64,000 nucleotides of DNA from Ornithodoros turicata. Its lineage: Eukaryota; Arthropoda; Arachnida; Ixodida; Argasidae. Location of the stretch: positions 127,906,665-127,970,664 of the forward strand of contig NC_088201.1 of NCBI RefSeq assembly GCF_037126465.1, read 5' to 3'. The position numbers were made by a program, and so were the translations under genes. Shown here one piece after another: positions 1 through 64,000 of this stretch. Within the stretch, counting starts at the first letter, position 1; every line of letters begins with the position of its first letter. The notes under the pieces were generated by a model. It saw only the letters and a program-made list of their open reading frames with translations, was not told the DNA's origin and made no database searches.

Positions 1-3000
1 TCCGGAGCTTCGTGAAAATTAATGTGGAATACTGAGTCATTTCGTAGAGACTCACGCGTGTCTTTACTAAAGATTCGTCTCCCTCATAATGGTTTCTTGT
101 TGAAAACATGCGCGTATCTCCATGCATAACAGCTGAAGGAGTACATTTAATCACGAGAATTCCGGAGCTTCGTGAAAATTAATGCGGAATATTCAGTCAT
201 TTCGTAGAGGCTCACGCGTGTCTTTACTAAAGATTCGTCTTACTCATAAAGGTTTCTTGTTGAAAACATGCGTGTATCTCCATGCAGAACAGCTGAAGGA
301 GTACATTTAATCAGAAAAGTTCCAGAGCTCGTGCAAATTGATGTGGAATATTGAGTCATTTCGTTAGAGACTCACGCGTGTCTTTACTAGAGATTCGTCT
401 TACTCATAATGGTTTCCTGTTGAAAACATGCGTGTATCTCCATGCAGAACAGCTGAAGGAGTACATTTAATCACACGAATTCCGGAGCTTCGTGCAAATT
501 ATTGTGGAATACTGAGTCATTTCGTAGAGACTCATGCGTGTTTTTACTAAAGATTCGTCTTCCTCATAATCGTTTTCTTGTTGAAAACATACGTGTATCT
601 CCATGCAGAACATCTGAAGGAGTACATTTAATCACGAGAATTCCGGAGCTTCGTGAAAATTAATGTGGAATATTCAGTCATTTCGTAGAGACTCACGCGT
701 GTCTTTACTAGAGATTCGTCTCCCTCATAATGGTTTCTGTTGAAAACATGCGTGTATCTCCATGCAGAGCTGCTGAAGGAGTACATTTAATCACACGAAT
801 TCCGGAGCTTCGTGAAAATTAATGTGGAAACATTGAGTCATTTCGTAGAGACTCACGCGTGTCTTTACTAAAGATTCGTCTTACTCATAAAGGTTTCTTG
901 TTGAAAACATGCGTGTATCTCCATGCAGAACAGCTGAAGGAGTACATTTAATCAGAAAAGTTCCAGAGCTCGTGCAAATTGATGTGGAATATTGAGTCAT
1001 TTCGTAGAGACTCACGCGTGTCTTTACTAGAGATTCGTCTTACTCATAATGGTTTCCTGTTGAAAACATGCATGTATCTCCATGCAGAACAGCTGAAGGA
1101 GTACATTTAATCAGAAGAGTTCCGGAGCTTCGTGCAAATTATTGTGGAATACTGAGTCATTTCGTAGAGACTCATGCGTGTTTTTACTAAAGATTCGTCT
1201 TCCTCATAATCGTTTCTTGTTGAAAACATACGTGTATCTCCATGCAGAACATCTGAAGGAGTACATTTAATCACGAGAATTCCGGAGCTTCGTGAAAATT
1301 AATGTGGAATATTCAGTCATTTCGTAGAGACTCACGCGTGTCTTTACTAGAGATTCGTCTCCCTCATAATGGTTTCTTCTTGAAAACATGCGTGTATCTC
1401 CATGCAGAGCTGCTGAAGGAGTACATTTAATCACACGAATTCCGGAGCTTCGTGAAAATTAATGCGGAATATTCAGTCATTTCGTAGAGACTCACGCGTG
1501 TCTTTACTAGAGATTCGTCTCCCTCATAATGGTTTCTTGTTGAAAACATGCGTGTATCTCCATGCAGAGCTGCTGAAGGAGTACATTTAATCACACGAAT
1601 TCCGGAGCTTCGTGAAAATTAATGTGGAATATTCAGTCATTTCGTAGAGACTCACGCGTGTCTTTACTAGAGATTCGTCTCCCTCATAATGGTTTCTTGT
1701 TGAAAACATGTGTGTATCTCCATGCAGAACAGCTGAAGGAGTACATTTAATCACACGAATTCCGGAGCTTCGTGCAAATTGATGTGAAATATTCAGTCAT
1801 TTCGTAGAGACTCACGCGTGTCTTTACTAGAGATTCGTCTTCCTCATAATCGTTTCTTGTTGAAAACATTCGTGTATCTCCATGCAGAACAGCTGAAGGA
1901 GTACATTTAATCACAAGAATTCCGGAGCTTCGTGAAAATTAATGTGGAATATTGAGTCAGTTCGTAGAGACTCACGCGTGTCTTTACTAGAGATTCGTCT
2001 TACTCATAATGGTTTCCTGTTGAAAACATGCATGTATCTCCGTGCAGAACAGCTGAAGGAGTACATTTAATCAGAAGAGTTCCGGAGCTTCGTGCAAATT
2101 ATTGTGGAATACTGAGTCATTTCGTAGAGACTCATGCGTGTTTTTACTAAAGATTCGTCTTCCTCATAATCGTTTCTTGTTGAAAACATACGTGTATCTC
2201 CATGCAGAACATCTGAAGGAGTACATTTAATCACGAGAATTCCGGAGCTTCGTGAAAATTAATGTGGAATATTCAGTCATTTCGTAGAGACTCACGCGTG
2301 TCTTTACTAGAGATTCGTCTCCCTCATAATGGTTTCTTGTTGAAAACATGCGTGTATCTCCATCCAGAGCTGCTGAAGGAGTACATTTAATCACACGAAT
2401 TCCGGAGCTTCGTGCAAATTGATGTGGAATATTCAGTCATTTCGTAGACTCACGCGTGTCTTTACTAGAGATTCGTCTTCCTCATAATGGTTTCTTGTTG
2501 AAAACATGCGTGTATCTCCATGCAGAACAGCTGAAGGAGTACATTTAATCACAAGAATTCCGAGCTTCGTGAAAATTAATGTGGAATATTGAGTCAGTTC
2601 GTAGAGACTCACGCGTGTCTTTACTAGAGATTCGTCATACTCATAATGGTTTCCTGTTGAAAACATGCATGTATCTCCATGCAGAACAGCTGAAGGAGTA
2701 CATTTAATCAGAAGAGTTCCGGAGCTTCGTGTAAATTATTGTGGAATACTTAGTCATTTCGTAGAGACTCATGCGTGTTTTTACTAGAGATTCGTCTCCC
2801 TCATAATGGTTTCTTGTTGAAAACATGCGTGTATCTCCATGCAGAGCTGCTGAAGGAGTACATTTAATCACACGAATTCCGGAGCTTCGTGAAAATTAAT
2901 GTGGAACATTGAGTCATTTCGTAGAGACTCACGCGTGTCTTTACTAAAGATTCGTCTTACTCATAAAGGTTTCTTGTTGAAAACATGCGTGTATCTCCAT

Positions 3001-3551
3001 GCAGAACAGCTGAAGGAGTACATTTAATCACGAGAATTCCGGAGCTTCGTGAAAATTAATGCGGAATATTCAGTCATTTCGTAGAGGCTCACGCGTGTCT
3101 TTACTAGAGATTCGTCTCCCTCATAATGGTTTCTTGTTGAAAACATGCGTGTATCTCCATGCAGAACAGCTGAAGGAGTACATTTAATCACGAGAATTCC
3201 GGAGCTTCGTGAAAATTAATGCGGAATATTCAGTCATTTCGTAGAGACTCACGCGTGTCTTTACTAAAGATTCGTCTCCCTCATAATGGTTTCTTGTTGA
3301 AAACATGCGCGTATCTCCATGCATAACAGCTGAAGGAGTACATTTAATGACGAGAATTCCGGAGCTTCGTGAAAATTAATGCGGAATATTCAGTCATTTC
3401 GTAGAGGCTCACGCGTGTCTTTACTAGAGATTCGTCTCCCTCATAATGGTTTCTTGTTGAAAACATGCGTGTATCTCCATGCAGAACAGCTGAAGGAGTA
3501 CATTTAATCACGAGAATTCCGGAGCTTCGTGAAAATTAATGTGGAATGCTG

Positions 3552-6500
3552 AGTCATTTCGTAGAGACTCACGCGTGTCTTTACTAAAGATTCGTCTCCC
3601 TCATAATGGTTTCTTGTTGAAAACATGCGCGTATCTCCATGCATAACAGCTGAAGGAGTACATTTAATCACGAGAATTCCGGAGCTTCGTGAAAATTAAT
3701 GCGGAATATTCAGTCATTTCGTAGAGGCTCACGCGTGTCTTTACTAGAGATTCGTCTCCCTCATAATGGTTTCTTGTTGAAAACATGCGTGTATCTCCAT
3801 GCAGAACAGCTGAAGGAGTACATTTAATCACACGAATTCCGGAGCTTCGTGCAAATTATTGTGGAATACTGAGTCATTTCGTAGAGACTCATGCGTGTTT
3901 TTACTAAAGATTCGTCTTCCTCATAATCGTTTCTTGTTGAAAACATACGTGTATCTCCATGCAGAACATCTGAAGGAGTACATTTAATCACGAGAATTCC
4001 GGAGCTTCGTGAAAATTAATGTGGAATATTCAGTCATTTCGTAGAGACTCACGCGTGTCTTTACTAGAGATTCGTCTCCCTCATAATGGTTTCTTGTTGA
4101 AAACATGCGTGTATCTCCAAGCAGAGCTGCTGAAGGAGTACATTTAATCACACGAATTCCGGAGCTTCGTGAAAATTAATGTGGAACATTGAGTCATTTC
4201 GTAGAGACTCACGCGTGTCTTTACTAAAGATTCGTCTTACTCATAAAGGTTTCTTGTTGAAAACATGCGTGTATCTCCATGCAGAACAGCTGAAGGAGTA
4301 CATTTAATCAGAAAAGTTCCAGAGCTCGTGCAAATTGATGTGGAATATTGAGTCATTTCGTAGAGACTCACGCGTGTCTTTACTAGAGATTCGTCTTACT
4401 CATAATGGTTTCCTGTTGAAAACATGCATGTATCTCCATGCAGAACAGCTGAAGGAGTACATTTAATCAGAAGAGTTCCGGAGCTTCGTGCAAATTATTG
4501 TGGAATACTGAGTCATTTCGTAGAGACTCATGCGTGTTTTTACTAAAGATTCGTCTTCCTCATAATCGTTTCTTGTTGAAAACATTCGTGTATCTCCATG
4601 CAGAACAGCTGAAGGAGTACATTTAATCACAAGAATTCCGGAGCTTCGTGAAAATTAATGTGGAATATTGAGTCAGTTTGTAGAGACTCACGCGTGTCTT
4701 TACTAGAGATTCGTCTCCCTCATAATGGTTTCTTCTTGAAAACATGCGTGTATCTCCATGCAGAGCTGCTGAAGGAGTACATTTAATCACACGAATTCCG
4801 GAGCTTCGTGAAAATTAATGCGGAATATTCAGTCATTTCGTAGAGACTCACGCGTGTCTTTACTAGAGATTCGTCTCCCTCATAATGGTTTCTTGTTGAA
4901 AACATGCGTGTATCTCCATGCAGAGCTGCTGAAGGAGTACATTTAATCACACGAATTCCGGAGCTTCGTGAAAATTAATGTGGAATATTCAGTCATTTCG
5001 TAGAGACTCACGCGTGTCTTTACTAGAGATTCGTCTCCCTCATAATGGTTTCTTGTTGAAAACATGTGTGTATCTCCATGCAGAACAGCTGAAGGAGTAC
5101 ATTTAATCACGAGAATTCCGGAGCTTCGTGAAAATTAATGTGGAATATTCAGTCATTTCGTAGAGACTCACGCGTGTCTTTACTAGAGATTCGTCTCCCT
5201 CATAATGGTTTCTTGTTGAAAACATGCGTGTATCTCCATGCAGAGCTGCTGAAGGAGTACATTTAATCACACGAATTCCGGAGCTTCGTGAAAATTAATG
5301 TGGAACATTGAGTCATTTCGTAGAGACTCACGCGTGTCTTTACTAAAGATTCGTCTTACTCATAAAGGTTTCTTGTTGAAAACATGCGTGTATCTCCATG
5401 CAGAACAGCTGAAGGAGTACATTTAATCACACGAATTCCGGAGCTTCGTGCAAATTGATGTGGAATATTCAGTCATTTCGTAGAGACTCACGCGTGTCTT
5501 TACTAGAGATTCGTCTTCCTCATAATGGTTTCTTGTTGAAAACATGCGTGTATCTCCATGCAGAACAGCTGAAGGAGTACATTTAATCACAAGAATTCCG
5601 GAGCTTCGTGAAAATTAATGTGGAATATTGAGTCAGTTCGTAGAGACTCACGCGTGTCTTTACTAGAGATTCGTCATACTCATAATGGTTTCCTGTTGAA
5701 AACATGCATGTATCTCCATGCAGAACAGCTGAAGGAGTACATTTAATCACAAGAATTCCGGAGCTTCGTGAAAATTAATGTGGAATATTGAGTCAGTTTG
5801 TAGAGACTCACGCGTGTCTTTACTAGAGATTCGTCTCCCTCATAATGGTTTCTTCTTGAAAACATGCGTGTATCTCCATGCAGAGCTGCTGAAGGAGTAC
5901 ATTTAATCACACGAATTCCGGAGCTTCGTGAAAATTAATGCGGAATATTCAGTCATTTCGTAGAGACTCACGCGTGTCTTTACTAGAGATTCGTCTCCCT
6001 CATAATGGTTTCTTGTTGAAAACATGCGTGTATCTCCATGCAGAGCTGCTGAAGGAGTACATTTAATCACACGAATTCCGGAGCTTCGTGAAAATTAATG
6101 TGGAATATTCAGTCATTTCGTAGAGACTCACGCGTGTCTTTACTAGAGATTCGTCTCCCTCATAATGGTTTCTTGTTGAAAACATGTGTGTATCTCCATG
6201 CAGAACAGCTGAAGGAGTACATTTAATCACGAGAATTCCGGAGCTTCGTGAAAATTAATGTGGAATATTCAGTCATTTCGTAGAGACTCACGCGTGTCTT
6301 TACTAGAGATTCGTCTCCCTCATAATGGTTTCTTGTTGAAAACATGCGTGTATCTCCATGCAGAGCTGCTGAAGGAGTACATTTAATCACACGAATTCCG
6401 GAGCTTCGTGAAAATTAATGTGGAACATTGAGTCATTTCGTAGAGACTCACGCGTGTCTTTACTAAAGATTCGTCTTACTCATAAAGGTTTCTTGTTGAA

Positions 6501-8989
6501 AACATGCGTGTATCTCCATGCAGAACAGCTGAAGGAGTACATTTAATCACACGAATTCCGGAGCTTCGTGCAAATTGATGTGGAATATTCAGTCATTTCG
6601 TAGAGACTCACGCGTGTCTTTACTAGAGATTCGTCTTCCTCATAATGGTTTCTTGTTGAAAACATGCGTGTATCTCCATGCAGAACAGCTGAAGGAGTAC
6701 ATTTAATCACAAGAATTCCGGAGCTTCGTGAAAATTAATGTGGAATATTGAGTCAGTTCGTAGAGACTCACGCGTGTCTTTACTAGAGATTCGTCATACT
6801 CATAATGGTTTCCTGTTGAAAACATGCATGTATCTCCATGCAGAACAGCTGAAGGAGTACATTTAATCAGAACAGTTCCGGAGCTTCGTGTAAATTATTG
6901 TGGAATACTTAGTCATTTCGTAGAGACTCATGCGTGTTTTTACTAGAGATTCGTCTCCCTCATAATGGTTTCTTGTTGAAAACATGCGTGTATCTCCATG
7001 CAGAGCTGCTGAAGGAGTACATTTAATCACACGAATTCCGGAGCTTCGTGAAAATTAATGTGGAACATTGAGTCATTTCGTAGAGACTCACGCGTGTCTT
7101 TCCTAAAGATTCGTCTTACTCATAAAGGTTTCTTGTTGAAAACATGAGTGTATCTCCATGCAGAACAGCTGAAGGAGTACATTTAATCAGAAAAGTTCCA
7201 GAGCTCGTGCAAATTGATGTGGAATATTGAGTCATTTCGTAGAGACTCACGCGTGTCCTTACTAGAGATTCGTCTTACTCATAAAGGTTTCTTGTTGAAA
7301 ACATACGTGTATCTCCATGCAGAACATCTGAAGGAGTACATTTAATCACGAGAATTCCGGAGCTTCGTGAAAATTAATGTGGAATATTCAGTCATTTCGT
7401 AGAGACTCACGCGTGTCTTTACTAGAGATTCGTCTCCCTCATAATGGTTTCTTGTTGAAAACATGCGTGTATCTCCATGCAGAACAGCTGAAGGAGTACA
7501 TTTAATCACAAGAATTCCGGAGCTTCGTGAAAATTAATGTGGAATATTGAGTCAGTTCGTAGAGACTCACGCGTGTCTTTACTAGAGATTCGTCTTACTC
7601 ATAATGGTTTCCTGTTGAAAACATGCATGTATCTCCATGCAGAACAGCTGAAGGAGTACATTTAATCACAAGAATTCCGGAGCTTCGTGAAAATTAATGT
7701 GGAATATTGAGTCAGTTCGTAGAGACTCACGCGTGTCTTTACTAGAGATTCGTCTTACTCATAATGGTTTCCTGTTGAAAACATGCATGTATCTCCATAC
7801 AGAACAGCTGAAGGAGTACATTTAATCAGAAGAGTTCCGGAGCTTCGTGCAAATTATTGTGGAATACTGAGTCATTTCGTAGAAACTCATGCGTGTTTTT
7901 ACTAAAGATTCGTCTTCCTCATAATCGTTTCTTGTTGAAAACATACGTGTATCTCCATGCAGAACATCTGAAGGAGTACATTTAATCACGAGAATTCCGG
8001 AGCTTCGTGAAAATTAATGTGGAATATTCAGTCATTTCGTAGAGACTCACGCGTGTCTTTACTAGAGATTCGTCTCCCTCATAATGGTTTCTTGTTGAAA
8101 ACATGCGTGTATCTCCATGCAGAGCAGCTGAAGGAGTACATTTAATCACACGAATTCCGGAGCTTCGTGAAAATTAATGTGGAATATTGAGTCATTTCGT
8201 AGAGACTCACGCGTGTCTTTACTAAAGATTCGTCTTACTCATAAAGGTTTCTTGTTGAAAACATGCGTGTATCTCCAAGCAGAACAGCTGAAGGAGTACA
8301 TTTAATCAGAAAAGTTCCAGAGCTTCGTGCAAATTATTGTGGAATACTGAGTCATTTCGTAGAAACTCATGCGTGTTTTTACTAAAGATTCGTCTTCCTC
8401 ATAATCGTTTCTTGTTGAAAACATACGTGTATCTCCATGCAGAACATCTGAAGGAGTACATTTAATCACGAGAATTCCGGAGCTTCGTGAAAATTAATGT
8501 GGAACATTGAGTCATTTCGTAGAGACTCACGCGTGTCCTTACTAGAGATTCGTCTTACTCATAATGGTTTCCTGTTGAAAACATGCGTGTATCTCCATGC
8601 AGAACAGCTGAAGGAGTACATTTAATCACACGAATTCCGGAGCTTCGTGAAAATTAATGTGGAATATTGAGTCACTTCGTAGAGGCTCACGCGTGTCTTT
8701 ACTGGAGATTCGTCTTCCTCATAATCGTTTCTTGATGAAAACATGCGTGTATCTCCATGCAGAACAGCTGAAGGAGTACATTTAATCACAAGAATTCCGA
8801 AGCTTCGTGAAACTTAATGCGGAATATTGAGTCATTTTGTAGAGACTCACGCGTGTATTTACTAGAGATTCGTCTCCCTCATAATGGTTTCTTGTTGAAA
8901 ACATGCGTGTATCTCCATGCAGAACAGCTGAAGGAGTAAATTTAATCAGAAGAGTTCCGGAGCTTCGTGAAATATAATGTGGAATATTG
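3552..8989. repeat. Higher-order satellite block, copy A (34 monomers)
   Basis: This block is followed by a second version at 8990-13308. The offset is about 5,438-5,440 for the first half and about 4,318-4,320 after the internal 7-monomer duplication. Diagnostic variants occur in the same order in both: the CGCGTATC...GCATAACAG monomer, CCAAGCAGAGC, CTTTCCTAAAG, CATGAGTGTATC, the TTTACTGGAG monomer and the GAAACTTAATGC monomer. Confidence 0.85.
4621..6860. repeat. 1,120-bp tandem duplication of seven satellite monomers
   Basis: Bases 4621-5740 and 5741-6860 match at every line compared, with an exact offset of 1,120 (7 x 160). The order of private variants (TTCTTCTTGAAAAC, CATGTGTGTATC, GGAACATTG, TCGTCATACTC) is the same in both copies. 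A second copy of the locus around 10060-11180 has this block only once, so the duplication is recent and happened inside one larger repeat. Confidence 0.92.
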
Positions 8990-11900
8990 AGTCATTTCGT
9001 AGAGACTCACGCGTGTCTTTACTAAAGATTCGTCTCCCTCATAATGGTTTCTTGTTGAAAACATGCGCGTATCTCCATGCATAACAGCTGAAGGAGTACA
9101 TTTAATCACGAGAATTCCGGAGCTTCGTGAAAATTAATGCGGAATATTCAGTCATTTCGTAGAGGCTCACGCGTGTCTTTACTAGAGATTCGTCTCCCTC
9201 ATAATGGTTTCTTGTTGAAAACATGCGTGTATCTCCATGCAGAACAGCTGAAGGAGTACATTTAATCACACGAATTCCGGAGCTTCGTGCAAATTATTGT
9301 GGAATACTGAGTCATTTCGTAGAGACTCATGCGTGTTTTTACTAAAGATTCGTCTTCCTCATAATCGTTTCTTGTTGAAAACATACGTGTATCTCCATGC
9401 AGAACATCTGAAGGAGTACATTTAATCACGAGAATTCCGGAGCTTCGTGAAAATTAATGTGGAATATTCAGTCATTTCGTAGAGACTCACGCGTGTCTTT
9501 ACTAGAGATTCGTCTCCCTCATAATGGTTTCTTGTTGAAAACATGCGTGTATCTCCAAGCAGAGCTGCTGAAGGAGTACATTTAATCACACGAATTCCGG
9601 AGCTTCGTGAAAATTAATGTGGAACATTGAGTCATTTCGTAGAGACTCACGCGTGTCTTTACTAAAGATTCGTCTTACTCATAAAGGTTTCTTGTTGAAA
9701 ACATGCGTGTATCTCCATGCAGAACAGCTGAAGGAGTACATTTAATCAGAAAAGTTCCAGAGCTCGTGCAAATTGATGTGGAATATTGAGTCATTTCGTA
9801 GAGACTCACGCGTGTCTTTACTAGAGATTCGTCTTACTCATAATGGTTTCCTGTTGAAAACATGCATGTATCTCCATGCAGAACAGCTGAAGGAGTACAT
9901 TTAATCAGAAGAGTTCCGGAGCTTCGTGCAAATTATTGTGGAATACTGAGTCATTTCGTAGAGACTCATGCGTGTTTTTACTAAAGATTCGTCTTCCTCA
10001 TAATCGTTTCTTGTTGAAAACATTCGTGTATCTCCATGCAGAACAGCTGAAGGAGTACATTTAATCACAAGAATTCCGGAGCTTCGTGAAAATTAATGTG
10101 GAATATTGAGTCAGTTTGTAGAGACTCACGCGTGTCTTTACTAGAGATTCGTCTCCCTCATAATGGTTTCTTCTTGAAAACATGCGTGTATCTCCATGCA
10201 GAGCTGCTGAAGGAGTACATTTAATCACACGAATTCCGGAGCTTCGTGAAAATTAATGCGGAATATTCAGTCATTTCGTAGAGACTCACGCGTGTCTTTA
10301 CTAGAGATTCGTCTCCCTCATAATGGTTTCTTGTTGAAAACATGCGTGTATCTCCATGCAGAGCTGCTGAAGGAGTACATTTAATCACACGAATTCCGGA
10401 GCTTCGTGAAAATTAATGTGGAATATTCAGTCATTTCGTAGAGACTCACGCGTGTCTTTACTAGAGATTCGTCTCCCTCATAATGGTTTCTTGTTGAAAA
10501 CATGTGTGTATCTCCATGCAGAACAGCTGAAGGAGTACATTTAATCACGAGAATTCCGGAGCTTCGTGAAAATTAATGTGGAATATTCAGTCATTTCGTA
10601 GAGACTCACGCGTGTCTTTACTAGAGATTCGTCTCCCTCATAATGGTTTCTTGTTGAAAACATGCGTGTATCTCCATGCAGAGCTGCTGAAGGAGTACAT
10701 TTAATCACACGAATTCCGGAGCTTCGTGAAAATTAATGTGGAACATTGAGTCATTTCGTAGAGACTCACGCGTGTCTTTACTAAAGATTCGTCTTACTCA
10801 TAAAGGTTTCTTGTTGAAAACATGCGTGTATCTCCATGCAGAACAGCTGAAGGAGTACATTTAATCACACGAATTCCGGAGCTTCGTGCAAATTGATGTG
10901 GAATATTCAGTCATTTCGTAGAGACTCACGCGTGTCTTTACTAGAGATTCGTCTTCCTCATAATGGTTTCTTGTTGAAAACATGCGTGTATCTCCATGCA
11001 GAACAGCTGAAGGAGTACATTTAATCACAAGAATTCCGGAGCTTCGTGAAAATTAATGTGGAATATTGAGTCAGTTCGTAGAGACTCACGCGTGTCTTTA
11101 CTAGAGATTCGTCATACTCATAATGGTTTCCTGTTGAAAACATGCATGTATCTCCATGCAGAACAGCTGAAGGAGTACATTTAATCAGAAGAGTTCCGGA
11201 GCTTCGTGTAAATTATTGTGGAATACTTAGTCATTTCGTAGAGACTCATGCGTGTTTTTACTAGAGATTCGTCTCCCTCATAATGGTTTCTTGTTGAAAA
11301 CATGCGTGTATCTCCATGCAGAGCTGCTGAAGGAGTACATTTAATCACACGAATTCCGGAGCTTCGTGAAAATTAATGTGGAACATTGAGTCATTTCGTA
11401 GAGACTCACGCGTGTCTTTCCTAAAGATTCGTCTTACTCATAAAGGTTTCTTGTTGAAAACATGAGTGTATCTCCATGCAGAACAGCTGAAGGAGTACAT
11501 TTAATCAGAAAAGTTCCAGAGCTCGTGCAAATTGATGTGGAATATTGAGTCATTTCGTAGAGACTCACGCGTGTCCTTACTAGAGATTCGTCTTACTCAT
11601 AAAGGTTTCTTGTTGAAAACATACGTGTATCTCCATGCAGAACATCTGAAGGAGTACATTTAATCACGAGAATTCCGGAGCTTCGTGAAAATTAATGTGG
11701 AATATTCAGTCATTTCGTAGAGACTCACGCGTGTCTTTACTAGAGATTCGTCTCCCTCATAATGGTTTCTTGTTGAAAACATGCGTGTATCTCCATGCAG
11801 AACAGCTGAAGGAGTACATTTAATCACAAGAATTCTGGAGCTTCGTGAAAATTAATGTGGAATATTGAGTCAGTTCGTAGAGACTCACGCGTGTCTTTAC

Positions 11901-13308
11901 TAGAGATTCGTCTTACTCATAATGGTTTCCTGTTGAAAACATGCATGTATCTCCATGCAGAACAGCTGAAGGAGTACATTTAATCACAAGAATTCCGGAG
12001 CTTCGTGAAAATTAATGTGGAATATTGAGTCAGTTCGTAGAGACTCACGCGTGTCTTTACTAGAGATTCGTCTTACTCATAATGGTTTCCTGTTGAAAAC
12101 ATGCATGTATCTCCATGCAGAACAGCTGAAGGAGTACATTTAATCAGAAGAGTTCCGGAGCTTCATGCAAATTATTGTGGAATACTGAGTCATTTCGTAG
12201 AAACTCATGCGTGTTTTTACTAAAGATTCGTCTTCCTCATAATCGTTTCTTGTTGAAAACATACGTGTATCTCCATGCAGAACATCTGAAGGAGTACATT
12301 TAATCACGAGAATTCCGGAGCTTCGTGAAAATTAATGTGGAATATTCAGTCATTTCGTAGAGACTCACGCGTGTCTTTACTAGAGATTCGTCTCCCTCAT
12401 AATGGTTTCTTGTTGAAAACATGCGTGTATCTCCATGCAGAGCAGCTGAAGGAGTACATTTAATCACACGAATTCCGGAGCTTCGTGAAAATTAATGTGG
12501 AATATTGAGTCATTTCGTAGAGACTCACGCGTGTCTTTACTAAAGATTCGTCTTACTCATAAAGGTTTCTTGTTGAAAACATGCGTGTATCTCCAAGCAG
12601 AACAGCTGAAGGAGTACATTTAATCAGAAAAGTTCCAGAGCTTCGTGCAAATTATTGTGGAATACTGAGTCATTTCGTAGAAACTCATGCGTGTTTTTAC
12701 TAAAGATTCGTCTTCCTCATAATCGTTTCTTGTTGAAAACATACGTGTATCTCCATGCAGAACATCTGAAGGAGTACATTTAATCACGAGAATTCCGGAG
12801 CTTCGTGAAAATTAATGTGGAACATTGAGTCATTTCGTAGAGACTCACGCGTGTCCTTACTAGAGATTCGTCTTACTCATAATGGTTTCCTGTTGAAAAC
12901 ATGCGTGTATCTCCATGCAGAACAGCTGAAGGAGTACATTTAATCACACGAATTCCGGAGCTTCGTGAAAATTAATGTGGAATATTGAGTCACTTCGTAG
13001 AGGCTCACGCGTGTCTTTACTGGAGATTCGTCTTCCTCATAATCGTTTCTTGATGAAAACATGCGTGTATCTCCATGCAGAACAGCTGAAGGAGTACATT
13101 TAATCACAAGAATTCCGAAGCTTCGTGAAACTTAATGCGGAATATTGAGTCATTTTGTAGAGACTCACGCGTGTATTTACTAGAGATTCGTCTCCCTCAT
13201 AATGGTTTCTTGTTGAAAACATGCGTGTATCTCCATGCAGAACAGCTGAAGGAGTAAATTTAATCAGAAGAGTTCCGGAGCTTCGTGAAATATAATGTGG
13301 AATATTGA
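8990..13308. repeat. Higher-order satellite block, copy B (27 monomers)
   Basis: Direct partner of the block at 3552-8989, shorter by seven monomers because it lacks the 1,120-bp duplication. A third partial copy follows at about 13740-14760, repeating the monomer series seen at about 12140-13300 with one monomer missing. Confidence 0.85.
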
Positions 13309-15029
13309 GTCATTTCGTAGAGACTCACGCGTGTCTTTACTAGAGATTCGTCTTACTCATTAAGGTTTCTTGTTGAAAACATGCGTGTATCTCCATGCAG
13401 AACAGCTGAAGGAGTACATTTAATCAGAAAAGTTCCAGAGCTCGTGCAAATTGATGTGAAATATTGAGTGATTTCGTAGAGACTCACGCGTGTCTTTACT
13501 AGAGATTCGTCTTACTCATAATGGTTTCCTGTTGAAAACATGCATGTATCTCCAAGCAGAACAGCTGAAGGAGTACATTTAATCAGAACAGTTCCGGAGC
13601 TTCGTGCAAATTATTGTGGAATACTGAGTCATTTTGTAGAGACTCATGCGTGTTTTTACTAAAGGTTCGTCTTACTCATAATGGTTTCTTGTTGAAAACA
13701 TGCATGTATCTCCATGCAGAACAGCTGAAGGAGTACATTTAATCAGAAGAGTTCCGGAGCTTCGTGCAAATTATTGTGGAATACTGAGTCATTTCGTAGA
13801 GACTCATGCGTGTTTTTACTAAAGATTCGTCTTCCTCATAATCGTTTCTTGTTGAAAACATACGTGTATCTCCATGCAGAACATCTGAAGGAGTACATTT
13901 AATCACGAGTATTCCGGAGCTTCGTGAAAATTAATGTGGAATATTCAGTCATTTCGTAGAGACTCACGCGTGTCTTTACTAGAGATTCGTCTCCCTCATA
14001 ATGGTTTCTTGTTGAAAACATGCGTGTATCTCCATGCAGAGCAGCTGAAGGAGTACATTTAATCACACGAATTCCGGAGCTTCGTGAAAATTAATGTGGA
14101 ATATTGAGTCATTTCGTAGAGACTCACGCGTGTCTTTACTAAAGATTCGTCTTACTCATAAAGGTTTCTTGTTGAAAACATGCGTGTATCTCCAAGCAGA
14201 ACAGCTGAAGGAGTACATTTAATCAGAAAAGTTCCAGAGCTCGTGCAAATTGATGTGGAATATTGAGTCATTTCGTAGAGACTCACGCGTGTCCTTACTA
14301 GAGATTCGTCTTACTCATAATGGTTTCCTGTTGAAAACATGCGTGTATCTCCATGCAGAACAGCTGAAGGAGTACATTTAATCACACGAATTCCGGAGCT
14401 TCGTGAAAATTAATGTGGAATATTGAGTCACTTCGTAGAGGCTCACGCGTGTCTTTACTGGAGATTCGTCTTCCTCATAATCGTTTCTTGATGAAAACAT
14501 GCGTGTATCTCCATGCAGAACAGCTGAAGGAGTACATTTAATCACAAGAATTCCGGAGCTTCGTGAAACTTAATGCGGAATATTGAGTCATTTTGTAGAG
14601 ACTCACGCGTGTATTTACTAGAGATTCGTCTCCCTCGTAATGGTTTCTTGTTGAAAACATGCGTGTATCTCCATGCAGAACAGCTGAAGGAGTAAATTTA
14701 ATCAGAAGAGTTCCGGAGCTTCGTGAAATATAGTGTGGAATATTGAGTCATTTCGTAGAGACTCACGCGTGTCTTTACTAGAGATTCGTCTTACTCATAA
14801 TGGTTTCCTGTTGAAAACATGCATGTATCTCCATGCAGACCAGCTGAAGGAGTACATTTAATCGGAAGAGTTCCGGAGCTTCGTGCAAATTATTGTGGAA
14901 TACTGAGTCATTTCGTAGAGACTCATGCGTGTTTTTACTAAAGGTTCGTCTTACTCATAATGGTTTCTTGTTGAAAACATGCGTGTATCTCCATGCAGAA
15001 CAGCTGAAGGAGTACATTGAACCACAAGA

Positions 15030-16266
15030 GCCGCAGTGTACCTTATCTCACAGAGCGGCTTATCTGGAGACTATTTTTCCGTCGTGTTTTCCCCATAGAG
15101 TGGTTTGACAAAAGGGATAACTGTGTCTTCGGAATAGCACTGCCCTGCCAATGCACGAACAATATGTAATAGGGGCGTGTCCACATTGAGGTAGCCTGAC
15201 TTTCTGGATAAGGCTTCATATCTAGCCCACTTAGTGTGCCCTTCCCCTGCAGCTCCTCCCTGACAAGCGGTGGCTAGCTTCGTACTAGGCTTTCGGTCTT
15301 GTTTGTGTTTGTGTTGGCCAGCCGATTAACGTAAACAGGCTGCCTTCTCCAGGCAGCTTTAACGAAAGCGGTCTCAGTGATTCATTTCTTCTGGAAGGCC
15401 AATGACCTGTCGATCCATGAAAAACACTCAACAACGGCGCAACCTGACCCTGGTAGTGCACTATAACTGCCCTTCTTTGTTGTACACCATGCCAACCCTG
15501 GACTATGGACCACAGGGTTTTTAGCCTTCTCTATGGACTTCTTTGTCGCAGAAATCAGTCGTGTCGTATTGCACACGGCTTATCTGACCAAAGATTTTCA
15601 AACGACTTTCCTAAGGACAGTCCCTGTAGCTTATGTGCGTAAAATTACGATACTCAACTCATGCTATTCTCCTCTACATACACATTTTAAGGTATACTCA
15701 ATGAGAGCGGTGTGCATACATGTCACGCAACTTCCTTACAGTTTTCGAAGATTTTCAGTATTATATGTGGTGAATGGTTTTCCTAGCAATGGAGGGGGAA
15801 AGTGAGAATTGGTTTATTTGTGATATCATAGTATTTACTTTCACTTCCAGTTCTCACTCTGTGGAGGTAGCAGTGAAAAATTGAAAGATTTGTTGATGTA
15901 CTTGTATTTCTGTAAAGTGCACATTGCCCTTGTTCACAATGTTGCAGTCCTAAATTCATGTGCTTCTGCTCTGCTCTTCCTCACTCATGCTGCAACCCGT
16001 AATTGCGAAATGCATTGAGTGAATGTGTCACGTAATGTGGGTCAAGTGTACTGAAACACCACAAACTGCACACAGAGGATCAACCGATAGAAATGTGTGT
16101 GATCAACAAGGACAGACACCAGTAACAAAACTGACAGAACTGATTTATTGAAGGATTACAGTGTCCCGTGTCAAATATATGACATGTGTATAGACCTCTC
16201 CCTGTTTGTAAACAAATGACGTCATAGTGTTCGACAGCGTCACCGGTTTGATAGAGTCGAACTATG
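15030..16266. other. Unassigned sequence between satellite and P-like transposon
   Basis: No convincing gene is visible. Only short open frames (under 95 codons) without recognisable domains occur, and no tRNA-like boxes or terminal inverted repeats were found. It is the flank into which both the satellite edge and the P-like element abut. Confidence 0.5.
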
Positions 16267-16274
16267 CTCGAAGC

Positions 16275-16313
16275 TACAGTCACTATATAAGCTTACGCTT
16301 ACAGTATCGACAC
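16275..16313 (+). repeat. Left terminal inverted repeat of P-like element
   Basis: 39 bp; the reverse complement of 21510-21547 apart from a one-base indel. It contains TATATAAG, which could act as a TATA box for the transposase gene starting about 190 bp downstream; that role is inference. Confidence 0.93.
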
Positions 16314-16481
16314 GCTTTTCCCCTATTCAAGATTCCGCTCCGGGCGCCCATTCGCTCTGAGAGATCACGTGATCTGGTGCGTGCCGTGTGCTTAGCCGTG
16401 GACGCTGCCTTTTTGTTGCTCGAAGCTGCTGCCGTGATTTCGCCGTTTTGTATGCGTTTTTAAGGCTTAGTAGTCCGCGAA

Positions 16482-17333
16482 ATGCCGTGTTGCGCGGCTC
16501 TTTACTGTAAAAACAGCACAGCGAAAGGCCATACGCTCTTCAGGTTTCCCCTAGGAAAGCGAGATGGTCAACGTTTCGAGGCGTGGCTTCGAATCGTGAA
16601 CAGGAAGGATTTCCAAGTTACAGGACATTCGAGGCTTTGTCAGGTATGTATATTTCATCTTATCAGCAGTATGTTGCCACTGTTCAACCTAAGTACGTTC
16701 TCCCGCGTTGTAACCACCGAGCTACTGCTTTAAATCAATTCCCTTTTGAAGCGGGGCGTAGTCGGACGACAGCCGTTCTTGAAACGTAACTTGCAGAAGC
16801 ATGTTTTCTTCTTTTTCTGTGTCGTTTTCAGAAAACTTCCCTCCGATTAGAGCGTGCCCGCGGTGAACTTTGTCATATCCCCGCGCGTGCTAAACGTAAA
16901 ATGCCAGATAGGTACCTTTCCCGTCTCAGCCGTCCCATCGCAATTGTTATGTATAAGCAAGCGCCTTGCACGTCGGTCTTGAGTGTACATGCACAAGAAC
17001 AGCTTCTGTGTGTGCGTTTGTGTACGTTGTAACATCCTCCCCTAACGGTGTAGGTACTGGGCCTCTTCCATAATGACACCTGCATGTTACCATGTTACCA
17101 AACATCTAGCATTGCACACCTTTTAGATAAGAATGAGATCTGCTACAACGTTTACGGTTCCCTTTTGTAGCACCATTTCGAGCCGGAGCAATTCCAGAAA
17201 GGCAGAGCTGACGGCAGGCTATTCCTTCTCTGGAATGCCATTCCCACGATACCCGGGACAGACATGAGTGGAAGGAAGTGCAGTAATAAGCGTCCAAGGA
17301 GCCCATCCCTGCCACCACTCACAGGACCAACAG
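16482..17333 (+). CDS. THAP DNA-binding domain encoded by two spliced exons
   Basis: Exon 1 (16482-16643, 54 codons, ATG start) gives MPCCAALYCKNS..., then LFRFPLGK, and ends in RLCQ at a CAG/GTATGT donor in phase 0. Exon 2 (17171-17333), after a TTTTGTAG acceptor, continues HHFEPEQFQKGRADG and LLWNAIPTIP, then a basic stretch with KRPR. Joined, the zinc ligands are Cys-x4-Cys near residue 4/9 and Cys-x2-His at the junction, followed by the conserved AVPT-like box (NAIPT). This is a canonical C2CH THAP finger, used by P transposases to bind their own DNA. The intron is 527 bp. Reading straight through exon 1 without splicing destroys the finger, which supports the splice model. Confidence 0.88.
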
Positions 17334-17606
17334 GTATAGCTATGTGCTGCTATCATTAACCTTTCTAATATAAAATCAATGTCAAATGATCAAAAATGTG
17401 TTCTACAAACTTTAAACAATATCTCTCAGCAGCTCTGTCATCAGCTGTCGGAACTGCACAGACTGGTACCATTGATGATGACGAGGTGGGGGAGCCATTG
17501 ATGCATTGTAATAGGTTTCTGGATGACGTTTCATCATCACATGATGGTAAGAAGCATGCAACCTGTCACACCGCAACATCTTAATGTGAACAATACTGTC
17601 TTACAG

Positions 17607-17913
17607 CATGTCCCTTAATGGTTGAGGAGCCTATTACACTACAAGAAGTCACGGAAGTCACCGTCCCCACCAGCGGTAAGAAATTATCATCCCTATGGAA
17701 TGAACGGCATGTAAAACTATTTGGATCTCTTTGCAGCGGAAGACGAGTTGTTTCAGCAGCTTCCTGTTGTTTGTACAGTCACCGTCTCCACCAGCGGTGA
17801 GAAATTATTATCATTATGGAATGAACCGCATGTAAGACTATTGGATCTCTTTGCAGCACAAGACGAGCTTCAGAAGCTTCCAGCTGTTTGTGCAGCCACT
17901 GCCTCCACCAGCG
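17607..17913 (+). repeat. Tandemly duplicated exon-intron cassette within the transposase gene
   Basis: Three consecutive small exons (17607-17675, 17737-17796, 17857-17913; 69, 60 and 57 nt) end in the same CACCAGCG-type donor context. The introns after exons 1 and 2 are near copies, ending GGATCTCTTTGCAG. All exons are phase 1-1 and multiples of three, so each can be added or skipped without changing frame. Encoded ends are EVTEVTVPTS, VVCTVTVSTS and VCAATASTS. The repeat period is about 120 bp. It lies in the linker between the THAP finger and the catalytic region. Confidence 0.85.
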
Positions 17914-18691
17914 GTAAGAGATTGTTATCATTATAGAATGAGCCGCGGTGAACATTTCCTTCTCTGCTTTTCTTCCATTCAAAAGTTTGCTTTACAGCTG
18001 CTTCAATGGAAGTGGAGCACATACTGCTCATCGACCCTACATCCGCTAGTGCCGACAAAGATGACGCATCATTGTCACTGAACTCGTCGACAGTTTCGGT
18101 CGAAGATGGCTATGTGCCCCCAAGTCATGAACGGCTATTCTGTGGTGGGAAACCATGCGAGCACGAGCTTCAAATCGTTGACTTGCGACGGCGTCTCAAT
18201 AGTGCTCTAAAGAAAGTCCGCCAAATGGAAAAGAAAATGAAAACCCTGGAGAGTGAGCACCTTCCCACCTTTCTTATGCTAACCCGTTCGTGTGGCGGTA
18301 CAACAATTTTCATTATCTTGATCCCTTTCCAGAGGACCCAAGGACATTCCTGTCCTCAGACCAGATTCGAAGTGTTGAAAATACAGACTCACGAGCTAAT
18401 CGGTACAACATTTATCCTCATTCTCCCCCTCAGTGTTTCAGAAGTGTAGAACCAGGGTTCAAGCTGCAATTTTTGTTCACAGTTGGGACGAGGCAACAGT
18501 GCTCAAGGCATTAAAGGCACGACTCGCGTGTGGCCGTGGAGGCTATGAGTTCGTGAAGGAGCACCTCATGCCGCTTCCTTCTGAACGAACCTTGCAAAGG
18601 AAGATTGAAAACGTGAAGTTTGGACCAGGTACATGACTAAAACAACAAATCACAGTTGTTCTTGATGATGTATTTGTCGTGCTTCTCCTAG

Positions 18692-19346
18692 GTATTCTGG
18701 AAGAGCTTCTACCAGCTCTGAAGGTCAAGCTGGAACAAATGCGTCCTCAGAAACGACGTTGTGCTGTCCTCCTTGATGAGATGCAACTAACTCCAGGCCT
18801 TGATTTTGACCCGACGCAAAAAGTTGTCATTGGGCAGGCAACAGCACCACTGGCGAACCATGCCGCTAAAGATCCGTCTTTGGCAACGCATGGTCTTGTT
18901 ATCATGTTAGCAGGACTTTCATCTCGGTGGAAGCAAGTCATTGCATAGCATTTGTCAGGTTTGTTTGTTGCTGGCAAGTCCCCAGTGAAAATCACAATGA
19001 CAAACTGTTCTCAATACCTCCAGGTGACTCGATTGACGGAACCTTCTTGAAGGATTTTGTCTTCCAAGTCATCAACAATTGTGAAGCAGTTGGAGCACGT
19101 GTCGACGCTGTGATGTCAGACATGGGCCCCAGCAACAAGGCGCTTTGGAAGCTCTGTGGCATAGGAGCTAGCAAGAATTTGGGTGCTAATGTATCCTGCT
19201 CCCACCCTTGTGACAATCAGCGAAAACTGTACTTTTTGGCTGATCCTCCACATGTCCTGAAAAACATTCGTGGCCATCTCGTAAGGGGACAGCATATCCG
19301 CCTGCCAATGGATGTTGTTAAAGCTGAAAACCTCCCAACTGATGAG
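18692..19346 (+). CDS. Catalytic exons of P-like transposase (DEMQL to DPPH region)
   Basis: Exon 18692-18958 encodes LLDEMQLTPGLDFDP and SSRWKQVIA, then TAG, then HLS. It splices over 18959-19023 to exon 19024-19346, which starts GDSIDGTFLKDFVFQV. The joined reading around the stop matches the usual VI(A/G)YH(F/L)(T/S)G segment, so the TAG looks like a Tyr codon mutated to a stop. The second exon carries MSDMGPSNKALWKLCGI and the FLADPPHVLKNIRGHL motif placed where P transposases bind GTP. Phases (1 and 1) agree across the junction. Confidence 0.82.
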
Positions 19347-19437
19347 GTGAGTACACTCACGGACCCACTGAACCATGGCATTGCAAATGGCACTTTCTCT
19401 CCGGGTCTCAATACGACACACCAGACGTGTTGCAGAG

Positions 19438-20637
19438 ATTGACGCTGCACTTTACTTAAAACTGGCGCCCCACCTGAAGTTGCGCTATCTGGACCCAAGC
19501 CACTACGAGAAGATGAACGTTGCCTCTGCAGTGGCAGTGTTAAACCATGCCGTTGCAGCAGCAATTAGGGTTCTCGTTAACCTTGACCTGCTTGGGAAAG
19601 AATCCCTCAGTACAGCTTGGTTTCTGGAGCAGGTTGACAAGTGGTTCACATTGATGTCGTCGAGGTAAATTACCACCGGCATGAGTGAACTAAAAGAGAA
19701 CAAGCACAGAGATGCTGTGGCCTTCCTGGATAAATTTGCAGGACTGATGTCAACCATCACGATTCAGAAAGAAAACCAGAGCAGCTGCTTTAAACCAGTG
19801 CAGGCTGGTGTAATGGTGTCAACATACAGTGCAATTGCCCTACAGTCTTTCCTACTCAAGCAGCAGAACTTTAAATTTGTAATGCTGGGTAGGCTAAGTC
19901 AGGACGCCCTCGAAAACCTATTTTCTTGTGTTCGAGCGAAGAACCCCGTTCCTCGACCACTGGAGTTCAAGCTCACTTTGAGACTGATCATGCTCTCACA
20001 GTATTTCCGTCCGAGTAGAAAAGGCAGCTACAATATTAGCGACTGTGCAGACTTGCTGGAATTCGTGGAACTCAGAAAAGGTGTAGCGCAGGACACCATT
20101 CGTGACAGCACTAGGGACGGAGAAGATCAGCTCATTACCCCTGAACTTGATGATCCGACACCGATGGACGACGTAGAAGCTCAGTCACTATGCTATGTGG
20201 CGGGGTATGTTTCAAGAAGTGTTGCTTCTTGCTATAAGCTGAGCGACGCATGCAAGACCTTCTTAAACGAAGATTTAGTTGTGGACAACGACGACCTTCT
20301 GGGATTCAAGTCTTATTGCGGACCCAGTGAACGAAATCCACTCTGTCGACCATCCAAAAAAGTCATCAGTTTGCTGCAACATGCACATACAATATTCCGT
20401 CAGCAAGAACACAGGGTATTGAGCCTTTCAGTGCCAGCTCTCACCCAGGCCGTCTTGCAATCCGGGCTTCAACAATATCCCACGTGTCACAATATCGGAA
20501 AGAAACTTGTGGACAAATTTCTGACCCTGGGGATGCGGATTGCACTCAGGAAGATCAACAACAAGCCGAAGAATACATCATCAAAATGTGGCAGCAAGAG
20601 CGTAGCAATGCGAGTGCTCGCAGCCAACATAAAATGA
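19438..20637 (+). CDS. C-terminal exon of P-like transposase
   Basis: One reading frame from about 19425 through the stop at 20635-20637, interrupted only by TAA at 19666-19668. It encodes LKLAPHLKLRYLDPSHYEKM, WFTLMSSR, GRLSQDALENLFSCVRAKNP and the C-terminal CYVAGYVSRSV...C...C segment typical of P/THAP9 transposases. No intron is apparent after 19438. The frame before the TAA is the same as after it, so one substitution is the simplest explanation. Confidence 0.85.
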
Positions 20638-20932
20638 AGTGATCATCCTGAAGTATGGTTCCACCGCAAACAAAACACAAGGCCCTTTTCAGGGCCATCC
20701 CACTTGTTTACACAAGAGGCAGCACTGCGAATGATTGAAAACCCTCTCATCTGAGTAAAGGAAATAACACTTCCTTAAAACCACAATATTGAAACAAACA
20801 AGTAATGCTAATTTGCACACAGAAAAAAAGTGCAAAACCTTTGTGATGGTTGTTCAGAGTCTGGAACACATAATGGTGTGGGGGGCAAACAATACACACA
20901 AAATCCCACTCCCAGACTCCTGTGTTTCTCTC

Positions 20933-20938
20933 AATAAA
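20933..20938 (+). promoter_or_regulatory. Candidate polyadenylation signal AATAAA
   Basis: AATAAA about 295 bases past the transposase stop, followed by a poly-C/(CA) tract at 20949-20976. No closer hexamer is obvious. Use is inferred. Confidence 0.4.
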
Positions 20939-20948
20939 CATATTCCCC

Positions 20949-20976
20949 TCCCCCCCCCCCCCCCCACACACACACA
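20949..20976. repeat. Poly-C tract followed by (CA)n
   Basis: A run of about 18 C residues followed by CACACACACA, inside the 3' non-coding part of the P-like element. Confidence 0.9.
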
Positions 20977-21509
20977 TTCTCCGTACGTTATGTTTACTTG
21001 TTTGAGAAGTGGAATGTTTATTCTGCTGTAGGCCTATTTACACTGAAATTCGATTCGTCGCAGGTGCTTTCACGGCGCCGGCCGTGTACAATATTCGCTG
21101 TTACAGCCGCTTGCATTGAGGTATTCTACATTGACAATAAGGAAAGATAAGCGAAAGAATAAAAATGAAGCGCACTCCTGATTTTAATGCGTAACGGATG
21201 CAAACAATTTACACGGAACGAAACATAGCGAATTTACTTGAACAAGTTTTTGTGTGGATGCTATACTCCAGCAGCATGCGCACGAAATCTGTTTCATTCT
21301 TGTAAATTGTTTGAAAATAAGGGTTCATTAAAAGCAAGGCGCATTTTTCTCAAGGAAATACTAACGCGTATACGAGAGAGTCATATCCAGAGGCCGCGAC
21401 GCTGCGCCGACAACACAGGCTGCTCGCTCAGGAGGAAACGAAACGATACGGGGTCACGTGGCTGAGCCTCGAGCAACAAGATGGCAGCCGTGCTCCTGTA
21501 CGTAGTTCA

Positions 21510-21547
21510 GTGTCGATACTGTAGCGTAAGCTTATATAGTGACTGTA
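21510..21547 (-). repeat. Right terminal inverted repeat of P-like element
   Basis: 38 bp, ending GTGACTGTA, followed directly by the target duplication CTCGAAGC (21548-21555). Confidence 0.93.
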
Positions 21548-21827
21548 CTCGAAGCTATGGGGCGAACAAGGTCGCGCCCGAAGGGGGGATTACGATGATC
21601 CCTGAAAGGGATGCAACCTTGGGTTCTACTTTTCTTTCAATCGGAGTCAGCAAACAAGTGCACATTCGTGGAAACCGCCTCTCACCTTCCGATCTGTTTC
21701 GGTTTCGGTCTGTCTACCAACGTCATGATAACGTTTCTCGGGTAGAGGTTTATATACCAGAGATGGGGAAATTACTATACAAAGAGAACTCGTTTCCGCT
21801 TAAGTTAGAGTGCAACAAATCTAAGTT

Positions 21828-22045
21828 ACTAACTGCGGATTGCTTTTCCCCACCTGAGGGTTCTTTAACTTGCGATGAAAGCTCATCACAGAAAGATTAT
21901 CATTTAACGTCCCCCGCGGAAGACGGCGTGTCTAAGCAACTTGTACCCTGCCACCAAGTTGCAGGCGTCCTCGGCCGGGTTCGAACCCGCGATCTCGGGA
22001 CCAGAAGGCGAACACGCTGCCAACACCCACCGAGGCTGGTCCTGA
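21828..22045 (-). mobile_element. tRNA-derived SINE, family 1, reverse orientation
   Basis: Read on the minus strand it has a tRNA-like head with an internal promoter B box GGTTCGAACCC and a body with ACAAGTTGCTTAGACACGCC, GATGAGCTTTCATCGCA and GTTAAAGAACCCTCAGGTGG. The same body occurs at 25615-25861 (+), 50272-50495 (-) and, as a tail, at 61075-61160 (-). It resembles the tRNA-derived SINEs abundant in ticks; a family name was not verified. Confidence 0.85.
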
Positions 22046-22561
22046 GAAAGTTTACTGACAAATGAACATGTTCCTGAGGAAGTTACTGGAGCTCAAGATC
22101 AACAAATTAAAGAAAAAGGTACTAAAAAAAGAAGCTTAGTTAGAGTAACCAGTTACCCCCAATATTGGTATATACGACTACATAAAAAATACATAGTGAA
22201 TAAGTAGTTCATTGCTATACTATCAGTAAGTGAGGATGTAGTTATAAGTTATTTACAGACATAAACAGTGAACATAGTGAAAAATAGATCAGTCAGTCAG
22301 TAGTAGTATTATAGTGTCAGGAAACTGGTGAAATGGTAAAGGGTGATGGTAAGCTGCTGTTGATGAGGGTGCAGAGGCTGGAGAAAAGCAGAAAGTGGTA
22401 CGGCAGAGGGGCAGACGGCACAGAGGCCAAAAGAAGCCATGCATTGCCTTTCCATGTTACAGTTCAGCTCATAACAGGGGTTGTCACACTGGATGCTAAC
22501 TTAACTTATTGGCTTGACCTAAGTTTTCGCTCCCTCTCTAGCAGGAGAGCAGCATACTGAA
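22046..22561. other. Unassigned intergenic sequence
   Basis: A-rich sequence with no recognisable gene or repeat. The one open frame here (about 75 codons near 22333) has no known domain. Confidence 0.5.
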
Positions 22562-23063
22562 TTATGGGAGTGAACAGCTGTTAATATTGTAAAAGAACAT
22601 TACATCAGCATTTAATGAGATCTTGTATCGAGTACAACAATGATTTCGAAACATGTTTTCAGAGGTTGCCATACTGTTGTGTCCCATAAAATGCTCTGAC
22701 CACTTCATTTCCTTCATGAGCAATGTCTGCATTTTTAAGATAGTTCCCTGACTGTTTTGCTCTCGTAACATTTTGAAAACATCTTGCTGCTTGAGTACGT
22801 GAGACAATAGCCTCTGACATAGTAATGCAAATCATGTACTCTCCAACATTGCATCTGACGCATAATCCTGTGCACTTATGTTTACTATACCTGGACAAGC
22901 GCGGTCATCCTGTCTACAATTTTTTTTTTTTTGTCCCGCCAGCAAATGTCGCAATTGCCCGCCAATTTGTCCCGCCACCAATTGTGGCAATGGATGGCAG
23001 AATCCGCCGCCTTCGCCTGCGGCACGGTATTCGTGTTCGCAGCCCTTGCTGTTGCTGCTGTTG

Positions 23064-23840
23064 TTACTGCTGCTGTTCCTGCTGTGGTTCACTTTGAACC
23101 TCAGGGGCTTCAGATGAGGCCTCCCCCTGTGAGCCATAAAACATTGTGGTACAATACCATTCACAGAGGATGTACCTCAGCAGTCTTATGTACCACTGCA
23201 GATGTTGATGGCAGTGGCTCTGTGTCACTGTGAAAAATATAACATAATGTTGTGCCAAAAAGAATAAAGCAAGACTATGAGAGCCTAAAGCCGTTGATTC
23301 TTCTGATTCAAAATCCAGGTTGATATAATTGTCTTCAGTTTTATGACGTGGCATATTTGTCAGCTCTGGTTGTGATATGATGTACCCCTTAGCAGCAGCA
23401 GCAGCAGCAGCAGTAACTATCGGCACTGCCGCTTTTCCTCTTGAGGACACTTGAACCCCTCCTGCGAAGCCGGTCACCTTGTCCCAGCCAACTAGTGCCA
23501 TCACACGCTGATCGGTTCCAGACAGGAGGGATACAATGTCCACTGGTGCAGCACCTGGCCTAGGAGCAATGAAGCCACTGCTTCCTCCTGTTGCGTGCAT
23601 TTTTTTGGATATCTGCCTCGCTCTGTTTCTAACTCCGTAGCGCCAGTCCTTCCACAACTGCTGCAACCCCTTCCCATCCTTGTGGAGTGGCCCAACTGCG
23701 TTCAGATGGGCAGCAATGGTCTCCCACTGGGCTCTCCTTTGTGCCGCACTTTCTCCCTCGAGGAACGTCCTGTTGTTACACAACTGTGGCGATTCCTCGA
23801 GGACGCCTAACAAAAGAATATGTTGCTGATGTAACGCCAT
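23064..23840 (-). CDS. Myb/SANT-like DNA-binding protein fragment
   Basis: A 258-codon minus-strand frame. Residues about 5-80 (LLLGVLEESPQL..., QWETIAAHLNAVGP, LQQLWKDWRYGVRNRARQI) fit the Myb/SANT-like (Myb_DNA-bind_5/NAIF1-type) helix-turn-helix, with spaced Trp residues in QW, LW and DW. A poly-Ala run from a CAG repeat lies around residue 145, then low-complexity sequence. Such proteins occur as host transcription-factor-like genes and as the second protein of PIF/Harbinger transposons. No Harbinger nuclease is visible nearby, so carriage by a transposon is unproven. After roughly residue 190 the sequence looks non-conserved and may be intron; the true 3' end is uncertain. Confidence 0.6.
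   Translation of the reverse strand: MALHQQHILLLGVLEESPQLCNNRTFLEGESAAQRRAQWETIAAHLNAVGPLHKDGKGLQQLWKDWRYGVRNRARQISKKMHATGGSSGFIAPRPGAAPVDIVSLLSGTDQRVMALVGWDKVTGFAGGVQVSSRGKAAVPIVTAAAAAAAKGYIISQPELTNMPRHKTEDNYINLDFESEESTALGSHSLALFFLAQHYVIFFTVTQSHCHQHLQWYIRLLRYILCEWYCTTMFYGSQGEASSEAPEVQSEPQQEQQQ
23392..23412. repeat. CAG trinucleotide repeat
   Basis: Seven AGC/CAG units in the Myb-like reading frame, encoding poly-Ala on the minus strand. Replication slippage is the likely origin. Confidence 0.9.
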
Positions 23841-24595
23841 CTGTAAAAAAGGGGGAAACTATGCTATGCAGTGGACAAAAACAAAAAAGGGAATAGTCAT
23901 GCGTTTTAATTAAAAGTATTCTCCTGCCAGCCTGTGGTTTGTATCTGAGAGCTAATGCTAATCACTATTGAGCTACTTGCGAGCTCACACTCAGATATTC
24001 ATCCAATTTGTTTACAGTAAGTACAAAATCACATTGTGCACAAGTTTAATGCCAGCAAAATATTCCCAACTTCAGTCAGAAACTTAACATTAACGTTAAA
24101 CTTAACTCCTACAGACCAAGAACTTTGTCGTCATGAACACCGAAAGTCAGAACCCAAGGTAATTGAACTAAACTACGAGTAATGTGATACCACCTTGCTG
24201 TGAACTTTACTTACGTTGCACAACATCGTACATCGTCAGTTACTCACTCACAAACGATTTATGTAACTGGCTTGCACTTATCACGAAGATTTCGCTGTGG
24301 ATGTGAATGTCGATATGAAGCTACTATTATAGCATACGAAGTGCTCTGCGCTGTTATTGGTTAAGTTGACTTAAAAAGTTGCGGTACGGGTGAACACATT
24401 TTTCTGCAATAGAGCAGCACTTTATTTCTGAATGTCAACGAAAGAACATGTATGGTTTTCATTTTATTACATTTACTTCCAGCCTTATTGCTGTTCCAAG
24501 AGGCACCTGTTGTAGAGAGTTATTGCGGGTTCGCGGTTGGTTGTCGTGAGCCGCGATGCGCACTCATAAGATGGCGTTCCTTGCCATGCGGCGGC
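23841..24595. other. Unassigned sequence upstream of the Myb-like frame
   Basis: No coding region or element ends are recognised. It may contain the promoter and first exon of the minus-strand Myb-like gene, but no motif shows this. Confidence 0.4.
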
Positions 24596-24637
24596 TAGAG
24601 TCACTGTACCGGGACTTCCCCCGGTACAGTGACTCTA
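24596..24637. mobile_element. 42-bp hairpin made of two facing transposon ends
   Basis: TAGAGTCACTGTACCGGG faces its reverse complement with almost no spacer. The right arm of 23 bp, starting CTTCCCCCGGTACAG, is identical to the right end of the element at 26659-28903 (28881-28903). TGCGGCGG occurs at 24587-24594 and 24638-24645, like an 8-bp target duplication displaced by one base on the left. Confidence 0.8.
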
Positions 24638-24665
24638 TGCGGCGGGTGGCGGCGGCACACCGTCG

Positions 24666-24700
24666 GTACAGTGGCTAGAAGGAGAAGTGTGCCGGGCGCC
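24666..24700 (+). repeat. 35-bp perfect inverted match to 37522-37556 (left copy)
   Basis: Begins GTACAGTGGCTAGAAGG, reading inward. The exact reverse complement is at 37522-37556, in the orientation expected of terminal inverted repeats of one large nested element. Flanks CCGTCGG (left) and CAGTCGG (right) would be a 7-bp target duplication with one mismatch. Confidence 0.75.
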
Positions 24701-25600
24701 GGGAAATAAGCGCACAAAACTGCAATGAAAGGATCCAAGTGGCGCTGGTCGCATTAGGCGAGTTACCTCCTGAAGGGCTCCTACGTGGGAAGTTGCGGAG
24801 TTCGGCACTCAACGTTAGCTTGATTTCACTTTTTTAGCTTGATTAGCTTGATTACACGTTAGCTTGAAAAGAAATCTTGATGGTACTTAATTCATGTCCT
24901 GTTAATTATGCAGCAATAACAACGAGAACACGAGCACGCGCAATTTTTAAACAAGAAAGAAAAAAAACGCCTTCAAAAAGAAAAAAAATAGGGTCATGAT
25001 CGTACAGTACTGAACACATTTCATACTACCGAGACGTCATGGAAAATATTTTCAAATGGCTTATTTTCAAGCAAAAATAGCGTGCTTTCGTTGCAAAGAT
25101 AAGTAGAGGGGACAAGCGAGCTGGTGTATAGATATACGATTGAACGGAAACATCTCTTTGGTCCTTAGACGAAAGGAGATGTTTCCGTTCAAGCGTATTT
25201 TCAAATGCTTCCGTCGCTCTCTTTTTGACACATTCTCCTTATTCAAGAAAATTTGAGAGAGAAAGAAAAAGAGAGACTTCGTAAGAGAATGCAGTCGTGT
25301 GACTAAAAAGAACTGAAGAACACGTCCAGTCAGTTCATTGCAGTGCACGTCAAAGCCGACTTGTTCAAGCCTTAGATTGGTCGAGAACTTGCATAAAGTC
25401 AAAGCTACTGCGGACGTAGACCTTCTGAGTAGAAAAACATAACGTAAATGCTTCTTGCAGCACTGAAACGAGCTTCGCCAATCCATGGCCAGGGTATAGT
25501 AGGCATCCCTTGTCGAAGAGCTGATGAACTCACTTTCTTAGATCTGTGCAGCTTCTCAAAATGATTTTCTAGTTTGCATATAGCTCTTATAACCATGGTC
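24701..25600. other. Unassigned sequence around the 25140 hairpin
   Basis: AT-rich. A minus-strand frame at 25067-25486 (139 codons) has no recognisable domain and includes the hairpin, so it is not trusted as a gene. Confidence 0.4.
25140..25192. repeat. Perfect 17-bp inverted repeat (hairpin)
   Basis: TTGAACGGAAACATCTC at 25140-25156 and its exact reverse complement at 25176-25192, separated by 19 bases. Not part of any element I recognise. Confidence 0.85.
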
Positions 25601-25614
25601 TATCCAGCCTATTC

Positions 25615-25861
25615 GCTCCCTCTGATCCTGAGATTGCGGGTTCGAACCAAGCCGAGGACGCCAGCAACTTGGTGGCAGGGTACAAGTTGCTTAGACACGC
25701 CGTCTTCCGCGAGGTCCGTTAAATACGGGATGCCGTGTGATGAGCTTTCATCGCACGTTAAAGAACCCTCAGGTGGGCAAAAGCAATCTACAGACCGACC
25801 GCTGTGGCTTCGCTCATGATCTCAGTTGTTTCGCGACGTAAACACCCAATTATTATTATTA
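25615..25861 (+). mobile_element. tRNA-derived SINE, family 1, 5'-truncated
   Basis: Starts within the tRNA-like head at GGGTTCGAACC (B box), then the family-1 body (ACAAGTTGCTTAGACACGCC, GATGAGCTTTCATCGCACG, TTAAAGAACCCTCAGGTGGG, GCTCATGATCTCAGTTG) and ends in (ATT)n at 25851-25860. Transcribed by RNA polymerase III and moved by a LINE in trans, as known for tRNA SINEs. Confidence 0.88.
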
Positions 25862-26137
25862 CTATTCGCTCAAAATTTAGCAGGCAGAAACCTGAATAAA
25901 GGTGCGTACAGGGTTTATTGAGCGCACTCTATACATTTTCTAAACAGGAATTCTTAACCACTTTCTATCCAAATCTTATCAAATTCTGTATCAAGCACAC
26001 TGTATACAGCTTTTATACGACAATTTGTGCGTTTTATAATCAGTCCAGACTAAGTCTGTATGCAGCAAAAAATAAATAAAACTCGACGCGGAATTCCATT
26101 TCATTTTTTCTGATGTGTCATGTCATTGACCATTCTT

Positions 26138-26541
26138 TCATGCGCCGTACGTTGACAGAGATTGCAAAATCATTTCCATCACTGTTGATGCACAACGGGT
26201 AGAGGTTGTGCACCTGCGCACCAGAATCCAGGTTTCTTCTGATGGGCGCACTTTCTTGGTGAAATACTTGGGCGCGTCCGGAAACAGGACTGGTAGCAGT
26301 GACCTGCCCCTCGGAATTTCAACTTTTTCGTCGCCAATGATGTGCCGAAGAGTCCTCACGGTATACCCTTCCTCGTAGTGCCGTTCACACACAACGCAGT
26401 CAATTGTAGTTCTTTCTCCGCGCGCTTTACGTTACGCGTCCACTTTTCCTTGCGGATAGTTTCCTTCGGTGGTCGGAACAAGAAGACCTCATGTTCGTCC
26501 TCTCGGTGACATGGACCCTGTCGTGAAGACTGGATACCCAT
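26138..26541 (-). pseudogene. THAP-domain fragment with frameshift
   Basis: Minus-strand frames give HEVFLFRPPKETIRKEKW and NVKRAEKELQLT (26541 down to about 26405). After a one-base frame change near 26400 comes CVVCERHYEEGYTV, then IPRGRSLLP and DAPKYFTKKVRPS (down to about 26245). Order and spacing match the middle and C-terminal half of a THAP finger (Trp, Cys-x2-H-type CERHYEE, then the proline-rich end). The first Cys pair is not visible and may be in a lost or separate exon. It may be the N-terminal part of a transposase in this nested region, or a host THAP gene relic. Confidence 0.6.
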
Positions 26542-26658
26542 ACTTCGCTAAGTGACACACAAAAGCGCCCAAAGAGACACAGATTGAACAAACAAACGCT
26601 CGAAACGACACACGTTGAGCAGACAAGTAAGCGTCTGCTTCCCGCGACCCGACTCGCC

Positions 26659-28903
26659 TAGAGTCACTGTACCCGGGGGAAGAGTATCGCATTCGCTTTC
26701 CCCGTGCCGCCGCTTCGCTCATTCGCCGAGGCGCGTCACGTGGTGCCCTTTCCTCCTCTTTGCTTCCAACTTCCCGGCGGGTCTACGGGGAACGCAATAG
26801 CTGTGACGCATGTGCGTGTACGTTCGTGTGACGCTCTTGCGTTTTTGTACGTGAAATGGATCCCAGAGAGCTGAGGAACTACGAACAACCATGCCTGAAT
26901 GTTGTACAGCAACGGGACAGAGTCAGGCAAAGCCTTTTTCTGCATTCCGACGGGTACAAGTGACGGGACGCGTCGATCGGCACAGAATCGGCCGGAAAAA
27001 GCCTTTGCACACTGTATTGAATAACAGTTAAACTGTGCGAAGAACAGCCGGGCGTATCAAAGTAGTGCTTCTCGGATCTTCCCATTGCGTTCTCTGTTCT
27101 GTGGTGCCAACAAAACGCCACTCTCAGGACCACTTCACACGCGACGACTTCGAGGACAAGGAGAATCGATAGGAAGAAGCTGAAGTGGATGGCAGTCCGT
27201 AGCATTTTTGCATACCGGACACCTACAGGCTGAGGAAAGCTCCTATTCCCCGTTCTTCGCACGCAGAGTTCTACTAGGAGTCACCAAAAGACTTGCACAC
27301 TGAAGTTAATGACACCCTAGTATAGGATCAAGGGGAAGTGGAGGAAGGTAATGCGTCGAAACGCATGTAGATATTCACCTTATCAGGTACTCTTATGAAA
27401 ACTATGTATTCAGAAATATTGAGATGTAATTGTGAGTGAATCAACGTTGCCGAGGAACACACCACCGTCACAAATTTCTGTGAACAGAGCATCGAGGATA
27501 CAGTCAAACCTCGCTTTACGAACACCCTTCGTTTCTCAGAAAATCGTTCGTAAATCGAGGTATTCGTAAATCGAGGTCCGAGGTGTGCAGTGCACAAATA
27601 CCTCACAAAACCACGGGAAATTGATTTGAATAAGCTTTTTTGAAAATACTGCGTAGTTGTGCTTTGCACCATACTTTCGGCAGGGTCTATCCTGTTTAGA
27701 AGAGATGACAGAAGTCTGACACTTGACTCATCCACCCGGTCCTCAAAGTACCGTATCGCGCGCGGATGAGACTGTTTCCAACGGCAAATATCACGCTTGT
27801 CACCGGCTGTCAGGACTGAACGCCTTCTCTTGGAATGGCAAGATGTTTCCATCTCGGAGACCTGGTCCAAACTCACATCCGTTCGGCTATAAACGCCGGA
27901 ATTATTCTTTCAGGGAATGGTGAATCATGTTTGTGGAACCTAGTGGCGTTGGAACATTGTATGTTTGACCTTGGCAGCATGTACTGAGGAACTTTCATTA
28001 TCCTCCGGTCCACTAGCCTGTCCTCTGTACGTTCCTAACGCCCGTTCGTATATCGAGGTCAGAATGGCTTGGCTACTTTGGGTCCGTTCCCTAATAATCC
28101 GTTCATAGTTCGGATATCGAGGGTTCGTAAAACGAGGTCAAAATACACGGAAAAAGTTTGGTTCCCTGTGGAGCCGTTCGTAAGTTGAGGGAATTCGTAT
28201 ATCGAGGGTTCATAAAACGAGGGCCGACTGTATATGTACAGGACAAACCTGCAGACAAGCCATGAGATGGTTCCTTCGACAAGATCGTATTCCTAAAAGG
28301 AACGAGCAAAGGCTGAGACGGAATGTAGTGACCTGAAGCTCTCGATCTACTCCTCATGGAAGATCAACTGCTTGCATTGGAGAGGGGGACTGGAAGAACA
28401 ATCCACAGCACTTTAAATGCGCATGAAAAAGCGTTGGCATGCGCATAGCCATTGAACGTGTGAAATAGAAATTTAATTGCGAAAAGATGATAATAAAACT
28501 GGTGGAGGTTATTTATGTCAATCTAAAGCTGCACAGGCGAGCACTAAAGTCTTATTTCCACAAAACAAGTGAACTAAAAGGCAAAAAAAAAATGCTCTAC
28601 GGAGCGCAAACGAGACTGGACGATGCCTTACAACGGCGAACACGCGCCAAATAATTCGTCTCTTAGCTACATAATACAATAAATGATACTGTAGAGACGC
28701 TTGTGCCCTCTTCGTTAAGTACTAGCCTAGTCCCACCACAGGAAGTCACAAAAGTTGTGGTGCACAGCCGCGAAATCAACGCCATGTAACACTGAACTAC
28801 AGCTATCCTAACACGCGCTCCGCGGCGGCTTGGAAGCAATATGGCTGCCGGAGCAGACGACGCGGAGCGATTGCGGTACTCTTCCCCCGGTACAGTGACT
28901 CTA
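26659..28903. mobile_element. 2,245-bp TIR element with 8-bp target duplication
   Basis: The ends are an inverted pair of about 36 bp: left TAGAGTCACTGTACC then CGGGGGAAGAGTATCGCATTCGC, right the reverse complement with one indel and two substitutions. The target duplication GACTCGCC is perfect (26651-26658 and 28904-28911). TIR start TAGAG and 8-bp duplication fit hAT, but P elements also duplicate 7-8 bp and the nearby P element begins TACAGTCAC. No transposase is recognisable inside, so it is non-autonomous or decayed. A Tigger-like MITE sits inside at 27501-28230. Confidence 0.85.
27501..28230. mobile_element. Tigger/pogo-like MITE nested in a larger element, 730 bp
   Basis: Ends CAGTCAAACCTCGCTTTACG (left) and, reading inward from the right, CAGTCGGCCCTCGTTTTATG, flanked by TA on both sides. 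Internal pieces repeat the end motif (TCGTAAATCGAGGT and TCGTATATCGAGG several times). No transposase is recognised. Confidence 0.82.
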
Positions 28904-28985
28904 GACTCGCCTAGTTGGTGCAGCGCCCTCTGCGGCGCAGGAACCTGTCATTGTAATTTGCGCTTCCCTATCGCAGGGCGTGTAT

Positions 28986-29070
28986 TGTGAGCGTAGTACC
29001 TTCACCCCCCGCTTACCATTGGCGGCGCCCCGGTGCCAAGCTTCACCCTCTCCCCCGCTGCTGGCCAGAG
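28986..29070 (+). repeat. LTR left part (U3), related to the gypsy 3' LTR
   Basis: Starts TGTGAGCGTAGTACC and matches the left part of the LTR at 36213-36306 (CGCTTACCATTGGCGGC, CCCGGTGCCAAGC, CCCCCGCTGCTGGCCAGAG). It is preceded by GTAT; the gypsy 3' LTR is followed by GTAT at 37516-37519. After GGCCAGAG (29063-29070) the sequence diverges. It could be the real 5' end of the gypsy element or a separate LTR. Confidence 0.7.
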
Positions 29071-29406
29071 CAGAGGAAGCACGGTTTCGCCGCCGCGGAA
29101 ATAGTGTCGCCGCTGGCATTTCCCGCTATTCCGCAAGTCCGGCTATTTACTTTTCATTGGCTCCGGTCCCACACGTGACCCTTCTCGATCATGATTGGCT
29201 GGGGCTTATTTAACCGGTGGATGGATTCGACCGCGTTCGTTTCTCCAAGGCGCCGGCCCGTCTGACCGTGGTGTAGCTGGCGTCTATGTGAGCAGACGGT
29301 GATTTCGTTTCGTGGATTTCGAAGATGTTCGAGCCGTGGACAAACGCCTGAATAAAAGGTAAGCAGACAAACGTATGATGCATGTCAGTGATCAGACGTT
29401 TGATAA

Positions 29407-30317
29407 GGTTTATTCACTGACGTCACCTCGCCGCCATACTGTAGGTCCCTCGAAGTTATTCCTCGAAGTAGTTCCTGCCGTTCCTGCATTAGTTCGCTGC
29501 CATATCCTTTCTGGGTTACTACTAATGTCGAAAACATGGAAATTGCTTGGATATGCTACAAGTCACACTGCACAATAACACTGAAACACCAAATATGTAG
29601 GGTGTTACCCCAGAAAAGTCTACCCGCGCCGGCATGCTGTGCTCGCCAATTACTCAATGCAGGTGGTACAATGTGTTGCCTACGTATAAAACTCATAAGG
29701 ACATTCCATCATGGTAAATATCGAAGTGATTGAGCACCGTAACGCTTAAGTAATAGTGCAAAACGTGAGGTTCCCGTAGTCAAAACAGCCAAGGTGGAGC
29801 CTTTCAGTTAGCAGACGACATCCCTTTTGGGTGTCGTCTGCTGAGTACGTCGGCATTTTTCGTTCCTCACGTTGCTTACTTCTGAGCAAAATACGACAGT
29901 TACAAGAAAGCGAAATGAAGACTGCAGTTCCATCCAGCTGGCAGGATATGCAACACGTCGCCGTCTGGGGAGCAGCATGTCCAGTGCTCTTCTCAACGCC
30001 GCCATCTTGATTGTTTTGACTACGGGAATTGCACGTTTTGAGTTATAACTTTGTGCTGCGGCGCTCAATCACTTCGTAATTTACCAAGATTAAATGTCCT
30101 TATGAGCTTTAAGAAGATCGCACAATGTGCCACCTGTATTGAGTAATTTGCGAGTACGGCATGGCGACACGGGTATACTTTTATAGGGTAACACCCTGTA
30201 TGGTAAGTGGATATGGGTAGCGGCTTGGATGGGACCAACAATATGGCGGCCGATGCAACACATCTGCCTGCAAGCGACAGAGGCGGTCTCCTGCTGACGA
30301 CGTCATGTGAATAAACC
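29407..30317. mobile_element. Fold-back element with long imperfect inverted repeats, 911 bp
   Basis: Bases 29407-29797 and the reverse complement of 30012-30317 align over most of their length: GGTTTATTCAC...GACGTC ends, CGCCGCCATA(C/T)TGT(A/T)GGTCCC, TAGGGTGTTACCC, AATTACTCAAT(G/A)CAGGTGG, CTCATAAGGACATT and CCCGTAGTCAAAACA. The left arm lacks about 50 bp near its end. The centre has a second stem, GCAGACGACA...GTGTCGTCTGC (about 29812-29841). No target duplication or coding frame was found. Confidence 0.8.
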
Positions 30318-31195
30318 CTATACTGTGGCCTAACTGTGTGTATTACATCACTTTCTGCGTGTTATCAGTCATGATCTGGTTTATGTGCTATTCTGCGTGG
30401 CGTTACTTGTTGCGTTTTGTTCCGCTATTTGAATGTGTCTGATGTTTAATACGCTGGTGTGCATGGAAACGAAAACAGCGTGCATCGCGTACGCCGGGCT
30501 CCTTGAATTTTGTCATTAGTCGACATTAGGCGCATAGCGATAGCATGTCTTACATAGCGTATTCAGGCAATTAACGTGTTCGGGTTTACCATATTATTAA
30601 CAGGTTCCTTTTATCATTCAGACACCGACAGCTGATCGTGGCCCTGCGATCCGCGAGCATGTGGCCCCTGTCACCTGAAAATTCTACAGTTGTGCTGGGA
30701 TGAAGCGGATGGCTTCTGCGACTCATCACGTGCTATATATGTGTATAATAATAGCTACTTTCTCCAAACCGAATAGGCTCCCTTAAGGATTGTATAATAT
30801 GATAGTCGCGCTCTCTGTTGCTCGGCACTATATATTCTTTATTTATTCGGCAGTATTCTGTAATACTAGTAATCGTGTAGATTTCCTTGCATTCAAATGT
30901 TGCTTCTTGTTTATGTATATGTTTACCGTGTCAATAAATTTGTACATGTGAATTGCTTCGTCTTCTGGATTTTCATTTTCTGCATCCCAACAATATTAAC
31001 AGATGGCCTGGCGAAGCGCTCGGAACAGGGGGGGGGGAGAGAATTCGAGCGAGAGGGTAAGGAGAGGGCACGCAGCGTACATGCGCAGTTCGATCAGCCA
31101 GCGCGCGCTTTTTGGCGCCGTTTTCCGGCTACTTTGTCGTGATTCGTTACGGACGATCACGTGGTCAAGGTGGGCGGTGGTTTTCGTGGCGAAAC
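30318..31195. other. Unassigned sequence
   Basis: No gene, TIR or SINE recognised. Contains a G-run near 31028. Confidence 0.4.
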
Positions 31196-33045
31196 CAGCT
31201 CCAAGAGCTCCCCATAGAGCCCATCGTTTGAGATAATTCACACAACACTGGGCACACGACCAATGAAATTGCGACGTGGTGGATATTATGCACAACCAGT
31301 TGGTCAATCAGGAGCTTCCATGTCTGGCTGGCTTTTCGGTCGGTCCTGGCTACCATCGCCTTCTACTGGATTTCAGGCCTGCCGCCGTTACTCGGTATTC
31401 AAAATAACTAAAGAGATTTTGGGGTAAAATAAAGATTTATTTAATACAAAGCACTAATTCAAAGATTTGATACATGGGTGCACTGTGCGTTCAAAGCCCA
31501 CTGCGTTGTTGACACACTGGGACAAAGTTCGAACATGAAGCAGAACGAACACACCGTTCAACTCCTAATACCGAGCCAGTATCATGAGTGCGTACCATTT
31601 CATGATGAGCATCTTCTTTCGCTGCCTGCGATGCATCCATTATAGCGAAGCGAAAAGCGCTTGTGTGGCACGTAATCCTGTCTTTGTTGACAGTCCTCGA
31701 AGTTCAACGGCGCTCGAACTTGTTCTTCACGCTCCAACTCATGAAGCATTCCGGTACCGCAGTTGACAAATTGTTCGTGGGATAACAGTTGTGCCCAGAA
31801 ACAGCACAACACGCGTAGACTCACAAGGACGAACTAATAAACCCGCGAACATATTCCTGCAAACTGTTCTGTCGATTGACACCACCGAACACAGGAGGAC
31901 GACATGCCGGCCATGCTATTTCGAAACTATGCTGAAACGGTCGAGACGCTGTACGCACATGCGCGCTACAAAATGCGATTTCAAAATGTTCTCGACCAAT
32001 CGGAGCGCGCGCACAGTCTAGGCCAATGGGCTTGCAACATGGTGTATGGGCGCAGTGGTACATACTGTACAGCCGCCTCCGCGGGTACCTCAGGAGGACT
32101 GGCGAAACTGTGGAAGCTACAGCCAGCCCCCCACAGCTCTCGCAAAATCTGTACCAAAATGCGTGTTACTGCGCACGGAGCAATCCGTGCCTCTCTATTG
32201 GTCGGACGCCACAAGCGTGTCCGGATTGGTTGCCGGAATTTGAAAACGGCACTTCGCGCTTCCTCGCCTGCGTGCTGCGTACTCCCTCGGCGGTTTCATT
32301 TGAAATGTGAACGGTGGACGCCGGGTCGGCGATGTCTTTCGTTGGGAGGCGAGTGCGTTCGGCGTCTTATCCGTGTGTTATGGTGTCTTTGATCGTGTTG
32401 TACTGTTTCTCGACACAAGCATCGGTCTACGAACAGCTATTGGGATTTCAAACTGAAGTGTTGTGAATTCTGGTTCGATGAACATGTTCGAGCGCCGTCA
32501 GATCTGCATAGCGGCGACAAGAAAATAGGATTCATGAAGCAGCAGCATTTTACGTTTGACGTGTAGCAGGCAAGGACAGGATGATCAAGAGATTGTGCGC
32601 AAGTATGTGACGGCTGTTCGTGCTGTGAATAAGCTGTGTCGATATGCGTGATTTGCAAGTTTAACTTTGTTCCAGTGTGCTAGGAAGCGCTACCCAATGG
32701 ACACAGTACGCTCAGTGCATGTATATGCGTCAACCTGCCGATTGTGTCAGTATAATGACTCAAATAAATTTCTGTTCATTACGACACTTTTCACCGTTGT
32801 TTGGGAATCACGGAATAACTTTACGGCGTGCATAAAAGCTAGTAGACTTAGAGGTCAGGAGTAACCGGTACAAGCCAGTATGGAAAGCACAAGTCAGCAA
32901 CAGCCACAACCAGTCGGGCTGCGAGCCAGACGGAAATACTTCTGATTGGAGGATTGAGGGAGCAATCGTTGCGTTCTCATTGGTCGTGTGCCCAGTGTTG
33001 TGTGAATTTACCTATACTATGGGCGCTATGGGGAGGTGAGAGCTG
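31196..33045. mobile_element. TIR element of about 1.85 kb with long inverted ends
   Basis: Left end about 31196-31268 (CAGCTC...CCCCATAGAGCCCAT, then TTCACACAACACTGGGCACA and CGACCAATGA) matches the reverse complement of about 32973-33045 (same blocks with CCCCATAGCGCCCAT). A weaker match continues inward (GTCTGGCTGGC/GTCTGGCTCGC). No target duplication or transposase was found, so the class is open. Confidence 0.7.
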
Positions 33046-33071
33046 CTACAGCTGCGCTCCATTGGCCAGAG

Positions 33072-33203
33072 TGTTCTCCTGCCTTGCCTCGCGTGCGGGC
33101 GCACGCTCTCCCGTTCGTCAATAAACCAGTTATCGTCATGTAGCCACAGTGACTTCAGCCTTATTCACCTTCATCCCTTCATCATTCTCATCATCACCCC
33201 ACC
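33072..33203 (+). repeat. 5' LTR, right part (R-U5 side) of gypsy element
   Basis: Matches 37378-37508 with few differences: TGTTCTCCTGCCTT(G/A)CCTCGCGTGCGG, GTCAATAAACCAGTTATC, ATGTAGCCACAGTGACTTCAG, CCTTATTCACCTTCATCCC. AATAAA inside may be the LTR polyadenylation signal. Preceded by GGCCAGAG (33064-33071), but the upstream half present in the 3' LTR is missing or displaced. Confidence 0.85.
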
Positions 33204-33210
33204 GAATCCG

Positions 33211-33450
33211 GCGTTCACTAGTCATTCAAGCCCAAGCCAGACTGTACCCTCACATGGCGCAGTCCACCCATGAATTTCTGCCTCGGGAATCGAGCGTTCA
33301 CTAGTCCTTCAAGCCCAAGCCGCCTAAGCCAGACTGTACCTTTATACGGCACAGTCGACCCACGGATCTCTGCTTCGCGAATCTAGCGTTCACTAGTCAT
33401 TCAAGCGAAAACCAGACTGCACCCTCGCATGGCGTAGTCTACTTTCGAAT
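33211..33450 (+). repeat. Three imperfect direct repeats in gypsy 5' leader
   Basis: GCGTTCACTAGTC(A/C)TTCAAGC begins at 33211, 33294 and 33386 (spacing 83 and 92), each followed by AAGCCAGACTGTACC-like sequence and GGCGCAGTC/GGCACAGTC/GGCGTAGTC. It lies between the LTR and gag. Confidence 0.85.
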
Positions 33451-33775
33451 CTCAACATGGGCAACCCCGCAGCCGATAAGTCGACAAGCTCAGAGGATCA
33501 TCATTCACCACTCCAAGCCTAGCAGCCCCGTCCCCTGCTGAAAAACCCCTACCCGTCCCCACGGCACCCTCGCCACCCAAGACGGACATTACACATTCCA
33601 TGATGGCCGCCACTTGAACATTCGTCCCGCCATTACATGCCTCCTCGTCTGGCTTCCCCGCCCGAGCATAGTAGCTTAGTATACGGCCCCCGTTAATGTT
33701 TTCGCGGGTTCACGTGACTTGGCATTCGCCCTTTCCGTTCCTTGCCCTTCGCTTCACGCTTCGCCTCGAAACGCG

Positions 33776-34805
33776 ATGGCGTCGCTCATCAACTGGGACG
33801 CATTGTCCAGTATCACTCAGCTTGGTGATGTATCGGACGAAGCCCTCAAAGAACTGCGACGTCGTGGGTATTCGTGTCATGGTCGTCGAAATGCCATCAT
33901 GCGCAGACTATTCGACTGTATACAAGAAGAACGAGGCGCTTGGCCATTATCCGTCCAACCTCGTACCCAACAATCACCTACCGCCCCCTCGCAAATATCG
34001 TCGGAGTCTTCACAGCCTTCTCCCCAATCAGTCACTCCGTCTTTGCTGCGAGTCACGACGATGACCGACTTGTTATCTATCCACACCTTTGAGGACAACC
34101 GCCGTCACTCGTCGAAGCAGTGGTTGAGCGAACTCGAATGCGCACGCAAGCTCGCACAGTGGTCTGACGAAGTCCTTCGAGCAATTGCTGTAAGCAAACT
34201 TCGTGGAACGGCCCGCAACTGGCACGACGCTCTTGGGAAACACTGCGAAACGTGGTTATCTTGGAACACGGCGTTCCAGACTTAGTTCAGGGATGATCTC
34301 ACGCTGATAGAATGGCAAGCAAAAATCTCTGAAGGCGTTCAAAATCCAGGGCAATCACTGGACAGCTACACGTTCGCCAAACTCAAGCTCCTTGCCCGTT
34401 CTCCAGTGCCCTTGACTGAAAAGCAGCAAATTGACTATCTTCTTCAAGGACTTCAAGGCCTCAACTTTGTGGCAGCAATTGTTGTCCAGCGACCAAAGAC
34501 CGTTGCAGGCTTCATTGACATCGTCACTGACCTCGAGAATAGCCTCCTACATCCCCGACGTTGTCATCGCCATGCGTCTCAGCAACGGACTGACAGTCCA
34601 CCTCAACCGCGAACGTCAACAACTGGATTACAGATTCAAAATGGTCGCATGTCTTCGTCTACCTCCCCTAGTCACACTCTTCCATCTCCTGCGAACGGCA
34701 TCACGAACTCTTTGCTTGCTCGTCGCCAACGTATATCTGCCTTGCCTACAGCTGAGCAGGAAGCGAAATACAAAGCGATATCCGACCGACTAATGTACCG
34801 TCGTC
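33776..34805 (+). pseudogene. Gypsy gag, one in-frame stop
   Basis: Starts at ATG 33776 (MASLINWDALSSITQL). The N-terminal part resembles a SAP-like helix region (LKELRRRGYSCHGRRNAIMR). It is followed by a retrotransposon gag core (WLSELECARKLAQWSDEVL, AISKLRGTARNW-like) and, after TAG at 34283-34285 in the same frame, SLDSYTFAKLKLLARSPVPL and YLLQGLQG. Gag forms the particle shell. No zinc knuckle was seen before the frame ends. The protease frame is different, implying frameshifting or a decay indel. Confidence 0.75.
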
Positions 34806-35664
34806 ACAATCAGCACTTCACAGCACCCCAGCTGTTACGGATGGCTCCCAGCGACAGTGTTCCTTCTTTGAGGCCACCATCACAGGCCTTGGTACACGCG
34901 ACGCATTCCCGGACACAGGATCCAAGCTCACTCTCGTGTCCCAATCACTTCTGTCCGCCCACATGGTCCTTCCATGGACCCAGCCTCCTCTGGATGTAGT
35001 AGGTGGTTCCTCACTGCTGCCCATAGGTACTGCCATCCTTGAGATCACCATCGGGAACGTCTCTGCCTTGGTCAAAGCAGCAGTTCTGACCAACAATGTG
35101 TTGCCATTCATCATTGGTGAAGATTGGTTCGAAACTGCCAAAGCTCAATTGATTTTCCAGCCACCCAAGCCAACCTACTTCTCTGGCACTATCATACAGG
35201 CACGCCCCAAGGTTGCACCTCGCGTGGCCAATGCTGTTATCCTCCGAGGTTCTGCCCTTGCCTGTACTGCTGGTGCTCCCATTCCTAAAGACTGCCTACT
35301 AACTGATCCCTTGCCTTCTGAGCAGGAACCTCCCTGGAAAGCCTTCAACCAGAAAGTACCTTTCAACATGCCTGAGGCCAACACCGAACCCCAGCCTTCA
35401 GCCCAGCCCACCGGTGTTATCTCGGTTTCAATTCATAGTGAGCTTCCACCAGCCGCAATCGGAGCTCATCTGTCGCCAAGCCAACAGTCAGAAGTTCAGT
35501 CCATCTTAACAGGTCATTATCAAGTCTTCTCCCGCCATGAAGATGATATGGCCCACTACACGGGCATTGAACATCCGTTGACCTTTTGCCAAATACCACA
35601 CCTTATAGCCGCAGCCCGTAACGCTACGCTCCGGATGACAGAAAATTTCTGGAGGAACGTATAA
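34806..35664 (+). pseudogene. Gypsy aspartic protease and linker
   Basis: A frame including 34936-35664. The upstream same-frame stretch carries the retropepsin active-site motif Asp-Thr-Gly-Ser (FPDTGSKLTLVS, about 34911-34940), then VVGGSSLLPIGTAILEITIG and VLPFIIGEDWF (typical of the second half of retropepsin). Then comes a proline-rich linker and the start of the RT region, ending with NFWRNV and a stop caused by an inverted duplication. Confidence 0.72.
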
Positions 35665-36115
35665 TGTCTTGACACAGGAGTTTCTTTACTCCTGTGTCAA
35701 GACATTATACGTTATGCTACAGGCCCCTGGGCGTTCCCCGTCGTCACCAAGGGTAACAAAAAGCGACTTTGTGTGAACTATGTGCCTTTGAACGAATACT
35801 ATCAGTGTTGTTCAACCTTTGCCTCATGCGGATGACATCATCCAAGACATTGTCGGATGTGGATTCTTTGCTTTTCTCGACTTAAAAACGCCTACTGGTA
35901 ACTGAGCCTTCGCCCAGAAGACTATGAAAAGACCACCTTCATTATCCACAATGGCACTTTTATGTGGGCTCGCATGCCATTCGGATTGAAAAATGTCCCG
36001 TCGACGTTTCAACGTATCATGCAGTTTGTCTTTCGGGACGTCCAGCCTCATACTGGCAAGCATGGCATCCGTGCTTATTTGGACGATATTCTGATGTATG
36101 CTGACTCCTTTGGCA
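35644..36115 (+). pseudogene. Gypsy reverse transcriptase, N-terminal half
   Basis: Recognisable in shifting frames: GPWAFPVVTKGNKKRLCVNY (about 35718-35780), FAFLDLK, SLRPEDYEKTTFI, ARMPFGLKNVPSTFQRIM and the polymerase active site YLDDILMYAD (about 36076-36105). The frame is broken by the 26-bp palindrome and at least one more indel near 35820-35900. It ends right after the YLDD motif; thumb, RNase H and integrase are deleted. Confidence 0.82.
35656..35713. repeat. Perfect 26-bp palindrome with 6-base loop in RT
   Basis: AACGTATAATGTCTTGACAC... at 35656-35681 and its exact reverse complement at 35688-35713, loop TTCTTT. It interrupts the RT reading frame. Confidence 0.95.
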
Positions 36116-36212
36116 CCTTTTTCTCTTTTCAGTTTCTGGCAGTTCTTGCTATATTTTTGAACCTTTGCACTGTGCCATCAAGAGGACTTGGTCTCTTCGG
36201 AGAAGGGTGGGA

Positions 36213-36306
36213 TGTGACCGTAGTACCAGTAGTACCTTCTCCCCTCGCTTACCATTGGCGGCACCCCGGTGCCAAGCCTCGCCCTCTCCCCCGCTGCTGG
36301 CCAGAG
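36213..36306 (+). repeat. 3' LTR of gypsy, left part
   Basis: TGTGACCGTAGTACC start directly after the polypurine tract; ends GGCCAGAG, which is duplicated at 37370-37377 around a hAT insertion. Confidence 0.85.
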
Positions 36307-37369
36307 CAGTGTTGCCACACCTACAGATTTATCATGAAATCTACCTACTTTTTAAAAAATCTACAGATCTACAGAGATATCTTGAAATCTCATGATATTT
36401 TGCTCCAACGAATGGATCACTCAACACAGCGTTTCGCATCAGTTCACAAAACGACCACGGTGAAAAATGTCAGCAGAACGCGGGGGTGAGTGTTTTACCG
36501 ACTATTTTTAGAATATTTTCCGGCGTTAATTTGATGAAAACGAAGAAAAGAAACAGCCTCTCAACGACCACTATAACTGGCCTCCTGCACACGAAACGCA
36601 TGCTGTTGGGTCAAGCTGCTTCGCCTCCGCCGTTGACAAGGATTTGATCCGTCGATAACAAAACTGGCGGGCATCGGCGGAGGAGAAGGACGTCTACGGA
36701 CTGAGCCATTGGCGAGCCTCAACGCAAAATCAGTCCTCTTGAGTGTTTGTGTGCGCGTTACCAGTTTGCCTCGCAGACTTGACTTGACTGGCTTTGAAGT
36801 GAAATCACAACATTTATAGTTCACGTCACGCATGTACGCTTTCATTATGTCTGTGGAAATAATATATCGGGCTTTATTGTTTTTGTGGTCCATTGTGATC
36901 CTCGCTCACTGTGATGGTGGAACGAGCGAGAGAAATGTTCCTACTACACGCGATGCGTTATTCATGTATTGGAGCGGCATAGCTGATGTGAATACACGTA
37001 TTACACGTATTAATACACAGTATTAAAGTCTACGTGCAGTGACGCTTTTTTATTGTGAGTGTAGCGGACACCTAAGTCTGCTACAATCATAAAAAACGGG
37101 ACATAGCAAACCGAAACCGAAAGTTCCAACGCGTAATGCTAGAACGCCGCAGCAATAAATTCCGGCTGTGGTCTTCAGCAGTGGAACAAAATAAGCTCTT
37201 GCTCTTCCACTAATTTAGAGACGCAGGCAGATATTCCAGATTCGAAGGCAAAACGTTCAAGAAACTGAGTTTTGAGTGGATACAGATTTTTAGCTCGATC
37301 TACAGATTTTTCTGACTCGGATCTGCAGATTATTTTTTTTTTTTTTTTTTTTTACGTGTGGCAACACTG
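36307..37369. mobile_element. Non-autonomous hAT element inside the gypsy 3' LTR, 1,063 bp
   Basis: Ends CAGTGTTGCCACAC and GTGTGGCAACACTG; perfect 8-bp target duplication GGCCAGAG (36299-36306, 37370-37377). Near both ends are short CTACAGATTT/TACAGATTTTT repeats. A T-run lies at 37332-37353. No transposase. Removing it restores a continuous LTR. Confidence 0.93.
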
Positions 37370-37377
37370 GGCCAGAG

Positions 37378-37515
37378 TGTTCTCCTGCCTTACCTCGCGT
37401 GCGGACGCGCGCTCCCTCGTTTGTCAATAAACCAGTTATCATTATGTAGCCACAGTGACTTCAGCCTTATTCACCTTCATCCCTTCATCATTCTCATCAT
37501 CACCCCACCCTCACA
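37378..37515 (+). repeat. 3' LTR of gypsy, right part
   Basis: Continues TGTTCTCCTGCC and ends CACCCCACCCTCACA, complementary in form to the TGTGA start. Followed by GTAT. Confidence 0.85.
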
Positions 37516-37521
37516 GTATAT

Positions 37522-37556
37522 GGCGCCCGGCACACTTCTCCTTCTAGCCACTGTAC
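37522..37556 (-). repeat. 35-bp perfect inverted match to 24666-24700 (right copy)
   Basis: Reverse complement of the left copy with no mismatch, lying six bases beyond the gypsy 3' LTR. Confidence 0.75.
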
Positions 37557-37938
37557 AGTCGGTCACACACGCAGCGCCGACCGTGAGCGGAGCAACTGCG
37601 AGCTCGCGAGGTGGCCGGGAACGCGCCCTGGGAAGCACTCCCAACGACGGGAACACGGATTGTCTTTAGTGGGATTCCAGCACGAGGGTACAGATGTGAC
37701 TGCTTTCCCACTACGAAATGTGAAAATCTCTGGTACTGTTTTCGTTGCGCTGTGCCGAATCGCGCCGGACTATGGTCCCGGCAGGATGAGAAAACGTTAC
37801 GTAGCGTACGCTGGCCGTCGGCGCGCAGCGCGGGTGGCCATGGGCGAAGACTACGTCGGACTCTAAACCGGCCTTTACCCCGCAATAGCGGGGCGCGACC
37901 ACCAGATACGTTTCTTCAACCCGGTCTTGTGTTATTAA

Positions 37939-38278
37939 CCGTGTATTCACACGAGCGACATACTCACAGAAGATGATTCTAGTGGAAGAAAAAGCGAAAA
38001 TACTGCTTATACAGAGCCGAAGTTCCGTCCCGTGTTGTGCTGAGCATTCACACGGTGCGGACTACCGGGAGCGGCGTATTGCGCATTTAGCAGACGTCGC
38101 CGTCCGCCTGTCTTCCTGTCGCCGGAATATCTTGTGGCTGTGGCGCAGGGTATTCCCCACGGTAAGCAGTGTACGTGAAGACACGACGCTGAGCGCTCGC
38201 GCTCATGTGACAGCAGAAAGCTATGACGTTTCTCGCGTCTTCCGCTTCTGGGAAAATATCGCTCGTGTGAATACACGG
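37939..38278. mobile_element. piggyBac-like MITE, 340 bp
   Basis: TIRs of about 20 bp: CCGTGTATTCACACGAGCGA on the left and the reverse complement on the right. The left flank is TTAA (37935-37938). The right flank reads TAAC, consistent with TTAA that lost a T. No coding sequence. Confidence 0.75.
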
Positions 38279-39484
38279 TAACTCCCAGACCTTTTAGCCA
38301 ACTGTGGACGATCGTGGGCACACCCCTCCGCGTGACTATATGTCGGTGCGTGTTTGCGGTTTGGATAACAAGCTACGTTGTCTTGTATTCATCGTCGAAA
38401 TCAGGAGGAGGATGGCGACATACGAAATATCCGAGATGGACAAAGATATTACGCGATGCACAAAGCGCCTGGGAATTGTTCTGTACGCAGCAGCTTCCGA
38501 AAGGCCACCGACAGAGACGTTTTCTGACGAAGATACGAAAACGCGCTGAGCTAACCATGCCGACAATCAACGGCTGTATGCAGTGACTTATCCAGACCCC
38601 CTACAACTCCCAAACCTGAGAGACATCCTCTAAAATTTTGAGATAATGCAATATTTCGTCAACGAGCATAAAAGTACATGGGAGTACCCCCAATGTTGTC
38701 ACGTAATACCCCATCTGCGGAGCCTGATGCACCCATGGGACAAAATTCTCGGTAAGTCACTGGCTACATTACACTTCCCATAAGCTTCAGTGCCATCAAC
38801 GACGAAATACGATCTTAGCTCCAGTCTAGATTAAAACATATTTCATAACAAAGTTTGCAAACATGCTCGTAAGTCTTGCTATTTACTCGATAAAATCCGT
38901 CCGCCAATAGGCAACATCACCTGCGTTTGACATCATTGCCAGTTTGTTTCGCAGCCTGGGCAGCCATTCTCAGCCGTGGTTAATGGCGAGTATTTTCACT
39001 ATCTTAAAGATTTTCAATTTCGTATTTCACAAAGTGAATGTTATAGCACAGAGGAACAAAGTGAAGATGATCGTAGGCTTGTATAATATTTTTTATTGTA
39101 TAGTAAGTAGTAGTGTAGTCTTAGATTGTATAGTAATATCTTTTAATTGTCCCTTCACTGGTTATTCCCTATTCCACTCGGTGGAATTCGCTTTACAACG
39201 CCTTGGACCAGGTGCGGTAAGTGGTAAGTGCAGTTAGCACTATTTGTGATGCTGTGAATCTTTCACGATGTGCTTTCAGTGCTGATGAGAGGGCACTCAT
39301 ATACTATTCAAGAATATACTATTTCGCCATCCATGCATCCATTTCGCCTTCGTATTTCCTACATTTTCTGGTCCGGCGTCGAGTGTGTCATGACTGTGGT
39401 TGGTATCTTGTGTGTTTTAACGAAATTTTTCATGTTTTGCAGATCATGCAGCCAGTGGCAAAGCCTCCCAATGTAATATGTATA
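38279..39484. other. Unassigned sequence
   Basis: No gene, TIR pair or SINE is recognised. Several short frames are present without domains; AT-rich from 38980. Confidence 0.4.
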
Positions 39485-40358
39485 CAGTCAAACCTCGTTA
39501 CAACGAAACGCGATACAACGAAATTCGCGATAGAGCGAAATAATTTGGATTCCCCGGCAGATGGCCATAGAGATCAATGTATTTTAACTCCCGCTACAAC
39601 GAAACACTTTTTAGCCGCCGCCTCGATACAACGAAAGAACGAGATAAGGTTTATGACCCCAAAGCCGACTTTAGGGTCATGAAAACAAAGGGCGCGAGCT
39701 GCGTCCTGTTCCCGCGGCGAAAGATGGCACGCGCGATTATGGTCGGGAGGAATCTGGTGCCTACAAAAGGAAGTCTGAGTCATTGGAAGGTTAGGGATTT
39801 TCTTCCGAGGCTTCTCCTTTTCGCGCTTGTTTTGAACTGTCCGGTTGCAGCCAACTAAAAAGAGCACGAGACGCAAGGCGCCATCGCGCGCGTGGGAAAC
39901 GCTTCGTTCGCGTGGCGGCGTAAATGACGAAATCAGCCTAGATGATTTTCTTGACGGGGACAAACATGCCGTAGCAACGGAGAGCCTTATGGAAAACGCA
40001 CTGTCATAGACGTAGAAGGTTTGCGGGAGATCGCAACACGATATGGAGAAAGCTGCGGAGGCTTCGGCGGCGTACGAACAATGCGTGACACCGCGTCTTC
40101 TAGGCACGACGCAGACGCGTATCACCGGCTATTTCACGCAAGAATAAAATGCCGTAGGTGCACCTTGGCGCTGTATTTGTAGTTGTCATTTTTCACGAAA
40201 AACATTTCCGCATCATCGCGGGAGTTATCGACGCTTATCTACAGCGCGCACCCTCGCAAAGGTCGCGATCCGCGACCTTCAATTCGGTACAACGAAATGT
40301 TCGATACAACGAAAGAAATTGCAGTCCCCGTGGGTTTCGTTATATCGAGGTTCGACTG
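39485..40358 (+). mobile_element. Deleted Tigger/pogo element, 874 bp
   Basis: Ends CAGTCAAACCTCGTTACAAC and, inward from the right, CAGTCGAACCTCGATATAAC, with TA on both sides. Internal sequence has extra end-like motifs (GATACAACGAAA several times). A remnant of the transposase C-terminus may be at 39900-40010 (acidic DDFLDGDKH reading). The flanks are rich in TATAC. Confidence 0.85.
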
Positions 40359-40594
40359 TATGTATACTATAATATGTATACCCAATGTAATATGTATACT
40401 AAGTATATGCATATGGGATCCTTGCCTCTGATGCTCTAGTCCCTTCGACGCGTCTTACATAGCCTACTGAGGCAAAGGTTCTGTAAAGCCATCCGTAGAC
40501 GGTTTGCACGTTGGAATTTCAAAAAGGTAAATGCTGTTTTTCTATGTATCTACATTGATGGCGTATGGGTCCTCAAATATGTGCCCAGGTTTCT

Positions 40595-41131
40595 GAAGCA
40601 GTTCACCAGTTCTGACTATTTGACTGCATCACCAAAACATCGGCGATTCAGGCTGAGCTGGCTTTGTGATTGTGGATCTGGAACGAAGCAACTGGAGAGT
40701 TGTTCAGCATGAATATAACAGGAGGCTGGCAACATCGTTAGACCAGGGGAGAGACCATAAAGAGCAGCCAGATGCAGCAGAGCTTCCTGGTGACGTCAGG
40801 CACCAACGAGCTTGGGCGCTGGAGGCTAACCAACAGGAAGTCACAGGAGTTCTCCTTCCTCGATGCCTTTCCCATCATCAAAGCCATTGTTCATGGCTAC
40901 AACACCATGTTGCCATCGTCTGCATCGGTTAAGCGAGTCTTTAGCATGGCTAAGGACACTGTCAGTCAAAATAGGGGCCGCCCAACCGACGGTAACTTCG
41001 AAAGTCAATTGCTTCTATGCTGCAACAAGAGCTTTTTCAAAATTCAAGATTTATTTAATTTGGGTCATGTAAAAGATGCAAAATTCAAATGGACCGTGAG
41101 GGCGAACCCTTTTCGCAATAACAGAATGTGA
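40595..41131 (+). pseudogene. hAT transposase C-terminal fragment
   Basis: The frame ending at 41131 contains the hAT dimerisation block: FPIIKAIVHGYNTMLPSSAS, then VKRVFSMAKDTVSQNRGRP and FESQLLLCCNKSF. In the family this region reads LPSSAxVERLFS. Upstream sequence at 40595-40770 gives plausible earlier pieces in other frames. The DDE core and BED finger are absent. It is followed by AATGTAATTA-type repeats at 41225-41403. Confidence 0.78.
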
Positions 41132-41224
41132 CAATCCTTGTGATGCACAGACTTAAGTATATCTTGTGGTTACAACAGCACCGTCTGACAACACATTTCC
41201 GCATCCTCAATATCATTACAATTA

Positions 41225-41403
41225 CTTTTTCAGTAATGACTTTGTAATGTCATTACTTGTACTAACCATAATGTAATGTAATTAAATTAAATTCAGCGGT
41301 GTAGTGTGTCCTTCCTGCAGCATCTTAGTGTTTTTAGCACTGGTTTTAGCGATTTTAATAAAATTCTAACTGAAGTAATGAGTAATGTAATTCAATTACA
41401 TTT
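41225..41403. repeat. Palindromic GTAATGTAATTA-type repeats next to hAT fragment
   Basis: Repeated AGTAATG, GTAATGTCATTAC, ATAATGTAATGTAATTA and GAGTAATGTAATTCAATTAC motifs. Similar motifs lie at 63490-63625 beside another hAT gene, suggesting subterminal transposase-binding repeats. Confidence 0.55.
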
Positions 41404-41410
41404 TAAAACC

Positions 41411-41709
41411 AGCAGCATGGCCGAGTGGGCTAAGGCGTCCGCTCGTTGGTGGTAACCAAGATCGTGCTGTAGACTGGGAGGTGGTGGGTTCGAATCCTAC
41501 CGCCGGCTGTGCTGTCTGAGGTTTTTCCTGGGTTTTCCGAAGACTTTCCAGACGAATGTCGGCACAGTTCCCCCTGAAGTCGGCCCAGGACGCACACTAA
41601 TCCCCCTGTCCCCCACTCCTTCCTGCTGTCCTCTCTCCGTCTGTGCACATCTGTACGCCGCTCATAGCCACAGTTGCTTCGCGGCGCTAACACGGAAAAA
41701 AAAAAAATT
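41411..41709 (+). mobile_element. tRNA-derived SINE, family 2
   Basis: tRNA-like head GGCCGAGTGGGCTAAGGCG (A box) with a long variable arm and B box GGTTCGAATCC, a body with TTTTTCCTGGGTTTTCCGAA, GGCACAGTTCCCC and CCCACTCCTTCCTGC, ending in poly-A at 41695-41705. ATTTTAAA on both sides may be the target duplication. The head has the layout of a Ser/Leu-type tRNA. It resembles tick Ruka-type SINEs, from memory only. Confidence 0.88.
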
Positions 41710-42959
41710 TTAAAGTAACTTACCCAGATATATGGTCCGTGTGGACATTCAAAGGGTTCCATGTCATTCGTCCCAACCCAGAAAGGGTTCTCTACACATG
41801 CAGGGCTAAGAACCACTCGTCTAGAGGAGTATTTGGATTCCTGCATATGCAGTTGTAAGGTACAGGTTCTGACACTTCGGTAGTTCCGGATGACAATCGA
41901 AGTACTGTTGGTTGATGACACACTGGACAATGTATTTCCCACCACAGTGCACCATGTTCCATGAGTCGCTTCATGACTTCTGGTCTACCTACAGGAGGAG
42001 AAGTGATCATGCAGTTTTACTACATAAATTTTCATACAGTCTAGCATCACTCTTCACTCGAAAGGAATGGCTGCCCTGTGTTCTAACAATGAGCAGAAAA
42101 GCAAAAGGAAAAATAACAATGTCAGTAAAGGTAGTACAGTCACTGTACTTGAGTCAACTATAAGGAGACATGAAAGGCATAAAAAAAATAAAATAAAAAT
42201 AATATACCAGGAAGAGCAGAAATAAGGCTTACAAGCCCTGGGACACACACTCGCACAATGAGCATGCGGCAGCGGTGCATACTCAAAAAAGCCCCAAATT
42301 TACCTCCAATATAAATTAGCTAATGTCCTGAAAGTCGTTTCGCCCTGAAAGCTCTTTTGTTTTTATGAAGACGAAGACTCGTGCTGGCACACCTGTAGTT
42401 TCAAGGTGAGGCCAAACCCTGTAGGTAAATTAACTGTAATAATAGCAAACGATAATAACAGGTAATACTTGCTCGGTGTGCAAGCTTCTGTTGCTATGTA
42501 CAGTGATGACGATATAGAGCCTAGTTCCTGGTCAAAAGTAAAGAACTGAGATTGCATGACGTGCGTTATGCACCAAACTTTCTAATTTTTTTTTACTTTT
42601 CAAGGAGCATTAAAGTGGCACTCAGCATGCCCCGAAACTGCTGCCAACTTGCAAAGCTGTCTAGGAAAAGCATTCCCATAAAATATTTCTCTCCAGAATT
42701 TCTTCACTGTGGAGCAATTTCATTTACGAAATTGCTGCAGCGACGAGAGATTCGAGCGCTCAAACTGTGAACCACACTCCCTCTACTGTGACGTCTGTGA
42801 TTGAGAGCCCTCTCATTCATTAGCAAAAAAAAAATTGTCTGCTACGAGCAGTCACGAGCACGGAGAGCTGTTCCTTGTTGACTGCTATTCATTATATCGC
42901 ATTTTCTGAAAAACAAAGCATATGTGCAGCCTGACAAAATATGGTAGTGAAAGTGATAT

Positions 42960-42960
<1 letters not shown>
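41710..42960. other. Unassigned sequence
   Basis: No gene or element ends recognised; A-rich runs near 42180. Confidence 0.4.

Positions 42961-42998
<38 letters not shown>
42961..42998. repeat. (TA)n microsatellite
   Basis: About 18 TA units; shorter TA tracts at 43018-43028. The motif GGTAGTGAAAGTGATA flanks both sides, suggesting local duplication. Confidence 0.95.
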
Positions 42999-43003
<5 letters not shown>

Positions 43004-43197
43004 ATTGATACATATGATATATATATATGGTAGTGAAAGTGAAAGTGATAGAAAGATCACTAGAGTAATTATTCGTGGCTTCTGTGCAATCCTGAATTGC
43101 ATGTCTCCAACTGGGGAGTGACGTACACGTGAGCCATGTAATGCAGCAGTCAAAGTGCGTAACACTTCGGAGGCTGAAGAAGGACGTCACAGAAAGG

Positions 43198-43250
43198 GTT
43201 AGTCAGGTGTAGGACTCGAGTCCACATCATCTGGATTACCTTTCCAGTGA
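43198..43250 (-). mobile_element. tRNA-like SINE head fragment, family 3
   Basis: The minus strand reads GGTAATCCAGATGATGTGG and a degenerate B box, matching the + strand copy at 45766-45835. No body or tail is identifiable. Confidence 0.45.
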
Positions 43251-45389
43251 CTTCCTTCTGCATTCATTGTTCTTAGGCACTTGAGGCTTGTGTTGTTGTT
43301 GTTGTTGTCGTCCAGTGCTGTGTTCTAGCCTCAAAACATCAATTTCCATCGCTAATTCTCAGTCACGGTGAAGTCTGTTTGACCTGTTGTGTCCCCATAT
43401 CAGTTAAGTGTGTGGCCGTATACAGCTGACCAGTGATGTAGCGCAGAGTTTGAGGTTGTGTGACTGAGAAAGCCAATGCCTGACTGTCGCCTGCAAACAG
43501 TTCCGCCGAATGAGCCAGAAAGAAACTCCATTTAATTCAACATCAGGATACCAAGCCAGGTAGAAACCTTCGAATATGCAGCCTGCACTTGAGCGAAAGC
43601 AACTATAAAGTGTTTTTGCCGTACGTCAACGATGGGACGGCAGCAGATATTCTACCGCTCGGTCAGCATGGCACAGGAGCTGCTGCACGTACAACTAGCA
43701 AACAAATCCCCTTACAGTTCAACTCATAGGTCGGTGTTCAGTTATCACGACACGGTGGCATCATCACACATCTTTCTGGCGCAACTACAACTCGATAGAG
43801 TCGCACACTGTCGGGAAGAACGGGTGGCGCTGTACAACGCACAGTTAGATTCGCACTGCATTACCTGTTCTTCCCATGGTGTCGGCAGTGCCAAAAAACT
43901 GCCAAAATGGTACCCAGTGCCAAAAAATGTCGTTGGTGGCCTTCGAATCATTTATTGCAAACAAACGAAAGACATCTAAGGAGCAGCGTCCCCTCCTCAG
44001 ATGTCACGTAGTGACGTGCATCCCACAAGTCGTCAAGTGTCTACCCAGCACCACCTAGACAGAGAAAGCCTGTGCATTGCCTCTGTCCCTCTTTCAATTA
44101 AGAGTGAGAATTCGTCTGCTACTTCGGCTCACCGTTCTGTGAATTCAAGAACCCGCAAATGATTGCAGCTCACCTGGAACCTGCAGACCTAAATAGGTAT
44201 TTAAACAAAAAAAATGCAGGGTGCTTTCCAGAAAATTAGTTTCGAGAAAGACTGAGACTGTTTTGAGCTTTATTTCCAAGTTTTCCCACTTAGTAGGTGG
44301 GGACGTTCAAGCGCATCTCGCAGACGACGGCGGTTCTTCTCCAGGGCCACGACCGGTGAAAGCATCTTAGTGATTGGCTATGGCCACTGAAAATGCAGTC
44401 CTGATTGGCTGACTCTTAATTGTTACATCACGTCGACAAGCGCACAGGCTTTCTGTATCGAGGTTGTATTCGTGTATCGTGAAGTAGGGCATTTTGTGCA
44501 TGGGAGATTCAGGGGGCTGTTGTAGGTGTCGCAAGTTCGCTACCGTTGTACAAATTCCGGGAAAACTTTTTCAGGCACCTAACATATTCTGTGTCGACCA
44601 AAAACAGAAACAAAGTTGCTTGCTCCTTTAAGGGGTGCGCATTAATGATCAGTATACGTTACATACCGCGTGAGAAAAATCCTGCCAGAAAATACTGGAA
44701 AAAACAGGCTGTTTGAAACGAACAGAGTTTGAAATTCCTGGTACAGTGCGTTGACAACATTTTTATACTGAGACTACGAGAACTGCCTTGATGCAGTTTT
44801 CACAGGCTATGCAGCCAGGCAGACATCCTGCCAGAACCTGTATGTAACTACTCCACCTGGAATAACCTAAATTCAATACCTCATTAATCATGTTTCCAGG
44901 AATATGCGAGATACTACAATTAGAGCCAGTTATTATTTAAATCCTCCCATTTTTAAATAGTCTGAAAGACCATGCACTTTCAGATATAAACTGCAAGCTC
45001 TTGCTATGCAAAGATGGAACAGAAACTGCGACTTCTCAATGGCAAAAGGAGCGGCAGTGGGGGCCACATGTTTTGTAGCAGAGCTGAACTGATTGCCAGA
45101 TGGACTATTTTCCGGTCCACGTAAGCTGAAGGTCATATTGTTTCTATGCTCGAGAAGCAGATAGTTCTGGTTTTGGCTCATTTGTACATCAAAAATTGGT
45201 GACGTGCATTTCAAAGTATTTTTATGCATTTATTTATTTATGTTTACTGTCACTTATATTTATTCATTGTATGAGCTCATCTCAGAATTTTTCAAAGGGT
45301 GACTTGAAATAATGATTGCCTCAGCTTCTGGTGTCTTGCATTTTCCCAAAAAAATCTTATTAGAAAGTTAATGAAGTTTTGATCAGCAG
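43251..45389. other. Unassigned sequence
   Basis: Contains a (GTT)n tract at 43290-43307 and an open frame of 115 codons at 43632-43979 with no recognisable domain. No element ends were found. Confidence 0.4.
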
Positions 45390-46229
45390 TAGGAATGGGA
45401 AAAACGGATACTCGAACCCTAGGCAGGGATTCAAGATCCGGGAATCCGAATTCCAGTGACCAAACCGGTGAACCAAATGTTTAAATTCCACGAACTGCAT
45501 TTCTTTATTTCTTTTAAAAATTGACTAAGACTATGCCTACTTGTCAGAACCACTGCTCTGCCCTCTGCGGTCATCCTCAAGTATACTCGAATGAAAATCA
45601 CAAAAATCCTGATTTGAGGAAACTGTCGAAAAAAGTTCCTAATCAGGCCCCCATCGACAAAAATGTCAGAAAAACTGTCCAGCACATCGGGTATCGGGGC
45701 TGATAAAGAATGGGTGAGAATGCTTATGTTTTTGAACAAAAACCTGCACTGTTTAACAAGAGAGAATTGGTAGAGCCCTGGACCGGTAATCCAGAAGATG
45801 TGGGTTCGATCCCTACAGCTGGCTAACCTTTTCAGTGACTTTCATCTTTCATCGTCTGCACTGTTTGTTTACATTGCTGTGGACTTTTAGATGTAGGAAC
45901 TCTTCACTACAAGTTTAAAAGCAACATGATTTCTCCTGTAGTCGATGAACAACGTGTTATATATATTACATTTAAGAAGTATATGGGGATATTTGCCCCT
46001 GAAAGTGAGCTATTATTTAATTTGGTTTCATTAAATATATCAAACTCAGCTTCAAAACAAAAACAACTATTTGGATATGGTGTCTCTCCTTCAAAACACA
46101 TTTCAGCAGAGTTTTTCTTCCTGGTTTTCTCAACTGTTTACGAAAGGATCTGAAAGATTTGACATTCGTGGATTCGCAGAACCTTCCTTGGATTTGGATG
46201 CAGAAAATTCTGGATTCGTCCCATCTCTA
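45390..46229. mobile_element. Probable non-autonomous hAT element, 840 bp
   Basis: Ends TAGGAATGGGAAAAAC (left) and, inward from the right, TAGAGATGGGACGAATCC. Flanking 8-mers ATCAGCAG and ATAACCAG differ at two positions. Internal GGGATTCAAGATCCGG...GAATCCGAATTCC repeats fit subterminal hAT sequence. No transposase. Confidence 0.5.
45766..45835 (+). mobile_element. tRNA-like sequence, Thr(GGT)-type loop, SINE family 3 head
   Basis: ATTGGTAGAGCCCTGGACC-GGT-AATCCAG forms an anticodon arm with a 7-base loop and GGT centred; then GGGTTCGATCCC as the B box. The acceptor stem does not pair well, so it is more likely a SINE head than a functional tRNA gene. A reverse relative lies at 43198-43250. 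Confidence 0.5.
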
Positions 46230-46237
46230 ATAACCAG

Positions 46238-47469
46238 TAAGGTCGTCTGCCCGGCCAAATACCCCACCTGCAAAAGTGGCAATGCTGTTAGTCTCCCAGC
46301 CCATCATTAAAAGAAAATAGAAAGAAGAAGAAAGCAGGTAATGGATTTAAAAAAGTACCCTGTTGGATTTCATCCAAGTCATTTTCATATTCCCTGTGCG
46401 AGATGTATTTCCTGTGTGCTATTCATGTAGTATGCGTATATTTCCTCCTTTATATATTTCCGATAGGTTCGTGGCATTTCCGACTTTTAAAGAGACAGTC
46501 AGGAGCTGTCGACCAATTTTGGGGTTACAGCTGTGTGCCATCCTGAATTATGTGTAGATCACAAGTTCATCTAGTCACGATTTGTGAAATAAATGACTAA
46601 ACCCAGCAGCTGCATCACATGTTTTACGTGGTTCCCAATAATTTCTGAACAAAAATTCGAGGGACTTTCAAGTACCTTCTAAGGCTCAGCCATCATTTTG
46701 TCTTGAACTCAGTTTATGACCAGGGCTTCATGTTCACAACAATATTATTCAGCCACAGATATTACATAAGATAACACACGGGGACTGCACAATGGTGAAT
46801 GCGGCTGACGACTCCTAAATGTTAAACATCAGACAACAGAAAGCAAAATTCATTAATAACAGAGTGCACAGAGTGCAGAGTTGATTTAGTTGAAGACAAT
46901 ATTTCCCCCGAGTCGGGGGAGTACAAGAGTCCCTTGTTGTTTGCAGTCCCAGCCCTTCTGTGCGCTCCCCCAGACTCAGGGGAGATGTTTCCCTCTGCTG
47001 CATTATACCAGTTCGCTTGCATGCTGTCATGTTTTTTTTTTTCAGTTTCTTTTTTTCTAATTACTGCAAACAGTGCTAACTCCTATAATTTCAAAACTAT
47101 GGTTCTGACTTTGGTTAAGCAGACTTTGCACTAGCAGCTCCATGAGAACAGGAAAAAGATGTGAAATCAATCAATCGTTTCTCAAGGACTGTGAAAAATT
47201 CCGGAGATTCCCAGGCCTTGCAAATGGCATTTTCAAATTCCAGGGCATTCGAGGGTTTCAAGGACCTCTAGGGACCAAGGTTTAGGTCGAAGCAGAGAGC
47301 AACCAAAACGGCCGACAATAATACAGGACAACCACACACAACATGCGGGTGTTGTGGCCATGTTGCTGCTACACTGGTGTCTGCACTGTCATTTGCAAAA
47401 CAGTGAACTTGAGTGCCGACAAATGTTGCGCAGTAAAAAAAATCATTTATACAATGAACAGCTTAAATA
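46238..47469. other. Unassigned sequence with one inverted repeat
   Basis: TTTCCCCCGAGTCGGGGGAG (about 46901) pairs imperfectly with CTCCCCCAGACTCAGGGGAGA (about 46967). Otherwise nothing is recognised. Confidence 0.4.
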
Positions 47470-48121
47470 CAGTAGAACACCTTTATAGTAAACCAGTCAG
47501 GACCAAGCCATAGATACTGTATCAAGAGTGTTATTATATCAGGAGCATCTAAAAAATCTCAACGAACTGCATACACTTGCCGAAACCATTTGAGGAACGC
47601 TCTTTCGACAGTGCTCTCATTACGTCGCAGCTTTTTCCGTTCCCCACTTTTGCCATTGGCACTTGTGTCTCCAATGCGCATCCTGTTCTTGACTAGAACT
47701 GACGTCGTAACTGGCAAGACAGTGAACTCATTCACAATTTGTTTTTCACATTCGTGCAATTTCATACTTGACAAACAAACATACACAAACTGCGCAGCAC
47801 AAGTCACCCAGACCACATAAACGTGCAGAGGTGCCACTGAAGGCGACATCAGCAATGATGGTACATACAGCGCCACCACTAAACCACATTCTCTCCACTC
47901 CTTGTTTTAGCGTTTTGATCTGTTCCTCCTGCTTCCATGCCTCTTATGGCAGCGACCATACCAAACAATTATTTTGTACAACCGGTATCCTGAGTTGCTG
48001 TAGTTCCTATATCAGTACATGAAGCCATAGAAGGTGCAATAATTCAGTCAGCGACTGGTGCTTACATTCACAATAACCGGGTTTCTACTAAAAGCGTAGT
48101 TACAATAATGGGATTCTACTG
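47470..48121. mobile_element. Tigger-like MITE, 652 bp
   Basis: Ends CAGTAGAACACCTTTATAGT and, inward from the right, CAGTAGAATCCCATTATTGT, with TA on each side (47468-47469, 48122-48123). No transposase is recognised inside. Confidence 0.75.
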
Positions 48122-48184
48122 TAACTCCGTCTAGGTGAGACAGTACATATCCCTGCCGATGTGATGCACCTCACCATAATAATA

Positions 48185-50269
48185 CAGTAGAATCTCGATG
48201 ATACGATCCCGGTTGATACAAATTTCCGGATGATACAAATTTTTCTCAAGTCCCGGCCGGACGCCAATTCTTTACGTGTATTATCGTTCGGATAATCCGA
48301 ACGTACTTTCCTACCTGGTTGGATGACACGAACAAAAGCTGCGCGCAACAACGGAGCAGGCGAGGGAGGTTGTTCCTCCCTGATGTCACGTGACACGCAC
48401 ATGAAACCCCTTCCTCCTACTTTTGGTGCTGTCCGAGTCTCCCGAGTTTGGACAGAGCCTCCTGAACTCAATCTCCTGCTTGCATGGTTGTGCGAAACTA
48501 ACAGTGGTGGGGTTCCGCGACTGTGAACTCTCTTGTTAGTTGGGGGAAAAACCCAGAAGAACGGAGCATAAATTTGGAACCGGGAATGTGGTACGCCCAG
48601 TTGCAGAGCAATCACGCAAACTGAAAGCAGTGCCAGGCTATGTCTCACAAACGCAAAGCGCTATGATTCAAGGAGAAGCTTGAAGTTCTGAGCAAAGTCG
48701 ACCAGGACCCAAAGAGGAAGCGAGCCGATCTTGCAAAAGAGCTCGGACTAGCACCATTGACGCTGAGCACGATTGTCGGTCAGCGAGAGCAGATTCTGAA
48801 GAACGTGCAACGCTTCGGTGCGAATGTCAAGCAAGCGAAGACGGCGCAGCACGTGAACTTGGAAGAAATCCTTCTGACGTGGTTTAAGGAGGTGACGGCG
48901 GCCGGCATCTACGTCGACGGCAAAGTGGTGCGAGAGAAAGCGGACGACATTGCTCTATCTCTGGGAATTGACAACTTCCAAGCGTCAGGTGGGCGGCTCC
49001 ACCGTTTCAAGGCGAGACATAATATAGTGTACAAGACTGTCTGCGGCGAAGGGAAGGAAGTCGACGAGTCCGTTGTGAATGAATGGAAAACAGCAACACT
49101 GCCATCGCTCATCGCAGGCTATGAGCCGCGCGACATCTTCAATACGGATGAGGCTGGCCTCTTCTTCAACGTGCAGCCAGAGAAGAGCTTATGTTTCAAG
49201 GGGCAGAATTGCCAAGGTGGTGAAAAAAGCAAGAACAGAATTACTGTTCTCTTCTGCTGCAACGCAGATGGCTCGGAAAAGTTCAAACTGACGGTCGTCG
49301 GGAAGTTTCAAAAGCCAAGGTGTTTCAAAAACGCAGGCCCGTTGCCGTGCATGTACAAGGCCAACAAGCGAGCCTGGATGACGACGACCATTTTTCAAGA
49401 GTTTTTGGTTTATCTTGACCACAAAATGTCAAGCAAGAACAGAAAAATTGTCCTAATTCTTGATCAGTGTTCTGCCCATCCTAAAGATGTACAGCTTTGG
49501 AACGTAAAGCTGGTGTTTTTGCCAGCAAACGCAACCAGCCATTTGCAGCCGCTGAATGCAGGGATTATCAGAAATGTGAAGCACCATTTCAAAGGCCTCC
49601 TAGTGCGACGTCTCCTAGCGAAGATTGAACGCAATGAAGCAAACCTCCAGGTGAGCCTGCTGGACGCCTTGCACTTCATCGCTGTTTCGTGGGAACGGGT
49701 GACGGAATCAACAATCCAGAACTGTTTCCGAAAGTGCGGTATTCCCAGCTCACATGTTGAAACATGTGCGGAGCTGGACCAAGAAAACGTATCGATCGAA
49801 AATTGGGAGCGACTTCAGGTGGAATGCTCCGCATTTGATTTTGTGACTGCCGATGATGACATCGCGACGTGCGGAGTGCGATCTGTGAATGAGATAATCG
49901 AGGACTCTGCCGCAGGAGGGCAGTTATCTGCTTCCAGTGATAGTGAAAGTGAAAATGCTGTGGGAGATGATGAGAAGCCGCCAGCGACTGCCGACGTGTT
50001 GCACGCTCTCTACGTTCTGAGGCGTGCGACAAGTACGGAATGCGTCAGTGAGAACACTTGCACGCGGTTCTACGCGTTTCAGCGAAGTTTACTGCACGAT
50101 CTCGAAGCACCCACGACGCAGCGGCAGATAATGAACTTTTTTCATCGTACGATACAAGAATAAAGCAGTACTGTCTATTTTTGCACATTGCCTTTCTCAG
50201 TTTGTTAGTTTCGGATGATACGAAAGCTTTCCGCGGCCCCGAGAGATTCGTATCATCGAGATTCTACTG
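48185..50269 (+). mobile_element. Near-complete Tigger (pogo/Tc1-mariner) element, 2,085 bp
   Basis: Perfect 22-bp TIRs beginning CAGTAGAATCTCGATGATAC, TA on both sides, one long transposase gene. Flanked on both sides by AATAATAAT sequence, the tail of a family-1 SINE whose body continues at 50272-50495. Confidence 0.95.
48640..50163 (+). pseudogene. Tigger transposase, early stop and altered catalytic residue
   Basis: The natural start is ATG 48640 (MSHKRKAL), followed by TGA at 48664-48666, then FKEKLEVLSKVDQDPKRKRA in the same frame. The next ATG, 48757, loses part of the first helix-turn-helix. Order: pogo/psq-type HTH (LAKELGLAPLTLSTIV), CENP-B-type HTH (LLTWFKEVTAAGI to GGRLHRFKARHNI), DDE core. 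First Asp is in FNTDEAGLFF, second in LILDQCSAHP. The third, normally Asp in QPLDxG, is Asn here (LQPLNAGIIRNV). The C-terminus is acidic. The stop TAA overlaps an AATAAA signal (50159-50164). Family members cut and paste at TA in the nucleus. Confidence 0.92.
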
Positions 50270-50271
50270 TA

Positions 50272-50495
50272 ATAATAATTTGCTGCTTGACGTCGTGGAA
50301 ACTTTGATCATGAGTGACAGCACAGTGGGTGGCTTGTGGATTAATTCTGCTCACCTGAGGGTTCTTCAGAGTGCACCAAGAGCTCAGCACACAGTGCCGC
50401 CGTATTTAACGTCCCTCGTGAAAGATTGTGTGTCTAAGCAACTCTGCCGCAGGGTTGCTGGCGCCTTGAACAGGAATCAAACCTGATGCACCTCA
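50272..50495 (-). mobile_element. SINE family 1, reverse, split from its tail by the Tigger element
   Basis: The minus strand gives a degenerate B box (GGTTTGATTCC), GCTTAGACACACAATC and TGAAGAACCCTCAGGTG, ending in (ATT)n. The (AAT)n tail resumes on the far side of the Tigger insertion at 48174-48184. More diverged than the copies at 21828 and 25615. Confidence 0.78.
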
Positions 50496-52250
50496 TCACT
50501 GGCTGTGGAATGGACCAAAGCAGACTGCGCAGAGCGGAACTTTGCACACACTGCACAGGTACTTGGTACGAGCCTCTTTAGCTTTTGTTGAACACCAACG
50601 ACACCGTCGATGTGTCTCCATCAGACATGGATGGCGGGCGTTACCAGCAAACCGGAGCTGGTCAGGTATGTTTGTCATTAAGCGCTCACCCATCTTGCCT
50701 CGTTTCTTGAAGCACTCTATCAGGCTCCTCCTAGACTTCCTGAAGCTGCTTTGTGCAATGAGCTGACGCCCAAGCTGCAAGCGGAAGTCAAGGTAGGCAA
50801 CAGGCTCCAAACAGTTCATCTAGACATAGGAATTCACTACTGCAGCATCTAGAATAAAGTAAAAAATCCTACTCCACCAGCGTTCGGAGCGGAGGCCCGT
50901 GACGTATGCACTGCGGATTCTATCAAACTTATCGACACCACCCATCCAGGTGCTGTAGTCCTTTACAACTGCTGGACACTCAACTGCCTTTTTTTTCCCA
51001 TTGGGCAACGTTTGCTGTACCTGCACCCGGCTTTCGGGACCATGGTAGTTTGACATGATGTGAACATTTTGAGAGTGTTTCAAATAGAAATCTACGACGT
51101 GCCCCTCTCTTCGCCACAAGTAGGAGCCTCTGTCGAGCTTGTTGTCACCCTGGGCCTCCTCTGGGAGATTCGTCTTTTCGGCACGGAACATTCCACACGC
51201 GAGAATGTCTCTGTCGTGCAGCTCTTGAAGGAGACGAGTGGAAGTAAAAGAGTTGCCTAGAAACAACTGTGAGCCAGCTGGGATGGCACCGTCGGCAAGT
51301 GTGAGGACAACGTGTTCCCCCGACGCCCTGTCGAGTGGACCCTCATCACTCCTGCCTTCGTACAGTTGAAACTTTATCAGGTATCCCGTCTGAGAGTCAG
51401 CCAATGACCAGACCTTGTAGCCCCGCTTAATTTTCTGCTTCATACGCCTATACTGCATCATGCTAGAATGCCCATTCAATAAAATCAGACACTCATCTAC
51501 AGCGAGATGACTTGATGGGCTATACTCAGCCTGAAACCTTTCATTCATCATCTTGATCAAAGGGCGCACTTTATAAGCACAATCAAAACCTTCCTTTCCA
51601 CGCTGTGACATCTTTGCATTGTCATTCAGGTGAAGGCAAGTTGTTATCATTTGAAACCTCTTGTACGTCATCACCCTGGTGATCTCCTTTACATGAAAGA
51701 AGCTGTCGGAGCTCCAATACATCTGCAACTGGTGCATGGGATTTATGCTAATTAAAATGAGCATGCCAATGTATGCTCGAAGCTCATCATTCGTCAAAGG
51801 TTCCCATCCTCTTTTATATTTTTGCAGAGCATAGAGGTTTGTCTGTTCAACTATGTGCTGCATGCCATGAGTGTCAAAGTACAGTGTGAATGCATCCAGA
51901 GCTGTGCTTCTCTCATTAAGCCGCCGCGAGCAGGTAGGACCATGATTGTTGTGAGCTGGTGCCATGTTCCTGTTCCATGTTCCATGAGCTGGTGCCATAA
52001 CTGTGGAGTCACCACCTTTAGGATCTAGCTGCGGGTCTTCGCTCTGCGTTGGTAGTTTCTTTTTTCTTGCATACTGTTTGAAGGCCTTTCTGTTGCTTGT
52101 GCTGGGCGCAGGCCATTGCACTGGGAAATCATTCTCATCCTCGCTGTACTCATCAGGATCTAGCTGCAAGAGTTCGTCTTCAGAGCTGAGAAGGTACTCA
52201 TCTGCACTGTCATTCGGATCATCCGGTGAACTAACAGAGTGCTCCCACAC
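50496..52250 (-). pseudogene. piggyBac transposase, one in-frame stop and altered catalytic residue
   Basis: A minus-strand frame of about 584 codons, broken only by TAG at 50820-50822. N-terminus acidic (DEYLLSSEDELLQLDPDEY). Then the DDE_Tnp_1_7 core: YIGMLILISINPMHQLQMYW, LAVDECLILLNGHSSMMQYR (first Asp present), LFLGNSFTSTRLLQEL (Gly where the family has Asp-Asn), DYSTWMGGVDKFDRI (third Asp present). After the stop: FRLQLGRQLI and a Cys/His-rich C-terminal finger (CRWCSTK...YLCSVCKVPLCAVCF). Length is close to the usual 590 or so. The first codon used (GTG, 52250) sits 30-40 bases after an acceptor-like TCTGTAG (minus strand), so an upstream exon is likely. No TTAA-flanked ends were located. 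Confidence 0.9.
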
Positions 52251-52350
52251 TCCGGCTGCTGTCAGTTGCTCTCGGTTTCCTACAGATGAAAGATATGAAA
52301 CAGTTACAACTGGCAGTTGCCTGCCATGTAAGTACTAAGCTTTGTGTGTC

Positions 52351-52654
52351 AAGTGATGAGAAAACACAGGATGCACACAAACATATAAGACCAGCCTCCA
52401 CTTTCATTCTAGTTTACTTGAAGAATGAATGAAAAAATGCAACAACGAAGGTAGCACACTTTTTCGTTTTTCTCGGTTTTTATGTCACAACCCCTCGCGA
52501 TGCCCCCTGCGAGTTAGGCAGACCCCAGAACATAACAGATAATGACTTCCTGTTACCTTGTCAACTCTGCCGTAAGTGAGCACACACAGTAATTTTTTAT
52601 GCATTTATATTTGTCATTAAGACCATGTACCTTACATAGACATCTTTTGGTCCA
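52351..52654. other. Unassigned sequence upstream of piggyBac gene
   Basis: May contain a first exon or promoter of the minus-strand transposase; nothing specific is recognised. Confidence 0.35.
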
Positions 52655-52659
52655 AATTT

Positions 52660-52952
52660 TTTTTTTTTTAATTCCGTGTTTGCGCTGCGAAGCAACTGTG
52701 GGTATGAGTGGTGTACAGACATGGACAGATGGAGAGAGTACAGCAGGAAGGAGTGGGTGACAGGGCGGTTAGTATGCGTCCTGGGCAGACTTCATGGGGA
52801 ACTGTGCTGACATTCATCTGGAAAATCTTTGGGAAAACCCAGGGAAAACCTCACACAGCGCAGCACAGCGACAGGATTCGAACCCGTGTCACCTCCCAGT
52901 CTCGGCGTGGAAAGCGATCATCCTAACCACTATGCCACGGGAGCTGGTTGGT
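52660..52952 (-). mobile_element. tRNA-derived SINE, family 2, reverse
   Basis: The minus strand matches 41411-41709: tRNA-like head with B box GGTTCGAATCC, body AGGTTTTCCCTGGGTTTTCC and CCCACTCCTTCCTGC, poly-A tail (T-run at 52660-52671). TTGGTCCAAA and TTGGTCTGAAA on the two sides look like a target duplication. Confidence 0.88.
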
Positions 52953-53023
52953 CTGAAAATGGTTCGTACAGCATGGGATATCATTTGGCACCTACAAGAC
53001 TCCACATGGCTGCAAACCAATTA

Positions 53024-53123
53024 CAGTCAAACTCCTTTACAACGAAACTCAGGGGACAGCAAAAAAAATTTGCAGTAAAGGTATTTTCGTTAAAAAGGTG
53101 TTCGCTATAAAGGAGTTTGACTG
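53024..53123. mobile_element. 100-bp palindromic Tigger MITE
   Basis: Ends CAGTCAAACTCCTTTACAAC and, inward from the right, CAGTCAAACTCCTTTATAGC; TA flanks on both sides. The whole element is almost only its two arms. Confidence 0.9.
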
Positions 53124-53125
53124 TA

Positions 53126-53932
53126 TGTCTTTTATTACCTTATTACTGTGCTCCCTCAAACTTTCATTTGAATGTCTACACATTTCCGTTATGTACTCCT
53201 TCTCGCAAAATAATTGTGTGGAGTGCACTGCACTACCTAAAAGTACACCACCCGGAATTTGCATCCCAAAGCTTTTTTCACGTGCCCCACACCACAAGCA
53301 TTACTGCCAGGGTCTCCTGAAGCTGCTGTTCTTTGTCCCTGTCTCTGCAGTGTTAGCCTTAAGTATGATTTGCCAACCCTACCCCATTTTTCTACCTTAG
53401 TCTCCTGAAGCAATGGTTGGGGGAATACCAAGCTTTCTTCTTACAGTCGGGACAACCTCCACCCGGTGCACATAGGCACTCCTCTGGTGCATTGTGGTGT
53501 CACTGCTCATGTGGGCAGACTGCTTTTTTAACAGCCCTCAAATCACTGCAAATCCCTTTACCTGACCATCTCTTAATTTGCTTAATAAGTGACACTTCTA
53601 CCCTGTACATGAAGTATTCCATATGGAGGCTCTAGTCAGTGTCGATAACACCTCCAACATGACCAGCTTAGAGTGGTTAGTGTTGAAACTTAGGACCGCC
53701 TCCACCGGTCCCTTGCACAGAGGATAGAAAAAGCAGCCTTACCTTTCAACTCGAACACTACAAGCGGGTCAAGATGGGGTCGAGTATTAAACAACAACTT
53801 TATTTTAGATAATGAATGGGAAGTTTCATCGCCAGGGGCAATACTCTACTCCATTACTCCATACACTACCCCATTGCTGGTGGGGATGTGGGGAATGAAA
53901 TAATAAGCGCCTTCACAATAAGGATAGGAGTC
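53126..53932. other. Unassigned sequence
   Basis: No recognisable domains or element ends. Confidence 0.35.
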
Positions 53933-54199
53933 CTATGGTGTCCAAAGAGCTTTGAGGGCAGGGCGTGGGAGGACTTCATTTGGCCAGGGAGCAGGCAAAT
54001 TTGAGAGACAAAGTGGGCGAGAGTTCAGCTGATTAAGAGACCCTGAGAGTGTGGTTTGGGAAGGTTGGTAGCGGGCGCAATGAAGAAGAATGTGCTCTAG
54101 ATGTTTTAGAGCACCGTAGTGACAGCATCTGGGAGGGTTAACTTGTCTCAAGCGGTAGTGCCACTGAGCTGTAAATGCCACGTCGAGTCGCATTCAATG
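53933..54199 (-). pseudogene. LINE ORF2 C-terminal end (zinc-knuckle region)
   Basis: The minus strand encodes MRLDVAFTAQWHYRLRQVNP, then a degenerate Cys segment (PRCCHYG), LKHLEHILLHCARY and a tail with RPLCLSNLPAPWPN. This pattern (LRLNVAYT..., C-x2-C, EHxLLxCPxY) ends ORF2 of Jockey/R1-like non-LTR retrotransposons. It is separated from the RNase H part at 54850-55656 by about 650 bp of foreign sequence. Confidence 0.75.
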
Positions 54200-54849
54200 A
54201 ATTAAAGGAGTACAGAGGGCCATCCAAAAAAATTTCAGATTAAGACATCTGATGAAAGTGTGTGTGTCATTATACCGAATAGCGCGAAATGTTTTGATGT
54301 GTGCAATTTGTTTCCCAGAAGAAAACTTACATAAACATAGCTCCGCGCCTTCACCCTTAACTCGCCACTCCAGCTATGACGAGGATGAGGAGGTATGATG
54401 GCACGTCACCGATGACGGCATAAGGAGACTCGTTCTGGTTTGCCGATCAGTGGGGGTCAGCGCATTGTCCCTTTGCCGCCGTAAACCTGTTTTGCCAGTT
54501 TTCCCGGAGAATTGGGGATAGAAGGAGCGGCTGAAGCATTACCGAGCAAGGAGAAAGGCTTTATCAGAACCCCGAACAGCCGAGTAGCAGACGACAGCGG
54601 AGTAGCAGACAACATTTTTCTAGGCCAATCAGCGAGTGTTCTCCTTATAGCGTCAGCGCGAGGTTCCAGGCAGATCACAGGCTGGTACTGCTCTTCACCA
54701 CCGTTGCGCACGGTCGCTTTTTGCGGCGTATTATAAATTCAATTTCTGCGTTAATTATGACTCTGTGGTGTAAATTACTGCACATGGTGCATCTTACTGG
54801 CAAACTTAACAGTTTTATAAGAAGAAAACTGGGTGTTAAAAATGACTTC
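54200..54849. other. Insertion of unknown type inside the LINE
   Basis: Separates two parts of one LINE coding region. No TIRs or target duplication were recognised at its edges. Confidence 0.45.
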
Positions 54850-55656
54850 TGTGCTACTTTAATGCAGGATCTTGACGAGAACTGTTTCGTGTCATGCGGA
54901 AAGTGCTGGATAAGCTCTTCTCAGCATAGATGGGGGAGAATGTCAGTTGCCCATTGGATGGCAAGCCAGGGGTATCACGAGGCGTCGAAGAATGGAACAA
55001 CGGTCTCCTCTCAGCAGCGCAATACTCATTCGTCTCCGAGATGAGGGAGTTGCTCTGTGGCGCTGTCGGCCTGTTCATTCCCGAGTTACAACGGGTTGGA
55101 ACCCCTGTGCCCCCTTTCGTAAACAAGGTGGTAACCCATTAACACACCTGTCACTGGGGGTGCTGATGGGCCTCGTATGCCAGCATTTTCAATTGCTAGC
55201 AGTGCAGATTTGGAGTCAGTGAAGACGGCCCTTCCCGTGGGGTAAAATGAACGATGTGCTGCAGAAAGAAAAAGATGGCATAGAGTTCCGCAACTGTTGA
55301 TGAGGTTGGATGCGAAAGGCGTCGTCCTTGAACCACCCCTTTGGATGGTATGCTACTCAACAGGGGTCTCTTTCAGGGTGGTATCGAATTTTCCTGAGGC
55401 GCCAGTGACGGGGAATGGGAGCACACAAACACAGGAAGTGTGGAGCCATTTCACGTTCACATAAAACCTGAACCAGGAGTTCACGAGCTTCAGCTAGGAC
55501 TTGCCATGTTTTAGCCATTTTTGGAATTTCAAGGCAGCTACAAAGGCTTCGAGCAAACAGGGTCCGAACGGTGTTTAATGATGTTGTGGAAATCCTGTGC
55601 AGGATTGGAAGGCTGTAAAGCACAGTGACCCTCACCAAAGCCATGTGAGGTAGCAC
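54850..55656 (-). pseudogene. LINE ORF2 fragment: RT C-terminal linker and RNase H
   Basis: The minus strand has VTVLYSLPILHRISTTSLNT, RTLFARSLCSCLEIPKM, LAEARELLVQVLCEREMAPH (region after the RT of Jockey-like ORF2). Then, with a one-base frame change, VAELYAIFFFLQHI (RNase H Glu) and GRAVFTDSKSALLAIENAG (RNase H Asp). Further pieces continue to 54850. The 5' portion upstream is missing; a Tigger element begins at 55662. Confidence 0.78.
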
Positions 55657-55661
55657 AAGTA

Positions 55662-56611
55662 CAGTGATCCCTCGTTACAACGAAGTCTCTTTATTCGAAG
55701 TTCCCCTGTATCCCGTATAAAGCGCATGCAGTTTTAACCGGATTATTTGAAGCATACTGTCGCGCGACTCCGCATTTTATGAAGCGCGAGCTGGCCGTAT
55801 GGCCCCAGCTCCTGCAGGACTCGCGGAGCGGTGGAGACGCTGGGCAGCGTTCTCTGCGACCGTTCTTTCCCTCGTAGAGAAGAGGCGAAAGTTTCACACC
55901 CTCTCCTCATTTTTGCACGGAAAGCGTAGCACACACGTTCCACTGTTTCCACTTCGCTCGATCAGCGTCTCGCTCTCCGCGCAGTTCCCGCGTTTTCCAA
56001 TGGCTCTACCGAAGATCCTACGGAAGTGTAAGTCGCGTTAAGAAGTTGAAAAAGCTACTATGCCTTTCATGGAAGGAGCTGGCGGCAGCTAAGATCGCAA
56101 ATTGCTTCGCGCACACCGAATTTTCTAGGGGTTGTGTGCACGATGAACAAGAGCACGTCCCAGACATAGAGGACTGCGACGATCTCTACAGGCGAGTGCA
56201 TGAGCTCGTCAGACAGGAGGAAGACGACGACTTCTCTTCGTTTTCACCTGAAGATGCACACGTACCCGTCGTCTGCACTGCGGGACATGGGACATACTCT
56301 GTTTGATCCGCAATAAAATTAAGTGGGGCGGTGGTGACGACGGCCTCCTACGGTGCGTGCACAGACTGGAGGAGGCCCTCCTGGCCCAACAAGGCCGCGC
56401 GTCAGACGCAGCTCACCTCTTTTTTTGTAACGAAATAAAAGTGCTACCATGCTGATAACTTCCCAAGGTATGTGTCTTTTGGGATACCGTTGTTTGCGCA
56501 CAGTTTGGGCACCACTGGCAGCATTTTTAGCCGTTCCCGCATTTATCGAAATACCGCTTATAACAATTTTTTTTCCCGTCCCGATGACTTGGTTATAACG
56601 AAGGATTACTG
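55662..56611 (+). mobile_element. Internally deleted Tigger element, 950 bp
   Basis: Ends CAGTGATCCCTCGTTACAAC and, inward from the right, CAGTAATCCTTCGTTATAAC; TA on both sides (55660-55661, 56612-56613). A C-terminal transposase remnant at 56060-56306 reads SWKELAAAKIANCFAHTEFS and EQEHVPDIEDCDDLYRRVHE. Confidence 0.88.
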
Positions 56612-56613
56612 TA

Positions 56614-57477
56614 GTTAGAGCCATGCAAATAATCAAAACTTCAAATTTGAATCCAATAGGCTATGACATCTGAATAGTATCCGCAGGCAAGCATTCACAG
56701 TTTTAGAATGTCATAGTCGCCAAACAATTTTTCTGAATTGTAGGAGCCATGAAATCAGTCCAAATTATAGGGCAGTTCAAATTTTTAGTGAATGGCATAA
56801 ATCCACTTGATTTCAAAGAACATTTAAAGTGGAAACTTTCACTTGAAAAAAGAACAATCTCGGTATAGTATGTGTCTGCTTTGCTGCACAAACGCGCAAC
56901 AATATATTGTGGCGAATGCTGTCAACGAGTGGATCATCGGTGTAGTCATCACAGCAAGGATTGCCCTTTGGACGGGGGTGCATCAACAACATCTGTCTCG
57001 CTGCTGTTGTTTCTACTTTTTTCTTATGTTGTCAGTGCCAAAGATGATGCTGATGCTAACGCTGCTGAAGTGTCAAACACTGACGCCTCGTTAATGCCAG
57101 TTGTCGAGAAATTTGCATCTTCGGCTCTACTAAACACGACTGTGGAAGTAACCTCTTAGATATCTTCAATTCAAATTGAGATTGGCACTTAAGTATTTCC
57201 AATACTCAAAGATACTCATAGTTGAAGACACGTGTATGGAAGCATGAGGAATGTTCAAAAAGTATCCAACACAATTCTTTTTTTCCGCTGAGGATATTCT
57301 TGTTAACGAGACGAAACAGCGCACACCTGTTGCCAGGTCTGATATTTGGCAGAGATGGCACCTGCATCTTTTGCCCTGAGAGATTCGCCCGTTTAGAGAT
57401 GCATGACACCCTCATCGAAATTTCACTGCACGTGAAATGACGTGCACTGCACAAGTGTTGCGAAAGGCTACTTACTA
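56614..57477. other. Unassigned sequence
   Basis: Only short frames, no domains or element ends recognised. Confidence 0.35.
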
Positions 57478-58079
57478 CAGTCGCTGACTCATATTTCGGA
57501 CTCCAAAAATTCGAACCTTCCAATTTTTCTAACAAAACCCTTGACACTGTCAAATGCCCCATAGAGCCAATATATTTCTGCTTCCAGTATTTCGGACTCT
57601 GTTTCAGAAGGACTGCTAGTTTTTTCTTTAAGCTTCGCTACTCATTTTCTTTCAACATTTCGTCTTACAAGAGCCAAAACAGACATATTACAGGGACTTG
57701 ATATTTTGGACCACGCCATGATGGGAAACGCGCCAATCCAGCACATGCATGCACGAAGGCTGAGCTTACTAGACCGTGCACCGTCGGTCAAGTTCTCGAT
57801 CTGCCGCCACAAGGTTCAGACGAGAGTGGCAGCGACAAAGGGGTTTGCCATTGTGCCCCCATCAACTGTGGCTATCCTTACGGCCATTACTACGTTCATG
57901 GAAGTTATCACGACAAGGAGCAGAAACTCGCAGTCATGCGTTACCCCGTGTCAGCATGGTGAACAAAACTCATGTTGACAGTTATTTCAAGTGAGTGTGA
58001 CTGCTCAAATTCATTTTTTAAGCACTTCAAATATAAGTCTGCCTAAAAATTCAGACTGCTCCATAATTTGGATTGACTG
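57478..58079 (+). mobile_element. Possible deleted Tigger element
   Basis: Left TA-CAGTCGCTGACTCATATTTCGG and right ending GGATTGACTG. The inverted match is weak and the right flank is TG, not TA. A short C-terminal reading VNKTHVDSYFK then stop at 57958-57990 resembles the end of Tigger transposases. Confidence 0.4.
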
Positions 58080-59663
58080 TGTGGCTCCTTAAAGTCTGAA
58101 AAACCAGTCGACGACTGCATGAATTACTCAACCACTAAGTGCCAATATACTTCCTAGGAAATAGGCTTTGATACCGAGTCGATGTCATCTTCTCTGTCTT
58201 TGATTCGATTAGGGAATTTTGCTACTCGCGCAGTTCTGATAATAAGTAACACTTAAACAAAAATAATTCATTAGCACACCGACAGCAGTCCAGGAGCAAT
58301 TGCCATGTGACAAAAGCATGATTAAAAATTATTTTTGCATATAAAAGCATTGGTGATAAAATCTGTAATAAAAGCATCAGGTGTCTAACCTAAGCTGTGG
58401 TTTTAGAGCCATCATGCAGAGTAACGTGCTAGGTGATGTATTCATACACAAGGGGTGAACCGAGACTAGGCACCTAATATTCCAAAACTGAGTCAAAACA
58501 CAGAAGGTTCCCACGAGCAATAACAATTCACTGGGACAATGCAGGCAAGTGGAATCAAATTATACTACAAGCTGTTTTAAGTACTGACATCAAAAATGGA
58601 CTCTAATTAAATCAAATGGAAGCAGGCCAGTTTCCAGTAATGCAAATGAGGTAATAATGTGTGTTGCAAGTAAGTGGTGTATACAGTGAACTCTCAATAA
58701 CTCAAACACCCACTCCAGGTATCTTAGTTTGACTTAAGGGGAGTTTTGACGTATCGAACCTGCCTCAAGTTTTGTTGAAAATTGCCTAAAAAAATGTTGA
58801 ACTGGCCTTGCCCTTGCAGTGTAAACTTTATTTTCAAGCTTAAGTTGATCATAAAGTACATGTAATACAAATCAGTGCTGGATATGGCAGTACTTTCACA
58901 GCTTTGGAAGTAATCTAGTACTTTTCTTTCCTCTTTTTGCTTTGGGCCATTTCACGCCAAATAATCCAGATGTGCCATCGACCCCCCCTAAGAATTTTAT
59001 GTGAATTTTTTTGGTGGTTCCTTATGATTCCGAAAGCAACAGAACATTGGTCTTTCCTCACGAAATTGAGCTTGATGGGGTGCAGAGCCCTTCAAAGATG
59101 CAGTGCTTGGCGAAAACCTATGTCATTTTGAGCAGGCATTACAGCCCACGTCAGGCACGGAGCATGTTAGAAAGCGTTTTATTTGGTAGGGGATAATTCA
59201 TGTTACCGTATGTAAGCAATTTTCACAATCGCACTCGACAGGCTCAACGCTTGTGGCATGCATGAAACTTGCAAAGTTTGCGCAAGTTTATGAATTTTTT
59301 TGCAATATCAAATTAAAAATTTTGTCTTCAAATTTTTTTCTCGAATAGCCCCCATGTTGTACTTGAAGCACAAAATGTCAAACCCCACGGGTGCACTGTA
59401 CGTCGCAGTAAAAAAATCATGAAGTCATTTGTCAAAATGCACATTTTTTACCGAAAAATACAGTGTGAGTGAGTCAGGATAGAAGAGTGATCAAAGTGTC
59501 ATTCAAAGCACTGTCTTCCTAGCAAGATGTAGCAAAAAAATCTCAGAGGTACTTTTTGTTAAACTCAGATAATAATTTTTTAATTGAAGGTAATTTTGCA
59601 AACGTGTATGCACACATCGTAGCGAATGAACAACTGAGTAGGTAACTCAGAAAACACTATAAG
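58080..59663. other. Mostly unassigned, with a Tigger left end
   Basis: TA-CAGTGAACTCTCAATAACTC at 58682-58705 looks like a Tigger left end without a matching right end. The rest is AT-rich with no recognisable gene. Confidence 0.4.
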
Positions 59664-60830
59664 TAGGGCCAGAAGTTTTCGGGTTTTACTCTTTTTCAGA
59701 TTCGGGTAGTAAAAATCGGGGAAACACGTTTATACTAGGGGTGTGCGAATCCGAATATTTTAAGTCGAATCGAATATCGAATCGAATGGAGGAAAAAATT
59801 CCGAATACCGAATCGAATATCGAATATTCGTGCAAACTTTACAATATGTGACTTTCGCACTAAAAGTTTCCATTTTGTAGCCCATGCCTTTAGTGCAATT
59901 TTTCTGGCATTAACTCTCACAAAAGAGACATGCAATTCTTCTGCTTAAAGCCCCTACTCTTTAATTTTACATGAGAGTGCTTCCTGCTTTTCAGGTGAGC
60001 CTACAATTACTGGAGTACTGGAGTGGTTACCTTCATTTCAAAATTTTATGTCAGGCAGTAGCATGTTATACAGATGAGGTTGTAATTGTTTCGGACAACC
60101 ACAGGCCATTTGTGAAACAAACGAATTGGCATCCTGCCTCAGCTTTGCCATGACCACCCTTTAGTTTATTTGCACTCGCCTTAGGAAGTTGCACTACCGA
60201 AATTTTAGACGTAAAGGACATCTTTAAGACACCCTTCTTGTTCGTGCGATGCAGTCATTATTCAAGAGTCCTAACTTTTTAAAGGCAACCTCAGAGACAT
60301 CAAATCAAAGTCCCTCATCGGCACCGCTAGACTGCATGTGGGAGGGGTGCCACCCCTTCCAAAACAAAACTTCCCCTTCAAAACAAAAACTCCTTCCTCT
60401 ACAAAACTAACTTTGGATACCTTTATCTTAAACTAAACACTGTCGCACCTGTGTTGGTCCTGCAGCAAGGGCAATTTCGTAAAGGAGGCTTCACCTCATG
60501 CACGGAAGCATCAGGTGAAGCCCACTTTTGGGTTGTGTCGTTCATATTCGTGGAACAGTCGAATATTCGAAAAATCGAATATTGGATATTCGATTCGCGA
60601 ATCAAATAGTTCGAGCGTTTGATATTCGATTCGAATTCGATAACTCGAATATTCGCACTACCCTAGTTTATACCCTAAATTCCTACAAATATCGGGTGAA
60701 ATTCTTTGCACTCTGCTAGTGCATTGTGGTGCAGGGAGAAATTGTGTCTTACATTAGGACGAAAAGGTTTTGGGAAATACTTTTTTTCTCAATTCGGGGT
60801 GTAAAAATCGGGTGCTATATATTGGATGGC
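59664..60830. mobile_element. hAT copy interrupted by another hAT
   Basis: The left end TAGGGCC-AGAAGTTTTCGGG resembles the element at 60934 (TAGGGCCCTCAGTTTTCGGG). Subterminal GGGTAGTAAAAATCGGGG and, after the insert, TGTAAAAATCGGGTG repeats belong to the same family. The right end is not clear. Confidence 0.6.
59736..60665. mobile_element. Non-autonomous hAT element, 930 bp, nested
   Basis: Ends TAGGGGTGTGCGAAT and ATTCGCACTACCCTA; perfect 8-bp target duplication GTTTATAC (59728-59735, 60666-60673). Subterminal regions are dense in TCGAATATCGAAT/ATATTCGATTCG motifs on both sides, typical of non-autonomous hAT elements. Confidence 0.93.
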
Positions 60831-60933
60831 CAAATTCATGCAAATTCAGGTGACTGACAGCAGGATGCATTTTCCAGTCCAAAAGCTTTATTTTATATCG
60901 GTACAGTGGCAGGATTCCTATACTATTAATATG

Positions 60934-62328
60934 TAGGGCCCTCAGTTTTCGGGTTTTATTTTTTGTGAAAATCGGGGGGTAAATATCGGGTTGAAAATCA
61001 GGACCTGCCAAACAGGGTAAAATCGGGTGATATACTGAGAAGTGATGTATTTTCGGGTGAAAAAAAAAAAGATACTTTTATGTCTTTAAATTAATTAATT
61101 AATAATTGGGGGTTTACGTCGCGAGACAACTGAGATCATGAGCGATGCCACAGCGGTTGGTCTGTGGAGTGTTGAAGTTAAGTGAAAGAATATTTATTAA
61201 GAGACTGGTAGATAATTCACTGTATAACCACTAAGGCTTGCACTGGCCCCTGTGTATAAAAAAAAATAAGTTGCATGTTCAGTAAAGCATCATCCATCGA
61301 TGAGCGTTGACAGCATGCTCGCGCTCGTGTTGGTATGCCTCGTATATCATTGGCTGTTGCTGCATCCTCTTTACTACTCCGCGTACTTTGCTGATACAAG
61401 ATACTCCCTACAAGATTTAAAAGTTGGCTTCACCTAACACTTCCGTGTATTGCGTGCAAACCCACTTCAAGGAACGCCGAGCGTTCGCTGCTTAGCGTGA
61501 TTTTTCCTGATTTCTTTGCTATTTTTGGTAACAGCACAAGAAAGGGTCTCGTCGACGTACACTGAAGTTTACAACTTACTTATTGACACAAGCTTTCATG
61601 TGTAGCAGACTACGTTTCTTCGGGTGTGAAAAACACAGGGCATTTTTGGTACGAAACCAGGGTATTACTTTGGTTGGCGTTGCCATTCTGCAAGGTGGCT
61701 TCACCTCATTATTGAAACGGATTTTGAGGGACAAGGGAAGCTGTCATGGCCCCATTACTCTCACTTATCACTAAACTAACCAAGTTGATGATGTCTTTGG
61801 TTAGTTTAGTGAAGTTAGGTTAGATTATAGGGCCATGGCCGCTTCGATAATGAAGTTGGGAGTGCGAGGTAAGCTGCCACAGCCGCACTAATCTAACTTA
61901 ATATATCACTAAACAAAGTGTATGATGTCATAGGTTAAAGCTGGCTTTCCCGTAACACAAAGAACTGAATCGAAAAGTTCCGCTAAATCTACAAGCGTAC
62001 AACACTAAGCATTCGTTGAAGTGGGCTTGACCGCAATACGCGGAAGTGTTAGGTAACTTTCTAATGGTGACGCCTACCAATGGAACATTTTTCACGCTAG
62101 AAATCAGACCTGCATGCAAGCGTCCACAAATCCGAACACGGCGCGGTCGGGAGCAAGTCGGGAGCGGTCGCACGATTGCCGTAGTTCGCGCGTGTGCGGA
62201 TCGTCCTTGGTTTCCACTTTCGCAAGTCCGGTTTACGGGTTTTATCGGGTTAAACCCGAACTATTTTGATGTAAATCGGGGGGTAAAAACGGGCTTTATC
62301 GGGTTTTACCCGAAAACTGAGGGCCCTA
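60934..62328. mobile_element. Non-autonomous hAT element, 1,395 bp
   Basis: Ends TAGGGCCCTCAGTTTTCGGG and its reverse complement CCCGAAAACTGAGGGCCCTA; 8-bp target duplication TTAA(T/C)ATG with one mismatch (60926-60933, 62329-62336). Subterminal CGGGGGGTAAA(T/A)A and CGGGTTTTA repeats. Inside are a SINE family-1 tail (61075-61160) and a 15-bp inverted repeat CACTAAACTAACCAA (about 61770-61816). No transposase. Confidence 0.92.
61075..61160 (-). mobile_element. SINE family 1 tail, reverse, 5'-truncated
   Basis: AATTAATTAATAATTGGGGG, then TTTACGTCGCGAGACAACTG and ATCATGAGCGATGCCACAGC, matching the 3' end at 25780-25861 in reverse. Confidence 0.75.
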
Positions 62329-62507
62329 TTAACATGTAGTGTGCAACCAGAAAATGAATTCTTTCTTAAATGCATCACTTCAATGCTTCTAATACAACAG
62401 CAAAACCCTACAACACAGTTATGACATGGTAACACATGTACTCTCTCAAAATGTTTTAAAAATTCAAAGGAATGAAGGTACAATTGTTAATATGATGTCA
62501 TCTGTAG

Positions 62508-63216
62508 TTACCATCCTTTGTTAACATACAGCATCATCGCCATCCTCAATGTCTCTGCACCCATTGACGAACGGTCGGGCCTCTGAACGTAACGCAGCTG
62601 GCTGAAGGTGCGCTCAACGTCACAACTCCCATTGGGGATACACAGTAAGCTCAGAGCTGCTGACCTCAGATTAGGGTACTTTGTGTTCTTCACCCAGTAT
62701 TCCATGATGCCCAGGCCATCATTTGTTGGGATGTCTTTCTTTAAGTACTGACAAAATTCTTCTTGCACAGATGCAGGGTCAGTTACAAGTGAAAAGAAGC
62801 TCAGGTGTGATTCAAACTGTTGGCTAGCAGCATGCTTCTGATGGGGGTCGAGGATCAAGGATTGCTTCCATGTTTCGTTCTGCGTCACTTGGCCCCTTTC
62901 AAGTGCTGTTAGGTTCCTCATGCATGTGGCATTCCATTTGTCAGTCAGAGCTCTGCAAAAGTCCGCTTTCAATTTACCATGCCGTGCCAACGCCACGTGC
63001 TCTCTGATGCGATCATAAGGCTTTTTTTTCTGGATCTGGCGAAATATCCAGGCAGCAGTACTTGCAGACCAACGTGAATTCCGCAGGTGTTTCACCGGAG
63101 TCCTGAAAAGCGTCCAGGCGCGCCTTCTTCTTAACCTCAAGATCTGAGTGCTCCCTCGCCCAGTCGTTAGCTGTCTTCTTTGGTCTGCCCATCAGGACAG
63201 CAGGCTTTGATCCCAA
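62508..63216 (-). pseudogene. Internally deleted hAT transposase
   Basis: N-terminal part (63216 down to about 63010): GRPKKTANDWAREHSDL, FTLVCKYCCLDISPD, the start of a BED-type zinc finger. About there the frame shifts to 62998-62508: IREHVALARHGKLKADFCRA, then a late core and the dimerisation block YWVKNTKYPNLRSAALSLLC, NGSCDVERTFSQLRYVQRPD, LRMAMMLYVNKGW. The central DDE catalytic region is missing, so it is a deletion derivative. Confidence 0.78.
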
Positions 63217-63489
63217 GAATAGGCGTCACACAAAGGTGCACGTTGCGAAACTGAAAGAAGTTCGTGTGATTAGTGTAACTGAAAGCGTCCGACACGGACG
63301 CATGACACATCCACAACCGGGGAGAACACAGAAAGCCCGCCGCTTGGTGCGCATGCGCAAATCAGATGTTGGATTGGATTGACTCGTCGCTCGGCTCGAC
63401 ACTGATTCAGACTGGCCGGTTAGCTTGCGCCCTCCTCTATGTTCTATGTTTGGCCGGTTTCTCTGGTTTTACCAGACTTGTGCCTGTTA

Positions 63490-63625
63490 CTCGAAGAAAG
63501 TAATTGATTACCATTACCGTTACTTCAGCAGGAAAAGTAATTGATTACCGTTACCAATTACTCGACTACAAATGTAATTGAGTAACGAGTAAAAAAGTAA
63601 CGCGTTACTCCAGTCGTTACTCTGC
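63490..63625. repeat. GTAATTGATTAC-type repeat cluster upstream of hAT gene
   Basis: Repeated AAGTAATTGATTACC(A/G)TTACC, CAATTACTCG, AATGTAATTGAGTAACGAGT and GTAACGCGTTACTCC motifs, about 275 bases 5' of the hAT start. Confidence 0.6.
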
Positions 63626-64000
63626 ATTCACGCAAATTATAACAGTCTTTGTGTGCCTCAGGAAGAAAAAAGAACAAACAAAGAAAGGTTCAACAGCGGA
63701 ACAGCTGAGATAACAACAAAAACAAAGACGCCTAGGATAAGAAGATCTGTATGTCTACTGTATTTATCGCAAGGGAAGACGTTGACCAGATTGTGGAAGC
63801 GCATTGCGTGGAACTTCCCCATGACTCAATAAACCTCCAAATCTTCAGGTACCATCACACTGGTGTAGGAAGGGATTAGAGGGAGAGACCCTGAAATTCC
63901 AGAACGTCATTACAATTACCTCCACTTGCTATAGTAGAACAGCAACAGCCCAACAAAGGCAGACGGCACCAGGGGCTTGACTTGGGGCAGAACATCTAAA
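63626..64000. other. Unassigned sequence to window end
   Basis: No gene or element ends recognised. Confidence 0.35.

Follow-up and report, generated by a model that had tools for sequence, protein, structure and literature searches.

Within the window, by which we mean the whole stretch of 64,000 nucleotides that was analysed, lies a complete P-like transposable element whose transposase gene carries three adjacent, similar short exons between the parts that encode the DNA-binding and the catalytic regions of the protein. The reading that we favour, and consider probable, is that the element, a dead copy from the P superfamily, has a linker encoded by symmetric phase 1-1 mini-exons, with a number of units that varies by exchange or slippage and a protein that tolerates the variation. 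The repeat formed by the three exons (cassettes A, B and C) is not due to chance, and the length of the linker changes in the DNA itself, via the number of cassettes. Judging from comparisons of sequence, the duplicated exons appear to be real and the pattern recurs in related elements.

Structure and state of the element

The P-like element occupies positions 16275-21547 of the window and is complete, with inverted termini and a flanking duplication of 8 bp, as follows:

16267-16274, no strand: target site duplication, left copy, 8 bp, CTCGAAGC
16275-16313, plus strand: 39-nt 5' terminal inverted repeat, matching its 3' counterpart at 97%, with the initial 25 nt perfect
16404-16427, plus strand: 24-nt arm (88%) of the subterminal inverted repeat, 5' side
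21465-21488, minus strand: 3' subterminal inverted repeat arm, from the repeat search
21510-21547, minus strand: 3' terminal inverted repeat, from the repeat search, pairing with 16275-16313
21548-21555, no strand: target site duplication, right copy, 8 bp, CTCGAAGC

An 8-bp target site duplication was confirmed by script in the window element and in three other copies (L012, L016 and L022). The sequence CTCGAAGC also occurs at 16419-16426, within the element's own 5' subterminal arm, for which chance and site preference are both possible.

The transposase gene was modelled with 12 exons and 11 introns, which have GT and AG ends with the single exception of one non-AG acceptor. Outside the cassettes, its parts are:

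16482-16643, plus strand: exon E1, opening part of the THAP domain, leaving in phase 0
17171-17333, plus strand: exon E2, end of the THAP domain, phase 0-1
17430-17546, plus strand: exon E3, linker, 117 nt, phase 1-1, AG/GT, open
17998-18252, plus strand: exon D, end of the linker and a helical (coiled-coil-like) stretch, 255 nt, phase 1-1; coiled coil recognised by eye
18333-18402, 18483-18628, 18692-18958 and 19024-19346, plus strand: exons of the RNase H N-terminal part, with an in-frame stop at 18946-18948
19405-20637, plus strand: last exon, to the stop codon; its acceptor is not AG, and the window copy has a stop at 19666-19668

A start of the last exon at 19438 was replaced by 19405 after comparison with the related element L030, the acceptor being lost in the window copy; the Pfam scan and the search with the window protein used the shorter model, in which the last exon begins at 19438. 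Pfam matched the THAP domain PF05485 at residues 4-81 (48.5 bits, cut-off 23.9) and the P-type RNase H N-terminal domain PF21787 at residues 365-500 (88.9 bits), and the GTP-binding insertion PF21788 scored 23.8 bits, just below the curated cut-off of 24.8. The length is a multiple of three in six of the ten internal exons checked (E3, A, B, C, D and 18692-18958). The THAP domain, the type of RNase H, the termini and the 8-bp duplication identify the element as a member of the P superfamily, in agreement with an earlier note on this DNA. That note had recognised a P-like transposase and had located the cassettes between its regions for DNA binding and catalysis, and they do lie after THAP and ahead of the coiled-coil/RNase H part. 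The window copy of the transposon is dead because it contains two in-frame stops and has lost the acceptor ahead of the last exon. All three defects are private to it, being found in none of the 14, 16 and 16 other copies that cover the respective sites.

According to PMC7776569, the Drosophila P element has the same THAP domain and RNase H type, inverted repeats in both long terminal and subterminal form, and the 8-bp duplication, as well as the GTP-binding insertion, to which the window match falls just short of the cut-off. Its gene consists of four open reading frames with three introns, the third of which is subject to regulated retention, whereas the window element has twelve exons and a linker of duplicated symmetric exons. 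The P subfamilies of Anopheles gambiae, as far as the excerpt of PMC1562414 describes them, likewise have THAP, terminal repeats (27-31 bp) and the 8-bp duplication, but mostly three putative exons as opposed to twelve.

Elsewhere in the window, a satellite array at 1-15029 (period 160, 94 copies, 92% matches) ends about 1.2 kb ahead of the P-like element. A 264-aa open frame with a Myb/SANT-like domain (PF13873) lies at 23067-23858 on the minus strand, and a hAT C-terminal dimerisation region at 62511-63191, also on the minus strand. The 498-aa open frame at 48667-50160 (plus strand), with DDE_1, Tc5-type HTH and CENP-B_N domains, is presumably a pogo/Tigger-like transposase, and we take the 504-aa open frame at 50823-52334 (minus strand), with DDE_Tnp_1_7, to be a piggyBac-like one.

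The cassettes and their number among copies in the same genome

The cassettes and the repeat that spans them are located as follows:

17607-17675, plus strand: cassette A, 69 nt, phase 1-1, AG/GT, open, with homologues in three distant subfamilies
17737-17796, plus strand: cassette B, 60 nt, phase 1-1, AG/GT, open
17857-17913, plus strand: cassette C, 57 nt, phase 1-1, AG/GT, open
17659-17946, plus strand: tandem repeat (TRF), period 117, 2.4 copies, 84% matches, score 390

The earlier note had drawn the three cassettes as phase 1-1 multiples of three, with coordinates that proved right to the base, and its phase for the preceding exon E3 (117 nt, AG/GT, open) was correct as well. Its proposal of a tandem exon duplication is borne out by TRF and by the repeat search, which find adjacent similar exons together with copied intron sequence. 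The repeat search returned three 78-nt copies at spacings of 121 and 117, with 69%, 100% and 85% identity to the reference. B and C are clear copies of each other (85%); A resembles B at only 69% over the 78 nt, and what it has in common with B and C is its 3' part and the intron that follows, its 5' part being without recognisable copy. Among the introns, copied sequence makes up IA and IB and extends some 33 nt into IC, and the intron ahead of A is, by eye, unrelated. Whichever of E3, A, B and C are included or skipped (16 combinations), exon D remains in frame and free of stops, which supports the frame neutrality that had been claimed for the three cassettes.

A search of the same genome with 17547-17998 gave at least 28 matches, and the cassette units were found again in other stretches. 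Twenty of these (L009-L028) were compared with the window, making 21 copies. Three units are present in 14 of the 21 (the window and L009-L021), two in three copies (L024, L026 and L027) and four in two: L022 is made up of A, two B and C in this order, and L025 of A together with three B/C-type units and, apart from these, a partial piece. About ten units (A, eight B and C) are found in L023, in an array split by some 600 bp of other DNA, and L028 is mostly deleted, a piece of A remaining before the deletion. The insert in the expanded array of L023, at about 2843-3420 in gene orientation, has a TAAATAAATAAA tail and is possibly the end of a retroelement.

Common flanks are found in L011, L013, L015-L021 and L026, and the few flank bases available for L024 are those of L017 and L026. 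To judge from these flanks, L011, L013, L015-L021, L024 and L026 make up one segmental group with later unit loss, and the 21 copies therefore do not stand for 21 independent events. L010 and L014 have indels in common and look related to each other. Since the three-unit state is found with at least four different flanks (those of the window, L009, L012 and the segmental group), the source element of the window copy very likely carried three units, A, B and C. Copies without cassettes may exist among the further, uncompared same-genome matches to the last exon.

The exon reading extends from the window to the other copies, which the earlier note had named as the place where it could fail: in a tally of 67 cassettes from 20 copies (L028 omitted, the partial piece of L025 counted, positions entered by hand), the length is divisible by three in 64 and a stop is absent from 66. 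At the mapped place, AG is present in 59 and GT in 60 of the 67; four of the eight acceptor misses are B/C-type units of L025, in each of which an AG lies exactly 3 nt downstream, a shift that preserves the frame. The introns between cassettes measure 58-62 nt, with no regard to three. Between L009 and L025, which differ by few changes in cassette A, pN (0.096) exceeds pS (0.059).

Four of the eight B units of L023 have lost the donor, so that amplification in this copy continued in a broken array, and L024 and L026 each lost one unit after insertion. Both observations speak against a purely functional view and suggest tolerance of changes in unit number, and some of the variation is neutral, as part of it arose in broken copies.

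Distant subfamilies and relatives in other species

A search with the last exon recovered further elements of the same genome that are about 66-70% identical. For three of them (L030, L032 and L034), the stretch from THAP to exon D was modelled by hand, and with exons picked for phase 1-1 each linker consists of six short, open phase 1-1 exons, all 18 of them multiples of three. Five of the six exons are equally long in L032 and L034 (87, 84, 57, 96 and 66 nt; the other has 63 vs 72 nt), whereas none of the five introns between their linker exons is of equal length. The element L030 is flanked by an 8-bp target site duplication, GTTCGCCT.

Cassette A has a homologue in L030, L032 and L034, as well as in L029 and L035, which closely resemble L030 and L034, respectively. 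In comparisons of this cassette between subfamilies, all five pairings computed gave a pN lower than pS. Homologues of B and C are not visible in L030, L032 and L034. L030 has a two-exon tandem duplication of its own (repeat lengths, 144 and 167 nt; spacings, 423 and 440), and to the eye exons e3a, e3b and e5 of L032 and L034 could be ancient copies of each other; in the repeat search, only the acceptor regions of e3b and e5 of L032 match (54 nt, 70%). Codon-position bias in the distant linker exons is a trend short of significance (p=0.078), and the pooled difference between pS (0.385) and pN (0.274) is mild, with e7 pointing the opposite way. By eye, a short hydrophobic-acidic motif (LMVIDPS and LLIDPTS are examples) recurs in e3a, e3b and e5 of L032/L034 and in exon D of the window; it bears a slight resemblance to a SUMO-interacting motif.

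L031 is degraded. L033 is 89% identical in the last exon, and no N-terminal match was found within its 6-kb stretch. Three distant elements were also compared at the 3' end: L030 has a 38-nt perfect and L034 a 22-nt partial terminal inverted repeat, and no terminal inverted repeat was found between the L029 stretches. No convincing subterminal repeat was found in these three, in contrast to the window element.

In other species, the annotated protein closest to the window transposase is P0001 (LOC144162788) of the tick Haemaphysalis longicornis, with 50% identity over the full length, which makes a tick the probable host. P0001 has eight member sequences on one contig, which could be isoforms from splicing or else copies in tandem. 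There were two matches to the full window protein, 29 to the core region of P0001 and none to a query based on L030. When the sequences of the 29 relatives were scanned for internal repeats, clear tandem repeats on the N-terminal side of the catalytic part were found in seven, which are all seven of the Ixodes scapularis proteins (ISCGN_002567, 004303, 004304, 004305, 010287, 023199 and 031375), and no clear tandem repeats in the other 22, including two proteins each from Haemaphysalis, I. persulcatus, Amblyomma and Rhipicephalus. The repeat unit is 22 aa long in six of the seven (3, 4, 5, 5-6, 5-6 and 18 units) and 48 aa in one. The sequences stem from gene prediction and in several cases are fragments, and they were read at the level of the protein. 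The RNase H N-terminal Pfam domain is precomputed in four of the seven.

The Ixodes proteins thus have the same P-like core as the window transposase, and tandem repeats N-terminal of it, and differ in the units, which by eye are unlike each other and unlike the window cassettes; this dissimilarity suggests that they arose independently of the latter. Together with the duplication in L030 and the apparent ones in L032/L034, the pattern suggests that related elements duplicated segments of this kind repeatedly in the same place. The earlier note had called exon duplication inside a transposon gene unusual, a statement that needs qualifying, since the pattern recurs within the P-like family. In host genes, tandem exon duplication can yield alternative or mutually exclusive exons, and these too are adjacent similar exons with copied introns; what sets the window case apart is its location in a multicopy transposase gene, in which the number of units varies among copies. 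In the open-licence literature, judged by title and the start of the abstract, we found no report of exon duplication in a P-type transposase and no description of P elements of ticks, which is no proof of absence.

Origin and significance of the variable linker

The process that we regard as probable would run as follows. The linker between THAP and the coiled-coil/RNase H part would be encoded by short phase 1-1 exons with short introns, presumably spliced as drawn, and one symmetric exon with one intron would form a self-contained, frame-neutral unit. Because each such unit is frame-neutral, unequal exchange or slippage between the repeats of about 117 bp could add or remove units and leave the protein unbroken. 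A flexible linker would tolerate the change in length, all cassettes would be included by default, and most of the variation would be tolerated rather than selected. A similar process probably operated in another subfamily of the same genome and, judging from the proteins, in Ixodes.

Length or valency might instead be under selection, with no part for alternative splicing, the longer linker helping to bridge subterminal and terminal repeats or adding binding motifs. This is possible, although we think it somewhat unlikely. Zebrafish THAP9 (Pdre2) has an insertion of about 100 aa between THAP and the dimerisation domain that is predicted to be disordered and has been suggested to help reach remote repeats (PMC10983969, a preprint); the extra length is at the same place as in the window element, and the excerpt of the preprint makes no mention of a repeat or an exon array. 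Recurrence in the subfamilies and in Ixodes, and the exon lengths kept in the distant subfamilies, would also fit selection, but units change in broken copies and after insertion as well (L023, L024 and L026).

Regulated splicing is a less attractive explanation, and to us an improbable one. The cassettes would be included alternatively, tuning the length of the linker much as splicing controls Drosophila P, and they do have a consensus-like donor and acceptor each, all 16 combinations being in frame; the eight P0001 sequences could be isoforms. However, duplicating a single symmetric exon is enough to explain frame neutrality, with no need for regulation, and length already varies in the DNA. 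The earlier note was right that splicing is a known control point in Drosophila P, but the form of that control, in the excerpt of PMC7776569, is retention of the third intron and not the skipping of cassettes.

It is highly improbable that the cassettes are no exons at all but a non-coding minisatellite in one long intron (17547-17997) that resembles exons by accident. Splicing cannot be proved from sequence alone, tandem repeats of similar period are common, and the L023 array grew though donors were lost. On the other side, cassettes are divisible by three and open with the few exceptions given above, the homologue of A has kept its boundaries in three subfamilies, and between L032 and L034 it is the exon lengths, not the intron lengths, that are kept. 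We give next to no credence to one continuous repeat exon in which the short 'introns' between cassettes are coding, as IB (60 nt, open in phase, and so by itself no argument for splicing) would permit, because IA (61 nt) would shift the frame, I3 and IC have in-phase stops, unit introns of 58 nt (L022, first B) and 59 nt (L023) occur, and a donor and an acceptor stand at every cassette end.

A more far-reaching idea, which we consider unlikely, is an 'exon accordion' in P elements of a probable tick lineage, a linker of symmetric phase-1 mini-exons through which a transposon could rapidly alter the reach from DNA-binding to catalytic part, units being gained or lost in the DNA and exons skipped in the RNA. 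It would serve to adjust transposition adaptively or to evade repression by the element's own dead copies. If extra length aids reach, as proposed for zebrafish THAP9, changes in unit number would have a purpose; the arrays of L023, L024 and L026 also change without one.

On the reading that we prefer, that of a tolerated array of symmetric mini-exons, the contrast with what is published in the excerpts on Drosophila and Anopheles is one between P elements with few introns and a P-type linker that grows and shrinks by exon duplication, apparently more than once in related lineages. With many copies in one genome, these elements amount to a natural experiment on how symmetric exons duplicate, and the copies would also inform on how far a transposase tolerates changes in its linker and on whether the length of the linker affects the recognition of the ends.
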